A stretch of 64,000 nt of DNA from Apostichopus japonicus (Eukaryota; Echinodermata; Holothuroidea; Aspidochirotida; Stichopodidae). Below are positions 1-64,000 of the stretch, one piece after another. The stretch's first letter is position 1, and every line of letters begins with the position of its first letter. The notes beneath the pieces are model-generated. The model saw nothing but the letters and a program-made list of their open reading frames with translations. It searched no databases and had not been told where the DNA came from. A program made the translations under genes and the position numbers. The DNA is taken from positions 31,040,611 through 31,104,610 of the forward strand of contig NC_092576.1 of assembly GCF_037975245.1 (NCBI RefSeq), given 5' to 3'.

Positions 1-296
1 CTACAAACTTCGTTGTCCGCATTATCACTGTTCCGCCCGGGTCCAGTGTTAGGCCTGAAAAATGGAAAAGGTCTATCTTAACCGCATGTTTTGACTGTGC
101 CGAGAAATCGTTGGCCGGGAAACACTATGTGACGTCACAGAAAGAGAATTTTTCCTGTGACGTCACCGGAAAGTATTTCCGATGGGTTGTATGAATGGAA
201 ATTCCAATTCGCTTAATCCGCGAGGGAAGATCAACAGGTAGGTAAGGTATCTCTTTTAACTTTTTTTATTTTTTATTATTGATGATATCCCCGAAG

Positions 297-487
297 GGAG
301 TGGGCCGAATCCCGGAGGTAGTGCAAAACCGGGCCAACCCGTGACCAGGACGGAGCAAGCTCCTATTCCATAGTCCATGTGCAAAAATCAGTTTAATATA
401 CAAGCGACTCGATGAGTCGCGTTTCAGATATTAAGCTGAAAAGAACAGATACTACACATGATCTTAGCCAAAAGGCCGAGAAGCGAT
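297..487 (-). ncRNA. U2: U2 snRNA gene, uninterrupted, promoter displaced by element A
   Basis: U2 snRNA pairs with the intron branch site in the spliceosome. Read on the minus strand, the gene starts ATCGCTTCTCGGCC and contains the GTAGTA branch-site recognition sequence, a perfect stem-loop IIb (GCGACTC-ATC-GAGTCGC), the Sm site ATTTTTG, and stem-loops III and IV. The 3' end is set by similarity to other U2 RNAs and is uncertain by a few bases. Only 12 bp of native upstream sequence remain before Jockey-like element A, so the gene body is intact but its normal promoter lies over 4.6 kb away. It is probably silent unless A supplies a promoter. Confidence 0.93.
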
Positions 488-499
488 AACGATAACTAA

Positions 500-603
500 C
501 AACAATAAAGGAATTTACCCCTGTTCGACCTCGCAAGAGGTCCTACGGGGGATAATATTTAAGTTTTGTAGAATAGACACTTTTTTTTTTTTTTTTTTTT
601 TTT
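500..603 (-). other. Element A 3' tail: A23 tract plus 81-nt hairpin tail
   Basis: On the transcript strand a run of 23 A (581-603) is followed by 81 nt more before the U2 upstream sequence. That tail contains a perfect 6-bp stem (GACCTC at 527-532 with GAGGTC at 537-542 on the plus strand) inside a weaker outer pairing of CCCC and GGGG. A non-LTR element normally ends at its poly-A, so the tail is either a structured true 3' end or sequence picked up by read-through. The arrangement is identical in copy 2. Confidence 0.65.
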
Positions 604-906
604 CTAGGGAAAGTTGTCTATTATTCAAACAGGGAGATGCTGAGAAGTGAAGTATTGTTCGATTAACATTGTTAAGAAGCCATAAGTACACAGGAGGTCG
701 GAGCTGAGGAGCCAATTAGGTATGGATCACTAAAGGGGGAGGAATTTCTATTTAAATGGGATAAAGAAGACAGAGCGGATTCTATTGTTTTGGACGGAAA
801 TGGTTGCTACTTATTGGGACTAGTGGAGTTGTACTTAGAGTATAAGTACACCTGGAGTTTGTGGTTAGACCCACTTAGGAAATGGACTTTCTAAAGGGGA
901 GAGGCT

Positions 907-3684
907 TTAGGTAAGAAGTTTGAATACAGAGAGGTGGTGGTTTTTACGGAAGTAAGTTAATGCTACATTATGTTTCAATAGAAGTTTATTGATCAATGGA
1001 TCATTCTCTAGGTTGTTTTTGTATAGTTTGGTATTAAATTCTAAGAGTAGGGTGAATAAGGATTTTGTATTTCCTGCGAGGAGAACGTGAGAGGTAGCTA
1101 TATAAGAAGGGATTTTTAGGGCAAGTCGGTAAGCTGTAGTGTGGATTCTACTTAGGATTTGTTTATTGGAGTCTGAGATGGTAAGCAGAGAGATGCTTCC
1201 GTAACTGAGAATTGGTTTTATTTTGGAGTTGTAGATTTGGATAGTGGTTTTCGCAGGGAAATTATACTTATGTGAGAGGATTTGGATGTATTTAAGGTGG
1301 GACCAGCAGCGGCCTGCGGTTCTAGTACAGTGTAGGTTAAAGGATAGTTTATTATCAAAAGTGATACCAAGGAAGGTTGCATTGGGAGAGGCAGTGATTG
1401 GGGAGTTGAACAGGTTAATTTTGGAAATATAGTTACGAAGTTTTGAGTTTTTAAAGGAGAAATTGACTAAGTTAGATTTTGAGGGGTTTATTTTTATTCT
1501 CCACATTGAGCACCAGTTTTCGAGATGTGTAATTGCTTTTTTGAGATTAAGTTCCGTTATATGAATATTTTTACTGGTGCTCCAGATGGCTATATCGTCA
1601 GCGTACTGACTATAGTTGCAGTTTGAGAGAGGAGGGATGTTTAGATCATTTACAAACAGGGTGTAGAGGAGGGGACTGAGAACAGCGCCCTGAGGGGTGC
1701 CTGCACGAAGTGGAATGGGGTTAGAATGATGGTTTTTGTAGTAAATTTTTGTGTTGCGATCATTAAGGAAAGAGGATAGGAGTCTGGTGTAATTGGGGGG
1801 AAGATTATAGTTTAGTAGCTTAATTCTTATGCCGTTGTGCCAGGTTTTGTCAAATGCTTTTTCGGCATCAAGGAAGAGGGCAGTGGTATATTGTTTTTTA
1901 ATGAATCCGATTCGGATTTCTTCGGAAAGACGAAAAGTTTGATTTAAGGTAGATTTGTGTGTACGGAAACCTGATTGAGATGGGGAGAAATAATCATTTA
2001 GTTCTAAGTGAGTTCTAGTGCGGTTATCTATTATTCTTTCAAAAATTTTGCCAAGGGCTGGGAGGAGGCTAATTGGGCGGTAGTTTTGTATTTTGGTGCG
2101 GTCTTTATTTGGTTTAGGTATTAGAATCATTTTTGCGTATTTCCACGGGGTTGGGAAATAGCCCAGTCTAAGTAAATCGTTAAAAAGAGGGATAATATGA
2201 GAGTTGATGAAAATTTGTGGGGATTTTTTAAGCATTAAGTAATTAATATTGTCAAGACCAGGGGAGGAGGTATTTTTGCATTTTTTTGTGGCGCTATACC
2301 AATCGTTTAAGTCTATTTTTTTTAGTAGAGGGATGTTATCGTTGAGATATCCTGAGGAGTTGGGGGTAAAGCTGATTGCATTTCTGCTAATTGTTTGGTC
2401 TATTTCTTGTTTGAAATTGTTATCGTAAGGGGGGCCATCAAAGATATTAAAAATATTTTTAAAGTGTGATTCAATTAGCTTAATTTGATCTTGTGTATTT
2501 GTGATCAGGTTACCTGCATCATCTTTAATGCCTTGGTCTGAATTACCAGTGTTTGGGGTTAGAATGGGATTTATGATGTTTTTTAAGTTTTTCCAGAAGT
2601 GTTTTGGGTTTTTGTCATTTATGATCGAATCGCATTTGTTTTGGACTCGTTTTTGGTCGTCCGCCAAAATTTGTCTATTTATTTGTTTTTTAAGTTGGTT
2701 AATTTGGGTTTTTAGAGTTGGATCTCGAGAGATCATATAGGTTCTGCGAAGACGGCGTCTGAGTTTAATTAGTGTAAGAATATTCCTATTTAGTTTTCGA
2801 TTTTTGTTTTGTTTTGTTTTTAACGGACAATGTTTTTTGAAGATATTGAAGATATGTTGGGCAATGCTGTCACAGTAGTTGTCAATATAATTTAGATCGT
2901 TGTTGTGGTTTTTGTAAATGGGGATAGTGTTATATGTTACAAGTTCCTCTTTAAATGTTGTCCAGTTTGTTTTATTGTAGTTATATGTTAAATCGTTATT
3001 TTGAATGCGATTTAGGTTTAAGTCTAGCTCAAAGAGGAGTGGAAGATGGTCACTAATTAGGTTATCTTCTAGGATTTGAGTTGAATGAGTTTTAGTTGCG
3101 AGGTGGTTTGAGGTTATGGCGTAGTCCAGTAGTTCAGTATTATTGTTTATTGGGTTTATCCTAGTTTTGGTATTTTGGTTTATTATAGTTAAGTTGTGTT
3201 TATCACACAATTCTAAGAGGGATATGCCCTTTTCAGTTATTTTGGAGCTGCCAAAAATGATGTGGTGGGCGTTTAGATCTCCTAGTAGAATTGTGTTTTT
3301 GTTAGAGCATTTTTTTATTATATCAGTTGATATGGGCTCTCTTGGGGGACTATAGTAGCTAATAATGTGGAGAGGCTTATTATCTCTTTCGAGTACGATT
3401 TCAATTATTTGATTATTTGTTTGAGTTGGGTTGGAGAGGAGAGTGGCATTGAGATTAGTTTTTACAGCTATAAGTACTCCTCCTCTAGAGCGGGAGATAT
3501 CATTTCTAAAAATTTGGTAACCTGGGATGTTCAGGTGGGATTTTGGGTTTAGTTTGGTTTCATTTAGCGAAATGACATCAGGGGAGTGGTTGGTAATTAA
3601 ACTTAGTAGGAGACTCAGTTTTGGAAGGATACTGTTTATGTTTAGGTGGAGGAACTTAATCGAAGGTGGGAGGTTGTTTGTCAT
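907..3684 (-). CDS. Element A ORF2: endonuclease/reverse transcriptase (Jockey clade)
   Basis: The 925-residue protein would nick target DNA and reverse-transcribe the element RNA there. Residues 1-220 are an apurinic/apyrimidinic-type endonuclease: LNIN near 14, the catalytic Glu in NET at 42, GDLNAH with Asp136 and Asn138, and SDH at 211-213. The reverse transcriptase spans about 450-760: RPISLLP, the FLDAEKAFD motif with Asp606, GTPQGAVLSPLL, and YADD at 694-697. There is no RNase H domain, and the length is typical of Jockey ORF2. The start ATG overlaps the ORF1 stop as ATGA, suggesting coupled re-initiation. All key catalytic residues are present, so the enzyme could be active. Confidence 0.93.
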   Translation of the reverse strand: MTNNLPPSIKFLHLNINSILPKLSLLLSLITNHSPDVISLNETKLNPKSHLNIPGYQIFRNDISRSRGGVLIAVKTNLNATLLSNPTQTNNQIIEIVLERDNKPLHIISYYSPPREPISTDIIKKCSNKNTILLGDLNAHHIIFGSSKITEKGISLLELCDKHNLTIINQNTKTRINPINNNTELLDYAITSNHLATKTHSTQILEDNLISDHLPLLFELDLNLNRIQNNDLTYNYNKTNWTTFKEELVTYNTIPIYKNHNNDLNYIDNYCDSIAQHIFNIFKKHCPLKTKQNKNRKLNRNILTLIKLRRRLRRTYMISRDPTLKTQINQLKKQINRQILADDQKRVQNKCDSIINDKNPKHFWKNLKNIINPILTPNTGNSDQGIKDDAGNLITNTQDQIKLIESHFKNIFNIFDGPPYDNNFKQEIDQTISRNAISFTPNSSGYLNDNIPLLKKIDLNDWYSATKKCKNTSSPGLDNINYLMLKKSPQIFINSHIIPLFNDLLRLGYFPTPWKYAKMILIPKPNKDRTKIQNYRPISLLPALGKIFERIIDNRTRTHLELNDYFSPSQSGFRTHKSTLNQTFRLSEEIRIGFIKKQYTTALFLDAEKAFDKTWHNGIRIKLLNYNLPPNYTRLLSSFLNDRNTKIYYKNHHSNPIPLRAGTPQGAVLSPLLYTLFVNDLNIPPLSNCNYSQYADDIAIWSTSKNIHITELNLKKAITHLENWCSMWRIKINPSKSNLVNFSFKNSKLRNYISKINLFNSPITASPNATFLGITFDNKLSFNLHCTRTAGRCWSHLKYIQILSHKYNFPAKTTIQIYNSKIKPILSYGSISLLTISDSNKQILSRIHTTAYRLALKIPSYIATSHVLLAGNTKSLFTLLLEFNTKLYKNNLENDPLINKLLLKHNVALTYFRKNHHLSVFKLLT

Positions 3685-4832
3685 TTTGGTGACTGAGGAG
3701 GGCTGAATATTGAAGGTTGATAGAGACGTTCCATAATTAAAGTTTTCGGGATATTTAAGTTGAGGTGTTTTAATGCTAGAACGGTGGAGTAGCTAGCAAG
3801 GTCTTCAGGTTTAATGCTGATATTGGCTTTTTGAAAGGTATATTGAACTAATTCAATTACAAATGTAGTGATATTAAGTTTTTCTTCGGTTGCGATTTTG
3901 TTTGTAATTTCGATTTTAGGGGCAGCTTTTGTGACATTTGCGTAAGTTCTCTGAACTTGTTGTTTGTTAATTGCTTCTGTTTTGGCTTCTTTAAATTTGG
4001 GGCAGCCTTTGTAAAGGGCGGCATGACTCCCTGAACAGTTTGCGCATTTCGTATTTTCTTTTTGTTCTGGGCATTCTTTGACCCGGTGGTTTTCGCCACA
4101 TCTTAGGCATCTGGTTTGATTTTTGCAGGTGTGATGGGTGTGCCCAAAGAGCTGGCATTTGAAGCATTGGGTTACTTGGGGGGGTTCGTTATATTCTTCA
4201 GTTTTGTGTTTGGAATATCCTAGGTAAAGGCCTTGTTTGATCAGTGTTTGTTGCTGTTCTTTATCTTCGAAAGTTATTTTTACCTTCCAGGTAGGGTTGT
4301 TTGTTGCTCGACTGATTAATCTTTTTGTTTGGGTTGGTGAGTATTCTTGTTCTTTTAGTTCCTCTTCGATATCTTTAATTTGGATTTCGGGGTTTATACC
4401 GCAGGCAACTACTGAGAAATTTCTTGATCTTGTTTTTTGGGGGATTCTAGGTTTAGGGTTGCCTAATTTAGTATTTTGTGTCCATGGTTGAAGGAGAATA
4501 TTTGCCGATTTAGGGTCATGGGGGGTAATTAGTATGTCGTTACTGCGGAGACGGTTTATGTTTAGTATCATGGCGTTTGGTTTCTCTTCGTTGATTAGTT
4601 TAGCTAGGGTTATAGGGTTATTTGATATTTCTGGGAGGATACCTGAGACGATGATTGATTGGGCGGATTTTTTTGGGGCTGTCTTGGAGTTTGGGGATGG
4701 GTTTGCCTCAACGGAATTAGGGCGTTGTCTTTTCCTACTGTTTTGAACTGGGATCCAGTCATTTAGATCAAAGTCAAGAAGGTTAAGGTTGTCATCAAGG
4801 GGGTCAGTTAGAGTTGGGTTAGGGGTTGCCAT
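3681..4832 (-). CDS. Element A ORF1: Gag-like zinc-knuckle protein
   Basis: This 383-residue protein should coat element RNA and help deliver it to the nucleus. The frame is open further upstream to about 4904, but without an ATG; the first in-frame ATG gives the start MATPNP. Three cysteine knuckles follow each other: C223-C226-H231-C236, C242-C245-H249-C254 and C263-C266-H270-C277. The second and third have shortened or irregular spacing, as is common in Jockey and I-type Gag proteins. The N-terminal part is rich in Asn, Pro and Lys, and residues about 140-215 probably form an RRM-like fold. Coding sequence is much more AT-rich than in elements B to D. Confidence 0.88.
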   Translation of the reverse strand: MATPNPTLTDPLDDNLNLLDFDLNDWIPVQNSRKRQRPNSVEANPSPNSKTAPKKSAQSIIVSGILPEISNNPITLAKLINEEKPNAMILNINRLRSNDILITPHDPKSANILLQPWTQNTKLGNPKPRIPQKTRSRNFSVVACGINPEIQIKDIEEELKEQEYSPTQTKRLISRATNNPTWKVKITFEDKEQQQTLIKQGLYLGYSKHKTEEYNEPPQVTQCFKCQLFGHTHHTCKNQTRCLRCGENHRVKECPEQKENTKCANCSGSHAALYKGCPKFKEAKTEAINKQQVQRTYANVTKAAPKIEITNKIATEEKLNITTFVIELVQYTFQKANISIKPEDLASYSTVLALKHLNLNIPKTLIMERLYQPSIFSPPQSPK

Positions 4833-5167
4833 AATGGCAAAACAGCCCCTCCCTTTTGGATCTAAATGGCTTCTTGTACAATGAAAAATCGAGCAAAACT
4901 TCACTTACCAGAGAAAATTTGTCTCCAGCCTAAGGCGGCGGACGGAAAAAATAAAAAACTCCTTATGATGAGGCACTTATGGATTGAGATTGGCTTCGTA
5001 GCACAGTAATGGTAGCAAAGGACGCGTATTGGAGAAAGTGGCGGGTAAGTCCGGAGTGGAGGCTCACGGGACGGTGTATAATACTGCTGACGTGTACGTA
5101 ACCATGACAACAAAAATGGGTTGGGTATGTTTTCGACTTGAAACGAATCAAAGAAAATGATAACGAA
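4833..5167 (-). other. Element A 5' region
   Basis: This stretch between the right element boundary and the ORF1 ATG has no recognised gene. On the minus strand it contains CTCTGGTAAGTGAAG at about 4903-4917, a good match to a splice-donor consensus, but no paired acceptor is evident. An in-frame open stretch reaches back toward 5173 in another frame and is not convincing as a gene. Confidence 0.5.
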
Positions 5168-5609
5168 TGACAATTCCCAGCGTTAGGCTGTCTTACAACT
5201 TACCTTCGTTCTGAAACTGACAGATATGGGAAGCCGATGACTGCTCTGATGTCTAAATATCACATCACCTCATATGTACCCTCGTTACGCCATTCTATAT
5301 AACTTGAAGGTGTCTACAAACTTCGTTGTCCGCATTATCACTGTTCCGCCCGGGTCCAGTGTTAGGCCTGAAAAATGGAAAAGGTCTATCTTAACCGCAT
5401 GTTTTGACTGTGCCGAGAAATCGTTGGCCGGGAAACACTATGTGACGTCACAGAAAGAGAATTTTTCCTGTGACGTCACCGGAAAGTATTTCCGATGGGT
5501 TGTATGAATGGAAATTCCAATTCGCTTAATCCGCGAGGGAAGATCAACAGGTAGGTAAGGTATCTCTTTTAACTTTTTTTATTTTTTATTATTGATGATA
5601 TCCCCGAAG
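5168..5609 (-). promoter_or_regulatory. U2 unit spacer, separated from its U2 gene by element A
   Basis: This is a normal array spacer except that its downstream U2 start has been replaced by the 5' end of element A. The presumed U2 promoter therefore faces directly into A. It has the same paired GTGACGTCAC sites as other units. No other gene is seen. Confidence 0.6.
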
Positions 5610-5800
5610 GGAGTGGGCCGAATCCCGGAGGTAGTGCAAAACCGGGCCAACCCGTGACCAGGACGGAGCAAGCTCCTATTCCATAGTCCATGTGCAAAAA
5701 TCAGTTTAATATACAAGCGACTCGATGAGTCGCGTTTCAGATATTAAGCTGAAAAGAACAGATACTACACATGATCTTAGCCAAAAGGCCGAGAAGCGAT
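5610..5800 (-). ncRNA. U2: U2 snRNA gene, uninterrupted, promoter displaced by element A copy 2
   Basis: The sequence matches the U2 gene at 297-487, with all conserved U2 landmarks. As there, just 12 bp of native upstream sequence remain before an element A insertion, so expression from the usual promoter is doubtful. Confidence 0.93.
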
Positions 5801-6219
5801 AACGATAACTAACAACAATAAAGGAATTTACCCCTGTTCGACCTCGCAAGAGGTCCTACGGGGGATAATATTTAAGTTTTGTAGAATAGACACTTTTTTT
5901 TTTTTTTTTTTTTTTTCTAGGGAAAGTTGTCTATTATTCAAACAGGGAGATGCTGAGAAGTGAAGTATTGTTCGATTAACATTGTTAAGAAGCCATAAGT
6001 ACACAGGAGGTCGGAGCTGAGGAGCCAATTAGGTATGGATCACTAAAGGGGGAGGAATTTCTATTTAAATGGGATAAAGAAGACAGAGCGGATTCTATTG
6101 TTTTGGACGGAAATGGTTGCTACTTATTGGGACTAGTGGAGTTGTACTTAGAGTATAAGTACACCTGGAGTTTGTGGTTAGACCCACTTAGGAAATGGAC
6201 TTTCTAAAGGGGAGAGGCT

Positions 6220-8997
6220 TTAGGTAAGAAGTTTGAATACAGAGAGGTGGTGGTTTTTACGGAAGTAAGTTAATGCTACATTATGTTTCAATAGAAGTTT
6301 ATTGATCAATGGATCATTCTCTAGGTTGTTTTTGTATAGTTTGGTATTAAATTCTAAGAGTAGGGTGAATAAGGATTTTGTATTTCCTGCGAGGAGAACG
6401 TGAGAGGTAGCTATATAAGAAGGGATTTTTAGGGCAAGTCGGTAAGCTGTAGTGTGGATTCTACTTAGGATTTGTTTATTGGAGTCTGAGATGGTAAGCA
6501 GAGAGATGCTTCCGTAACTGAGAATTGGTTTTATTTTGGAGTTGTAGATTTGGATAGTGGTTTTCGCAGGGAAATTATACTTATGTGAGAGGATTTGGAT
6601 GTATTTAAGGTGGGACCAGCAGCGGCCTGCGGTTCTAGTACAGTGTAGGTTAAAGGATAGTTTATTATCAAAAGTGATACCAAGGAAGGTTGCATTGGGA
6701 GAGGCAGTGATTGGGGAGTTGAACAGGTTAATTTTGGAAATATAGTTACGAAGTTTTGAGTTTTTAAAGGAGAAATTGACTAAGTTAGATTTTGAGGGGT
6801 TTATTTTTATTCTCCACATTGAGCACCAGTTTTCGAGATGTGTAATTGCTTTTTTGAGATTAAGTTCCGTTATATGAATATTTTTACTGGTGCTCCAGAT
6901 GGCTATATCGTCAGCGTACTGACTATAGTTGCAGTTTGAGAGAGGAGGGATGTTTAGATCATTTACAAACAGGGTGTAGAGGAGGGGACTGAGAACAGCG
7001 CCCTGAGGGGTGCCTGCACGAAGTGGAATGGGGTTAGAATGATGGTTTTTGTAGTAAATTTTTGTGTTGCGATCATTAAGGAAAGAGGATAGGAGTCTGG
7101 TGTAATTGGGGGGAAGATTATAGTTTAGTAGCTTAATTCTTATGCCGTTGTGCCAGGTTTTGTCAAATGCTTTTTCGGCATCAAGGAAGAGGGCAGTGGT
7201 ATATTGTTTTTTAATGAATCCGATTCGGATTTCTTCGGAAAGACGAAAAGTTTGATTTAAGGTAGATTTGTGTGTACGGAAACCTGATTGAGATGGGGAG
7301 AAATAATCATTTAGTTCTAAGTGAGTTCTAGTGCGGTTATCTATTATTCTTTCAAAAATTTTGCCAAGGGCTGGGAGGAGGCTAATTGGGCGGTAGTTTT
7401 GTATTTTGGTGCGGTCTTTATTTGGTTTAGGTATTAGAATCATTTTTGCGTATTTCCACGGGGTTGGGAAATAGCCCAGTCTAAGTAAATCGTTAAAAAG
7501 AGGGATAATATGAGAGTTGATGAAAATTTGTGGGGATTTTTTAAGCATTAAGTAATTAATATTGTCAAGACCAGGGGAGGAGGTATTTTTGCATTTTTTT
7601 GTGGCGCTATACCAATCGTTTAAGTCTATTTTTTTTAGTAGAGGGATGTTATCGTTGAGATATCCTGAGGAGTTGGGGGTAAAGCTGATTGCATTTCTGC
7701 TAATTGTTTGGTCTATTTCTTGTTTGAAATTGTTATCGTAAGGGGGGCCATCAAAGATATTAAAAATATTTTTAAAGTGTGATTCAATTAGCTTAATTTG
7801 ATCTTGTGTATTTGTGATCAGGTTACCTGCATCATCTTTAATGCCTTGGTCTGAATTACCAGTGTTTGGGGTTAGAATGGGATTTATGATGTTTTTTAAG
7901 TTTTTCCAGAAGTGTTTTGGGTTTTTGTCATTTATGATCGAATCGCATTTGTTTTGGACTCGTTTTTGGTCGTCCGCCAAAATTTGTCTATTTATTTGTT
8001 TTTTAAGTTGGTTAATTTGGGTTTTTAGAGTTGGATCTCGAGAGATCATATAGGTTCTGCGAAGACGGCGTCTGAGTTTAATTAGTGTAAGAATATTCCT
8101 ATTTAGTTTTCGATTTTTGTTTTGTTTTGTTTTTAACGGACAATGTTTTTTGAAGATATTGAAGATATGTTGGGCAATGCTGTCACAGTAGTTGTCAATA
8201 TAATTTAGATCGTTGTTGTGGTTTTTGTAAATGGGGATAGTGTTATATGTTACAAGTTCCTCTTTAAATGTTGTCCAGTTTGTTTTATTGTAGTTATATG
8301 TTAAATCGTTATTTTGAATGCGATTTAGGTTTAAGTCTAGCTCAAAGAGGAGTGGAAGATGGTCACTAATTAGGTTATCTTCTAGGATTTGAGTTGAATG
8401 AGTTTTAGTTGCGAGGTGGTTTGAGGTTATGGCGTAGTCCAGTAGTTCAGTATTATTGTTTATTGGGTTTATCCTAGTTTTGGTATTTTGGTTTATTATA
8501 GTTAAGTTGTGTTTATCACACAATTCTAAGAGGGATATGCCCTTTTCAGTTATTTTGGAGCTGCCAAAAATGATGTGGTGGGCGTTTAGATCTCCTAGTA
8601 GAATTGTGTTTTTGTTAGAGCATTTTTTTATTATATCAGTTGATATGGGCTCTCTTGGGGGACTATAGTAGCTAATAATGTGGAGAGGCTTATTATCTCT
8701 TTCGAGTACGATTTCAATTATTTGATTATTTGTTTGAGTTGGGTTGGAGAGGAGAGTGGCATTGAGATTAGTTTTTACAGCTATAAGTACTCCTCCTCTA
8801 GAGCGGGAGATATCATTTCTAAAAATTTGGTAACCTGGGATGTTCAGGTGGGATTTTGGGTTTAGTTTGGTTTCATTTAGCGAAATGACATCAGGGGAGT
8901 GGTTGGTAATTAAACTTAGTAGGAGACTCAGTTTTGGAAGGATACTGTTTATGTTTAGGTGGAGGAACTTAATCGAAGGTGGGAGGTTGTTTGTCAT
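6220..8997 (-). CDS. Element A copy 2 ORF2: endonuclease/reverse transcriptase
   Basis: The 925-residue protein is identical to that of copy 1: N-terminal AP-type endonuclease, central reverse transcriptase with YADD, no RNase H. It has no stop codon or frameshift. The start overlaps the ORF1 stop as ATGA. Confidence 0.93.
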   Translation of the reverse strand: MTNNLPPSIKFLHLNINSILPKLSLLLSLITNHSPDVISLNETKLNPKSHLNIPGYQIFRNDISRSRGGVLIAVKTNLNATLLSNPTQTNNQIIEIVLERDNKPLHIISYYSPPREPISTDIIKKCSNKNTILLGDLNAHHIIFGSSKITEKGISLLELCDKHNLTIINQNTKTRINPINNNTELLDYAITSNHLATKTHSTQILEDNLISDHLPLLFELDLNLNRIQNNDLTYNYNKTNWTTFKEELVTYNTIPIYKNHNNDLNYIDNYCDSIAQHIFNIFKKHCPLKTKQNKNRKLNRNILTLIKLRRRLRRTYMISRDPTLKTQINQLKKQINRQILADDQKRVQNKCDSIINDKNPKHFWKNLKNIINPILTPNTGNSDQGIKDDAGNLITNTQDQIKLIESHFKNIFNIFDGPPYDNNFKQEIDQTISRNAISFTPNSSGYLNDNIPLLKKIDLNDWYSATKKCKNTSSPGLDNINYLMLKKSPQIFINSHIIPLFNDLLRLGYFPTPWKYAKMILIPKPNKDRTKIQNYRPISLLPALGKIFERIIDNRTRTHLELNDYFSPSQSGFRTHKSTLNQTFRLSEEIRIGFIKKQYTTALFLDAEKAFDKTWHNGIRIKLLNYNLPPNYTRLLSSFLNDRNTKIYYKNHHSNPIPLRAGTPQGAVLSPLLYTLFVNDLNIPPLSNCNYSQYADDIAIWSTSKNIHITELNLKKAITHLENWCSMWRIKINPSKSNLVNFSFKNSKLRNYISKINLFNSPITASPNATFLGITFDNKLSFNLHCTRTAGRCWSHLKYIQILSHKYNFPAKTTIQIYNSKIKPILSYGSISLLTISDSNKQILSRIHTTAYRLALKIPSYIATSHVLLAGNTKSLFTLLLEFNTKLYKNNLENDPLINKLLLKHNVALTYFRKNHHLSVFKLLT

Positions 8998-10145
8998 TTT
9001 GGTGACTGAGGAGGGCTGAATATTGAAGGTTGATAGAGACGTTCCATAATTAAAGTTTTCGGGATATTTAAGTTGAGGTGTTTTAATGCTAGAACGGTGG
9101 AGTAGCTAGCAAGGTCTTCAGGTTTAATGCTGATATTGGCTTTTTGAAAGGTATATTGAACTAATTCAATTACAAATGTAGTGATATTAAGTTTTTCTTC
9201 GGTTGCGATTTTGTTTGTAATTTCGATTTTAGGGGCAGCTTTTGTGACATTTGCGTAAGTTCTCTGAACTTGTTGTTTGTTAATTGCTTCTGTTTTGGCT
9301 TCTTTAAATTTGGGGCAGCCTTTGTAAAGGGCGGCATGACTCCCTGAACAGTTTGCGCATTTCGTATTTTCTTTTTGTTCTGGGCATTCTTTGACCCGGT
9401 GGTTTTCGCCACATCTTAGGCATCTGGTTTGATTTTTGCAGGTGTGATGGGTGTGCCCAAAGAGCTGGCATTTGAAGCATTGGGTTACTTGGGGGGGTTC
9501 GTTATATTCTTCAGTTTTGTGTTTGGAATATCCTAGGTAAAGGCCTTGTTTGATCAGTGTTTGTTGCTGTTCTTTATCTTCGAAAGTTATTTTTACCTTC
9601 CAGGTAGGGTTGTTTGTTGCTCGACTGATTAATCTTTTTGTTTGGGTTGGTGAGTATTCTTGTTCTTTTAGTTCCTCTTCGATATCTTTAATTTGGATTT
9701 CGGGGTTTATACCGCAGGCAACTACTGAGAAATTTCTTGATCTTGTTTTTTGGGGGATTCTAGGTTTAGGGTTGCCTAATTTAGTATTTTGTGTCCATGG
9801 TTGAAGGAGAATATTTGCCGATTTAGGGTCATGGGGGGTAATTAGTATGTCGTTACTGCGGAGACGGTTTATGTTTAGTATCATGGCGTTTGGTTTCTCT
9901 TCGTTGATTAGTTTAGCTAGGGTTATAGGGTTATTTGATATTTCTGGGAGGATACCTGAGACGATGATTGATTGGGCGGATTTTTTTGGGGCTGTCTTGG
10001 AGTTTGGGGATGGGTTTGCCTCAACGGAATTAGGGCGTTGTCTTTTCCTACTGTTTTGAACTGGGATCCAGTCATTTAGATCAAAGTCAAGAAGGTTAAG
10101 GTTGTCATCAAGGGGGTCAGTTAGAGTTGGGTTAGGGGTTGCCAT
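8994..10145 (-). CDS. Element A copy 2 ORF1: Gag-like zinc-knuckle protein
   Basis: This 383-residue protein is identical to copy 1 ORF1, with three cysteine knuckles at residues 223-277. The start is the first in-frame ATG; the open frame extends about 24 codons further upstream without one. Confidence 0.88.
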   Translation of the reverse strand: MATPNPTLTDPLDDNLNLLDFDLNDWIPVQNSRKRQRPNSVEANPSPNSKTAPKKSAQSIIVSGILPEISNNPITLAKLINEEKPNAMILNINRLRSNDILITPHDPKSANILLQPWTQNTKLGNPKPRIPQKTRSRNFSVVACGINPEIQIKDIEEELKEQEYSPTQTKRLISRATNNPTWKVKITFEDKEQQQTLIKQGLYLGYSKHKTEEYNEPPQVTQCFKCQLFGHTHHTCKNQTRCLRCGENHRVKECPEQKENTKCANCSGSHAALYKGCPKFKEAKTEAINKQQVQRTYANVTKAAPKIEITNKIATEEKLNITTFVIELVQYTFQKANISIKPEDLASYSTVLALKHLNLNIPKTLIMERLYQPSIFSPPQSPK

Positions 10146-10922
10146 AATGGCAAAACAGCCCCTCCCTTTTGGATCTAAATGGCTTCTTGTACAATGAAAA
10201 ATCGAGCAAAACTTCACTTACCAGAGAAAATTTGTCTCCAGCCTAAGGCGGCGGACGGAAAAAATAAAAAACTCCTTATGATGAGGCACTTATGGATTGA
10301 GATTGGCTTCGTAGCACAGTAATGGTAGCAAAGGACGCGTATTGGAGAAAGTGGCGGGTAAGTCCGGAGTGGAGGCTCACGGGACGGTGTATAATACTGC
10401 TGACGTGTACGTAACCATGACAACAAAAATGGGTTGGGTATGTTTTCGACTTGAAACGAATCAAAGAAAATGATAACGAATGACAATTCCCAGCGTTAGG
10501 CTGTCTTACAACTTACCTTCGTTCTGAAACTGACAGATATGGGAAGCCGATGACTGCTCTGATGTCTAAATATCACATCACCTCATATGTACCCTCGTTA
10601 CGCCATTCTATATAACTTGAAGGTGTCTACAAACTTCGTTGTCCGCATTATCACTGTTCCGCCCGGGTCCAGTGTTAGGCCTGAAAAATGGAAAAGGTCT
10701 ATCTTAACCGCATGTTTTGACTGTGCCGAGAAATCGTTGGCCGGGAAACACTATGTGACGTCACAGAAAGAGAATTTTTCCTGTGACGTCACCGGAAAGT
10801 ATTTCCGATGGGTTGTATGAATGGAAATTCCAATTCGCTTAATCCGCGAGGGAAGATCAACAGGTAGGTAAGGTATCTCTTTTAACTTTTTTTATTTTTT
10901 ATTATTGATGATATCCCCGAAG

Positions 10923-11076
10923 GGAGTGGGCCGAATCCCGGAGGTAGTGCAAAACCGGGCCAACCCGTGACCAGGACGGAGCAAGCTCCTATTCCATAGT
11001 CCATGTGCAAAAATCAGTTTAATATACAAGCGACTCGATGAGTCGCGTTTCAGATATTAAGCTGAAAAGAACAGAT
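10923..11076 (-). pseudogene. U2: U2 snRNA gene split by element B1 (3' part)
   Basis: This is U2 from nt 38 to the 3' end. The 5' part, nt 1-30, is at 16120-16149. Seven bases (nt 31-37, GTGTAGT) are missing, which removes most of the branch-site recognition sequence. The 3' part still carries stem II, the Sm site and stems III-IV. Confidence 0.93.
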
Positions 11077-11269
11077 TTCTTTTAATGTGGACATAAAACG
11101 CCACTTTTGAACAGTTTTTACAAAACAATCTTTTATCTTCTGCAACTTAGTAAACAAAAACCCTTCAAAACTACTTGTCGATACAGAACAGAACAGAAAA
11201 CCATGTGAGAATTTTTGTCAGGTAACAAAACTCTCAATCTTAACTACCTTGAAAAAAAACCTCTCTATT

Positions 11270-14200
11270 CTACGGTGGGCGCCCATCAAGTACCAGACGT
11301 AGGTTGATGTCAGGCCACAGCCTTTGGTATTTCGTCAAGGAGAGACGTTGTCTCTCTAGTTTAACCCGCTGTCTAATGTCCGTTTTGATTTGTAAAATAA
11401 TCGTTTGTTCATTGAACTGTATTTTCTCGTACACCTTTGCATTCCTCCCCAGCCAAATGTACCGCTTAGCTGTAGAGGTGACTAGCCATATAAAGTTTTC
11501 ATTAACCACAGAACACTGTGGGCCGCTACTTCCATACAAAATATACCAGACACTGGGGTGCCATTGGCGTACATGTAGACGATCCGATACTGAGTCCACC
11601 CAATCCCAGATCAAGTCATTCGACCTGCAAAACCAGAAGGCATGCCTGATCGACTCCATCTCATTGCACCTTGGACACTCGCCATTGCCCAAACCCCAAC
11701 TGTGGCGTTTAAAGTTTGTAACAATGGCCGAGTGGACAATACGCCAAGAGAGGTCCTTCAACCTGTTGTCCAAGATCTGGTGGTGGACTCCTTTCCACAC
11801 GGCCGGCCATAAATGCAGAGATGACCCAAGAGGACCATCACGCGACATGATTCGTGGAGTGGAGGCTACTCTCAACGTATCAGCGAACCTTTTCGTTGGC
11901 ACCTTGTTCGCTAAAACGAGCGACTTGGATACCTCAGTCAAGTCACGCAGGGGTTTAACATAAAAATCTGGCGGGTCACATGAATGGGGAAAACAATTAC
12001 TCCACTTGCCTGGAAAGAACTTCCGAAGACCTATGCCTATCCAATATTCCATCCAAGGATGAAAGGGCAAACGTAAGTCCAATTCGAAGGAGAGCAGGGG
12101 TTGAAGGGCCATTGCCCTCACAGTACTACTTATATCTGTCAACTCCAGCCCTCCTTCTTCGTGACTGTTATGTAGATGGCCCCGCGCCACCAGTTCCGTG
12201 CCACCCTTCCATATAAACTTAAAAATAATCTCATTTATCCTGCGTCGGATCCGATCCGGTAAAGGATAAACAGGTGCCATATACCAGAATATTGGCGCCA
12301 CAAGTACGTTCACTGCTTTGACTCTACCAATGATTGAAACATTCCTTTGTTTTGCCTTCTCTAGAGAGTTTTCGGCCTTTTGAACTTTTTCTTTCCAGCT
12401 CAAAATGTCTGATCGACCTGGACCAAAATAAACGCCATTAATTTTGATCGACTCACAAGCCCACACAATGTCCAAAGGAATGTTACAATTTCTCCATTTG
12501 CCCAACTTAAGACCTTTCGTCTTAGCCATGTTAAGTTTGCTTCCCGTGGCCAACTCAAACTTCTTGAAACATTTGAAGAAACTCTTGATAGAGCCAAAGT
12601 CAGTGAAAAAAGCAGTAATGTCGTCCGCGTACTGCATTATCTTGACACTTCTGCGCTTTCCTCCAGGTGGGCGGATTCCCCTGATGGTATCAATGCTGTC
12701 TATGCGCCTAGCCAACGATTCCGCAAAAATGATATACAGTAACGGGGAAAGCGCACAACCCTGTCGGACACCTTGCTTAACTGGGAATGATTTCGTAGTA
12801 AAACCATTAATAAAAAGTACACTAGAAATATCAAAATACAAAATACGAGCCCATCGGACGAAGTTAGGGCCAAACCCGAACTTCTCCAAAACACTAAACA
12901 AGTACTGGTGGTCCACCCTGTCAAAGGCTTTCTCCAGGTCAAGTGACACTATGGCCCCACCCATGTCCCTGGACGATATAAAAGCTACTATATCCCTGAG
13001 CATCAGGAGGTTATGATGTATGCTCCTGCCCTTGACTGCGCACGTCTGGTGGTCGTTAATTATGTCAGGCAACGCTTTCGACATACGCATGCTCATTGCC
13101 TTGGACAGTATCTTGTAATCCGTATTTAACAGGGAAATAGGCCTTTTGTTTGCGGGTTTCCTACGATCTCCTTTCTTATGAAGGAGCGTTACAACTGCAA
13201 CTCTCTGGGAAGGGCATAACGAACCCCGCACCCAAGATTCGTTATACAGTTCCAATAGGTCAGCACCGATGAAATCCCAGCACTCCAAATAAAACTCCCT
13301 TGGTAACCCGTCGCTGCCAGGCGATTTGTTTGCGGCCATCGCCTTGACCGCAGCGAAAAATTCCTTCGAGGTGATAGGCTCCTCCAGCCCTGCTGAAATC
13401 GGGGTTGGTACCGTTGTTTCCAATGATGCCAAAAAATCCCCTTGTAACTCTATGTCGACGTCGTTTTTAGAGAAAAGGTCCCTATAAAAGTCCACATAGA
13501 CGTCCCTGATTCGCTGTGGGTCTGATGTAATACCCCCCTCTGGCGTCTCCACAGCATCAATATGGCGATCCTCCGCATTCTTTCTTTCTTCAGCGAACAT
13601 CTTCTTTGACGGTCGTTCCTGCTGATCTAAGAAAGACATGCGGCAACGGATCCTCGCACCCTCCGATTTCTTGTCCAGTAAGGCCTTCAATTTGACCACG
13701 ACTTCCGCGTCCGACGGGTTGCCTTGGAGCTTCTTACACAGTGCTGTAAACTCATCGTTATGCTCTCTATTCTTGCGTTTCGAGTGTTCGATGGCCAAAT
13801 CTTTAACATTAGATTTCACCATCTCCCACCAATCAGCGGTTGAATTGAAACCCTCTTTCAACGTCCGCCAGCCCAAGTAACGCCCTCTTAACTCTTCTTT
13901 GAAAATACGGTCCTGTAACAGCTGGATGTTCAACTTCCATCGACCTGGGCCAACTTTCGGTGGACCCGAAGGTCTCAATTCAAGGCGCACACCACAGTGA
14001 TCGGATAAAATGCAAGGTACAATCTCGCACAGGTTAGCAGAGACCCCAATCGGTGTATAAAACCTGTCGAGACGCGACGCCTGACCCGTCGTTTCCCGCC
14101 TCCAAGTAAACTCTCTGCGAGAAGGGTGGATATTCCTCCAAACGTCTTCCAGCCGGTAAGTAATACAAAGTAAGTTTAATTCAGCAATATCCACACGAGA

Positions 14201-14684
14201 AGGGGTGTGAAGAGTAGTCTGCAGCTTGTCCTGTGCCAAATCCGGGACACAATTAAAGTCTCCGCATAACACTACTGGTAACCTGCCAGAAATATACGGG
14301 TACAAATTTTCAAAAAAAGGACTTCCGCCGTGATGCCTCATTCGGGGCGTAAATATTGCAGAGCCGGAAACCATGCTCCGGACCGATCACATCACAAGCC
14401 ACAACCCTACCGCGTGAATCAAAAGAAACCCGTCCAGTCTCTCCGAGAATACCAGCCCGAAGCAAGATAGCAACCCCGCAACTAGAATGGCTTCCCAGAG
14501 AGAACAAGACCGAGCCCTTCCAAGCGCGCCTTAACATTCTGATGTCTTCTATCCCAAAATGGGTTTCTTGCAGACAAACTACATCTAGGTGTTTCTGCAG
14601 TCTGATCCACTGCAAGAGGCGATCCCTTTTAAGGGGATTCCTCAACCCATTAACATTGAGTGTCAGAATGGAAAGACACGCCAT
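11270..14684 (-). pseudogene. Element B1 ORF2, frameshifted endonuclease/reverse transcriptase
   Basis: ORF2 would be about 1137 residues as in B2, but a run of seven A (plus strand, near 14311-14318) replaces the six found in B2 and B3. The reading frame breaks after about residue 125, inside the endonuclease, and the rest is open as a separate frame from 14374 down to 11270. The downstream part retains the reverse transcriptase, including SLDLEKAFD, GVRQGCALSPLL and MQYADD, and the C-terminal CPRC...H...C motif. This copy could be mobilised only by ORF2 protein from another copy. Confidence 0.9.
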
Positions 14685-14692
14685 TAAAGCTG

Positions 14693-15922
14693 TCAGGCTT
14701 TTCGCAACTTCCGTCCGCTCTTGTCGGACGGCATCAAATCGCTGTCAGACGAGTCGCTGCAGTCTGCGTCTGACACCGCAAGGTCTCTCTTAAGGGAAAC
14801 GGGAGGTACCGCCTCGTCACCCTCGTCCATTTCGGACCCGGAACCGTCCGATACGTGGGGGTTTGGGACCTTGGACTTTCCACCATTTTCATTTGAAGCC
14901 TTGTCCTTCTTTTCGCTTCCTTCCGCCACTGTCTTTCTTTCCTTTACACCCTTCTTTCCCTTCCCTTCTTTCACTCCCTTTTCCTTTCCTGCCTCTTTTC
15001 TCCCGTCTTCTTTTACCTCCATGGCCGCATCACCCTCGTCCCTAGCACAGGTTCGTGTGTGAACATTGGAGGGCCCAGGGTCTTCCTCCACGACCTCGCT
15101 CTCAACCACATCCGTGGCTACTTCCTTTCCCCCTTGTGAAACAGTGGCAACGGCAGGCTCCACAGATCCGGGTGGAGCTGTGGGTGCTGCAGGGGTGACT
15201 ACCGTCGGAGCCTCTTCCTCCGAATCCGATCCTTGGGGCTCTCTATCCCATGCCGCCGTTGTATGTGCCTTTCTTGCAAAGGACATCGGGCACGCACGAA
15301 ACGGATGGCCCAATTCCAAGCAAATCGAGCACCGTATGCCCTCCTTGCAGTCTATGGACTGGTGACCCAGCCCCAAACACAAAAAACATTTCAAGTTGGG
15401 ACACTCTTTTATACGGTGGTCCCGGCCCCCACATCGCAGGCAGGTGAACGGCTGCCCAGGATAGCGAACGGATATGTTCCGAGCGCCAATCCGAAGAGAC
15501 GAGGGGATATCCTTTTCGAGTACAACCTTGTATTGTCTGTTCCCGTTAAAAATACTCGGATATTCCGGGTATACACACCACCGGGAGGCGACCACCTTCC
15601 CATACATCCCCAAGGCAAACTTCACGATGTTGTCGTTCAACTCGTGCTCTACGTTGAGTACAGTAACAACGACATAGTCGTTACTGTACGGCTCCACCAC
15701 TACACTGGGCAACCTCCTCAAAACCTTTACGAACGCTCGCTTCAATGCTACCGTCTTGAACGTAACATCCATTGACTTGTTGGGCAGGACCTGCACTGCA
15801 TCTAAAACAGACGCAACAGTAGCTCCAACACTTTCCAATATCTCGAAAACCTGCCTCGGAGTACAAACACCGTCTGCACACCGAAGCAACACACTACAGT
15901 TGCGCCTGACCGATGAAGCCAT
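14693..15922 (-). CDS. Element B1 ORF1: RNA-binding zinc-knuckle protein
   Basis: The 409-residue protein probably binds element RNA. Residues 1-155 resemble the RRM-like N-terminal part of Tx1-type ORF1. Three regular CX2CX4HX4C knuckles follow: C161-C164-H169-C174, C179-C182-H187-C192 and C198-C201-H206-C211. The C-terminal 180 residues are low-complexity, acidic and Lys/Ser-rich, with no C2H2 fingers, unlike ORF1 of C and D. The frame is intact; compared with B2 and B3 it has Ile for Lys in the second knuckle (HQSIDC). Confidence 0.9.
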   Translation of the reverse strand: MASSVRRNCSVLLRCADGVCTPRQVFEILESVGATVASVLDAVQVLPNKSMDVTFKTVALKRAFVKVLRRLPSVVVEPYSNDYVVVTVLNVEHELNDNIVKFALGMYGKVVASRWCVYPEYPSIFNGNRQYKVVLEKDIPSSLRIGARNISVRYPGQPFTCLRCGGRDHRIKECPNLKCFLCLGLGHQSIDCKEGIRCSICLELGHPFRACPMSFARKAHTTAAWDREPQGSDSEEEAPTVVTPAAPTAPPGSVEPAVATVSQGGKEVATDVVESEVVEEDPGPSNVHTRTCARDEGDAAMEVKEDGRKEAGKEKGVKEGKGKKGVKERKTVAEGSEKKDKASNENGGKSKVPNPHVSDGSGSEMDEGDEAVPPVSLKRDLAVSDADCSDSSDSDLMPSDKSGRKLRKA

Positions 15923-16119
15923 CGCCTAGGCAAACGGAACCAGGGAACAGGGAAAAACTCACGGAATGCTAACACGCAAACCGTGAGGGGATGAGAGGGA
16001 AACGCCTCTCTTGGGGGAGGGGAACGGGAAACACGAACAGGAACCACAAATCCGGCACAAAATACAATAAGAAACACTTCTTAGGAAAAGCACTCTAGTA
16101 AAACAGCTGGTAAACCGCA
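15923..16119 (-). other. Element B 5' UTR
   Basis: This is 197 nt between the U2 5' fragment and the ORF1 start codon. An alternative open frame overlaps it but shows no known domain. B is the only U2-inserted family here with a substantial 5' UTR. Confidence 0.6.
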
Positions 16120-16149
16120 ATGATCTTAGCCAAAAGGCCGAGAAGCGAT
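16120..16149 (-). pseudogene. U2: U2 5' fragment (nt 1-30) upstream of element B1
   Basis: These are the first 30 nt of U2, still attached to the unit's promoter region, so transcription from the U2 start would run straight into B1. Confidence 0.92.
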
Positions 16150-16554
16150 AACGATAACTAATGACAATTCCCAGCGTTAGGCTGTCTTACAACTTACCTT
16201 CGTTCTGAAACTGACAGATATGGGAAGCCGATGACTGCTCTGATGTCTAAATATCACATCACCTCATATGTACCCTCGTTACGCCATTCTATATAACTTG
16301 AAGGTGTCTACAAACTTCGTTGTCCGCATTATCACTGTTCCGCCCGGGTCCAGTGTTAGGCCTGAAAAATGGAAAAGGTCTATCTTAACCGCATGTTTTG
16401 ACTGTGCCGAGAAATCGTTGGCCGGGAAACACTATGTGACGTCACAGAAAGAGAATTTTTCCTGTGACGTCACCGGAAAGTATTTCCGATGGGTTGTATG
16501 AATGGAAATTCCAATTCGCTTAATCCGCGAGGGAAGATCAACAGGTAGGTAAGG

Positions 16555-16568
16555 TATCTCTTTTAACT
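16555..16568 (-). terminator. Possible snRNA 3' box
   Basis: On the minus strand the sequence AGTTAAAAGAGATA lies about 36 nt downstream of the inferred U2 3' end. It resembles the snRNA 3'-end formation box (GTTT, spacer, AAARNNAGA) but has one T fewer and is further away than usual. The same sequence follows each U2 in the array. Confidence 0.4.
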
Positions 16569-16603
16569 TTTTTTATTTTTTATTATTGATGATATCCCCG
16601 AAG

Positions 16604-16794
16604 GGAGTGGGCCGAATCCCGGAGGTAGTGCAAAACCGGGCCAACCCGTGACCAGGACGGAGCAAGCTCCTATTCCATAGTCCATGTGCAAAAATCAGTT
16701 TAATATACAAGCGACTCGATGAGTCGCGTTTCAGATATTAAGCTGAAAAGAACAGATACTACACATGATCTTAGCCAAAAGGCCGAGAAGCGAT
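16604..16794 (-). ncRNA. U2: U2 snRNA gene, intact
   Basis: This is a complete U2 gene in an undisturbed unit, with native spacer on both sides: ATCGCTTCTCGG start, GTAGTA at nt 33-38, stem IIb, Sm site ATTTTTG, and a stem IV containing GGGTTGGCCCGG and CTCCGGGATTCGG. Base 30 is T in all copies, where vertebrate U2 has A. A GTTAAAAGAGA sequence about 36 nt past the 3' end resembles the snRNA 3' box. Confidence 0.96.
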
Positions 16795-17248
16795 AACGAT
16801 AACTAATGACAATTCCCAGCGTTAGGCTGTCTTACAACTTACCTTCGTTCTGAAACTGACAGATATGGGAAGCCGATGACTGCTCTGATGTCTAAATATC
16901 ACATCACCTCATATGTACCCTCGTTACGCCATTCTATATAACTTGAAGGTGTCTACAAACTTCGTTGTCCGCATTATCACTGTTCCGCCCGGGTCCAGTG
17001 TTAGGCCTGAAAAATGGAAAAGGTCTATCTTAACCGCATGTTTTGACTGTGCCGAGAAATCGTTGGCCGGGAAACACTATGTGACGTCACAGAAAGAGAA
17101 TTTTTCCTGTGACGTCACCGGAAAGTATTTCCGATGGGTTGTATGAATGGAAATTCCAATTCGCTTAATCCGCGAGGGAAGATCAACAGGTAGGTAAGGT
17201 ATCTCTTTTAACTTTTTTTATTTTTTATTATTGATGATATCCCCGAAG
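16795..17248 (-). promoter_or_regulatory. Representative intergenic spacer with presumed U2 promoter
   Basis: This 454-bp spacer recurs (position ranges of others: 16150-16603, 17440-17893, 18085-18538, 18883-19336, 24518-24971, 25163-25616, 30798-31251, 36432-36885, 42052-42505, 47734-48187, 53354-53807, 54535-54988, 55180-55633, 56491-56944, 62171-62624, 62816-63269, 63461-63914). The U2 promoter must be in its left part, just upstream of 16794, but I cannot assign a PSE with confidence. A candidate is TTCCCATATCTGTCAG, ending about 60 nt upstream of the start. It has paired GTGACGTCAC sites further upstream. A 77-codon plus-strand frame present in every unit is judged spurious. Confidence 0.6.
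17091..17118. promoter_or_regulatory. Paired CRE-like palindromes (GTGACGTCAC x2)
   Basis: Two perfect 10-bp palindromes with the CREB/ATF core TGACGTCA lie at 17091-17100 and 17109-17118, separated by 8 bp. They are about 300-325 bp upstream of the U2 start at 16794, in the range where snRNA genes have distal enhancer elements. Just beyond is CGGAAAGTATTTCCG, an inverted repeat with an ETS-like core. The pair occurs in every complete unit. Confidence 0.55.
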
Positions 17249-17439
17249 GGAGTGGGCCGAATCCCGGAGGTAGTGCAAAACCGGGCCAACCCGTGACCAG
17301 GACGGAGCAAGCTCCTATTCCATAGTCCATGTGCAAAAATCAGTTTAATATACAAGCGACTCGATGAGTCGCGTTTCAGATATTAAGCTGAAAAGAACAG
17401 ATACTACACATGATCTTAGCCAAAAGGCCGAGAAGCGAT
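17249..17439 (-). ncRNA. U2: U2 snRNA gene, intact
   Basis: This is a complete U2 gene in a normal 645-bp unit, with no difference from the gene at 16604-16794 that I can see. Confidence 0.96.
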
Positions 17440-17893
17440 AACGATAACTAATGACAATTCCCAGCGTTAGGCTGTCTTACAACTTACCTTCGTTCTGAAA
17501 CTGACAGATATGGGAAGCCGATGACTGCTCTGATGTCTAAATATCACATCACCTCATATGTACCCTCGTTACGCCATTCTATATAACTTGAAGGTGTCTA
17601 CAAACTTCGTTGTCCGCATTATCACTGTTCCGCCCGGGTCCAGTGTTAGGCCTGAAAAATGGAAAAGGTCTATCTTAACCGCATGTTTTGACTGTGCCGA
17701 GAAATCGTTGGCCGGGAAACACTATGTGACGTCACAGAAAGAGAATTTTTCCTGTGACGTCACCGGAAAGTATTTCCGATGGGTTGTATGAATGGAAATT
17801 CCAATTCGCTTAATCCGCGAGGGAAGATCAACAGGTAGGTAAGGTATCTCTTTTAACTTTTTTTATTTTTTATTATTGATGATATCCCCGAAG

Positions 17894-18084
17894 GGAGTGG
17901 GCCGAATCCCGGAGGTAGTGCAAAACCGGGCCAACCCGTGACCAGGACGGAGCAAGCTCCTATTCCATAGTCCATGTGCAAAAATCAGTTTAATATACAA
18001 GCGACTCGATGAGTCGCGTTTCAGATATTAAGCTGAAAAGAACAGATACTACACATGATCTTAGCCAAAAGGCCGAGAAGCGAT
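17894..18084 (-). ncRNA. U2: U2 snRNA gene, intact
   Basis: This is a complete U2 gene in a normal 645-bp unit, the third of three uninterrupted genes in a row. Confidence 0.96.
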
Positions 18085-18538
18085 AACGATAACTAATGAC
18101 AATTCCCAGCGTTAGGCTGTCTTACAACTTACCTTCGTTCTGAAACTGACAGATATGGGAAGCCGATGACTGCTCTGATGTCTAAATATCACATCACCTC
18201 ATATGTACCCTCGTTACGCCATTCTATATAACTTGAAGGTGTCTACAAACTTCGTTGTCCGCATTATCACTGTTCCGCCCGGGTCCAGTGTTAGGCCTGA
18301 AAAATGGAAAAGGTCTATCTTAACCGCATGTTTTGACTGTGCCGAGAAATCGTTGGCCGGGAAACACTATGTGACGTCACAGAAAGAGAATTTTTCCTGT
18401 GACGTCACCGGAAAGTATTTCCGATGGGTTGTATGAATGGAAATTCCAATTCGCTTAATCCGCGAGGGAAGATCAACAGGTAGGTAAGGTATCTCTTTTA
18501 ACTTTTTTTATTTTTTATTATTGATGATATCCCCGAAG

Positions 18539-18695
18539 GGAGTGGGCCGAATCCCGGAGGTAGTGCAAAACCGGGCCAACCCGTGACCAGGACGGAGCAA
18601 GCTCCTATTCCATAGTCCATGTGCAAAAATCAGTTTAATATACAAGCGACTCGATGAGTCGCGTTTCAGATATTAAGCTGAAAAGAACAGATACT
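18539..18695 (-). pseudogene. U2: U2 snRNA gene split by 145-bp insert F (3' part)
   Basis: This is U2 from nt 35 to the 3' end. The 5' part, including the duplicated CAGATACT, is at 18841-18882. All U2 bases are present but the RNA would be interrupted in the branch-site recognition sequence. Confidence 0.93.
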
Positions 18696-18840
18696 TTTTA
18701 AGAAAAAGTCACCCAGGAAAGAACCTGGGCACGAAAACCAAACTACCAAACGACTGATCCGCTCTCAGCCCCAGTCCCCTTGCATCGGGACTGTGACTGT
18801 GTGATCATCGTCAGGTGTGTATCACCATTCCCTAAGGGAT
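18696..18840 (-). mobile_element. Insert F: short element with 8-bp target duplication
   Basis: A 145-bp insertion flanked by CAGATACT on both sides enters U2 at the same nick (between nt 34 and 35) as C, D and E. On the transcript strand the last part holds a hairpin, CCCAGG-TTCTTT-CCTGGG, and ends TTCTTAAAA. One minus-strand frame is open for about 31 codons from near the 5' junction and then stops, leaving roughly 50 nt as a short 3' UTR. It is most likely a severely 5'-truncated copy of another U2-specific element; a short non-autonomous element is possible. It does not resemble the 3' ends of A to E. Confidence 0.75.
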
Positions 18841-18882
18841 CAGATACTACACATGATCTTAGCCAAAAGGCCGAGAAGCGAT
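18841..18882 (-). pseudogene. U2: U2 5' fragment beyond insert F
   Basis: This is U2 nt 1-42, including the 8-bp duplicated target sequence CAGATACT (plus strand). Confidence 0.92.
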
Positions 18883-19336
18883 AACGATAACTAATGACAA
18901 TTCCCAGCGTTAGGCTGTCTTACAACTTACCTTCGTTCTGAAACTGACAGATATGGGAAGCCGATGACTGCTCTGATGTCTAAATATCACATCACCTCAT
19001 ATGTACCCTCGTTACGCCATTCTATATAACTTGAAGGTGTCTACAAACTTCGTTGTCCGCATTATCACTGTTCCGCCCGGGTCCAGTGTTAGGCCTGAAA
19101 AATGGAAAAGGTCTATCTTAACCGCATGTTTTGACTGTGCCGAGAAATCGTTGGCCGGGAAACACTATGTGACGTCACAGAAAGAGAATTTTTCCTGTGA
19201 CGTCACCGGAAAGTATTTCCGATGGGTTGTATGAATGGAAATTCCAATTCGCTTAATCCGCGAGGGAAGATCAACAGGTAGGTAAGGTATCTCTTTTAAC
19301 TTTTTTTATTTTTTATTATTGATGATATCCCCGAAG

Positions 19337-19493
19337 GGAGTGGGCCGAATCCCGGAGGTAGTGCAAAACCGGGCCAACCCGTGACCAGGACGGAGCAAGC
19401 TCCTATTCCATAGTCCATGTGCAAAAATCAGTTTAATATACAAGCGACTCGATGAGTCGCGTTTCAGATATTAAGCTGAAAAGAACAGATACT
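19337..19493 (-). pseudogene. U2: U2 snRNA gene split by element C1 (3' part)
   Basis: This is U2 from nt 35 to the 3' end. The 5' fragment, nt 1-25, is at 24492-24517 and has one extra A (CCGAGAAAGCGAT on the plus strand). U2 nt 26-34 are missing. Confidence 0.93.
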
Positions 19494-19612
19494 TTCTTTC
19501 AAGTTTATTCAAACTTAATAACAATACAACATATATCAAATTACATCGTATAAAACTTTACAGTATATTTACAAAATGTTAAATTAGTGAAAAACAATAA
19601 GCCAACGTAAAC

Positions 19613-22600
19613 CTACTTCATACAAGTATCATAACATAATTCATCATTAACAATACGAACAAATGTACTTCCATTTGTCCATAACTTTTTAAACTTATCT
19701 CCCGAAAAACGCTTGAAATCAGCTCTAATACGAAACTTTAGTTCGTTTTTAATTAAACAAATGACATCATCATCCGAAATGAAACGGGATTCAAAGACGT
19801 GAATACAACGAGCTTTCCAAATATAAAACCTACATACGCAAAAAACAAACCAAATCCTATAATACACCTCCTTTGGAATACTGGGCGCCGGAGCGCCGAA
19901 CAAAAAGAAACTTTGACTAAAGAAAACATTTCCCGCTAATTTGGTAAAGACCCTGCTCACCCACAGGAGAATTCCATAAACTCTCCGACAATTCCAGAAA
20001 ACGTGTGATAAGGACTCACTCTTACCACACCCTGCAAAAGAACAAACACCGCTCCCTATACCCCACATTTTAAGTCTTTCCCTTGTATACAAAATTCTAT
20101 GTGAAAACCGCCATTGAAAGGCAACATACTTATGCTCTAAGGCCGGATGAAAGACCGCCTTCCAAATGTCACCCCATGGCAACAAAGGAAAATTCCTTGT
20201 AACAGTAGGTAGCGTATTATCTCCTTCGATGAGAAGGGACACAATGTACTTTGTGGAGAAACGATCAAATACAAAATTACTAACTTTCTTAAATAAATAT
20301 TCAATTAAATCACAAACAAAGGACAACGATGGGGTACATTGGTCGCTGTTAGGCCGGGAATTCGACCACAGCTCCGGCTGAAACTTACGTAACCGCTTAC
20401 TGATGAAAAAACGAATGAAATATGCAGAACTTAACAAAGGATCATCAGACAGAATACTCAGGACAGGCCTGACCAACATAGCATTTAGTTTCAACTTAAA
20501 ATTATCCAAACCCAAACCCCCTTCCCTCTTGTCGAGCATAACAACCTTTCTCGAAACTAGCTCCGTTTTCCCGGACCAAAGGAACGAAAAGGAGGCCCTC
20601 ACAACCCTCCTGACCACCACCTCGGGAACAGGGAAAACTGCAGCTAAAAAGTAAAACAATGGATATACTACGACATTAATGAGTAGGACTTTACCCAACA
20701 GTGTCAAATTTCTACCCTTCCACATATTAAATAATAACTCCATTTTCTCAAACTTTTTACTCCAATTACTATAAATAGAGTTAGGAGTACCAAAAACAAT
20801 TCCAGTGATTTTAATGGACGTCTCACTCCAGTTAATATTAGCTGGAAGCTTCCGCCCAACAAAACCACCTAACTTTAACCCACACGTCTTAGATAAATTA
20901 ATACACGCACCTGTGGCTCTACGAAACAAATCAATAGTATTAAAAAACCCTTTCACATCTCCATGGCAACTAGCGACGCACGTGGCGTCGTCAGCATACT
21001 GTAGAAATTTAACAGTCTTGCCGCTGCTACCAGGGAGTGAGAGGCCCCTAATTCCTCTAAACGAAGAAATGTAGCGAGCAAGAGGCTCGATAAACAAAAC
21101 ATACAAAGACGGTGACAAGGGACACCCTTGTCTAACCCCTCTCTTAATAAAAACATCACCGGATAAACGACCGTTGACCAGTATACGGCTACAAATATTA
21201 TTATACAAAATACTGATCCACTTACAAAAATTTTCACCAAAATTCGTTTTACGCAAAACTTTTAACAAAAACGACCAGTCGACCTTGTCGAAAGCTTTGT
21301 GCTGATCTAATGAAATCAGTGCACAGGAATTTCCTTTCAAATTAACATAATCAATAACATCACGAATAACAAACAAATTCTGATGAATAGAACGACCGGG
21401 AACGGAACACGTTTGAAAATCATTTACAACGGAAGACATAACAGTAGAAATTCTTTTCTGCAAAACTTTAGAAATAATTTTGTAATCAACAGTCAGGAGG
21501 CTGATAGGCCTCCTGTTGGCGGGGTCGAGGGGGTCACCCTTCTTTGGCAGGAGGGTGACGACCGCCGTCCGTTGCGACTCACTTAAAAACCCTGTACTAA
21601 AAATCTCGTTATACATAACTAATAAATCAGGCCCTAGAATATCAAAAAAAGATTTATAAAATTCACAGGGCAGGCCGTCGATACCTGGCGATTTGTTATT
21701 CGCCATACTGTCGATAGCACATTTAATCTCTAACAAAGACAACGGCTGATCAAGACCAGCCCGTTCTATGTCAGACACCTTTGTGCCAACACAATCTAAA
21801 AAAATTCCTTGAGCCTCGCTCTCGTTATTGTTAACGACAGAATACAAATTACTGTAAAAATCATGAAAAACATTTATAATACCATCACCGTGCACGATTG
21901 TACCCCCCGAATCCCTAATCCCCCTAATAACTTTTCCCTCGGCACGATTTCTTTCTTTTCTATAAAAATAACTTGTAGGGTTTTCCCCTTCCTCTAAAAC
22001 TTTTTCCCTCGAACGAACAAAGGCCCCCTTTTTCTCCTCTGATAACAGCCGGGATACAGTCTCTTCATCCCCGGAGAGACACCGCGACTGTAACTCCCCC
22101 AGCTGCCGCCGCTTCTCCCGGGCCCGACGCACCCCATGACAAATAAAAAGACCTTTAATTCTTCCCTTAACAACCTCCCACCATTCAACAATAGTATCAA
22201 AACCAGGCATTAAGGTACGCCACAAATTATAATACGTTTTAAATGCATTAACAAACACATGGTCATCAAGAATGGAAGTATTACACTTCCAATAACCTTT
22301 ACTGTATAGCGCATTTCCAATGGGAATAGCAACTTCTACATTTAACACGTCGTGATCAGAAAAGGGAAAATTGAAAACAGCTGGCTTTCTAGAACAAAAA
22401 TGATTTGGAAGATAAAGACGATCGATTCTAGAACTTAAACCTTTTCCGGAATGCTTCCATGTGTGGCCGCCCGAACTAAAACCACGAAGCCAACAATCGG
22501 ATAAATTACAAGACTGTAAAAAGGACTTAATTTCTTCCCGCCCTACAAAACAAGAAGTGTTTAAAGAATGACCCGATCGATCCTCTTTAGACATGATACA

Positions 22601-23065
22601 ATTAAAATCTCCCCCAACAACCAAAGGAACACGTCCTCGCGTGTAGAAAAACAGATTCTTAAGAAAGGAAACCCGCTCTTTTGGAGAGCAAGGCGCGTAC
22701 ACATTACAAAAACGAATAGAATAAGAATCTGAAAAGGTACAAATTACTGAAATACAACGTCCTACATTGTCGCTGTTAACTTGCGAAAACTTACAACGTA
22801 ATTTGGAAGAAAAGGCAATTGCAACCCCACAGGAATGAGAAGAAACCGCCGGAGAATAGAAAACCGGCCCGTCCCAAACAGTTTTGAAATACGTAAAATC
22901 ATCAGTACATAAATATGTTTCTTGTAGAAAAATAACATCAAATTTAAACAATTGCATCCAATTTAAGACATTTCCACACTTTGCAAGATCACGAATACCA
23001 TGAACATTAATAGTTGCTAAGGAAATATAGATATTAGCCATTAGAAAAGTGATGAAAAAATACAT
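19613..23065 (-). CDS. Element C1 ORF2: endonuclease/reverse transcriptase
   Basis: The 1150-residue protein would make the U2-specific nick and carry out target-primed reverse transcription. The AP-type endonuclease is at residues 9-240: INVHG near 20, Glu49 in LQET, GGDFNC with Asp153 and Asn155, SRIDRLY at 212-218, and SDHD at 236-239. The reverse transcriptase spans about 440-760, with SPGIDGLPCEFY, RRPISLL, SLDQHKAFD (Asp587), GVRQGCPLSPSL and QYADD (692-693). A C-terminal Cys/His motif (C-X4-C...H-X4-C, in the segment CSFAGCGKSESLSHVFWNC) follows, as in other Tx1-type ORF2. The ATG overlaps the ORF1 stop as TAATG; Met9 is an alternative start. The frame is intact. Confidence 0.94.
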   Translation of the reverse strand: MYFFITFLMANIYISLATINVHGIRDLAKCGNVLNWMQLFKFDVIFLQETYLCTDDFTYFKTVWDGPVFYSPAVSSHSCGVAIAFSSKLRCKFSQVNSDNVGRCISVICTFSDSYSIRFCNVYAPCSPKERVSFLKNLFFYTRGRVPLVVGGDFNCIMSKEDRSGHSLNTSCFVGREEIKSFLQSCNLSDCWLRGFSSGGHTWKHSGKGLSSRIDRLYLPNHFCSRKPAVFNFPFSDHDVLNVEVAIPIGNALYSKGYWKCNTSILDDHVFVNAFKTYYNLWRTLMPGFDTIVEWWEVVKGRIKGLFICHGVRRAREKRRQLGELQSRCLSGDEETVSRLLSEEKKGAFVRSREKVLEEGENPTSYFYRKERNRAEGKVIRGIRDSGGTIVHGDGIINVFHDFYSNLYSVVNNNESEAQGIFLDCVGTKVSDIERAGLDQPLSLLEIKCAIDSMANNKSPGIDGLPCEFYKSFFDILGPDLLVMYNEIFSTGFLSESQRTAVVTLLPKKGDPLDPANRRPISLLTVDYKIISKVLQKRISTVMSSVVNDFQTCSVPGRSIHQNLFVIRDVIDYVNLKGNSCALISLDQHKAFDKVDWSFLLKVLRKTNFGENFCKWISILYNNICSRILVNGRLSGDVFIKRGVRQGCPLSPSLYVLFIEPLARYISSFRGIRGLSLPGSSGKTVKFLQYADDATCVASCHGDVKGFFNTIDLFRRATGACINLSKTCGLKLGGFVGRKLPANINWSETSIKITGIVFGTPNSIYSNWSKKFEKMELLFNMWKGRNLTLLGKVLLINVVVYPLFYFLAAVFPVPEVVVRRVVRASFSFLWSGKTELVSRKVVMLDKREGGLGLDNFKLKLNAMLVRPVLSILSDDPLLSSAYFIRFFISKRLRKFQPELWSNSRPNSDQCTPSLSFVCDLIEYLFKKVSNFVFDRFSTKYIVSLLIEGDNTLPTVTRNFPLLPWGDIWKAVFHPALEHKYVAFQWRFSHRILYTRERLKMWGIGSGVCSFAGCGKSESLSHVFWNCRRVYGILLWVSRVFTKLAGNVFFSQSFFLFGAPAPSIPKEVYYRIWFVFCVCRFYIWKARCIHVFESRFISDDDVICLIKNELKFRIRADFKRFSGDKFKKLWTNGSTFVRIVNDELCYDTCMK

Positions 23066-24477
23066 TACAAATCTTTAAGAAAATACTGATTGAAATACGA
23101 AACATCATGCATACATACAAAATGTGGGTGTTGTGAAGACAAATGCATAGCCCACTCGAACGGATTGGTACAATGTTTATTGCACGACTTCAATGGGCAC
23201 TCGAATCGCGTAGGGCTGATCCCGGGGTGGCGTTCCTTTAGATGACAGAGAAAGTCGCGGTACGATCTAAAACTCGTCTTGCACTTCCCTTGAGCACACG
23301 AAAACCACGGCTTTTCCTCCGTCACGACATTCGCGGCGCGGACAACGTCTTTCGCTTTCTGTACTGCGGGCGAAACTCGGTACAGGGAACGGGACCTCCT
23401 GGGTGGCGTAGAGGGCGGTCGCTTCAGTCCCCGTCTGACCTCGGTGAAATCGTCACCCACATCGCTCTCCATACCTCGCTCATCTGACGCACCGGTTCCT
23501 GGTGGGACGTGTATGGTGGCCTGGACCTCCAAAACCGTGGGCTCTTGGGCGGGGGTGTCTGGTATGGCGTCGGCCCAAGACTGACCGATAGTCATAGCCT
23601 CATCCAGCTCCACCTCTCTTTCCGGGCTAAACAGTGAACTGCTGCTGGTCGGTGTGTCATCGACCATGGTGACGTCATCACCAGACTTGGTGACGTCAAC
23701 AGCGCTGACATCCTCGGACGGGACGGGCTCCCCGTCACCAGACTTGGTGGCGACACTGACTTCTGGTGGGGTGGGCTCCTCCTCACTAGGTGGTAAAACC
23801 TCGGCTGCACCGCCCACCCAAGCTGTCGAAAGCTTCAGCTTGTTTGCAAAGGAGACCGGACAGGCTGTGTAGGCGTGCCCGGCATTACCACATGTGGTAC
23901 AAATCTGCTTCTCGCTGCATGCACGAGACACGTGGCCAACCTGGAGGCATCTAAAACAACGGATGACGTCACAATTCCTGGCATCGTGGCCTGCAGCTCC
24001 ACACTTCAGACATGTGCGGGGCTGTCCTCCATACCGCACCCAGCAGTTACGGCCACCCAGACTCAGAGAGGACGGAATGTCGGTTGCCATCTCCATCCTG
24101 TACTGCCTCACGCCGTTGTACAGCTCCGGGTACTCTTTGTGGGTGAGATACCGGCCGGAAAAGACTTTGCCGTATCTCCCCAGGACGTAGCGGACGGCGT
24201 TGTCGTTCAACTCGTGGGGCACGTGCAAGACAGTCACGATCTTGACAGCATCAGTGTATGCTGTCGCCGTGACGTCACTGGCCTCTCGGAAAACTGGCCA
24301 GAACTTCCGCTTCATCTCCACCGACTTGAATGTTACATCGAACTTGCCACCAGGCAGGGACTGGACGGCAGTTAAATGTTCTGCCGGACTGACTAAATAT
24401 CTTTTCAAAACTTCGAAAACATTTCCTCCATCAACTTTCAAGAGGATACTACAATCTCTCCTCGGATTATGCTCCAT
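23065..24477 (-). CDS. Element C1 ORF1: zinc-knuckle and C2H2-finger protein
   Basis: The 470-residue protein should bind element RNA, and its extra fingers might bind DNA. An RRM-like N-terminal region (1-150) is followed by three CX2CX4HX4C knuckles: C156-C159-H164-C169, C174-C177-H182-C187 and C193-C196-H201-C206. After an acidic Ser/Thr/Pro-rich linker come two C2H2 fingers near the C terminus: C394-C399-H412-H417 and C427-C432-H445-H450. The start codon is only 14 nt inside the element, so the mRNA leader would be largely the U2 5' end. Confidence 0.92.
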   Translation of the reverse strand: MEHNPRRDCSILLKVDGGNVFEVLKRYLVSPAEHLTAVQSLPGGKFDVTFKSVEMKRKFWPVFREASDVTATAYTDAVKIVTVLHVPHELNDNAVRYVLGRYGKVFSGRYLTHKEYPELYNGVRQYRMEMATDIPSSLSLGGRNCWVRYGGQPRTCLKCGAAGHDARNCDVIRCFRCLQVGHVSRACSEKQICTTCGNAGHAYTACPVSFANKLKLSTAWVGGAAEVLPPSEEEPTPPEVSVATKSGDGEPVPSEDVSAVDVTKSGDDVTMVDDTPTSSSSLFSPEREVELDEAMTIGQSWADAIPDTPAQEPTVLEVQATIHVPPGTGASDERGMESDVGDDFTEVRRGLKRPPSTPPRRSRSLYRVSPAVQKAKDVVRAANVVTEEKPWFSCAQGKCKTSFRSYRDFLCHLKERHPGISPTRFECPLKSCNKHCTNPFEWAMHLSSQHPHFVCMHDVSYFNQYFLKDL

Positions 24478-24491
24478 AACGCTGCATAAAA

Positions 24492-24517
24492 CTTAGCCAA
24501 AAGGCCGAGAAAGCGAT
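24492..24517 (-). pseudogene. U2: U2 5' fragment upstream of C1, with 1-bp insertion
   Basis: U2 nt 1-25 with one extra A after nt 7 or 8. This lengthens the potential leader of C1 to 40 nt; in C2 and C3 it is 39. Confidence 0.9.
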
Positions 24518-24971
24518 AACGATAACTAATGACAATTCCCAGCGTTAGGCTGTCTTACAACTTACCTTCGTTCTGAAACTGACAGATATGGGAAGCCGAT
24601 GACTGCTCTGATGTCTAAATATCACATCACCTCATATGTACCCTCGTTACGCCATTCTATATAACTTGAAGGTGTCTACAAACTTCGTTGTCCGCATTAT
24701 CACTGTTCCGCCCGGGTCCAGTGTTAGGCCTGAAAAATGGAAAAGGTCTATCTTAACCGCATGTTTTGACTGTGCCGAGAAATCCTTGGCCGGGAAACAC
24801 TATGTGACGTCACAGAAAGAGAATTTTTCCTGTGACGTCACCGGAAAGTATTTCCGATGGGTTGTATGAATGGAAATTCCAATTCGCTTAATCCGCGAGG
24901 GAAGATCAACAGGTAGGTAAGGTATCTCTTTTAACTTTTTTTATTTTTTATTATTGATGATATCCCCGAAG

Positions 24972-25162
24972 GGAGTGGGCCGAATCCCGGAGGTAGTGCA
25001 AAACCGGGCCAACCCGTGACCAGGACGGAGCAAGCTCCTATTCCATAGTCCATGTGCAAAAATCAGTTTAATATACAAGCGACTCGATGAGTCGCGTTTC
25101 AGATATTAAGCTGAAAAGAACAGATACTACACATGATCTTAGCCAAAAGGCCGAGAAGCGAT
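24972..25162 (-). ncRNA. U2: U2 snRNA gene, intact
   Basis: This is a complete U2 gene in a normal unit between element C1 and the C2-bearing unit. Its unit is the first to show C instead of G at the diagnostic spacer position (24785 in the preceding spacer). Confidence 0.96.
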
Positions 25163-25616
25163 AACGATAACTAATGACAATTCCCAGCGTTAGGCTGTCT
25201 TACAACTTACCTTCGTTCTGAAACTGACAGATATGGGAAGCCGATGACTGCTCTGATGTCTAAATATCACATCACCTCATATGTACCCTCGTTACGCCAT
25301 TCTATATAACTTGAAGGTGTCTACAAACTTCGTTGTCCGCATTATCACTGTTCCGCCCGGGTCCAGTGTTAGGCCTGAAAAATGGAAAAGGTCTATCTTA
25401 ACCGCATGTTTTGACTGTGCCGAGAAATCCTTGGCCGGGAAACACTATGTGACGTCACAGAAAGAGAATTTTTCCTGTGACGTCACCGGAAAGTATTTCC
25501 GATGGGTTGTATGAATGGAAATTCCAATTCGCTTAATCCGCGAGGGAAGATCAACAGGTAGGTAAGGTATCTCTTTTAACTTTTTTTATTTTTTATTATT
25601 GATGATATCCCCGAAG

Positions 25617-25773
25617 GGAGTGGGCCGAATCCCGGAGGTAGTGCAAAACCGGGCCAACCCGTGACCAGGACGGAGCAAGCTCCTATTCCATAGTCCATGT
25701 GCAAAAATCAGTTTAATATACAAGCGACTCGATGAGTCGCGTTTCAGATATTAAGCTGAAAAGAACAGATACT
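25617..25773 (-). pseudogene. U2: U2 snRNA gene split by element C2 (3' part)
   Basis: This is U2 from nt 35 on; the 5' part, nt 1-25, is at 30773-30797. U2 nt 26-34 are deleted, as with C1 and C3. Confidence 0.93.
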
Positions 25774-25892
25774 TTCTTTCAAGTTTATTCAAACTTAATA
25801 ACAATACAACATATATCAAATTACATCGTATAAAACTTTACAGTATATTTACAAAATGTTAAATTAGTGAAAAACAATAAGCCAACGTAAAA

Positions 25893-28800
25893 CTACTTCA
25901 TACAAGTATCATAACATAATTCATCATTAACAACACGAACAAATGTACTTCCATTTGTCCATAACTTTTTAAACTTATCTCCCGAAAAACGCTTAAAATC
26001 TGCTCTAATACGAAACTTTAGTTCGGTTTTAATTAAACAAATAACATCATCATCCGAAATGAAACGGGATTCAAAGACATGAATACAACGAGCTTTCCAA
26101 ATATAAAACCTACATACGCAAAAAACAAACCAAATCCTATCATACACCTCCTTTGGAATACTGGGCGCCGGAGCGCCGAACAAAAAGAAACTTTGACTAA
26201 AGAAAACATTTCCCGCTAATTTGGTAAAGACCCTGCTCACCCACAGGAGAATTCCATAAACTCTCCGACAATTCCAGAAAACGTGTGATAAGGACTCACT
26301 CTTACCACACCCTGCAAAAGAACAAACACCGCTCCCTATACCCCACATTTTAAGTCTTTCCCTTGTATACAAAATTCTATGAGAAAACCGCCATTGAAAG
26401 GCAACATACTTATGCTCTAAGGCCGGATGAAAGACCGCCTTCCAAATTTCACCCCATGGCAACAAAGGAAAATTCCTTGTAACAGTAGGTAGCGTATTAT
26501 CTCCTTCGATGAGAAGGGACACAATGTACTTTATGGAGAAACGATCAAATACAAAATTACTAACTTTCTTAAATAAATATTCAATTAAATCACAAACAAA
26601 GGACAACGATGGGGTACATTGGTCGCTGTTAGGCCGGGAATTCGACCACAGCTCCGGCTGAAACTTACGTAACCGCTTACTGATGAAAAAACGAACGAAA
26701 TATGCAGAACTTAACAAAGGATCATCAGACAGAATACTCAGGACAGGCCTGACCAACATAGCATTTAGTTTCAACTTAAAATTATCCAAACCCAAACCCC
26801 CTTCCCTCTTGTCGAGCATAACAACCTTTCTCGAAACTAGCTCCGTTTTCCCGGACCAAAGGAACGAAAAGGAGGCCCTCATAACCCTCCTGACCACCAC
26901 CTCGGGAACAGGGAAAACTGCAGCTAAAAAGTAAAACAATGGATATACTACGACATTAATGAGTAGAACTTTACCCAACAGTGTCAAATTTCTACCCTTC
27001 CACATATTAAATAATAACTCCATTTTCTCAAACTTTTTACTCCAATTACTATAAATAGAGTTAGGAGTACCAAAAACAATTCCAGTGATTTTAATGGACG
27101 TCTCACTCCAGTTAATATTAGCTGGAAGCTTCCGCCCAACAAAACCACCTAACTTTAACCCACACGTCTTAGATAAATTAATACACGCACCTGTGGCTCT
27201 ACGAAACAAATCAATAGTATTAAAAAACCCTTTCACATCTCCATGGCAACTAGCGACGCACGTGGCGTCGTCAGCATACTGTAGAAATTTAACAGTCTTG
27301 CCGCTGCTACCAGGGAGTGAGAGGCCCCTAATTCCTCTAAACGAAGAAATGTAGCGAGCAAGAGGCTCGATAAACAAAACATACAAAGACGGTGACAAGG
27401 GACACCCTTGTCTAACCCCTCTCTTAATAAAAACATCACCGGATAAACGACCGTTGACCAGTATACGGCTACAAATATTATTATACAAAATACTGATCCA
27501 CTTACAAAAATTTTCACCAAAATTCATTTTACGCAAAACTTTTAACAAAAACGACCAGTCGACCTTGTCGAAAGCTTTGTGCTGATCTAATGAAATCAGT
27601 GCACAGGAATTTCCTTTCAAATTAACATAATCAATAACATCACGAATAACAAACAAATTCTGATGAATAGAACGACCGGGAACGGAACACGTTTGAAAAT
27701 CATTTACAACGGAAGACATAACAGTAGAAATTCTTTTCTGCAAAACTTTAAAAAATAATTTTGTAATCAACAGTCAGGAGGCTGATAGGCCTCCTGTTGG
27801 CGGGGTCGAGGGGGTCACCCTTCTTTGGCAGGAGGGTGACGACCGCCGTCCGTTGCGACTCACTTAAAAACCCTGTACTAAAAATCTCGTTATACATAAC
27901 TAATAAATCAGGCCCTAGAATATCAAAAAAAGATTTATAAAATTCACAGGGCAGGCCGTCGATACCTGGCGATTTGTTATTCGCCATACTGTCGATAGCA
28001 CATTTAATCTCTAACAAAGACAACGGCTGATCAAGACCAGCCCGTTCTATGTCAGACACCTTTGTGCCAACACAATCTAAAAAAATTCCTTGAGCCTCGC
28101 TCTCGTTATTGTTAACGACAGAATACAAATTACTGTAAAAATCATGAAAAACATTTATAATACCATCACCGTGCACGATTGTACCCCCCGAATCCCTAAT
28201 CCCCCTAATAACTTTTCCCTCGGCACGATTTCTTTCTTTTCTATAAAAATAACTTGTAGGGTTTTCCCCTTCCTCTAAAACTTTTTCCCTCGAACGAACA
28301 AAGGCCCCCTTTCTCTCCTCTGATAACAGCCGGGATACAGTCTCTTCATCCCCGGAGAGACACCGCGACTGTAACTCCCCCAGCTGCCGCCGCTTCTCCC
28401 GGGCCCGACGCACCCCATGACAAATAAAAAGACCTTTAATTCTTCCCTTAACAACCTCCCACCATTCAACAATAGTATCAAAACCAGGCATTAAGGTACG
28501 CCACAAATTATAATACGTTTTAAATGCATTAACAAACACATGGTCATCAAGAATGGAAGTATTACACTTCCAATAACCTTTACTGTATAGCGCATTTCCA
28601 ATGGGAATAGCAACTTCTACATTTAACACGTCGTGATCAGAAAAGGGAAAATTGAAAACAGCTGGCTTTCTAGAACAAAAATGATTTGGAAGATAAAGAC
28701 GATCGATTCTAGAACTTAAACCTTTTCCGGAATGCTTCCATGTGTGGCCGCCCGAACTAAAACCACGAAGCCAACAATCGGATAAATTACAAGACTGTAA

Positions 28801-29346
28801 AAAGGACTTAATTTCTTCCCGCCCTACAAAACAAGAAGTGTTTAAAGAATGACCCGATCGATCCTCTTTAGACATGATACAATTAAAATCTCCCCCAACA
28901 AACAAAGGAACACGTCCTCGCGTGTAGAAAAACAGATTCTTAAGAAAGGAAACCCGCTCTTTTGGAGAGCAAGGCGCGTACACATTACAAAAACGAATAG
29001 AATAAGAATCTGAAAAGGTACAAATTACTGAAATACAACGTCCTACATTGTCGCTGTTAACTTGCGAAAATTTACAACGTAATTTGGAAGAAAAGGCAAT
29101 TGCAACCCCACAGGAATGAGAAGAAACCGCCGGAGAATAGAAAACCGGCCCGTCCCAAATAGTTTTGAAATACGTAAAATCATCAGTACATAAATATGTT
29201 TCTTGTAGAAAAATAACATCAAATTTAAACAATTGCATCCAATTTAAGACATTTCCACACTTTGCAAGATCACGAATACCATGAACATTAATAGTTGCTA
29301 AGGAAATATAGATATTAGCCATTAGAAAAGTGATGAAAAAATACAT
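25893..29346 (-). pseudogene. Element C2 ORF2, frameshifted in the reverse transcriptase
   Basis: The first frame runs 532 residues (29346 to 27748) and stops just after the RRPISLLTVDYKI segment; the remaining 600-odd residues continue in another frame to 25893. The cause is near 27750-27756, where TTTAGAAATAA of C1 and C3 has become TTTAAAAAATAA (plus strand), gaining one base. The break falls between the early fingers/palm motifs and the catalytic SLDQHKAFD and YADD motifs, so no full reverse transcriptase can be made. The endonuclease part is open, with Phe for Val before GGDFNC. Confidence 0.92.
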
Positions 29347-30758
29347 TACAAATCTTTAAGAAAATACTGGTTGAAATACGAAACATCATGCATACATACA
29401 AAATGTGGGTGTTGTGAAGACAAATGCATAGCCCACTCGAACGGATTGGTACAATGTTTATTGCACGACTTCAATGGGCACTCGAATCGCGTAGGGCTGA
29501 TCCCGGGGTGGCGTTCCTTTAGATGACAGAGAAAGTCGCGGTACGATCTAAAACTCGTCTTGCCTTTCCCTTGAGCACACGAAAACCACGGCTTTTCCTC
29601 CGTCACGACATTCGCGGCGCGGACAACGTCTTTCGCTTTCTGTACTGCGGGCGAAACTCGGTACAGGGAACGGGACCTCCTGGGTGGCGTAGAGGGCGGT
29701 CGCTTCAGTCCCCGTCTGACCTCGGTGAAATCGTCACCCACATCGCTCTCCATACCTCGCTCATCTGACGCACCGGTTCCTGGTGGGACGTGTATGGTGG
29801 CCTGGACCTCCAAAACCGTGGGCTCTTGGGCGGGGGTGTCTGGTATGGCGTCGGCCCAAGACTGACCGATAGTCATAGCCTCATCCAGCTCCACCTCTCT
29901 TTCCGGGCTAAACAGTGAACTGCTGCTGGTCGGTGTGTCATCGACCATGGTGACGTCATCACCAGACTTGGTGACGTCAACAGCGCTGACATCCGCGGAC
30001 GGGACGGGCTCGCCGTCACCAGACTTGGTGGCGACACTGACTTCTGGTGGGGTGGGCTCCTCCTCACTAGGTGGTAAAACCTCGGCTGCACCGCTCACCC
30101 AAGCTGTCGAAAGCTTCAGCTTGTTTGCAAAGGAGACCGGACAGGCTGTGTAGGCGTGCCCGGCATTACCACATGTGGTACAAATCTGCTTCTCGCTGCA
30201 TGCACGAGACACGTGGCCAACCTGGAGGCATCTAAAACAACGGATGACGTCACAATTCCTGGCATCGTGGCCTGCAGCTCCACACTTCAGACATGTGCGG
30301 GGCTGTCCTCCATACCGCACCCAGCAGTTACGGCCACCCAGACTCAGAGAGGACGGAATGTCGGTTGCCATCTCCATCCTGTACTGCCTCACGCCGTTGT
30401 ATAGCTCCGGGTACTCTTTGTGGGTGAGATACCGGCCGGAAAAGACTTTGCCGTATCTCCCCAGGACGTAGCGGACGGCGTTGTCGTTCAACTCGTGGGG
30501 CACGTGCAAGACAGTCACGATCTTGACAGCATCAGTGTATGCTGTCGCCGTGACGTCACTGGCCTCTCGGAAAACTGGCCAGAACTTCCGCTTCATCTCC
30601 ACCGACTTGAATGTTACATCGAACTTGCCACCAGGCAGGGACTGGACGGCAGTTAAATGTTCTGCCGGACTGACTAAATATCTTTTCAAAACTTCGAAAA
30701 CATTTCCTCCATCAACTTTCAAGAGGATACTACAATCTCTCCTCGGATTATGCTCCAT
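29346..30758 (-). CDS. Element C2 ORF1: zinc-knuckle protein with damaged C2H2 finger
   Basis: This 470-residue protein has the same layout as C1 ORF1, but the second cysteine of the first C2H2 finger (residue 399) is Gly, which should abolish zinc binding there. Other differences are Gly to Ser just after the knuckles and Glu to Ala in the acidic linker. The frame is intact. Together with the ORF2 frameshift this marks C2 as a decaying copy. Confidence 0.9.
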   Translation of the reverse strand: MEHNPRRDCSILLKVDGGNVFEVLKRYLVSPAEHLTAVQSLPGGKFDVTFKSVEMKRKFWPVFREASDVTATAYTDAVKIVTVLHVPHELNDNAVRYVLGRYGKVFSGRYLTHKEYPELYNGVRQYRMEMATDIPSSLSLGGRNCWVRYGGQPRTCLKCGAAGHDARNCDVIRCFRCLQVGHVSRACSEKQICTTCGNAGHAYTACPVSFANKLKLSTAWVSGAAEVLPPSEEEPTPPEVSVATKSGDGEPVPSADVSAVDVTKSGDDVTMVDDTPTSSSSLFSPEREVELDEAMTIGQSWADAIPDTPAQEPTVLEVQATIHVPPGTGASDERGMESDVGDDFTEVRRGLKRPPSTPPRRSRSLYRVSPAVQKAKDVVRAANVVTEEKPWFSCAQGKGKTSFRSYRDFLCHLKERHPGISPTRFECPLKSCNKHCTNPFEWAMHLSSQHPHFVCMHDVSYFNQYFLKDL

Positions 30759-30772
30759 AACGCTGCATAAAA

Positions 30773-30797
30773 CTTAGCCAAAAGGCCGAGAAGCGAT
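30773..30797 (-). pseudogene. U2: U2 5' fragment (nt 1-25) upstream of C2
   Basis: This is an unmutated U2 5' end. The ORF1 ATG of C2 starts exactly at U2-numbered position 40. Confidence 0.92.
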
Positions 30798-31251
30798 AAC
30801 GATAACTAATGACAATTCCCAGCGTTAGGCTGTCTTACAACTTACCTTCGTTCTGAAACTGACAGATATGGGAAGCCGATGACTGCTCTGATGTCTAAAT
30901 ATCACATCACCTCATATGTACCCTCGTTACGCCATTCTATATAACTTGAAGGTGTCTACAAACTTCGTTGTCCGCATTATCACTGTTCCGCCCGGGTCCA
31001 GTGTTAGGCCTGAAAAATGGAAAAGGTCTATCTTAACCGCATGTTTTGACTGTGCCGAGAAATCCTTGGCCGGGAAACACTATGTGACGTCACAGAAAGA
31101 GAATTTTTCCTGTGACGTCACCGGAAAGTATTTCCGATGGGTTGTATGAATGGAAATTCCAATTCGCTTAATCCGCGAGGGAAGATCAACAGGTAGGTAA
31201 GGTATCTCTTTTAACTTTTTTTATTTTTTATTATTGATGATATCCCCGAAG

Positions 31252-31408
31252 GGAGTGGGCCGAATCCCGGAGGTAGTGCAAAACCGGGCCAACCCGTGAC
31301 CAGGACGGAGCAAGCTCCTATTCCATAGTCCATGTGCAAAAATCAGTTTAATATACAAGCGACTCGATGAGTCGCGTTTCAGATATTAAGCTGAAAAGAA
31401 CAGATACT
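31252..31408 (-). pseudogene. U2: U2 snRNA gene split by element C3 (3' part)
   Basis: This is U2 from nt 35 on; the 5' part, nt 1-25, is at 36407-36431. U2 nt 26-34 are missing. Confidence 0.93.
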
Positions 31409-31527
31409 TTCTTTCAAGTTTATTCAAACTTAATAACAATACAACATATATCAAATTACATCGTATAAAACTTTACAGTATATTTACAAAATGTTAAATT
31501 AGTGAAAAACAATAAGCCAACGTAAAC

Positions 31528-34500
31528 CTACTTCATACAAGTATCATAACATAATTCATCATTAACAATACGAACAAATGTACTTCCATTTGTCCATAAC
31601 TTTTTAAACTTATCTCCCGAAAAACGCTTGAAATCAGCTCTAATACGAAACTTTAGTTCGTTTTTAATTAAACAAATGACATCATCATCCGAAATGAAAC
31701 GGGATTCAAAGACGTGAATACAACGAGCTTTCCAAATATAAAACCTACATACGCAAAAAACAAACCAAATCCTATAATACACCTCCTTTGGAATACTGGG
31801 CGCCGGAGCGCCGAACAAAAAGAAACTTTGACTAAAGAAAACATTTCCCGCTAATTTGGTAAAGACCCTGCTCACCCACAGGAGAATTCCATAAACTCTC
31901 CGACAATTCCAGAAAACGTGTGATAAGGACTCACTCTTACCACACCCTGCAAAAGAACAAACACCGCTCCCTATACCCCACATTTTAAGTCTTTCCCTTG
32001 TATACAAAATTCTATGTGAAAACCGCCATTGAAAGGCAACATACTTATGCTCTAAGGCCGGATGAAAGACCGCCTTCCAAATGTCACCCCATGGCAACAA
32101 AGGAAAATTCCTTGTAACAGTAGGTAGCGTATTATCTCCTTCGATGAGAAGGGACACAATGTACTTTGTGGAGAAACGATCAAATACAAAATTACTAACT
32201 TTCTTAAATAAATATTCAATTAAATCACAAACAAAGGACAACGATGGGGTACATTGGTCGCTGTTAGGCCGGGAATTCGACCACAGCTCCGGCTGAAACT
32301 TACGTAACCGCTTACTGATGAAAAAACGAATGAAATATGCAGAACTTAACAAAGGATCATCAGACAGAATACTCAGGACAGGCCTGACCAACATAGCATT
32401 TAGTTTCAACTTAAAATTATCCAAACCCAAACCCCCTTCCCTCTTGTCGAGCATAACAACCTTTCTCGAAACTAGCTCCGTTTTCCCGGACCAAAGGAAC
32501 GAAAAGGAGGCCCTCACAACCCTCCTGACCACCACCTCGGGAACAGGGAAAACTGCAGCTAAAAAGTAAAACAATGGATATACTACGACATTAATGAGTA
32601 GGACTTTACCCAACAGTGTCAAATTTCTACCCTTCCACATATTAAATAATAACTCCATTTTCTCAAACTTTTTACTCCAATTACTATAAATAGAGTTAGG
32701 AGTACCAAAAACAATTCCAGTGATTTTAATGGACGTCTCACTCCAGTTAATATTAGCTGGAAGCTTCCGCCCAACAAAACCACCTAACTTTAACCCACAC
32801 GTCTTAGATAAATTAATACACGCACCTGTGGCTCTACGAAACAAATCAATAGTATTAAAAAACCCTTTCACATCTCCATGGCAACTAGCGACGCACGTGG
32901 CGTCGTCAGCATACTGTAGAAGTTTAACAGTCTTGCCGCTGCTACCAGGGAGTGAGAGGCCCCTAATTCCTCTAAACGAAGAAATGTAGCGAGCAAGAGG
33001 CTCGATAAACAAAACATACAAAGACGGTGACAAGGGACACCCTTGTCTAACCCCTCTCTTAATAAAAACATCACCGGATAAACGACCGTTGACCAGTATA
33101 CGGCTACAAATATTATTATACAAAATACTGATCCACTTACAAAAATTTTCACCAAAATTCGTTTTACGCAAAACTTTTAACAAAAACGACCAGTCGACCT
33201 TGTCGAAAGCTTTGTGCTGATCTAATGAAATCAGTGCACAGGAATTTCCTTTCAAATTAACATAATCAATAACATCACGAATAACAAACAAATTCTGATG
33301 AATAGAACGACCGGGAACGGAACACGTTTGAAAATCATTTACAACGGAAGACATAACAGTAGAAATTCTTTTCTGCAAAACTTTAGAAATAATTTTGTAA
33401 TCAACAGTCAGGAGGCTGATAGGCCTCCTGTTGGCGGGGTCGAGGGGGTCACCCTTCTTTGGCAGGAGGGTGACGACCGCCGTCCGTTGCGACTCACTTA
33501 AAAACCCTGTACTAAAAATCTCGTTATACATAACTAATAAATCAGGCCCTAGAATATCAAAAAAAGATTTATAAAATTCACAGGGCAGGCCGTCGATACC
33601 TGGCGATTTGTTATTCGCCATACTGTCGATAGCACATTTAATCTCTAACAAAGACAACGGCTGATCAAGACCAGCCCGTTCTATGTCAGACACCTTTGTG
33701 CCAACACAATCTAAAAAAATTCCTTGAGCCTCGCTCTCGTTATTGTTAACGACAGAATACAAATTACTGTAAAAATCATGAAAAACATTTATAATACCAT
33801 CACCGTGCACGATTGTACCCCCCGAATCCCTAATCCCCCTAATAACTTTTCCCTCGGCACGATTTCTTTCTTTTCTATAAAAATAACTTGTAGGGTTTTC
33901 CCCTTCCTCTAAAACTTTTTCCCTCGAACGAACAAAGGCCCCCTTTTTCTCCTCTGATAACAGCCGGGATACAGTCTCTTCATCCCCGGAGAGACACCGC
34001 GACTGTAACTCCCCCAGCTGCCGCCGCTTCTCCCGGGCCCGACGCACCCCATGACAAATAAAAAGACCTTTAATTCTTCCCTTAACAACCTCCCACCATT
34101 CAACAATAGTATCAAAACCAGGCATTAAGGTACGCCACAAATTATAATACGTTTTAAATGCATTAACAAACACATGGTCATCAAGAATGGAAGTATTACA
34201 CTTCCAATAACCTTTACTGTATAGCGCATTTCCAATGGGAATAGCAACTTCTACATTTAACACGTCGTGATCAGAAAAGGGAAAATTGAAAACAGCTGGC
34301 TTTCTAGAACAAAAATGATTTGGAAGATAAAGACGATCGATTCTAGAACTTAAACCTTTTCCGGAATGCTTCCATGTGTGGCCGCCCGAACTAAAACCAC
34401 GAAGCCAACAATCGGATAAATTACAAGACTGTAAAAAGGACTTAATTTCTTCCCGCCCTACAAAACAAGAAGTGTTTAAAGAATGACCCGATCGATCCTC

Positions 34501-34980
34501 TTTAGACATGATACAATTAAAATCTCCCCCAACAACCAAAGGAACACGTCCTCGCGTGTAGAAAAACAGATTCTTAAGAAAGGAAACCCGCTCTTTTGGA
34601 GAGCAAGGCGCGTACACATTACAAAAACGAATAGAATAAGAATCTGAAAAGGTACAAATTACTGAAATACAACGTCCTACATTGTCGCTGTTAACTTGCG
34701 AAAACTTACAACGTAATTTGGAAGAAAAGGCAATTGCAACCCCACAGGAATGAGAAGAAACCGCCGGAGAATAGAAAACCGGCCCGTCCCAAACAGTTTT
34801 GAAATACGTAAAATCATCAGTACATAAATATGTTTCTTGTAGAAAAATAACATCAAATTTAAACAATTGCATCCAATTTAAGACATTTCCACACTTTGCA
34901 AGATCACGAATACCATGAACATTAATAGTTGCTAAGGAAATATAGATATTAGCCATTAGAAAAGTGATGAAAAAATACAT
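31528..34980 (-). CDS. Element C3 ORF2: endonuclease/reverse transcriptase
   Basis: The 1150-residue protein is as in C1, except Leu for Phe at residue 687, three residues before the YADD motif (KLLQYADD). This position is Leu in element D too, so the change is probably harmless. Endonuclease, reverse transcriptase and C-terminal Cys/His motifs are complete. Confidence 0.94.
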   Translation of the reverse strand: MYFFITFLMANIYISLATINVHGIRDLAKCGNVLNWMQLFKFDVIFLQETYLCTDDFTYFKTVWDGPVFYSPAVSSHSCGVAIAFSSKLRCKFSQVNSDNVGRCISVICTFSDSYSIRFCNVYAPCSPKERVSFLKNLFFYTRGRVPLVVGGDFNCIMSKEDRSGHSLNTSCFVGREEIKSFLQSCNLSDCWLRGFSSGGHTWKHSGKGLSSRIDRLYLPNHFCSRKPAVFNFPFSDHDVLNVEVAIPIGNALYSKGYWKCNTSILDDHVFVNAFKTYYNLWRTLMPGFDTIVEWWEVVKGRIKGLFICHGVRRAREKRRQLGELQSRCLSGDEETVSRLLSEEKKGAFVRSREKVLEEGENPTSYFYRKERNRAEGKVIRGIRDSGGTIVHGDGIINVFHDFYSNLYSVVNNNESEAQGIFLDCVGTKVSDIERAGLDQPLSLLEIKCAIDSMANNKSPGIDGLPCEFYKSFFDILGPDLLVMYNEIFSTGFLSESQRTAVVTLLPKKGDPLDPANRRPISLLTVDYKIISKVLQKRISTVMSSVVNDFQTCSVPGRSIHQNLFVIRDVIDYVNLKGNSCALISLDQHKAFDKVDWSFLLKVLRKTNFGENFCKWISILYNNICSRILVNGRLSGDVFIKRGVRQGCPLSPSLYVLFIEPLARYISSFRGIRGLSLPGSSGKTVKLLQYADDATCVASCHGDVKGFFNTIDLFRRATGACINLSKTCGLKLGGFVGRKLPANINWSETSIKITGIVFGTPNSIYSNWSKKFEKMELLFNMWKGRNLTLLGKVLLINVVVYPLFYFLAAVFPVPEVVVRRVVRASFSFLWSGKTELVSRKVVMLDKREGGLGLDNFKLKLNAMLVRPVLSILSDDPLLSSAYFIRFFISKRLRKFQPELWSNSRPNSDQCTPSLSFVCDLIEYLFKKVSNFVFDRFSTKYIVSLLIEGDNTLPTVTRNFPLLPWGDIWKAVFHPALEHKYVAFQWRFSHRILYTRERLKMWGIGSGVCSFAGCGKSESLSHVFWNCRRVYGILLWVSRVFTKLAGNVFFSQSFFLFGAPAPSIPKEVYYRIWFVFCVCRFYIWKARCIHVFESRFISDDDVICLIKNELKFRIRADFKRFSGDKFKKLWTNGSTFVRIVNDELCYDTCMK

Positions 34981-36392
34981 TACAAATCTTTAAGAAAATA
35001 CTGATTGAAATACGAAACATCATGCATACATACAAAATGTGGGTGTTGTGAAGACAAATGCATAGCCCACTCGAACGGATTGGTACAATGTTTATTGCAC
35101 GACTTCAATGGGCACTCGAATCGCGTAGGGCTGATCCCGGGGTGGCGTTCCTTTAGATGACAGAGAAAGTCGCGGTACGATCTAAAACTCGTCTTGCACT
35201 TCCCTTGAGCACACGAAAACCACGGCTTTTCCTCCGTCACGACATTCGCGGCGCGGACAACGTCTTTCGCTTTCTGTACTGCGGGCGAAACTCGGTACAG
35301 GGAACGGGACCTCCTGGGTGGCGTAGAGGGCGGTCGCTTCAGTCCCCGTCTGACCTCGGTGAAATCGTCACCCACATCGCTCTCCATACCTCGCTCATCT
35401 GACGCACCGGTTCCTGGTGGGACGTGTATGGTGGCCTGGACCTCCAAAACCGTGGGCTCTTGGGCGGGGGTGTCTGGTATGGCGTCGGCCCAAGACTGAC
35501 CGATAGTCATAGCCTCATCCAGCTCCACCTCTCTTTCCGGGCTAAACAGTGAACTGCTGCTGGTCGGTGTGTCATCGACCATGGTGACGTCATCACCAGA
35601 CTTGGTGACGTCAACAGCGCTGACATCCTCGGACGGGACGGGCTCCCCGTCACCAGACTTGGTGGCGACACTGACTTCTGGTGGGGTGGGCTCCTCCTCA
35701 CTAGGTGGTAAAACCTCGGCTGCACCGCCCACCCAAGCTGTCGAAAGCTTCAGCTTGTTTGCAAAGGAGACCGGACAGGCTGTGTAGGCGTGCCCGGCAT
35801 TACCACATGTGGTACAAATCTGCTTCTCGCTGCATGCACGAGACACGTGGCCAACCTGGAGGCATCTAAAACAACGGATGACGTCACAATTCCTGGCATC
35901 GTGGCCTGCAGCTCCACACTTCAGACATGTGCGGGGCTGTCCTCCATACCGCACCCAGCAGTTACGGCCACCCAGACTCAGAGAGGACGGAATGTCGGTT
36001 GCCATCTCCATCCTGTACTGCCTCACGCCGTTGTACAGCTCCGGGTACTCTTTGTGGGTGAGATACCGGCCGGAAAAGACTTTGCCGTATCTCCCCAGGA
36101 CGTAGCGGACGGCGTTGTCGTTCAACTCGTGGGGCACGTGCAAGACAGTCACGATCTTGACAGCATCAGTGTATGCTGTCGCCGTGACGTCACTGGCCTC
36201 TCGGAAAACTGGCCAGAACTTCCGCTTCATCTCCACCGACTTGAATGTTACATCGAACTTGCCACCAGGCAGGGACTGGACGGCAGTTAAATGTTCTGCC
36301 GGACTGACTAAATATCTTTTCAAAACTTCGAAAACATTTCCTCCATCAACTTTCAAGAGGATACTACAATCTCTCCTCGGATTATGCTCCAT
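34980..36392 (-). CDS. Element C3 ORF1: zinc-knuckle and C2H2-finger protein
   Basis: This 470-residue protein is identical to C1 ORF1, with three CCHC knuckles and two intact C2H2 fingers. It starts 14 nt inside the element and ends in the TAATG overlap with ORF2. Confidence 0.92.
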   Translation of the reverse strand: MEHNPRRDCSILLKVDGGNVFEVLKRYLVSPAEHLTAVQSLPGGKFDVTFKSVEMKRKFWPVFREASDVTATAYTDAVKIVTVLHVPHELNDNAVRYVLGRYGKVFSGRYLTHKEYPELYNGVRQYRMEMATDIPSSLSLGGRNCWVRYGGQPRTCLKCGAAGHDARNCDVIRCFRCLQVGHVSRACSEKQICTTCGNAGHAYTACPVSFANKLKLSTAWVGGAAEVLPPSEEEPTPPEVSVATKSGDGEPVPSEDVSAVDVTKSGDDVTMVDDTPTSSSSLFSPEREVELDEAMTIGQSWADAIPDTPAQEPTVLEVQATIHVPPGTGASDERGMESDVGDDFTEVRRGLKRPPSTPPRRSRSLYRVSPAVQKAKDVVRAANVVTEEKPWFSCAQGKCKTSFRSYRDFLCHLKERHPGISPTRFECPLKSCNKHCTNPFEWAMHLSSQHPHFVCMHDVSYFNQYFLKDL

Positions 36393-36406
36393 AACGCTGC
36401 ATAAAA

Positions 36407-36431
36407 CTTAGCCAAAAGGCCGAGAAGCGAT
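36407..36431 (-). pseudogene. U2: U2 5' fragment (nt 1-25) upstream of C3
   Basis: This unmutated U2 5' end is joined to C3 after nt 25, giving a 39-nt potential leader. Confidence 0.92.
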
Positions 36432-36885
36432 AACGATAACTAATGACAATTCCCAGCGTTAGGCTGTCTTACAACTTACCTTCGTTCTGAAACTGACAGA
36501 TATGGGAAGCCGATGACTGCTCTGATGTCTAAATATCACATCACCTCATATGTACCCTCGTTACGCCATTCTATATAACTTGAAGGTGTCTACAAACTTC
36601 GTTGTCCGCATTATCACTGTTCCGCCCGGGTCCAGTGTTAGGCCTGAAAAATGGAAAAGGTCTATCTTAACCGCATGTTTTGACTGTGCCGAGAAATCCT
36701 TGGCCGGGAAACACTATGTGACGTCACAGAAAGAGAATTTTTCCTGTGACGTCACCGGAAAGTATTTCCGATGGGTTGTATGAATGGAAATTCCAATTCG
36801 CTTAATCCGCGAGGGAAGATCAACAGGTAGGTAAGGTATCTCTTTTAACTTTTTTTATTTTTTATTATTGATGATATCCCCGAAG

Positions 36886-37042
36886 GGAGTGGGCCGAATC
36901 CCGGAGGTAGTGCAAAACCGGGCCAACCCGTGACCAGGACGGAGCAAGCTCCTATTCCATAGTCCATGTGCAAAAATCAGTTTAATATACAAGCGACTCG
37001 ATGAGTCGCGTTTCAGATATTAAGCTGAAAAGAACAGATACT
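36886..37042 (-). pseudogene. U2: U2 snRNA gene split by element D1 (3' part)
   Basis: This is U2 from nt 35 on; the 5' part, nt 1-29, is at 42023-42051. U2 nt 30-34 are missing. Confidence 0.93.
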
Positions 37043-37194
37043 TTTCTTTCAAGTGTATTGACACAACAAGTTATTTACATGGTATTTTTACAAGTTATTT
37101 ACATAATGAAAAAGTATCGCAATTATCGAAAGACAAAACAAGTCGTACAACTTCTCGCTTATTTACTAAAACAGGAAACAGAAAAGACATGACC

Positions 37195-40100
37195 TTAAGG
37201 AAGATGACATTGAAAACCACCATGATCTAACGTAACAAGAGAAGAACCCTCTACCCAAATTTTCTTAAACTTATACCCCGTCCACCTTTTAAAATCAACC
37301 GAGATTCTTCTGGTAACGTTCTTTTTCACAAACTTAATGAAAACATCATCACATGATCGCTTGCCTTCAAAAACATATTGGCACCGGCGATCCCATAAGG
37401 CCTTGCGAACCCAAACATAAATATACCACAGACGACCCCAGATGACCTTAGTTGTATCTGGGGACGGATAGCCATAAACGAATATACTGAAAGTAAATGC
37501 ACTCAATGGACCGATAAGATTTTCGGTGACCTTATTCACCCAACAAAGGATACTATAAACAGACTTACAATCCCAAAATACATGACGAAATGATTCTAAC
37601 TCCGAACAAAAGGGACACCGCCCGTCTCCTAACCCCCACTTTAGAAGTTTGACCCTAGTATACAAAACCCTGTGCGTGGACTTCCAACTAAAAGACTTAA
37701 GAGAATTACAAAACAAAGGATGCATCGTCCCGTTCCAAATCGAGGGCCAATCCCAGTTCGGGTAGGACTCCTCTATCCTTGGGACCACCCTTTCAGAAAC
37801 AAGCAACCGAACAATATCTTTTGTACTCTTACAAAGAGAAAGAAAATCGTTGTTTACATTACTCATAGCAAACAAAGCAACACTCGCGTGATAATACGAA
37901 TTAGAAACAGAATCACAATGCGGCACTGAATTGGACCAAAGAAAAGGAAAAATAACTCTCAGAGTTCTGGCTAGAAAATAACGGGCAAACATAAAATTAC
38001 ATGAGTAATCGTCACACCTCCTTAAAAAAGGTAACATAGGCCAAACTAATAACGCTTTCATTTTGTACTTAAAATTATCCAGGCCAAGGCCTCCATTCTC
38101 TTTGCTAAGCATGACGACCTTCCTGCTAACTAATTCTGTTTTGTTCTTCCAAAGGAAAGAGAAAACCAAACGCAGAATATCATCGAAAAACTTATCGTCT
38201 GGAAAATAAACAGGCGCGATGTAATAGAACAGTGAAAAAATACACATGTTAATAATGTTGACTTTACCCAGGAGCGTAAGGCAACGATTCTCCCAGGCAC
38301 GTAACTTAGTCTTGGCCTTCTCGAACAAAGACCGCCAAAAGGAACGGATATAAGTATCTTTTCCAAAACAAATACCATTTATAAAAATTTCACCTTCTCT
38401 CCACTGAATATCACCCATTACTCTACGTCCAACAAAAGCACCCAATTTTAGACCCTTGGTTTTATTTAAATTAAGGGATGCACCTGTAGCCCTTTCAAAC
38501 AAAGTATAGGCTTTCAAATAATTTACAACGTCACTCTGTGATGAGGCAATACACGTGGCATCATCTGCATATTGCAGTAACTTAATAACTCTCCCCCCAG
38601 ACCCTGGAATGTGAAAACCTCTTATATTGTTACACTGTAGAATATACTGAGCTAAAGGCTCTATAAACAAAACATACAAAGCAGGAGACAATGGGCAGCC
38701 CTGACGAACACCTCTTTGGATTGTGACGTCATCAGAGAGCTGCCCATTGACGAGAACTTTACTACGAATATCAGTGTAAAGGATCTTAACCCACGATAAG
38801 AAATACGAACCTAAGTTCATTTTCTTAAGAACTTTAAAAAGAAATGACCAATTTACCTTGTCAAAGGCTTTGTGTTGGTCCAGCGAAATAAAAGCACATG
38901 CATTTCCCCGAAACTTAACCATATCAGCAATATCTCTCAAAATCGAAAGGTTCTGGTGAATAGATCGACCAGGCACCGAGCAAGTTTGAAAGATACTCAC
39001 AATACTAGACATAACACGGGACAAACGTAATTGTAAAATTTTGGCGATAACTTTGTAGTCAGCTGTTAGCAGACTAATCGGCCTACGATTTGCGGGATCT
39101 AAGGCATCCCCTTTCTTCGGCAACAGAGCAACAACCGAAATACGCTGTGAAACTGATAACAATTTTCTACAAAATACATCATTATATAAACACAACAAAT
39201 CTTCACCAAGCAAATCCAAGAATTCTAAATAAAATTCAGCGGGGAGCCCGTCGATTCCTGGTGACTTATTCTTAGCCATGGCAGATAATGCCAGCTTAAT
39301 TTCACTTAACTCAATCGGCTTCTCCAAATCCTTAAGTTGATCGGCCGAAACCGAACAAGCAATAGAATTTAAGAGAGAAGACTGAGACTCTCGATCGACG
39401 GAGTTATCCGCAGAATACAAATGACTGTAGAACTCATGAAAAACATTAATAACCCCAGTACCCTTAACAATACAACCATTAGAATCCCGAACTTGTTTTA
39501 TAAACTTAGCTTGAGCGCGGGCTCGCTCCTTCAAATAAAAATACCCAGGAGTTTCCCCATCCTCCAAAAATCTCTCCCTAGAACGAATAAAAGCGCCCTC
39601 TCTTTCCTCAGCGAGGATACGAGCAACAACCTCATTATCCCCCGAGAGACAACGAGAATGAAGCTCTTTTAACACTTTGCGCTTTTCCCGAGCTCGGCGA
39701 ACGCCATAAACAATACACAAATCTCTGATTCTGGACTTGATGGTTTCCCACCATTCCGCTACAGAAACAAACCCTGCTTTAAGTGTCCGCCACAAACGTA
39801 AATACATTGACAAATCTTTTTTAAAATTAACATCATTAAGAATCGATAAATTACACTTCCAATAAAGCTTCTTAAAACCATTGCAATTAGAAATCTTCAA
39901 AGTAACCGAAAACGCATCATGATCAGAAAAAGGAAAGGGAATAACCTTATCATTGTACAGCGTAAAGTTACTATTAACATAAATTCTGTCGAGACGAGAA
40001 CTTAAACCTTTGCCGTGGTGCACCCACGTGTGACAACGTCTCGACGAACTGTCAATTAACGAGAAAGAATTCAGATAAGAATGGAGTTCCTCTCGCCCCA

Positions 40101-40587
40101 CAAAACACGAAGTATTCAGAGAATCGCTTAATCGATCCTCTGCAAATAATACACAATTGAAGTCTCCTCCAACAATAACAGGTACGTCTCCACGTGAATA
40201 GGAAACCAAATCATTAAAAAATAAGCTACGTTCTTTAGGCACGTTGGGTGCGTAGACATTACAGATACGAACTGAGGAATTTTCAAAAGTACAAAGTACA
40301 GAAATACAACGCCCACCCTGGTCAGATCTTATTTGTGAAAAAGAGCAGCGAAAATTAGGTGAAAAAGCAATAGCTACACCACACGAATGGTTAGACATAG
40401 CTGACGAATAAAACACCGGTCCCTTCCAAATATTTTGAAAATGAACAAAATCATCAGCACATAAATACGTTTCTTGCAACAAAATAATATCAAAAGCGAA
40501 AATCTTTACCCAATGTAGAACATTTGAACACTTAACAGAATCCCTAATCCCGTGTACGTTAAGTGTCCCAATAGAAAAATTAAACAT
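37195..40587 (-). CDS. Element D1 ORF2: endonuclease/reverse transcriptase
   Basis: From the first ATG the protein has 1130 residues; the open frame extends a few codons upstream without an ATG. It has an AP-type endonuclease (TLNVHG, LQETYL, GGDFNC, SRLDRIY, SDHD), a reverse transcriptase (SPGIDGLPAEFY, RRPISLLTADYK, SLDQHKAFD, GVRQGCPLSPAL, LQYADD) and a C-terminal Cys/His motif (CPFC...H...C). ORF2 begins 33 nt beyond the ORF1 stop, so there is no direct stop-start overlap as in C. The frame is intact and all catalytic residues are present. Confidence 0.93.
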   Translation of the reverse strand: MFNFSIGTLNVHGIRDSVKCSNVLHWVKIFAFDIILLQETYLCADDFVHFQNIWKGPVFYSSAMSNHSCGVAIAFSPNFRCSFSQIRSDQGGRCISVLCTFENSSVRICNVYAPNVPKERSLFFNDLVSYSRGDVPVIVGGDFNCVLFAEDRLSDSLNTSCFVGREELHSYLNSFSLIDSSSRRCHTWVHHGKGLSSRLDRIYVNSNFTLYNDKVIPFPFSDHDAFSVTLKISNCNGFKKLYWKCNLSILNDVNFKKDLSMYLRLWRTLKAGFVSVAEWWETIKSRIRDLCIVYGVRRAREKRKVLKELHSRCLSGDNEVVARILAEEREGAFIRSRERFLEDGETPGYFYLKERARAQAKFIKQVRDSNGCIVKGTGVINVFHEFYSHLYSADNSVDRESQSSLLNSIACSVSADQLKDLEKPIELSEIKLALSAMAKNKSPGIDGLPAEFYLEFLDLLGEDLLCLYNDVFCRKLLSVSQRISVVALLPKKGDALDPANRRPISLLTADYKVIAKILQLRLSRVMSSIVSIFQTCSVPGRSIHQNLSILRDIADMVKFRGNACAFISLDQHKAFDKVNWSFLFKVLKKMNLGSYFLSWVKILYTDIRSKVLVNGQLSDDVTIQRGVRQGCPLSPALYVLFIEPLAQYILQCNNIRGFHIPGSGGRVIKLLQYADDATCIASSQSDVVNYLKAYTLFERATGASLNLNKTKGLKLGAFVGRRVMGDIQWREGEIFINGICFGKDTYIRSFWRSLFEKAKTKLRAWENRCLTLLGKVNIINMCIFSLFYYIAPVYFPDDKFFDDILRLVFSFLWKNKTELVSRKVVMLSKENGGLGLDNFKYKMKALLVWPMLPFLRRCDDYSCNFMFARYFLARTLRVIFPFLWSNSVPHCDSVSNSYYHASVALFAMSNVNNDFLSLCKSTKDIVRLLVSERVVPRIEESYPNWDWPSIWNGTMHPLFCNSLKSFSWKSTHRVLYTRVKLLKWGLGDGRCPFCSELESFRHVFWDCKSVYSILCWVNKVTENLIGPLSAFTFSIFVYGYPSPDTTKVIWGRLWYIYVWVRKALWDRRCQYVFEGKRSCDDVFIKFVKKNVTRRISVDFKRWTGYKFKKIWVEGSSLVTLDHGGFQCHLP

Positions 40588-40620
40588 TAGAGCGGTCGAG
40601 AGGATGAAGAACAAAACAGA

Positions 40621-42012
40621 TTACACGTCCAAAAGAAAATAATTGTCGAACCACTGTATGTCGTGTTGTAAAACAAACTCCGGGTGCTTCGTCGCAAGGT
40701 GGTTCACCCACTCCTTTGGATTGTTGCACCCGGCATCACATTTCGTTAAGGGGCACTCACATCGCCCTAACTCCATCTCGCTATGAGCAAACTCCACGTG
40801 GGTTCTAAAACCCCGAAAAGAAACAAAATCATCACCACATCCCTCACTCGGGCATGTGATCCACCTCTTTTCTTCCTGCACAATTTGGGATTGATTTACT
40901 AGCCCCTTTGCTTCAGAAGTGGTATCCTTCCTCTCAGCCGAACTAGATCTGTCTTGCCGCTTACTGGTCAACTTTCTTTCTTTCTTGCGTGACACCAACT
41001 GCCAGGGAGCGTCTTCAGCCGGTCGCTTAGCTAGGGATGTGGACTGGTCGACGTCATCCTGAACAATGGCGTTCTCCCCTGTAGTTTCCACGACCAGTGA
41101 GGACTGCTTAACAATATTTACTTCCTCCATCTCGGAGGACCAAGACCCCATGGCTATGCTGACCACCTCTTCCTCCATCACGACGTCGGGAGTGTCGGAC
41201 AATGCCTTCAAAGGACCTTCTGACGTTGTGGTCTCGCTGGCAGCGGAAGCTGGCGAGACTTTCTCCTCAACCGGCATTTCCGAGTCAGAAGCCGATTTGC
41301 CCTCCTCCTGCGTTTCTGGTAACACTGATGCGCCTCCGCTGACCCATGCTGCCGTCGTTGGATGGAGCTTATTCGCAAAGGACACCGGACATGCTTTATA
41401 TCCGTGTCCTGACTTGCCACATGTTGTACACGAAGAGGGAGCTTGGCAGTTTCGGGCAGAATGTCCAACCTCATGGCAGTTGTAACACCGGATTACAGCA
41501 CAGTCTTTGGCCAGATGACCCTCCTCACCACACTTTAAACATGTCCTGGGTTGGCCTGGATACCTGACCCAGCAAGATCTCCCACCCAAACTAAGAGATG
41601 AGGGGATTTCCTTGGCAAGCTGCATCTTGTATTGCCGAGTTCCGTTGAAAACAGGGAACTCGCTGTACCGGAGAAAACGGCCTCCAAGGACTTTGCCAAA
41701 ACGACCCAGGGCGAGTCTCACCACGTTGTCATCCAGTTCGTGGGGGACATGCAAGACAGTGACTATCTTCATGTTACTTGCATACGATGTTGCAGTGAAT
41801 TTGCAGGAAGCAGACATCGATGGCCAGAACTGTTTACGAATTTCCACAGTCTTAAAGGTAACGTCAAAGACTTGCCCTGGTAACGCTTGTACTGCCACCA
41901 GATGGTCAGCTGGTAACACACCTAACTCTTTCAATACCCCGAATACATTTACACTAGGTTCTTCGGCTTGAAGCCTTAACTGTACAGATCTCTCACGCAA
42001 GAGTTGTTTCAT
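40621..42012 (-). CDS. Element D1 ORF1: zinc-knuckle and C2H2-finger protein
   Basis: This 463-residue protein has the same domain order as C ORF1. The CCHC knuckles are C158-C161-H166-C171, C176-C179-H184-C189 and C195-C198-H203-C208. Two C-terminal C2H2 fingers are C387-C392-H405-H410 and C420-C425-H438-H443. The linker is acidic and Ser-rich. The ATG is only 10 nt inside the element and 39 nt after the U2 5' end. Confidence 0.92.
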   Translation of the reverse strand: MKQLLRERSVQLRLQAEEPSVNVFGVLKELGVLPADHLVAVQALPGQVFDVTFKTVEIRKQFWPSMSASCKFTATSYASNMKIVTVLHVPHELDDNVVRLALGRFGKVLGGRFLRYSEFPVFNGTRQYKMQLAKEIPSSLSLGGRSCWVRYPGQPRTCLKCGEEGHLAKDCAVIRCYNCHEVGHSARNCQAPSSCTTCGKSGHGYKACPVSFANKLHPTTAAWVSGGASVLPETQEEGKSASDSEMPVEEKVSPASAASETTTSEGPLKALSDTPDVVMEEEVVSIAMGSWSSEMEEVNIVKQSSLVVETTGENAIVQDDVDQSTSLAKRPAEDAPWQLVSRKKERKLTSKRQDRSSSAERKDTTSEAKGLVNQSQIVQEEKRWITCPSEGCGDDFVSFRGFRTHVEFAHSEMELGRCECPLTKCDAGCNNPKEWVNHLATKHPEFVLQHDIQWFDNYFLLDV

Positions 42013-42022
42013 GATGAGTACG

Positions 42023-42051
42023 TGATCTTAGCCAAAAGGCCGAGAAGCGAT
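42023..42051 (-). pseudogene. U2: U2 5' fragment (nt 1-29) upstream of D1
   Basis: This U2 5' end is joined to D1 after nt 29; together with 10 element nt it makes a 39-nt potential leader. Confidence 0.92.
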
Positions 42052-42505
42052 AACGATAACTAATGACAATTCCCAGCGTTAGGCTGTCTTACAACTTACC
42101 TTCGTTCTGAAACTGACAGATATGGGAAGCCGATGACTGCTCTGATGTCTAAATATCACATCACCTCATATGTACCCTCGTTACGCCATTCTATATAACT
42201 TGAAGGTGTCTACAAACTTCGTTGTCCGCATTATCACTGTTCCGCCCGGGTCCAGTGTTAGGCCTGAAAAATGGAAAAGGTCTATCTTAACCGCATGTTT
42301 TGACTGTGCCGAGAAATCCTTGGCCGGGAAACACTATGTGACGTCACAGAAAGAGAATTTTTCCTGTGACGTCACCGGAAAGTATTTCCGATGGGTTGTA
42401 TGAATGGAAATTCCAATTCGCTTAATCCGCGAGGGAAGATCAACAGGTAGGTAAGGTATCTCTTTTAACTTTTTTTATTTTTTATTATTGATGATATCCC
42501 CGAAG

Positions 42506-42659
42506 GGAGTGGGCCGAATCCCGGAGGTAGTGCAAAACCGGGCCAACCCGTGACCAGGACGGAGCAAGCTCCTATTCCATAGTCCATGTGCAAAAATCAG
42601 TTTAATATACAAGCGACTCGATGAGTCGCGTTTCAGATATTAAGCTGAAAAGAACAGAT
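42506..42659 (-). pseudogene. U2: U2 snRNA gene split by element B2 (3' part)
   Basis: This is U2 from nt 38 on; the 5' part, nt 1-30, is at 47704-47733. U2 nt 31-37 are missing, exactly as with B1 and B3. Confidence 0.93.
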
Positions 42660-42854
42660 TTCTTTTAATGTGGACATAAAACGCCACTTTTGAACAGTTT
42701 TTACAAAACAATCTTTTATCTTCTGCAACTTAGTAAACAAAAACCCTTCAAAACTACTTGTCGATACAGAACAGAACAGAAAACCATGTGAGAATTTTTG
42801 TCAGGTAACAAAACTCTCAGTCTTAACTACCTTGAAAAAAAAAACCTCTCTATT

Positions 42855-45800
42855 CTACGGTGGGCGCCCATCAAGTACCAGACGTAGGTTGATGTCAGGC
42901 CACAGCCTTTGGTATTTCGTCAAGGAGAGACGTTGTCTCTCTACTTTAACCCGCTGTCTAATGTCCGTTTTGATTTGTAAAATAATCGTTTGTTCATTGA
43001 ACTGTATTTTCTCGTACACCTTTGCATTCCTCCCCAGCCAAATGTACCGCTTAGCTGTAGAGGTGACTAGCCATATAAAGTTTTCATTAACCACAGAACA
43101 CTGTGGGCCGCTACTTCCATACAAAATATACCAGACACTGGGGTGCCATTGGCGTACATGTAGACGATCCGATACTGAGTCCACCCAATCCCAGATCAAG
43201 TCATTCGACCTGCAAAACCAGAAGGCATGCCTGATCGACTCCATCTCATTGCACCTTGGACACTCGCCATTGCCCAAACCCCAACTGTAGCGTTTAAAGT
43301 TTGTAACAATGGCCGAGTGGACAATACGCCAAGAGAGGTCCTTCAACCTGTTGTCCAAGATCTGGTGGTGGACTCCTTTCCACACGGCCGGCCATAAATG
43401 CAGAGATGACCCAAGAGGACCATCACGCGACATGATTCGTGGAGTGGAGGCTACTCTCAACGTATCAGCGAACCTTTTCGTTGGCACCTTGTTCGCTAAA
43501 ACGAGCGACTTGGATACCTCAGTCAAGTCACGCAGGGGTTTAACATAAAAATCTGGCGGGTCACATGAATGGGGAAAACAATTACTCCACTTGCCTGGAA
43601 AGAACTTCCGAAGACCTATGCCTATCCAATATTCCATCCAAGGATGAAAGGGCAAACGTAAGTCCAATTCGAAGGAGAGCAGGGGTTGAAGGGCCATTGC
43701 CCTCACAGTACTACTTATATCTGTCAACTCCAGCCCTCCTTCTTCGTGACTGTTATGTAGATGGCCCCGCGCCACCAGTTCCGTGCCACCCTTCCATATA
43801 AACTTAAAAATAATCTCATTTATCCTGCGTCGGATCCGATCCGGTAAAGGATAAACAGGTGCCATATACCAGAATATTGGCGCCACAAGTACGTTCACTG
43901 CTTTGACTCTACCAATGATTGAAACATTCCTTTGTTTTGCCTTCTCTAGAGAGTTTTCGGCCTTTTGGACTTTTTCTTTCCAGCTCAAAATGTCTGATCG
44001 ACCTGGACCAAAATAAACGCCATTAATTTTGATCGACTCACAAGCCCACACAATGTCCAAAGGAATGTTACAATTTCTCCATTTGCCCAACTTAAGACCT
44101 TTCGTCTTAGCCATGTTAAGTTTGCTTCCCGTGGCCAACTCAAACTTCTTGAAACATTTGAAGAAACTCTTGATAGAGCCAAAGTCAGTGAAAAAAGCAG
44201 TAATGTCGTCCGCGTACTGCATTATCTTGACACTTCTGCGCTTTCCTCCAGGTGGGCGGATTCCCCTGATGGTATCAATGCTGTCTATGCGCCTAGCCAA
44301 CGATTCCGCAAAAATGATATACAGTAACGGGGAAAGCGCACAACCCTGTCGGACACCTTGCTTAACTGGGAATGATTTCGTAGTAAAACCATTAATAAAA
44401 AGTACACTAGAAATATCAAAATACAAAATACGAGCCCATCGGACGAAGTTAGGGCCAAACCCGAACTTCTCCAAAACACTAAACAAGTACTGGTGGTCCA
44501 CCCTGTCAAAGGCTTTCTCCAGGTCAAGTGACACTATGGCCCCACCCATGTCCCTGGACGATATAAAAGCTACTATATCCCTGAGCATCAGGAGGTTATG
44601 ATGTATGCTCCTGCCCTTGACTGCGCACGTCTGGTGGTCGTTAATTATGTCAGGCAACGCTTTCGACATACGCATGCTCATTGCCTTGGACAGTATCTTG
44701 TAATCCGTATTTAACAGGGAAATAGGCCTTTTGTTTGCGGGTTTCCTACGATCTCCTTTCTTATGAAGGAGCGTTACAACTGCAACTCTCTGGGAAGGGC
44801 ATAACGAACCCCGCACCCAAGATTCGTTATACAGTTCCAATAGGTCAGCACCGATGAAATCCCAGCACTCCAAATAAAACTCCCTTGGTAACCCGTCGCT
44901 GCCAGGCGATTTGTTTGGGGCCATCGCCTTGACCGCAGCGAAATAATCCTTCGAGGTGATAGGCTCCTCCAGCCCTGCTGAAATCGGGGTTGGTACCGTT
45001 GTTTCCAATGATGCCAAAAAATCCCCTTGTAACTCTATGTCGACGTCGTTTTTAGAGAAAAGGTCCCTATAAAAGTCCACATAGACGTCCCTGATTCGCT
45101 GTGGGTCTGATGTAAAGCCCCCCTCTGGCGTCTCCACAGCATCAATATGGCGATCCTCCGCATTCTTTCTTTCTTCAGCGAACATCTTCTTTGACGGTCG
45201 CTCCTGCTGATCTAAGAAAGACATGCGGCAACGGATCCTTGCACCCTCCGATTTCTTGTCCAGCAAGGCCTTCAATTTGACCACGACTTCCGCGTCCGAC
45301 GGGTTGCCTTGGAGCTTCTTACACAGTGCTGTAAACTCATCGTTATGCTCTCTATTCTTGCGTTTCGAGTGTTCGATGGCCAAATCTTTAACATTAGATT
45401 TCACCATCTCCCACCAATCAGCGGTTGAATTGAAACCCTCTTTCAACGTCCGCCAGCCCAAGTAACGCCCTCTTAACTCTTCTTTGAAAATACGGTCCTG
45501 TAACAGCTGGATGTTCAACTTCCATCGACCTGGGCCAACTTTCGGTGGACCCGAAGGTCTCAATTCAAGGCGCACACCACAGTGATCGGATAAAACGCAA
45601 GGTACAATCTCGCACAGGTTAGCAGAGACCCCAATCGGTGTATAAAACCTGTCGAGACGCGACGCCTGACCCGTCGTTTCCCGCCTCCAAGTAAACTCTC
45701 TGCGAGAAGGGTGGATATTCCTCCAAACGTCTTCCAGCCGGTAAGTAATACAAAGTAAGTTTAATTCAGCAATATCCACACGAGAAGGGGTGTGAAGAGT

Positions 45801-46268
45801 AGTCTGCAGCTTGTCCTGTGCCAAATCCGGGACACAATTAAAGTCTCCGCATAACACTACTGGTAACCTGCCAGAAATATACGGGTACAAATTTTCAAAA
45901 AAGGACTTCCGCCGTGATGCCTCATTCGGGGCGTAAATATTGCAGAGCCGGAAACCATGCTCCGGACCGATCACATCACAAGCCACAACCCTACCGCGTG
46001 AATCAAAAGAAACCCGTCCAGTCTCTCCGAGAATACCAGCCCGAAGCAAGATAGCAACCCCGCAACTAGAATGGCTTCCCAGAGAGAACAAGACCGAGCC
46101 CTTCCAAGCGCGCCTTAACATTCTGATGTCTTCTATCCCAAAATGGGTTTCTTGCAGACAAACTACATCTAGGTGTTTCTGCAGTCTGATCCACTGCAAG
46201 AGGCGATCCCTTTTAAGGGGATTCCTCAACCCATTAACATTGAGTGTCAGAATGGAAAGACACGCCAT
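42855..46268 (-). CDS. Element B2 ORF2: endonuclease/reverse transcriptase
   Basis: From the first ATG the protein has 1137 residues. Numbering from four codons upstream of that ATG, the endonuclease spans about 8-240 (LNVNG, Glu44 in LQET, CGDFNC with Asp146 and Asn148, SRLDRFY, SDH 231-233). The reverse transcriptase spans about 440-760 (SPGSDGLPREFY, KRPISLLNTDYK, SLDLEKAFD with Asp586, GVRQGCALSPLL, YADD 689-692), and a CPRC...H...C motif lies at 1007-1023. The start is 8 nt after the ORF1 TGA. It is intact, unlike B1. Confidence 0.94.
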   Translation of the reverse strand: MACLSILTLNVNGLRNPLKRDRLLQWIRLQKHLDVVCLQETHFGIEDIRMLRRAWKGSVLFSLGSHSSCGVAILLRAGILGETGRVSFDSRGRVVACDVIGPEHGFRLCNIYAPNEASRRKSFFENLYPYISGRLPVVLCGDFNCVPDLAQDKLQTTLHTPSRVDIAELNLLCITYRLEDVWRNIHPSRREFTWRRETTGQASRLDRFYTPIGVSANLCEIVPCVLSDHCGVRLELRPSGPPKVGPGRWKLNIQLLQDRIFKEELRGRYLGWRTLKEGFNSTADWWEMVKSNVKDLAIEHSKRKNREHNDEFTALCKKLQGNPSDAEVVVKLKALLDKKSEGARIRCRMSFLDQQERPSKKMFAEERKNAEDRHIDAVETPEGGFTSDPQRIRDVYVDFYRDLFSKNDVDIELQGDFLASLETTVPTPISAGLEEPITSKDYFAAVKAMAPNKSPGSDGLPREFYLECWDFIGADLLELYNESWVRGSLCPSQRVAVVTLLHKKGDRRKPANKRPISLLNTDYKILSKAMSMRMSKALPDIINDHQTCAVKGRSIHHNLLMLRDIVAFISSRDMGGAIVSLDLEKAFDRVDHQYLFSVLEKFGFGPNFVRWARILYFDISSVLFINGFTTKSFPVKQGVRQGCALSPLLYIIFAESLARRIDSIDTIRGIRPPGGKRRSVKIMQYADDITAFFTDFGSIKSFFKCFKKFELATGSKLNMAKTKGLKLGKWRNCNIPLDIVWACESIKINGVYFGPGRSDILSWKEKVQKAENSLEKAKQRNVSIIGRVKAVNVLVAPIFWYMAPVYPLPDRIRRRINEIIFKFIWKGGTELVARGHLHNSHEEGGLELTDISSTVRAMALQPLLSFELDLRLPFHPWMEYWIGIGLRKFFPGKWSNCFPHSCDPPDFYVKPLRDLTEVSKSLVLANKVPTKRFADTLRVASTPRIMSRDGPLGSSLHLWPAVWKGVHHQILDNRLKDLSWRIVHSAIVTNFKRYSWGLGNGECPRCNEMESIRHAFWFCRSNDLIWDWVDSVSDRLHVRQWHPSVWYILYGSSGPQCSVVNENFIWLVTSTAKRYIWLGRNAKVYEKIQFNEQTIILQIKTDIRQRVKVERQRLSLTKYQRLWPDINLRLVLDGRPP

Positions 46269-46276
46269 TAAAGCTG

Positions 46277-47506
46277 TCAAGCTTTTCGCAACTTCCGTCC
46301 GCTCTTGTCGGACGGCATCAAATCGCTGTCAGACGAGTCGCTGCAGTCTGCGTCTGACACCGCAAGGTCTCTCTTAAGGGAAACGGGAGGTACCGCCTCG
46401 TCACCCTCGTCCATTTCGGACCCGGAACCGTCCGATACGTGGGGGTTTGGGACCTTGGACTTTCCACCATTTTCATTTGAAGCCTTGTCCTTCTTTTCGC
46501 TTCCTTCCGCCACTGTCTTTCTTTCCTTTACACCCTTCTTTCCCTTCCCTTCTTTCACTCCCTTTTCCTTTCCTGCCTCTTTTCTCCCGTCTTCTTTCAC
46601 CTCCATGGCCGCATCACCCTCGTCCCTAGCACAGGGTCGTGTGTGAACATTGGAGGGCCCAGGGTCTTCCTCCACGACCTCGCTCTCAACCACATCCGTG
46701 GCTACTTCCTTTCCCCCTTGTGAAACAGTGGCAACGGCAGGCTCCACAGATCCGGGTGGAGCTGTGGGTGCTGCAGGGGTGACTACCGTCGGAGCCTCTT
46801 CCTCCGAATCCGATCCTTGGGACTCTCTATCCCATGCCGCCGTTGTATGTGCCTTCCTTGCAAAGGACATCGGGCACGCACGAAACGGATGGCCCAATTC
46901 CAAGCAAATCGAGCACCGTATGCCTTCCTTGCAGTCCTTGGACTGGTGACCCAGCCCCAAACACAAAAAACATTTCAAGTTGGGACACTCTTTTATACGG
47001 TGGTCCCGGCCCCCACATCGCAGGCAGGTGAACGGCTGCCCAGGATAGCGAACGGATATGTTCCGAGCGCCAATCCGAAGAGACGAGGGGATATCCTTTT
47101 CGAGTACAACCTTGTATTGTCTGTTCCCGTTAAAAATACTCGGATATTCCGGGTATACACACCACCGGGAGGCGACCACCTTCCCATACATCCCCAAGGC
47201 AAACTTCACGATGTTGTCGTTCAACTCGTGCTCTACGTTGAGTACAGTAACAACGACATAGTCGTTACTGTACGGCTCCACCACTACACTGGGCAACCTC
47301 CTCAAAACCTTTACGAACGCTCGCTTCAATGCTACCGTCTTGAACGTAACATCCATTGACTTGTTGGGCAGGACCTGCACTGCATCTAAAACAGACGCAA
47401 CAGTAGCTCCAACACTTTCCAATATCTCGAAAACCTGCCTCGGAGTACAAACACCGTCTGCACACCGAAGCAACACACTACAGTTGCGCCTGACCGATGA
47501 AGCCAT
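46277..47506 (-). CDS. Element B2 ORF1: RNA-binding zinc-knuckle protein
   Basis: This 409-residue protein is as in B1, with three CCHC knuckles at residues 161-211 and a charged low-complexity tail. Compared with B1 it has Lys for Ile in the second knuckle (HQSKDC), Ser for Pro after it, and Pro for Thr in HTRPCARD. Confidence 0.91.
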   Translation of the reverse strand: MASSVRRNCSVLLRCADGVCTPRQVFEILESVGATVASVLDAVQVLPNKSMDVTFKTVALKRAFVKVLRRLPSVVVEPYSNDYVVVTVLNVEHELNDNIVKFALGMYGKVVASRWCVYPEYPSIFNGNRQYKVVLEKDIPSSLRIGARNISVRYPGQPFTCLRCGGRDHRIKECPNLKCFLCLGLGHQSKDCKEGIRCSICLELGHPFRACPMSFARKAHTTAAWDRESQGSDSEEEAPTVVTPAAPTAPPGSVEPAVATVSQGGKEVATDVVESEVVEEDPGPSNVHTRPCARDEGDAAMEVKEDGRKEAGKEKGVKEGKGKKGVKERKTVAEGSEKKDKASNENGGKSKVPNPHVSDGSGSEMDEGDEAVPPVSLKRDLAVSDADCSDSSDSDLMPSDKSGRKLRKA

Positions 47507-47703
47507 CGCCTAGGCAAACGGAACCAGGGAACAGGGAAAAACTCACGGAATGCTAACACGCAAACCGTGAGGGGATGAGAGGGAAACGCCTCTCTTGGGG
47601 GAGGGGAACGGGAAACACGAACAGGAACCACAAATCCGGCACAAAATACAATAAGAAACACTTCTTAGGAAAAGCACTCTAGTAAAACAGCTGGTAAACC
47701 GCA

Positions 47704-47733
47704 ATGATCTTAGCCAAAAGGCCGAGAAGCGAT
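47704..47733 (-). pseudogene. U2: U2 5' fragment (nt 1-30) upstream of B2
   Basis: This intact U2 5' end is joined to the B2 5' UTR after nt 30. Confidence 0.92.
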
Positions 47734-48187
47734 AACGATAACTAATGACAATTCCCAGCGTTAGGCTGTCTTACAACTTACCTTCGTTCTGAAACTGACA
47801 GATATGGGAAGCCGATGACTGCTCTGATGTCTAAATATCACATCACCTCATATGTACCCTCGTTACGCCATTCTATATAACTTGAAGGTGTCTACAAACT
47901 TCGTTGTCCGCATTATCACTGTTCCGCCCGGGTCCAGTGTTAGGCCTGAAAAATGGAAAAGGTCTATCTTAACCGCATGTTTTGACTGTGCCGAGAAATC
48001 CTTGGCCGGGAAACACTATGTGACGTCACAGAAAGAGAATTTTTCCTGTGACGTCACCGGAAAGTATTTCCGATGGGTTGTATGAATGGAAATTCCAATT
48101 CGCTTAATCCGCGAGGGAAGATCAACAGGTAGGTAAGGTATCTCTTTTAACTTTTTTTATTTTTTATTATTGATGATATCCCCGAAG

Positions 48188-48344
48188 GGAGTGGGCCGAA
48201 TCCCGGAGGTAGTGCAAAACCGGGCCAACCCGTGACCAGGACGGAGCAAGCTCCTATTCCATAGTCCATGTGCAAAAATCAGTTTAATATACAAGCGACT
48301 CGATGAGTCGCGTTTCAGATATTAAGCTGAAAAGAACAGATACT
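48188..48344 (-). pseudogene. U2: U2 snRNA gene split by element D2 (3' part)
   Basis: This is U2 from nt 35 on; the 5' part, nt 1-29, is at 53325-53353 and has a substitution at nt 23 (CTCAGCC for CTTAGCC, plus strand). Confidence 0.93.
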
Positions 48345-48496
48345 TTTCTTTCAAGTGTATTGACACAACAAGTTATTTACATGGTATTTTTACAAGTTAT
48401 TTACATAATGAAAAAGTATCGCAATTATCGAAAGACAAAACAAGTCGTACAACTTCTCGCTTATTTACTAAAACAGGAAACAGAAAAGACATGACC

Positions 48497-51400
48497 TTAA
48501 GGAAGATGACATTGAAAACCACCATGATCTAACGTAACAAGAGAAGAACCCTCTACCCAAATTTTCTTAAACTTATACCCCGTCCACCTTTTAAAATCAA
48601 CCGAGATTCTTCTGGTAACGTTCTTTTTCACAAACTTAATGAAAACATCATCACATGATCGCTTGCCTTCAAAAACATATTGGCACCGGCGATCCCATAA
48701 GGCCTTGCGAACCCAAACATAAATATACCACAGACGACCCCAGATGACCTTAGTTGTATCTGGGGACGGATAGCCATAAACGAATATACTGAAAGTAAAT
48801 GCACTCAATGGACCGATAAGATTTTCGGTGACCTTATTCACCCAACAAAGGATACTATAAACAGACTTACAATCCCAAAATACATGACGAAATGATTCTA
48901 ACTCCGAACAAAAGGGACACCGCCCGTCTCCTAACCCCCACTTTAGAAGTTTGACCCTAGTATACAAAACCCTGTGCGTGGACTTCCAACTAAAAGACTT
49001 AAGAGAATTACAAAACAAAGGATGCATCGTCCCGTTCCAAATCGAGGGCCAATCCCAGTTCGGGTAGGACTCCTCTATCCTTGGGACCACCCTTTCAGAA
49101 ACAAGCAACCGAACAATATCTTTTGTACTCTTACAAAGAGAAAGAAAATCGTTGTTTACATTACTCATAGCAAACAAAGCAACACTCGCGTGATAATACG
49201 AATTAGAAACAGAATCACAATGCGGCACTGAATTGGACCAAAGAAAAGGAAAAATAACTCTCAGAGTTCTGGCTAGAAAATAACGGGCAAACATAAAATT
49301 ACATGAGTAATCGTCACACCTCCTTAAAAAAGGTAACATAGGCCAAACTAATAACGCTTTCATTTTGTACTTAAAATTATCCAGGCCAAGGCCTCCATTC
49401 TCTTTGCTAAGCATGACGACCTTCCTGCTAACTAATTCTGTTTTGTTCTTCCAAAGGAAAGAGAAAACCAAACGCAGAATATCATCGAAAAACTTATCGT
49501 CTGGAAAATAAACAGGCGCGATGTAATAGAACAGTGAAAAAATACACATGTTAATAATGTTGACTTTACCCAGGAGCGTAAGGCAACGATTCTCCCAGGC
49601 ACGTAACTTAGTCTTGGCCTTCTCGAACAAAGACCGCCAAAAGGAACGGATATAAGTATCTTTTCCAAAACAAATACCATTTATAAAAATTTCACCTTCT
49701 CTCCACTGAATATCACCCATTACTCTACGTCCAACAAAAGCACCCAATTTTAGACCCTTGGTTTTATTTAAATTAAGGGATGCACCTGTAGCCCTTTCAA
49801 ACAAAGTATAGGCTTTCAAATAATTTACAACGTCACTCTGTGATGAGGCAATACACGTGGCATCATCTGCATATTGCAGTAACTTAATAACTCTCCCCCC
49901 AGACCCTGGAATGTGAAAACCTCTTATATTGTTACACTGTAGAATATACTGAGCTAAAGGCTCTATAAACAAAACATACAAAGCAGGAGACAATGGGCAG
50001 CCCTGACGAACACCTCTTTGGATTGTGACGTCATCAGAGAGCTGCCCATTGACGAGAACTTTACTACGAATATCAGTGTAAAGGATCTTAACCCACGATA
50101 AGAAATACGAACCTAAGTTCATTTTCTTAAGAACTTTAAAAAGAAATGACCAATTTACCTTGTCAAAGGCTTTGTGTTGGTCCAGCGAAATAAAAGCACA
50201 TGCATTTCCCCGAAACTTAACCATATCAGCAATATCTCTCAAAATCGAAAGGTTCTGGTGAATAGATCGACCAGGCACCGAGCAAGTTTGAAAGATACTC
50301 ACAATACTAGACATAACACGGGACAAACGTAATTGTAAAATTTTGGCGATAACTTTGTAGTCAGCTGTTAGCAGACTAATCGGCCTACGATTTGCGGGAT
50401 CTAAGGCATCCCCTTTCTTCGGCAACAGAGCAACAACCGAAATACGCTGTGAAACTGATAACAATTTTCTACAAAATACATCATTATATAAACACAACAA
50501 ATCTTCACCAAGCAAATCCAAGAATTCTAAATAAAATTCAGCGGGGAGCCCGTCGATTCCTGGTGACTTATTCTTAGCCATGGCAGATAATGCCAGCTTA
50601 ATTTCACTTAACTCAATCGGCTTCTCCAAATCCTTAAGTTGATCGGCCGAAACCGAACAAGCAATAGAATTTAAGAGAGAAGACTGAGACTCTCGATCGA
50701 CGGAGTTATCCGCAGAATACAAATGACTGTAGAACTCATGAAAAACATTAATAACCCCAGTACCCTTAACAATACAACCATTAGAATCCCGAACTTGTTT
50801 TATAAACTTAGCTTGAGCGCGGGCTCGCTCCTTCAAATAAAAATACCCAGGAGTTTCCCCATCCTCCAAAAATCTCTCCCTAGAACGAATAAAAGCGCCC
50901 TCTCTTTCCTCAGCGAGGATACGAGCAACAACCTCATTATCCCCCGAGAGACAACGAGAATGAAGCTCTTTTAACACTTTGCGCTTTTCCCGAGCTCGGC
51001 GAACGCCATAAACAATACACAAATCTCTGATTCTGGACTTGATGGTTTCCCACCATTCCGCTACAGAAACAAACCCTGCTTTAAGTGTCCGCCACAAACG
51101 TAAATACATTGACAAATCTTTTTTAAAATTAACATCATTAAGAATCGATAAATTACACTTCCAATAAAGCTTCTTAAAACCATTGCAATTAGAAATCTTC
51201 AAAGTAACCGAAAACGCATCATGATCAGAAAAAGGAAAGGGAATAACCTTATCATTGTACAGCGTAAAGTTACTATTAACATAAATTCTGTCGAGACGAG
51301 AACTTAAACCTTTGCCGTGGTGCACCCACGTGTGACAACGTCTCGACGAACTGTCAATTAACGAGAAAGAATTCAGATAAGAATGGAGTTCCTCTCGCCC

Positions 51401-51889
51401 CACAAAACACGAAGTATTCAGAGAATCGCTTAATCGATCCTCTGCAAATAATACACAATTGAAGTCTCCTCCAACAATAACAGGTACGTCTCCACGTGAA
51501 TAGGAAACCAAATCATTAAAAAATAAGCTACGTTCTTTAGGCACGTTGGGTGCGTAGACATTACAGATACGAACTGAGGAATTTTCAAAAGTACAAAGTA
51601 CAGAAATACAACGCCCACCCTGGTCAGATCTTATTTGTGAAAAAGAGCAGCGAAAATTAGGTGAAAAAGCAATAGCTACACCACACGAATGGTTAGACAT
51701 AGCTGACGAATAAAACACCGGTCCCTTCCAAATATTTTGAAAATGAACAAAATCATCAGCACATAAATACGTTTCTTGCAACAAAATAATATCAAAAGCG
51801 AAAATCTTTACCCAATGTAGAACATTTGAACACTTAACAGAATCCCTAATCCCGTGTACGTTAAGTGTCCCAATAGAAAAATTAAACAT
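48497..51889 (-). CDS. Element D2 ORF2: endonuclease/reverse transcriptase
   Basis: The protein is identical in translation to D1 ORF2, with complete endonuclease, reverse transcriptase and C-terminal Cys/His motifs. The start is set at the first ATG. Confidence 0.93.
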   Translation of the reverse strand: MFNFSIGTLNVHGIRDSVKCSNVLHWVKIFAFDIILLQETYLCADDFVHFQNIWKGPVFYSSAMSNHSCGVAIAFSPNFRCSFSQIRSDQGGRCISVLCTFENSSVRICNVYAPNVPKERSLFFNDLVSYSRGDVPVIVGGDFNCVLFAEDRLSDSLNTSCFVGREELHSYLNSFSLIDSSSRRCHTWVHHGKGLSSRLDRIYVNSNFTLYNDKVIPFPFSDHDAFSVTLKISNCNGFKKLYWKCNLSILNDVNFKKDLSMYLRLWRTLKAGFVSVAEWWETIKSRIRDLCIVYGVRRAREKRKVLKELHSRCLSGDNEVVARILAEEREGAFIRSRERFLEDGETPGYFYLKERARAQAKFIKQVRDSNGCIVKGTGVINVFHEFYSHLYSADNSVDRESQSSLLNSIACSVSADQLKDLEKPIELSEIKLALSAMAKNKSPGIDGLPAEFYLEFLDLLGEDLLCLYNDVFCRKLLSVSQRISVVALLPKKGDALDPANRRPISLLTADYKVIAKILQLRLSRVMSSIVSIFQTCSVPGRSIHQNLSILRDIADMVKFRGNACAFISLDQHKAFDKVNWSFLFKVLKKMNLGSYFLSWVKILYTDIRSKVLVNGQLSDDVTIQRGVRQGCPLSPALYVLFIEPLAQYILQCNNIRGFHIPGSGGRVIKLLQYADDATCIASSQSDVVNYLKAYTLFERATGASLNLNKTKGLKLGAFVGRRVMGDIQWREGEIFINGICFGKDTYIRSFWRSLFEKAKTKLRAWENRCLTLLGKVNIINMCIFSLFYYIAPVYFPDDKFFDDILRLVFSFLWKNKTELVSRKVVMLSKENGGLGLDNFKYKMKALLVWPMLPFLRRCDDYSCNFMFARYFLARTLRVIFPFLWSNSVPHCDSVSNSYYHASVALFAMSNVNNDFLSLCKSTKDIVRLLVSERVVPRIEESYPNWDWPSIWNGTMHPLFCNSLKSFSWKSTHRVLYTRVKLLKWGLGDGRCPFCSELESFRHVFWDCKSVYSILCWVNKVTENLIGPLSAFTFSIFVYGYPSPDTTKVIWGRLWYIYVWVRKALWDRRCQYVFEGKRSCDDVFIKFVKKNVTRRISVDFKRWTGYKFKKIWVEGSSLVTLDHGGFQCHLP

Positions 51890-51922
51890 TAGAGCGGTCG
51901 AGAGGATGAAGAACAAAACAGA

Positions 51923-53314
51923 TTACACGTCCAAAAGAAAATAATTGTCGAACCACTGTATGTCGTGTTGTAAAACAAACTCCGGGTGCTTCGTCGCAAG
52001 GTGGTTCACCCACTCCTTTGGATTGTTGCACCCGGCATCACATTTCGTTAAGGGGCACTCACATCGCCCTAACTCCATCTCGCTATGAGCAAACTCCACG
52101 TGGGTTCTAAAACCCCGAAAAGAAACAAAATCATCACCACATCCCTCACTCGGGCATGTGATCCACCTCTTTTCTTCCTGCACAATTTGGGATTGATTTA
52201 CTAGCCCCTTTGCTTCAGAAGTGGTATCCTTCCTCTCAGCCGAACTAGATCTGTCTTGCCGCTTACTGGTCAACTTTCTTTCTTTCTTGCGTGACACCAA
52301 CTGCCAGGGAGCGTCTTCAGCCGGTCGCTTAGCTAGGGATGTGGACTGGTCGACGTCATCCTGAACAATGGCGTTCTCCCCTGTAGTTTCCACGACCAGT
52401 GAGGACTGCTTAACAATATTTACTTCCTCCATCTCGGAGGACCAAGACCCCATGGCTATGCTGACCACCTCTTCCTCCATCACGACGTCGGGAGTGTCGG
52501 ACAATGCCTTCAAAGGACCTTCTGACGTTGTGGTCTCGCTGGCAGCGGAAGCTGGCGAGACTTTCTCCTCAACCGGCATTTCCGAGTCAGAAGCCGATTT
52601 GCCCTCCTCCTGCGTTTCTGGTAACACTGATGCGCCTCCGCTGACCCATGCTGCCGTCGTTGGATGGAGCTTATTCGCAAAGGACACCGGACATGCTTTA
52701 TATCCGTGTCCTGACTTGCCACATGTTGTACACGAAGAGGGAGCTTGGCAGTTTCGGGCAGAATGTCCAACCTCATGGCAGTTGTAACACCGGATTACAG
52801 CACAGTCTTTGGCCAGATGACCCTCCTCACCACACTTTAAACATGTCCTGGGTTGGCCTGGATACCTGACCCAGCAAGATCTCCCACCCAAACTAAGAGA
52901 TGAGGGGATTTCCTTGGCAAGCTGCATCTTGTATTGCCGAGTTCCGTTGAAAACAGGGAACTCGCTGTACCGGAGAAAACGGCCTCCAAGGACTTTGCCA
53001 AAACGACCCAGGGCGAGTCTCACCACGTTGTCATCCAGTTCGTGGGGGACATGCAAGACAGTGACTATCTTCATGTTACTTGCATACGATGTTGCAGTGA
53101 ATTTGCAGGAAGCAGACATCGATGGCCAGAACTGTTTACGAATTTCCACAGTCTTAAAGGTAACGTCAAAGACTTGCCCTGGTAACGCTTGTACTGCCAC
53201 CAGATGGTCAGCTGGTAACACACCTAACTCTTTCAATACCCCGAATACATTTACACTAGGTTCTTCGGCTTGAAGCCTTAACTGTACAGATCTCTCACGC
53301 AAGAGTTGTTTCAT
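51923..53314 (-). CDS. Element D2 ORF1: zinc-knuckle and C2H2-finger protein
   Basis: This 463-residue protein is identical in translation to D1 ORF1, with three CCHC knuckles and two C2H2 fingers. The start codon is 10 nt inside the element. Confidence 0.92.
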   Translation of the reverse strand: MKQLLRERSVQLRLQAEEPSVNVFGVLKELGVLPADHLVAVQALPGQVFDVTFKTVEIRKQFWPSMSASCKFTATSYASNMKIVTVLHVPHELDDNVVRLALGRFGKVLGGRFLRYSEFPVFNGTRQYKMQLAKEIPSSLSLGGRSCWVRYPGQPRTCLKCGEEGHLAKDCAVIRCYNCHEVGHSARNCQAPSSCTTCGKSGHGYKACPVSFANKLHPTTAAWVSGGASVLPETQEEGKSASDSEMPVEEKVSPASAASETTTSEGPLKALSDTPDVVMEEEVVSIAMGSWSSEMEEVNIVKQSSLVVETTGENAIVQDDVDQSTSLAKRPAEDAPWQLVSRKKERKLTSKRQDRSSSAERKDTTSEAKGLVNQSQIVQEEKRWITCPSEGCGDDFVSFRGFRTHVEFAHSEMELGRCECPLTKCDAGCNNPKEWVNHLATKHPEFVLQHDIQWFDNYFLLDV

Positions 53315-53324
53315 GATGAGTACG

Positions 53325-53353
53325 TGATCTCAGCCAAAAGGCCGAGAAGCGAT
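53325..53353 (-). pseudogene. U2: U2 5' fragment (nt 1-29) upstream of D2, one substitution
   Basis: This U2 5' end carries A to G at nt 23, the only substitution I noticed in a U2 5' fragment. It suggests the fragment is no longer held by U2 constraint or conversion. Confidence 0.9.
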
Positions 53354-53807
53354 AACGATAACTAATGACAATTCCCAGCGTTAGGCTGTCTTACAACTTA
53401 CCTTCGTTCTGAAACTGACAGATATGGGAAGCCGATGACTGCTCTGATGTCTAAATATCACATCACCTCATATGTACCCTCGTTACGCCATTCTATATAA
53501 CTTGAAGGTGTCTACAAACTTCGTTGTCCGCATTATCACTGTTCCGCCCGGGTCCAGTGTTAGGCCTGAAAAATGGAAAAGGTCTATCTTAACCGCATGT
53601 TTTGACTGTGCCGAGAAATCCTTGGCCGGGAAACACTATGTGACGTCACAGAAAGAGAATTTTTCCTGTGACGTCACCGGAAAGTATTTCCGATGGGTTG
53701 TATGAATGGAAATTCCAATTCGCTTAATCCGCGAGGGAAGATCAACAGGTAGGTAAGGTATCTCTTTTAACTTTTTTTATTTTTTATTATTGATGATATC
53801 CCCGAAG

Positions 53808-53964
53808 GGAGTGGGCCGAATCCCGGAGGTAGTGCAAAACCGGGCCAACCCGTGACCAGGACGGAGCAAGCTCCTATTCCATAGTCCATGTGCAAAAATC
53901 AGTTTAATATACAAGCGACTCGATGAGTCGCGTTTCAGATATTAAGCTGAAAAGAACAGATACT
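53808..53964 (-). pseudogene. U2: U2 snRNA gene split by truncated element E (3' part)
   Basis: This is U2 from nt 35 on; the 5' part with the 16-bp target duplication is at 54485-54534. Confidence 0.93.
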
Positions 53965-54484
53965 TTTCTTTCAAGTTTATTCATTCTCATTGCAATTTAC
54001 AATGGTATGTTTATCACAAAATCATTTACGTATAACGCAAAGTCATTATAGAGTATTTATGTTCAAATTAAACGTCCGTCATGTAACAACAAGTGACAAG
54101 TGATACTGAATACAGAATATAACATATGATATATTGTATACCCCCCACACTGACAATCCCAGAGGACTTAACTCAGACTACGGTAATGATACTACTGGCT
54201 GGTTATTTACGACGCTCACGAAGGAACTGCCCTTGACCCAGACCTTGTTAAACTTCACCTCGGGGAGACGTATAAAATCTGCCCTCACTCTTTCGTTTAC
54301 GTCGCTTTTGATCATGTTGATGACGTCATCATCACTCAACCTACGATTCTCAAAGGTCAACAAACATCTACTCCTCCACATAAAATACTTTGTAACGGTA
54401 AATATGAACCAAGCCCTGTCGAAGGCTGCTGTGTCTCCGCTGGGGCTCGGTGTACCGTACAGAAATAATTCCTTCCTGAGCGTC
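53965..54484 (-). mobile_element. Element E: 5'-truncated copy of a further Keno-like family
   Basis: The insertion is 520 bp, flanked by the 16-bp duplication GAAAAGAACAGATACT. The 3' end CTTGAAAGAAA at U2 nt 35 matches those of C and D, but the body is different from both. It contains the last 100 or so codons of an ORF2 and a roughly 210-bp 3' UTR. No full-length copy is in this window. Confidence 0.9.
54178..54484 (-). pseudogene. Element E ORF2 C-terminal fragment
   Basis: From the truncation point the frame is open for about 100 codons to the stop at 54178. It begins with a segment like ELFLYGTPSPS, followed by WRSRCLLTFENRRLSDDDVI and RVRADFIRLPEVKFNKVWV. These align with the C-terminal segments FLFGAPAPS, FESRFISDDDVI and RIRADFKRFSGDKFKKLW of C ORF2. 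It is a remnant with no start and no catalytic domain. Confidence 0.88.
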
Positions 54485-54534
54485 GAAAAGAACAGATACT
54501 ACACATGATCTTAGCCAAAAGGCCGAGAAGCGAT
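54485..54534 (-). pseudogene. U2: U2 5' part beyond element E
   Basis: This is U2 nt 1-50, including the 16-bp target duplication. Confidence 0.92.
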
Positions 54535-54988
54535 AACGATAACTAATGACAATTCCCAGCGTTAGGCTGTCTTACAACTTACCTTCGTTCTGAAACTGAC
54601 AGATATGGGAAGCCGATGACTGCTCTGATGTCTAAATATCACATCACCTCATATGTACCCTCGTTACGCCATTCTATATAACTTGAAGGTGTCTACAAAC
54701 TTCGTTGTCCGCATTATCACTGTTCCGCCCGGGTCCAGTGTTAGGCCTGAAAAATGGAAAAGGTCTATCTTAACCGCATGTTTTGACTGTGCCGAGAAAT
54801 CCTTGGCCGGGAAACACTATGTGACGTCACAGAAAGAGAATTTTTCCTGTGACGTCACCGGAAAGTATTTCCGATGGGTTGTATGAATGGAAATTCCAAT
54901 TCGCTTAATCCGCGAGGGAAGATCAACAGGTAGGTAAGGTATCTCTTTTAACTTTTTTTATTTTTTATTATTGATGATATCCCCGAAG

Positions 54989-55179
54989 GGAGTGGGCCGA
55001 ATCCCGGAGGTAGTGCAAAACCGGGCCAACCCGTGACCAGGACGGAGCAAGCTCCTATTCCATAGTCCATGTGCAAAAATCAGTTTAATATACAAGCGAC
55101 TCGATGAGTCGCGTTTCAGATATTAAGCTGAAAAGAACAGATACTACACATGATCTTAGCCAAAAGGCCGAGAAGCGAT
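54989..55179 (-). ncRNA. U2: U2 snRNA gene, intact
   Basis: This is a complete U2 gene in an undisturbed unit between element E and truncated B, with normal promoter-side spacer. Confidence 0.96.
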
Positions 55180-55633
55180 AACGATAACTAATGACAATTC
55201 CCAGCGTTAGGCTGTCTTACAACTTACCTTCGTTCTGAAACTGACAGATATGGGAAGCCGATGACTGCTCTGATGTCTAAATATCACATCACCTCATATG
55301 TACCCTCGTTACGCCATTCTATATAACTTGAAGGTGTCTACAAACTTCGTTGTCCGCATTATCACTGTTCCGCCCGGGTCCAGTGTTAGGCCTGAAAAAT
55401 GGAAAAGGTCTATCTTAACCGCATGTTTTGACTGTGCCGAGAAATCCTTGGCCGGGAAACACTATGTGACGTCACAGAAAGAGAATTTTTCCTGTGACGT
55501 CACCGGAAAGTATTTCCGATGGGTTGTATGAATGGAAATTCCAATTCGCTTAATCCGCGAGGGAAGATCAACAGGTAGGTAAGGTATCTCTTTTAACTTT
55601 TTTTATTTTTTATTATTGATGATATCCCCGAAG

Positions 55634-55787
55634 GGAGTGGGCCGAATCCCGGAGGTAGTGCAAAACCGGGCCAACCCGTGACCAGGACGGAGCAAGCTCC
55701 TATTCCATAGTCCATGTGCAAAAATCAGTTTAATATACAAGCGACTCGATGAGTCGCGTTTCAGATATTAAGCTGAAAAGAACAGAT
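55634..55787 (-). pseudogene. U2: U2 snRNA gene split by 5'-truncated element B (3' part)
   Basis: This is U2 from nt 38 on; the 5' part, with the duplicated AACAGAT, is at 56447-56490. No U2 base is lost. Confidence 0.93.
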
Positions 55788-56446
55788 TTCTTTTAATGTG
55801 GACATAAAACGCCACTTTTGAACAGTTTTTACAAAACAATCTTTTATCTTCTGCAACTTAGTAAACAAAAACCCTTGAAAACTACTTGTCGATACAGAAC
55901 AGAACAGAAAACCCTGTGAGAATTTTTGTCAGGTAACAAAACTCTCAATCTTAACTACCTTGAAAAAAAACCTCTCTATTCTACGGTGAGCGCCCATCAA
56001 GTACCAGACGTAGGTTGATGTCAGGCCACAGCCTTTGGTATTTCGTCAAGGAGAGACGTTGTCTCTCTACTTTAACCCGCTGTCTAATGTCCGTTTTGAT
56101 TTGTAAAATAATCGTTTGTTCATTGAACTGTATTTTCTCGTACACCTTTGCATTCCTCCCCAGCCAAATGTACCGCTTAGCTGTAGAGGTGACTAGCCAT
56201 ATAAAGTTTTCATTAACCACAGAACACTGTGGGCCGCTACTTCCATACAAAATATACCAGACACTGGGGTGCCATTGGCGTACATGTAGACGATCCGATA
56301 CTGAGTCCACCCAATCCCAGATCAAGTCATTCGACCTGCAAAACCAGAAGGCATGCCTGATCGACTCCATCTCATTGCACCTTGGACACTCGCCATTGCC
56401 CAAACCCCAACTGTAGCGTTTAAAGTTTGTAACAATGGCCGAGTGG
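55788..56446 (-). mobile_element. Element B, 5'-truncated copy
   Basis: The 659-bp insertion is flanked by a 7-bp AACAGAT duplication. It is the 3' end of element B (last about 155 codons of ORF2 plus 3' UTR), with the same 3' junction at U2 nt 38 as the full-length copies. It is therefore an independent insertion event at the same nick. Confidence 0.93.
55981..56446 (-). pseudogene. Truncated element B ORF2 C-terminal fragment
   Basis: This holds the last about 155 codons of B ORF2, including the CPRC...H...C motif. It lacks the endonuclease and reverse transcriptase. The penultimate residues read DGRSP where the full copies have DGRPP. Confidence 0.9.
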
Positions 56447-56490
56447 AACAGATACTACACATGATCTTAGCCAAAAGGCCGAGAAGCGAT
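56447..56490 (-). pseudogene. U2: U2 5' part beyond truncated element B
   Basis: This is U2 nt 1-44, including the 7-bp target duplication. Confidence 0.92.
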
Positions 56491-56944
56491 AACGATAACT
56501 AATGACAATTCCCAGCGTTAGGCTGTCTTACAACTTACCTTCGTTCTGAAACTGACAGATATGGGAAGCCGATGACTGCTCTGATGTCTAAATATCACAT
56601 CACCTCATATGTACCCTCGTTACGCCATTCTATATAACTTGAAGGTGTCTACAAACTTCGTTGTCCGCATTATCACTGTTCCGCCCGGGTCCAGTGTTAG
56701 GCCTGAAAAATGGAAAAGGTCTATCTTAACCGCATGTTTTGACTGTGCCGAGAAATCCTTGGCCGGGAAACACTATGTGACGTCACAGAAAGAGAATTTT
56801 TCCTGTGACGTCACCGGAAAGTATTTCCGATGGGTTGTATGAATGGAAATTCCAATTCGCTTAATCCGCGAGGGAAGATCAACAGGTAGGTAAGGTATCT
56901 CTTTTAACTTTTTTTATTTTTTATTATTGATGATATCCCCGAAG

Positions 56945-57098
56945 GGAGTGGGCCGAATCCCGGAGGTAGTGCAAAACCGGGCCAACCCGTGACCAGGACG
57001 GAGCAAGCTCCTATTCCATAGTCCATGTGCAAAAATCAGTTTAATATACAAGCGACTCGATGAGTCGCGTTTCAGATATTAAGCTGAAAAGAACAGAT
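56945..57098 (-). pseudogene. U2: U2 snRNA gene split by element B3 (3' part)
   Basis: This is U2 from nt 38 on; the 5' part, nt 1-30, is at 62141-62170. U2 nt 31-37 are missing. Confidence 0.93.
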
Positions 57099-57291
57099 TT
57101 CTTTTAATGTGGACATAAAACGCCACTTTTGAACAGTTTTTACAAAACAATCTTTTATCTTCTGCAACTTAGTAAACAAAAACCCTTGAAAACTACTTGT
57201 CGATACAGAACAGAACAGAAAACCATGTGAGAATTTTTGTCAGGTAACAAAACTCTCAATCTTAACTACCTTGAAAAAAAACCTCTCTATT

Positions 57292-60200
57292 CTACGGTGG
57301 GCGCCCATCAAGTACCAAACGTAGGTTGATGTCAGGCCACAGCCTTTGGTATTTCGTCAAGGAGAGACGTTGTCTCTCTACTTTAACCCGCTGTCTAATG
57401 TCCGTTTTGATTTGTAAAATAATCGTTTGTTCATTGAACTGTATTTTCTCGTACACCTTTGCATTCCTCCCCAGCCAAATGTACCGCTTAGCTGTAGAGG
57501 TGACTAGCCATATAAAGTTTTCATTAACCACAGAACACTGTGGGCCGCTACTTCCATACAAAATATACCAGACACTGGGGTGCCATTGGCGTACATGTAG
57601 ACGATCCGATACTGAGTCCACCCAATCCCAGATCAAGTCATTCGACCTGCAAAACCAGAAGGCATGCCTGATCGACTCCATCTCATTGCACCTTGGACAC
57701 TCGCCATTGCCCAAACCCCAACTGTAGCGTTTAAAGTTTGTAACAATGGCCGAGTGGACAATACGCCAAGAGAGGTCCTTCAACCTGTTGTCCAAGATCT
57801 GGTGGTGGACTCCTTTCCACACGGCCGGCCATAAATGCAGAGATGACCCAAGAGGACCATCACGCGACATGATTCGTGGAGTGGAGGCTACTCTCAACGT
57901 ATCAGCAAACCTTTTCGTTGGCACCTTGTTCGCTAAAACGAGCGACTTGGATACCTCAGTCAAGTCACGCAAGGGTTTAACATAAAAATCTGGCGGGTCA
58001 CATGAATGGGGAAAACAATTACTCCACTTGCCTGGAAAGAACTTCCGAAGACCTATGCCTATCCAATATTCCATCCAAGGATGAAAGGGCAAACGTAGGT
58101 CCAATTCGAAGGAGAGCAGGGGTTGAAGGGCCATTGCCCTCACAGTACTACCTATATCTGTCAACTCCAGCCCTCCTTCTTCGTGACTGTTATGTAGATG
58201 GCCCCGCGCCACCAGTTCCGTGCCACCCTTCCATATAAACTTAAAAATAATCTCATTTATCCTGCGTCGGATCCGATCCGGTAAAGGATAAACAGGTGCC
58301 ATATACCAGAATATTGGCGCCACAAGTACGTTCACTGCTTTGACTCTACCAATGATTGAAACATTCCTTTGTTTTGCCTTCTCTAGAGAGTTTTCGGCCT
58401 TTTGGACTTTTTCTTTCCAGCTCAAAATGTCTGATCGACCTGGACCAAAATAAACGCCATTAATTTTGATCGACTCACAAGCCCACACAATGTCCAAAGG
58501 AATGTTACAATTTCTCCATTTGCCCAACTTAAGACCTTTCGTCTTAGCCATGTTAAGTTTGCTTCCCGTGGCCAATTCAAACTTCTTGAAACATTTGAAG
58601 AAACTCTTGATCGAGCCAAAGTCAGTGAAAAAAGCAGTAATGTCGTCCGCGTACTGCATTATCTTGACACTTCTGCGCTTTCCTCCAGGTGGGCGGATTC
58701 CCCTGATGGTATCAATGTTGTCTATGCGCCTAGCCAACGATTCCGCAAAAATGATATACAGTAACGGGGAAAGCGCACAACCCTGTCGGACACCTTGCTT
58801 AACTGGGAATGATTTCGTAGTAAAACCATTAATAAAAAGTACACTAGAAATATCAAAATACAAAATACGAGCCCATCGGACGAAGTTAGGGCCAAACCCG
58901 AACTTCTCCAAAACACTAAACAAGTACTGGTGGTCCACCCTGTCAAAGGCTTTCTCCAGGTCAAGTGACACTATGGCCCCACCCATGTCCCTGGACGATA
59001 TAAAAGCTACTATATCCCTGAGCATCAGGAGGTTATGATGTATGCTCCTGCCCTTGACTGCGCACGTCTGGTGGTCGTTAATTATGTCAGGCAACGCTTT
59101 CGACATACGCATGCTCATTGCCTTGGACAGTATCTTGTAATCCGTATTTAACAGGGAAATAGGCCTTTTGTTTGCGGGTTTCCTACGATCTCCTTTCTTA
59201 TGAAGGAGCGTTACAACTGCAATTCTCTGGGAAGGGCATAACGAACCCCGCACCCAAGATTCGTTATACAGTTCCAATAGGTCAGCACCGATGAAATCCC
59301 AGCACTCCAAATAAAACTCCCTTGGTAACCCGTCGCTGCCAGGCGATTTGTTTGGGGCCATCGCCTTGACCGCAGCGAAATAATCCTTCGAGGTGATAGG
59401 CTCCTCCAGCCCTGCTGAAATCGGGGTTGGTACCGTTGTTTCCAATGATGCCAAAAAATCCCCTTGTAACTCTATGTCGACGTCGTTTTTAGAGAAAAGG
59501 TCCCTATAAAAGTCCACATAGACGTCCCTGATTCGCTGTGGGTCTGATGTAATACCCCCCTCTGGCGTCTCCACAGCATCAATATGGCGATCCTCCGCAT
59601 TCTTTCTTTCTTCAGCGAACATCTTCTTTGACGGTCGCTCCTGCTGATCTAAGAAAGACATGCGGCAACGGATCCTCGCACCCTCCGATTTCTTGTCCAG
59701 CAAGGCCTTCAATTTGACCACGACTTCCGCGTCCGACGGGTTGCCTTGGAGCTTCTTACACAGTGCTGTAAACTCATCGTTATGCTCTCTATTCTTGCGT
59801 TTCGAGTGTTCGATGGCCAAATCTTTAACATTAGATTTCACCATCTCCCACCAATCAGCGGTTGAATTGAAACCCTCTTTCAACGTCCGCCAGCCCAAGT
59901 AACGCCCTCTTAACTCTTCTTTGAAAATACGGTCCTGTAACAGCTGGATGTTCAACTTCCATCGACCTGGGCCAACTTTCGGTGGACCCGAAGGTCTCAA
60001 TTCAAGGCGCACACCACAGTGATCGGATAAAACGCAAGGTACAATCTCGCACAGGTTAGCAGAGACCCCAATCGGTGTATAAAACCTGTCGAGACGCGAC
60101 GCCTGACCCGTCGTTTCCCGCCGCCAAGTAAACTCTCTGCGAGAAGGGTGGATATTCCTCCAAACGTCTTCCAGCCGGTAAGTATTACAAAGTAAGTTTA

Positions 60201-60705
60201 ATTCAGCAATATCCACACGAGAAGGGGTGTGAACAGTAGTCTGCAGCTTGTCCTGTGCCAAATCCGGGACACAATTAAAGTCTCCGCATAACACTACTGG
60301 TAACCTGCCAGAAATATACGGGTACAAATTTTCAAAAAAGGACTTCCGCCGTGATGCCTCATTCGGGGCGTAAATATTGCAGAGCCGGAAACCATGCTCC
60401 GGACCGATCACATCACAAGCCACAACCCTACCGCGTGAATCAAAAGAAACCCGTCCAGTCTCTCCGAGAATACCAGCCCGAAGCAAGATAGCAACCCCGC
60501 AACTAGAATGGCTTCCCAGAGAGAACAAGACCGAGCCCTTCCAAGCGCGCCTTAACATTCTGATGTCTTCTATCCCAAAATGGGTTTCTTGCAGACAAAC
60601 TACATCTAGGTGTTTCTGCAGTCTGATCCACTGCAAGAGGCGATCCCTTTTAAGGGGATTCCTCAACCCATTAACATTGAGTGTCAGAATGGAAAGACAC
60701 GCCAT
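57292..60705 (-). CDS. Element B3 ORF2: endonuclease/reverse transcriptase
   Basis: This 1137-residue protein is intact, with the domain layout of B2. A few conservative differences from B2 are seen, such as Val for Leu near residue 162, Asn for Ile near 178, Ile for Val in SQRIAVV, and Asn for Ser in RRIDNID. All catalytic residues of endonuclease and reverse transcriptase are kept. Confidence 0.94.
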   Translation of the reverse strand: MACLSILTLNVNGLRNPLKRDRLLQWIRLQKHLDVVCLQETHFGIEDIRMLRRAWKGSVLFSLGSHSSCGVAILLRAGILGETGRVSFDSRGRVVACDVIGPEHGFRLCNIYAPNEASRRKSFFENLYPYISGRLPVVLCGDFNCVPDLAQDKLQTTVHTPSRVDIAELNLLCNTYRLEDVWRNIHPSRREFTWRRETTGQASRLDRFYTPIGVSANLCEIVPCVLSDHCGVRLELRPSGPPKVGPGRWKLNIQLLQDRIFKEELRGRYLGWRTLKEGFNSTADWWEMVKSNVKDLAIEHSKRKNREHNDEFTALCKKLQGNPSDAEVVVKLKALLDKKSEGARIRCRMSFLDQQERPSKKMFAEERKNAEDRHIDAVETPEGGITSDPQRIRDVYVDFYRDLFSKNDVDIELQGDFLASLETTVPTPISAGLEEPITSKDYFAAVKAMAPNKSPGSDGLPREFYLECWDFIGADLLELYNESWVRGSLCPSQRIAVVTLLHKKGDRRKPANKRPISLLNTDYKILSKAMSMRMSKALPDIINDHQTCAVKGRSIHHNLLMLRDIVAFISSRDMGGAIVSLDLEKAFDRVDHQYLFSVLEKFGFGPNFVRWARILYFDISSVLFINGFTTKSFPVKQGVRQGCALSPLLYIIFAESLARRIDNIDTIRGIRPPGGKRRSVKIMQYADDITAFFTDFGSIKSFFKCFKKFELATGSKLNMAKTKGLKLGKWRNCNIPLDIVWACESIKINGVYFGPGRSDILSWKEKVQKAENSLEKAKQRNVSIIGRVKAVNVLVAPIFWYMAPVYPLPDRIRRRINEIIFKFIWKGGTELVARGHLHNSHEEGGLELTDIGSTVRAMALQPLLSFELDLRLPFHPWMEYWIGIGLRKFFPGKWSNCFPHSCDPPDFYVKPLRDLTEVSKSLVLANKVPTKRFADTLRVASTPRIMSRDGPLGSSLHLWPAVWKGVHHQILDNRLKDLSWRIVHSAIVTNFKRYSWGLGNGECPRCNEMESIRHAFWFCRSNDLIWDWVDSVSDRLHVRQWHPSVWYILYGSSGPQCSVVNENFIWLVTSTAKRYIWLGRNAKVYEKIQFNEQTIILQIKTDIRQRVKVERQRLSLTKYQRLWPDINLRLVLDGRPP

Positions 60706-60713
60706 TAAAGCTG

Positions 60714-61943
60714 TCAAGCTTTTCGCAACTTCCGTCCGCTCTTGTCGGACGGCATCAAGTCGCTGTCAGACGAGTCGCTGCAGTCTGCGTCTGACACCGC
60801 AAGGTCTCTCTTAAGGGAAACGGGAGGTACCGCCTCGTCACCCTCGTCCATTTCGGACCCGGAACCGTCCGATACGTGGGGGTTTGGGACCTTGGACTTT
60901 CCACCATTTTCATTTGAAGCCTTGTCCTTCTTTTCGCTTCCTTCCGCCACTGTCTTTCTTTCCTTTACACCCTTCTTTCCCTTCCCTTCTTTCACTCCCT
61001 TTTCCTTTCCTGCCTCTTTTCTCCCGTCTTCTTTCACCTCCATGGCCGCATCACCCTCGTCCCTAGCACAGGTTCGTGTGTGAACATTGGAGGGCCCAGG
61101 GTCTTCCTCCACGACCTCGCTCTCAACCACATCCGTGGCTACTTCCTTTCCCCCTTGTGAAACAGTGGCAACGGCAGGCTCCACAGATCCGGGTGGAGCT
61201 GTGGGTGCTGCAGGGGTGACTACCGTCGGAGCCTCTTCCTCCGAATCCGATCCTTGGGACTCTCTATCCCATGCCGCCGTTGTATGTGCCTTCCTTGCAA
61301 AGGACATCGGGCACGCACGAAACGGATGGCCCAATTCCAAGCAAATCGAGCACCGTATGCCTTCCTTGCAGTCCTTGGACTGGTGACCCAGCCCCAAACA
61401 CAAAAAACATTTCAAGTTGGGACACTCTTTTATACGGTGGTCCCGGCCCCCACATCGCAGGCAGGTGAACGGCTGCCCAGGATAGCGAACGGATATGTTC
61501 CGAGCGCCAATCCGAAGAGACGAGGGGATATCCTTTTCGAGTACAACCTTGTATTGTCTGTTCCCGTTAAAAATACTCGGATATTCCGGGTATACACACC
61601 ACCGGGAGGCGACCACCTTCCCATACATCCCCAAGGCAAACTTCACGATGTTGTCGTTCAACTCGTGCTCTACGTTGAGTACAGTAACAACGACATAGTC
61701 GTTACTGTACGGCTCCACCACTACACTGGGCAACCTCCTCAAAACCTTTACGAACGCTCGCTTCAATGCTACCGTCTTGAACGTAACATCCATTGACTTG
61801 TTGGGCAGGACCTGCACTGCATCTAAAACAGACGCAACAGTAGCTCCAACACTTTCCAATATCTCGAAAACCTGCCTCGGAGTACAAACACCGTCTGCAC
61901 ACCGAAGCAACACACTACAGTTGCGCCTGACCGATGAAGCCAT
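60714..61943 (-). CDS. Element B3 ORF1: RNA-binding zinc-knuckle protein
   Basis: This 409-residue protein has three CCHC knuckles at residues 161-211 and a charged C-terminal tail. It matches B2 in HQSKDC and B1 in HTRTCARD. The frame is intact. Confidence 0.91.
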   Translation of the reverse strand: MASSVRRNCSVLLRCADGVCTPRQVFEILESVGATVASVLDAVQVLPNKSMDVTFKTVALKRAFVKVLRRLPSVVVEPYSNDYVVVTVLNVEHELNDNIVKFALGMYGKVVASRWCVYPEYPSIFNGNRQYKVVLEKDIPSSLRIGARNISVRYPGQPFTCLRCGGRDHRIKECPNLKCFLCLGLGHQSKDCKEGIRCSICLELGHPFRACPMSFARKAHTTAAWDRESQGSDSEEEAPTVVTPAAPTAPPGSVEPAVATVSQGGKEVATDVVESEVVEEDPGPSNVHTRTCARDEGDAAMEVKEDGRKEAGKEKGVKEGKGKKGVKERKTVAEGSEKKDKASNENGGKSKVPNPHVSDGSGSEMDEGDEAVPPVSLKRDLAVSDADCSDSSDSDLMPSDKSGRKLRKA

Positions 61944-62140
61944 CGCCTAGGCAAACGGAACCAGGGAACAGGGAAAAACTCACGGAATGCTAACACGCAA
62001 ACCGTGAGGGGATGAGAGGGAAACGCCTCTCTTGGGGGAGGGGAACGGGAAACACGAACAGGAACCACAAATCCGGCACAAAATACAATAAGAAAAACTT
62101 CTTAGGAAAAGCACTCTAGTAAAACAGCTGGTAAACCGCA

Positions 62141-62170
62141 ATGATCTTAGCCAAAAGGCCGAGAAGCGAT
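62141..62170 (-). pseudogene. U2: U2 5' fragment (nt 1-30) upstream of B3
   Basis: This intact U2 5' end is joined to the B3 5' UTR after nt 30. Confidence 0.92.
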
Positions 62171-62624
62171 AACGATAACTAATGACAATTCCCAGCGTTA
62201 GGCTGTCTTACAACTTACCTTCGTTCTGAAACTGACAGATATGGGAAGCCGATGACTGCTCTGATGTCTAAATATCACATCACCTCATATGTACCCTCGT
62301 TACGCCATTCTATATAACTTGAAGGTGTCTACAAACTTCGTTGTCCGCATTATCACTGTTCCGCCCGGGTCCAGTGTTAGGCCTGAAAAATGGAAAAGGT
62401 CTATCTTAACCGCATGTTTTGACTGTGCCGAGAAATCCTTGGCCGGGAAACACTATGTGACGTCACAGAAAGAGAATTTTTCCTGTGACGTCACCGGAAA
62501 GTATTTCCGATGGGTTGTATGAATGGAAATTCCAATTCGCTTAATCCGCGAGGGAAGATCAACAGGTAGGTAAGGTATCTCTTTTAACTTTTTTTATTTT
62601 TTATTATTGATGATATCCCCGAAG

Positions 62625-62815
62625 GGAGTGGGCCGAATCCCGGAGGTAGTGCAAAACCGGGCCAACCCGTGACCAGGACGGAGCAAGCTCCTATTCCATA
62701 GTCCATGTGCAAAAATCAGTTTAATATACAAGCGACTCGATGAGTCGCGTTTCAGATATTAAGCTGAAAAGAACAGATACTACACATGATCTTAGCCAAA
62801 AGGCCGAGAAGCGAT
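62625..62815 (-). ncRNA. U2: U2 snRNA gene, intact
   Basis: This is a complete U2 gene in a normal 645-bp unit with native spacer on both sides. Confidence 0.96.
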
Positions 62816-63269
62816 AACGATAACTAATGACAATTCCCAGCGTTAGGCTGTCTTACAACTTACCTTCGTTCTGAAACTGACAGATATGGGAAGCCGATGA
62901 CTGCTCTGATGTCTAAATATCACATCACCTCATATGTACCCTCGTTACGCCATTCTATATAACTTGAAGGTGTCTACAAACTTCGTTGTCCGCATTATCA
63001 CTGTTCCGCCCGGGTCCAGTGTTAGGCCTGAAAAATGGAAAAGGTCTATCTTAACCGCATGTTTTGACTGTGCCGAGAAATCCTTGGCCGGGAAACACTA
63101 TGTGACGTCACAGAAAGAGAATTTTTCCTGTGACGTCACCGGAAAGTATTTCCGATGGGTTGTATGAATGGAAATTCCAATTCGCTTAATCCGCGAGGGA
63201 AGATCAACAGGTAGGTAAGGTATCTCTTTTAACTTTTTTTATTTTTTATTATTGATGATATCCCCGAAG

Positions 63270-63460
63270 GGAGTGGGCCGAATCCCGGAGGTAGTGCAAA
63301 ACCGGGCCAACCCGTGACCAGGACGGAGCAAGCTCCTATTCCATAGTCCATGTGCAAAAATCAGTTTAATATACAAGCGACTCGATGAGTCGCGTTTCAG
63401 ATATTAAGCTGAAAAGAACAGATACTACACATGATCTTAGCCAAAAGGCCGAGAAGCGAT
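63270..63460 (-). ncRNA. U2: U2 snRNA gene, intact
   Basis: This is a complete U2 gene in a normal 645-bp unit; the array clearly continues to the right. Confidence 0.96.
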
Positions 63461-63914
63461 AACGATAACTAATGACAATTCCCAGCGTTAGGCTGTCTTA
63501 CAACTTACCTTCGTTCTGAAACTGACAGATATGGGAAGCCGATGACTGCTCTGATGTCTAAATATCACATCACCTCATATGTACCCTCGTTACGCCATTC
63601 TATATAACTTGAAGGTGTCTACAAACTTCGTTGTCCGCATTATCACTGTTCCGCCCGGGTCCAGTGTTAGGCCTGAAAAATGGAAAAGGTCTATCTTAAC
63701 CGCATGTTTTGACTGTGCCGAGAAATCCTTGGCCGGGAAACACTATGTGACGTCACAGAAAGAGAATTTTTCCTGTGACGTCACCGGAAAGTATTTCCGA
63801 TGGGTTGTATGAATGGAAATTCCAATTCGCTTAATCCGCGAGGGAAGATCAACAGGTAGGTAAGGTATCTCTTTTAACTTTTTTTATTTTTTATTATTGA
63901 TGATATCCCCGAAG

Positions 63915-64000
63915 GGAGTGGGCCGAATCCCGGAGGTAGTGCAAAACCGGGCCAACCCGTGACCAGGACGGAGCAAGCTCCTATTCCATAGTCCATGTGC
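63915..64000 (-). ncRNA. U2: U2 snRNA gene, 3' part, cut by the window edge
   Basis: This is the 3' half of a U2 gene (stems III and IV); the rest, including the insertion target, lies beyond the window, so its state is unknown. Confidence 0.9.

Follow-up and report, generated by a model that had tools for sequence, protein, structure and literature searches.

Several retrotransposon families inside sea cucumber U2 snRNA genes probably borrow the U2 promoter and leader, and two apparently even an AUG

U2-specific elements and the array analyzed here

Two groups of elements specific for U2 snRNA genes are outlined in the available sections of PMC4640811: Keno, which has an apurinic-type endonuclease and occurs in frogs, fish, lancelet and hydra, and Utopia, which has a restriction-like endonuclease and generally one protein. 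The 3' flank of Keno equals that of Utopia, which starts at nt 39 in Phytophthora (PMC4640811). A word search of that paper's text found nothing on such use of a promoter or start codon, and no account of a Keno leader or of joint inheritance was seen; a literature search of titles and abstract openings, including few subscription journals, returned no use of a U2 leader or start codon by such elements. For elements of 28S genes, the accessible parts of two papers describe how the host gene can contribute to the element RNA. Full-length and truncated copies of melanogaster-type R1 differ in their joints, which is explained by an RNA with 6-27 nt of 28S sequence annealing to the target (Stage and Eickbush, PMC2718515), and the picture for R2 is similar (PMC3774820).

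The window analyzed here is a stretch of 64,000 nucleotides on contig C16 (31,040,611-31,104,610) of the 671.6-Mb genome of Apostichopus japonicus. Its minus strand carries tandem U2 snRNA genes in a 645-bp unit, interrupted by non-LTR retrotransposons. As the 5' end of these tandem genes, the sequence ATCGCTTCTC occurs 19 times in the window, whereas shuffles contain it 0.07 times on average. Resident families B, C and D are L1-like, with zinc knuckles in ORF1 and an apurinic-type endonuclease and reverse transcriptase in ORF2, where Pfam Exo_endo_phos and RVT_1 matched in all three; among solved structures, LINE-1 ORF2p is closest to C ORF2. A preliminary description of this DNA had treated C and D as diverged families, which is borne out by identities of 46% in ORF1 and 53.5% in ORF2. 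The array and its flank also hold the related families F (two copies, ORF1 57% identical to C), G and I, the last being a single relic whose partial match is nearer D than C and whose frame closes after 31 codons. Full-length copies number six for G and five for B.

Keno, as described, resembles these elements in apparently targeting the same part of U2, in its apurinic-type endonuclease and reverse transcriptase, both of which are found in ORF2 of C, D and B, and in living in an animal-sized genome. Downstream of the insertions, U2 sequence continues from nt 35 (C, D, G and a U2-headed SINE) or nt 38 (B), and for the four families this is close to the nt 39 described for Keno and Utopia, with microhomology. 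Utopia as described is similar in its residence in U2 genes, its family-variable 5' boundaries and the presence of several families per array. Membership in Utopia was nevertheless rejected, since each of C, D and B has two ORFs, the second of which encodes an endonuclease domain of the apurinic type.

Leaders and insertion joints of the resident families

In the preliminary description, the ORF1 ATG of copies C2, C3, D1 and D2 begins exactly at position 40, counting from U2 +1. Reading the copies confirmed this, with a leader made of U2 nt 1-25 plus 14 element nt in C2 and C3 and of U2 nt 1-29 plus 10 element nt in D1 and D2. The positions given there, 24477-24517, are those of C1, where an extra T moves the ATG to 41.

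24478-24517, minus strand: C1 leader, U2 nt 1-25 plus an extra T (24492-24517), then 14 element nt (24478-24491), ATG at 41
19613-24477, minus strand: C1 ORF1 (23065-24477, 470 aa, zinc knuckle) and ORF2 (19613-23065, 1150 aa, endonuclease and reverse transcriptase), domains read on C3
30759-30797, minus strand: C2 leader, U2 +1 at 30797, U2 nt 1-25 (30773-30797) plus 14 nt
36393-36431, minus strand: C3 leader, U2 +1 at 36431, U2 nt 1-25 (36407-36431) plus 14 nt
42013-42051, minus strand: D1 leader, U2 +1 at 42051, U2 nt 1-29 (42023-42051) plus 10 nt
53315-53353, minus strand: D2 leader, U2 +1 at 53353, U2 nt 1-29 (53325-53353) plus 10 nt

ORF1 spans 29346-30758 in C2, 34980-36392 in C3, 40621-42012 in D1 and 51923-53314 in D2. 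ORF2 spans 31528-34980 in C3, 37195-40587 in D1 and 48497-51889 in D2, and lies in two frames in C2 (27748-29346 and 25893-27719). The U2 sequence following C1 picks up at 19493, which is nt 35 of the gene. D2 has a single substitution within the U2 portion of its leader, A to G at nt 23, and in C a second ATG, out of frame and in weak context, is found at 30, ahead of the ORF1 ATG at 40. The preliminary description had also called for a check of other C and D copies for variable leaders. Elsewhere in the host genome, both C starts (L005 and L006) and the one D start (L003) found among the best-scoring candidates of ORF1 searches again have the ATG at 40, and the frames of all three are broken. 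L006 is a C relic that is 86-97% identical to C piecewise and lies in a unit that is ~93% identical, and L003 is 55-56 substitutions away from the other D copies. Leader length is stable within each of families C and D, across copies of different age.

A 39-nt leader reached through different joints had been read as a sign of selection for keeping the start codon at this distance from U2 +1, and such a leader is present at 4 of 5 C and 3 of 3 D starts found here. The other residents do not support selection for this length. Counted from U2 +1, ORF1 starts at 29 in F and I, 207 in G and 228 in B, giving leaders of 28, 28, 206 and 227 nt, and C1, with its 40-nt leader, has both ORFs open. In simulations with joints at 25-31 followed by 0-14 element nt, ranges that were picked after the data were seen, two or more of four short leaders came out equal in 31% of draws. 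Thus, nothing special about the length of 39 is supported, and we regard selection for it as extremely improbable.

We then read insertion joints in 184 kb of the array (30,990,001-31,174,000). Full-length 5' joints were uniform within families, at U2 nt 25 in C (4/4), 29 in D (3/3), 31 in F (2/2), 30 in B (5/5) and 50 in G (6/6). The U2 nucleotides deleted are 26-34 in C (9 bp) and 30-34 in D (5 bp). Joints of truncated copies were at 45 in B (2/2), at 50 in a G-like copy, and at 53 and 40 in the SINE, with microhomology at 42-45 and 43-45 in the truncated B copies. Full-length B copies, two more of which begin at 16149 and 62170, carry a 7-bp deletion, in contrast to an 8-bp duplication in truncated ones. 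Copy F1 ends in a SINE tail and contains other insertions, and no deletion size is given for F.

47507-47733, minus strand: leader of B, the comparison family, U2 nt 1-30 plus 197 nt, ORF1 ATG at 228
56446-56490, minus strand: U2 nt 1-45, followed by a 5'-truncated B copy, after which U2 resumes at nt 38
54485-54534, minus strand: U2 nt 1-50, followed by a 5'-truncated G-like copy, after which U2 resumes at nt 35

Family B thus shows both halves of the pattern attributed to leader tagging in R1, uniform full-length joints with a deletion (5/5) and duplications at truncated copies (2/2), and C and D show the full-length half. No truncated C or D copies were found in the 184 kb of array, and the contrast between full-length and truncated copies comes from B. 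By analogy, a leader tag would apply directly to B, and to C and D through their 9- and 5-bp deletions. As far as the accessible parts of PMC2718515 and PMC3774820 describe R1 and R2, the likeness extends to gene-derived RNA sequence that pairs with the target, uniform full-length joints, a deletion of 9 bp (also 9 bp in C) and duplications at truncated copies. Unlike R1 and R2, the elements here sit in a Pol II snRNA gene whose +1 is no more than 25-31 nt away on the upstream side, and their leader continues directly into ORF1. Only U2 reached Rfam gathering scores in the window, and an HDV-type ribozyme, as in R2-type co-transcription, was not detected at that threshold.

Uniform joints could also arise if unequal exchange or gene conversion multiplied one founder per family as DNA, in which case the joints would be uninformative on RNA. 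Two B pairs and one C pair have 0 substitutions, G copies differ by 0-3, and most spacers are 99-100% identical, all of which fits such copying. However, the joint is also common to distinct lineages separated by 20-31 substitutions in B, 27-28 in C and 55-56 in D, and is shared by the C relic in its diverged unit. Copying of founders as DNA also offers no reason for the clustering at 25-31 of joints from several families, and we consider it improbable as the main explanation.

Probable transcription from the interrupted U2 gene

For 18 of the 20 full-length copies at the U2 site, the preceding U2 unit is uninterrupted, with an identity of 99.69% or more between -300 and the joint. The two exceptions, one D and one F copy at the older edge of the array, have ~95% identity. 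The same U2 unit, with the following motif, precedes C1 and the other copies.

24560-24577, minus strand: PSE-like motif TTCAGAACGAAGGTAAGT, at -60 from the U2 +1 of C1, 12/18 positions

A motif like TTCACTGCGG..GTAACT is found at -60 in the array unit, at -62 in four U2 genes on contig C15, and at -59 and -60 in two U5 genes, with a weaker match (9/18) at -51 in U1; the motif was written from some of the scored genes (C15 U2 and U5), and the scores are without shuffle control. We take the motif at -60 to be the probable PSE. An AATAAA is present near the 3' end in C and G, and absent in D and B. In general, snRNA promoters are poor at producing mRNA. According to the part of PMC3874203 that was available, human U1 and U2 units extend no further than ~1 kb.

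Evidence for RNAs that start at U2 +1 comes from a SINE with a U2-derived head.

18696-18882, minus strand: U2-headed SINE within the array, with a single seamless U2 head

Kojima reportedly described SINEs with snRNA-derived heads in 2015, and the likeness to the SINE found here lies in its U2-derived head. Allowing up to 3 mismatches, the genome contains 1153 matches to U2 nt 1-25, U2 genes included. Among the first 100 of the 1153 matches listed, we read 26 dispersed heads at 24 loci, all with an exact head. One SINE with approximately U2 nt 1-45 as its head is present at all of these loci except L064 (L033-L036, L051-L063 and L065-L070), with two heads in tandem at some (L034 and L036). 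Both ends were readable for 17 heads, and 9 were left out. A target duplication of 7-15 bp ends exactly at U2 +1 in 8 of the 17, counted without a shuffle control, and one more has an 11-bp duplication that is off by one. The other 8 have no duplication at +1; in two of them, 8-bp matches lie at distances of 5 and 11 nt. The duplications ending at U2 +1 indicate that RNAs starting at this position have been retrotransposed in this genome. Within the array, a single seamless head was seen in each of three full-length SINE copies. Off-target insertions with U2 tags were thus seen for the SINE, and no off-target C copies with U2 sequence were found.

Relatives outside U2, designated H1 and H2, allow a different start to be considered. 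Of 16 loci examined, tRNA genes are present in 6, with some of the elements located in clusters of tRNA genes; after dropping two copies truncated inside ORF1 and two of another family, 12 were compared (H1: L017-L022 and L027; H2: L024, L026 and L029-L031). These 7 H1 and 5 H2 copies share no common sequence beyond ~0-20 nt before the ORF1 ATG. Three H1/H2 sets have flanking satellite DNA in common, and H1 carries a poly(A) tail (L075 and L077). The family trees contain only families of this genome, and the H2 row of the ORF2 tree was ignored because its frame is that of another element. Since H1 and H2 lack a 5' UTR away from U2, a missing 5' UTR alone does not imply U2 transcription. In one H1 copy (L086, C18:7751414-7751538), 117 nt from elsewhere in the genome separate a 16-nt duplication from the start of the element. 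The insert matches C19:23045007-23045123 (L087) at 100% and looks intronic, and the chimera looks like the product of a template switch where an RNA ended near the ATG.

C and D RNAs could likewise start near the first base of the element from a promoter inside ORF1, as those of H1 and H2 may, with the U2 part being flanking DNA that remains when the top strand is nicked upstream of the bottom-strand site. The lack of group-wide sequence ahead of ORF1 in H1 and H2 and the insert from another chromosome, as if the template switched close to the ATG, both favor this model, and target deletions by upstream nicks are an accepted outcome in the part of PMC2881922 consulted. It does not account for joints that differ between full-length and truncated B copies or for the SINE start at U2 +1, however, and it would leave only 10-14 nt before the AUG in C and D. 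We therefore view an internal promoter as unlikely.

The best explanation, with a probability of about two in three, is that C and D RNAs use the U2 promoter and carry a chimeric U2-element leader. C and D are site-specific, L1-like (Keno-like) non-LTR retrotransposons inside U2 genes, and contribute only 14 and 10 nt of 5' UTR themselves. Transcription would start at U2 +1, driven by the Pol II snRNA promoter of the gene they interrupt, yielding a chimeric RNA made of U2 nt 1-25 or 1-29, 10-14 element nt, ORF1 and ORF2, on which ribosomes would begin at the AUG at position 40. Upon reinsertion, the U2 part of the cDNA may pair with the U2 gene and recreate the same joint, so that joint and leader would pass on with the RNA, while truncated cDNAs without the U2 part would join near nt 40-53. 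The preliminary interpretation is thus supported, by inference from the upstream unit, the B joints and the SINE at +1, as regards use of the U2 promoter and leader, and unsupported as regards the fixed length.

This reading is supported by the B joint contrast, the SINE start at U2 +1, the near-intact upstream units, the constant C and D leaders, and the F and I starts on an AUG within U2. Against it are the leaderless H1 and H2 away from U2, the ~1-kb length of human U1 and U2 units, the out-of-frame upstream ATG of C, the weak PSE-like match in U1, the lack of truncated C or D copies and of off-target C copies with U2 sequence among those found, and the 8 of 17 SINE heads that have no duplication at +1; in addition, identical copies may be DNA duplicates. 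Several U2-resident families probably borrow the promoter and first 25-31 bases of the U2 gene, and two apparently even an AUG. Site-specific Keno-like LINEs and R1-like leader tags are already known, whereas the leader supplied by an snRNA gene is new, as is possibly the start codon. If true, an snRNA promoter yields a translated RNA of ~5 kb, which is at odds with the usual view of these promoters, and the parasites need the U2 copies that they disrupt to be transcribed. Such a natural chimera would make the rules by which Pol II sorts snRNA from mRNA testable, and would extend the leader-tag mechanism of R1 and R2 from rRNA to snRNA genes.

The AUG within U2

A genome search found 60 full-length U2 5' regions, 56 on C16 and four on C15 (at 3624569, 6370901, 6478810 and 6532256). 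All 60 depart from the search pattern at nt 30 alone, which is T (GATCATGTGTAG) and not the A of the Rfam consensus (GAUCAAGUGUAG); host U2 therefore has an AUG at nt 29-31.

24970-25162, minus strand: intact U2 gene with ATG at nt 29-31 (AAG in the Rfam consensus), from Rfam match and consensus comparison

ORF1 of both F and I starts exactly on this AUG. By alignment the F start is homologous to the C start, and I was compared by eye. At the same place D has ACG and B has ATT, and C is without it. Two dispersed SINE heads (L051 and L052) have AAG, not ATG. G (L007-L012) keeps the U2 AUG, which opens a frame of 58 codons whose TAA ends one nt before the ORF1 AUG (TAAC, then ATG). In 5000 shuffles the stop fell within the last 6 nt in 59, and no stop came before ORF1 in 432; an upstream frame ending at ORF1 is suggestive, though post hoc. 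This pattern across families, few in number and compared post hoc, fits translated RNAs that contain U2 nt 29-31. We tentatively propose, as a real possibility, that the U2 AUG is the translation start for the F and I proteins, in which case the U2 gene would supply promoter, cap site, leader and start codon.

The ATG-free leader of B was also considered as a sign of translation from U2 +1 and was dropped, as its 197 nt contain 0 ATG but so do 29% of shuffles. Family A (window positions 507-5158 and 5820-10471) is a dispersed element with its own 5' UTR, different from B, C and D, and is inserted just upstream of U2 +1, separating the PSE-like motif from the gene. It was rejected as a promoter-capturing U2 element, given that its 5' end matches 40 places on many contigs, including two within the window. 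A segment of the U2 spacer (-211 to -66) is repeated head to tail with a ~150-bp period at C16:31004438-31006476, on the older edge of the array, in 12 rows between longer first and last rows.
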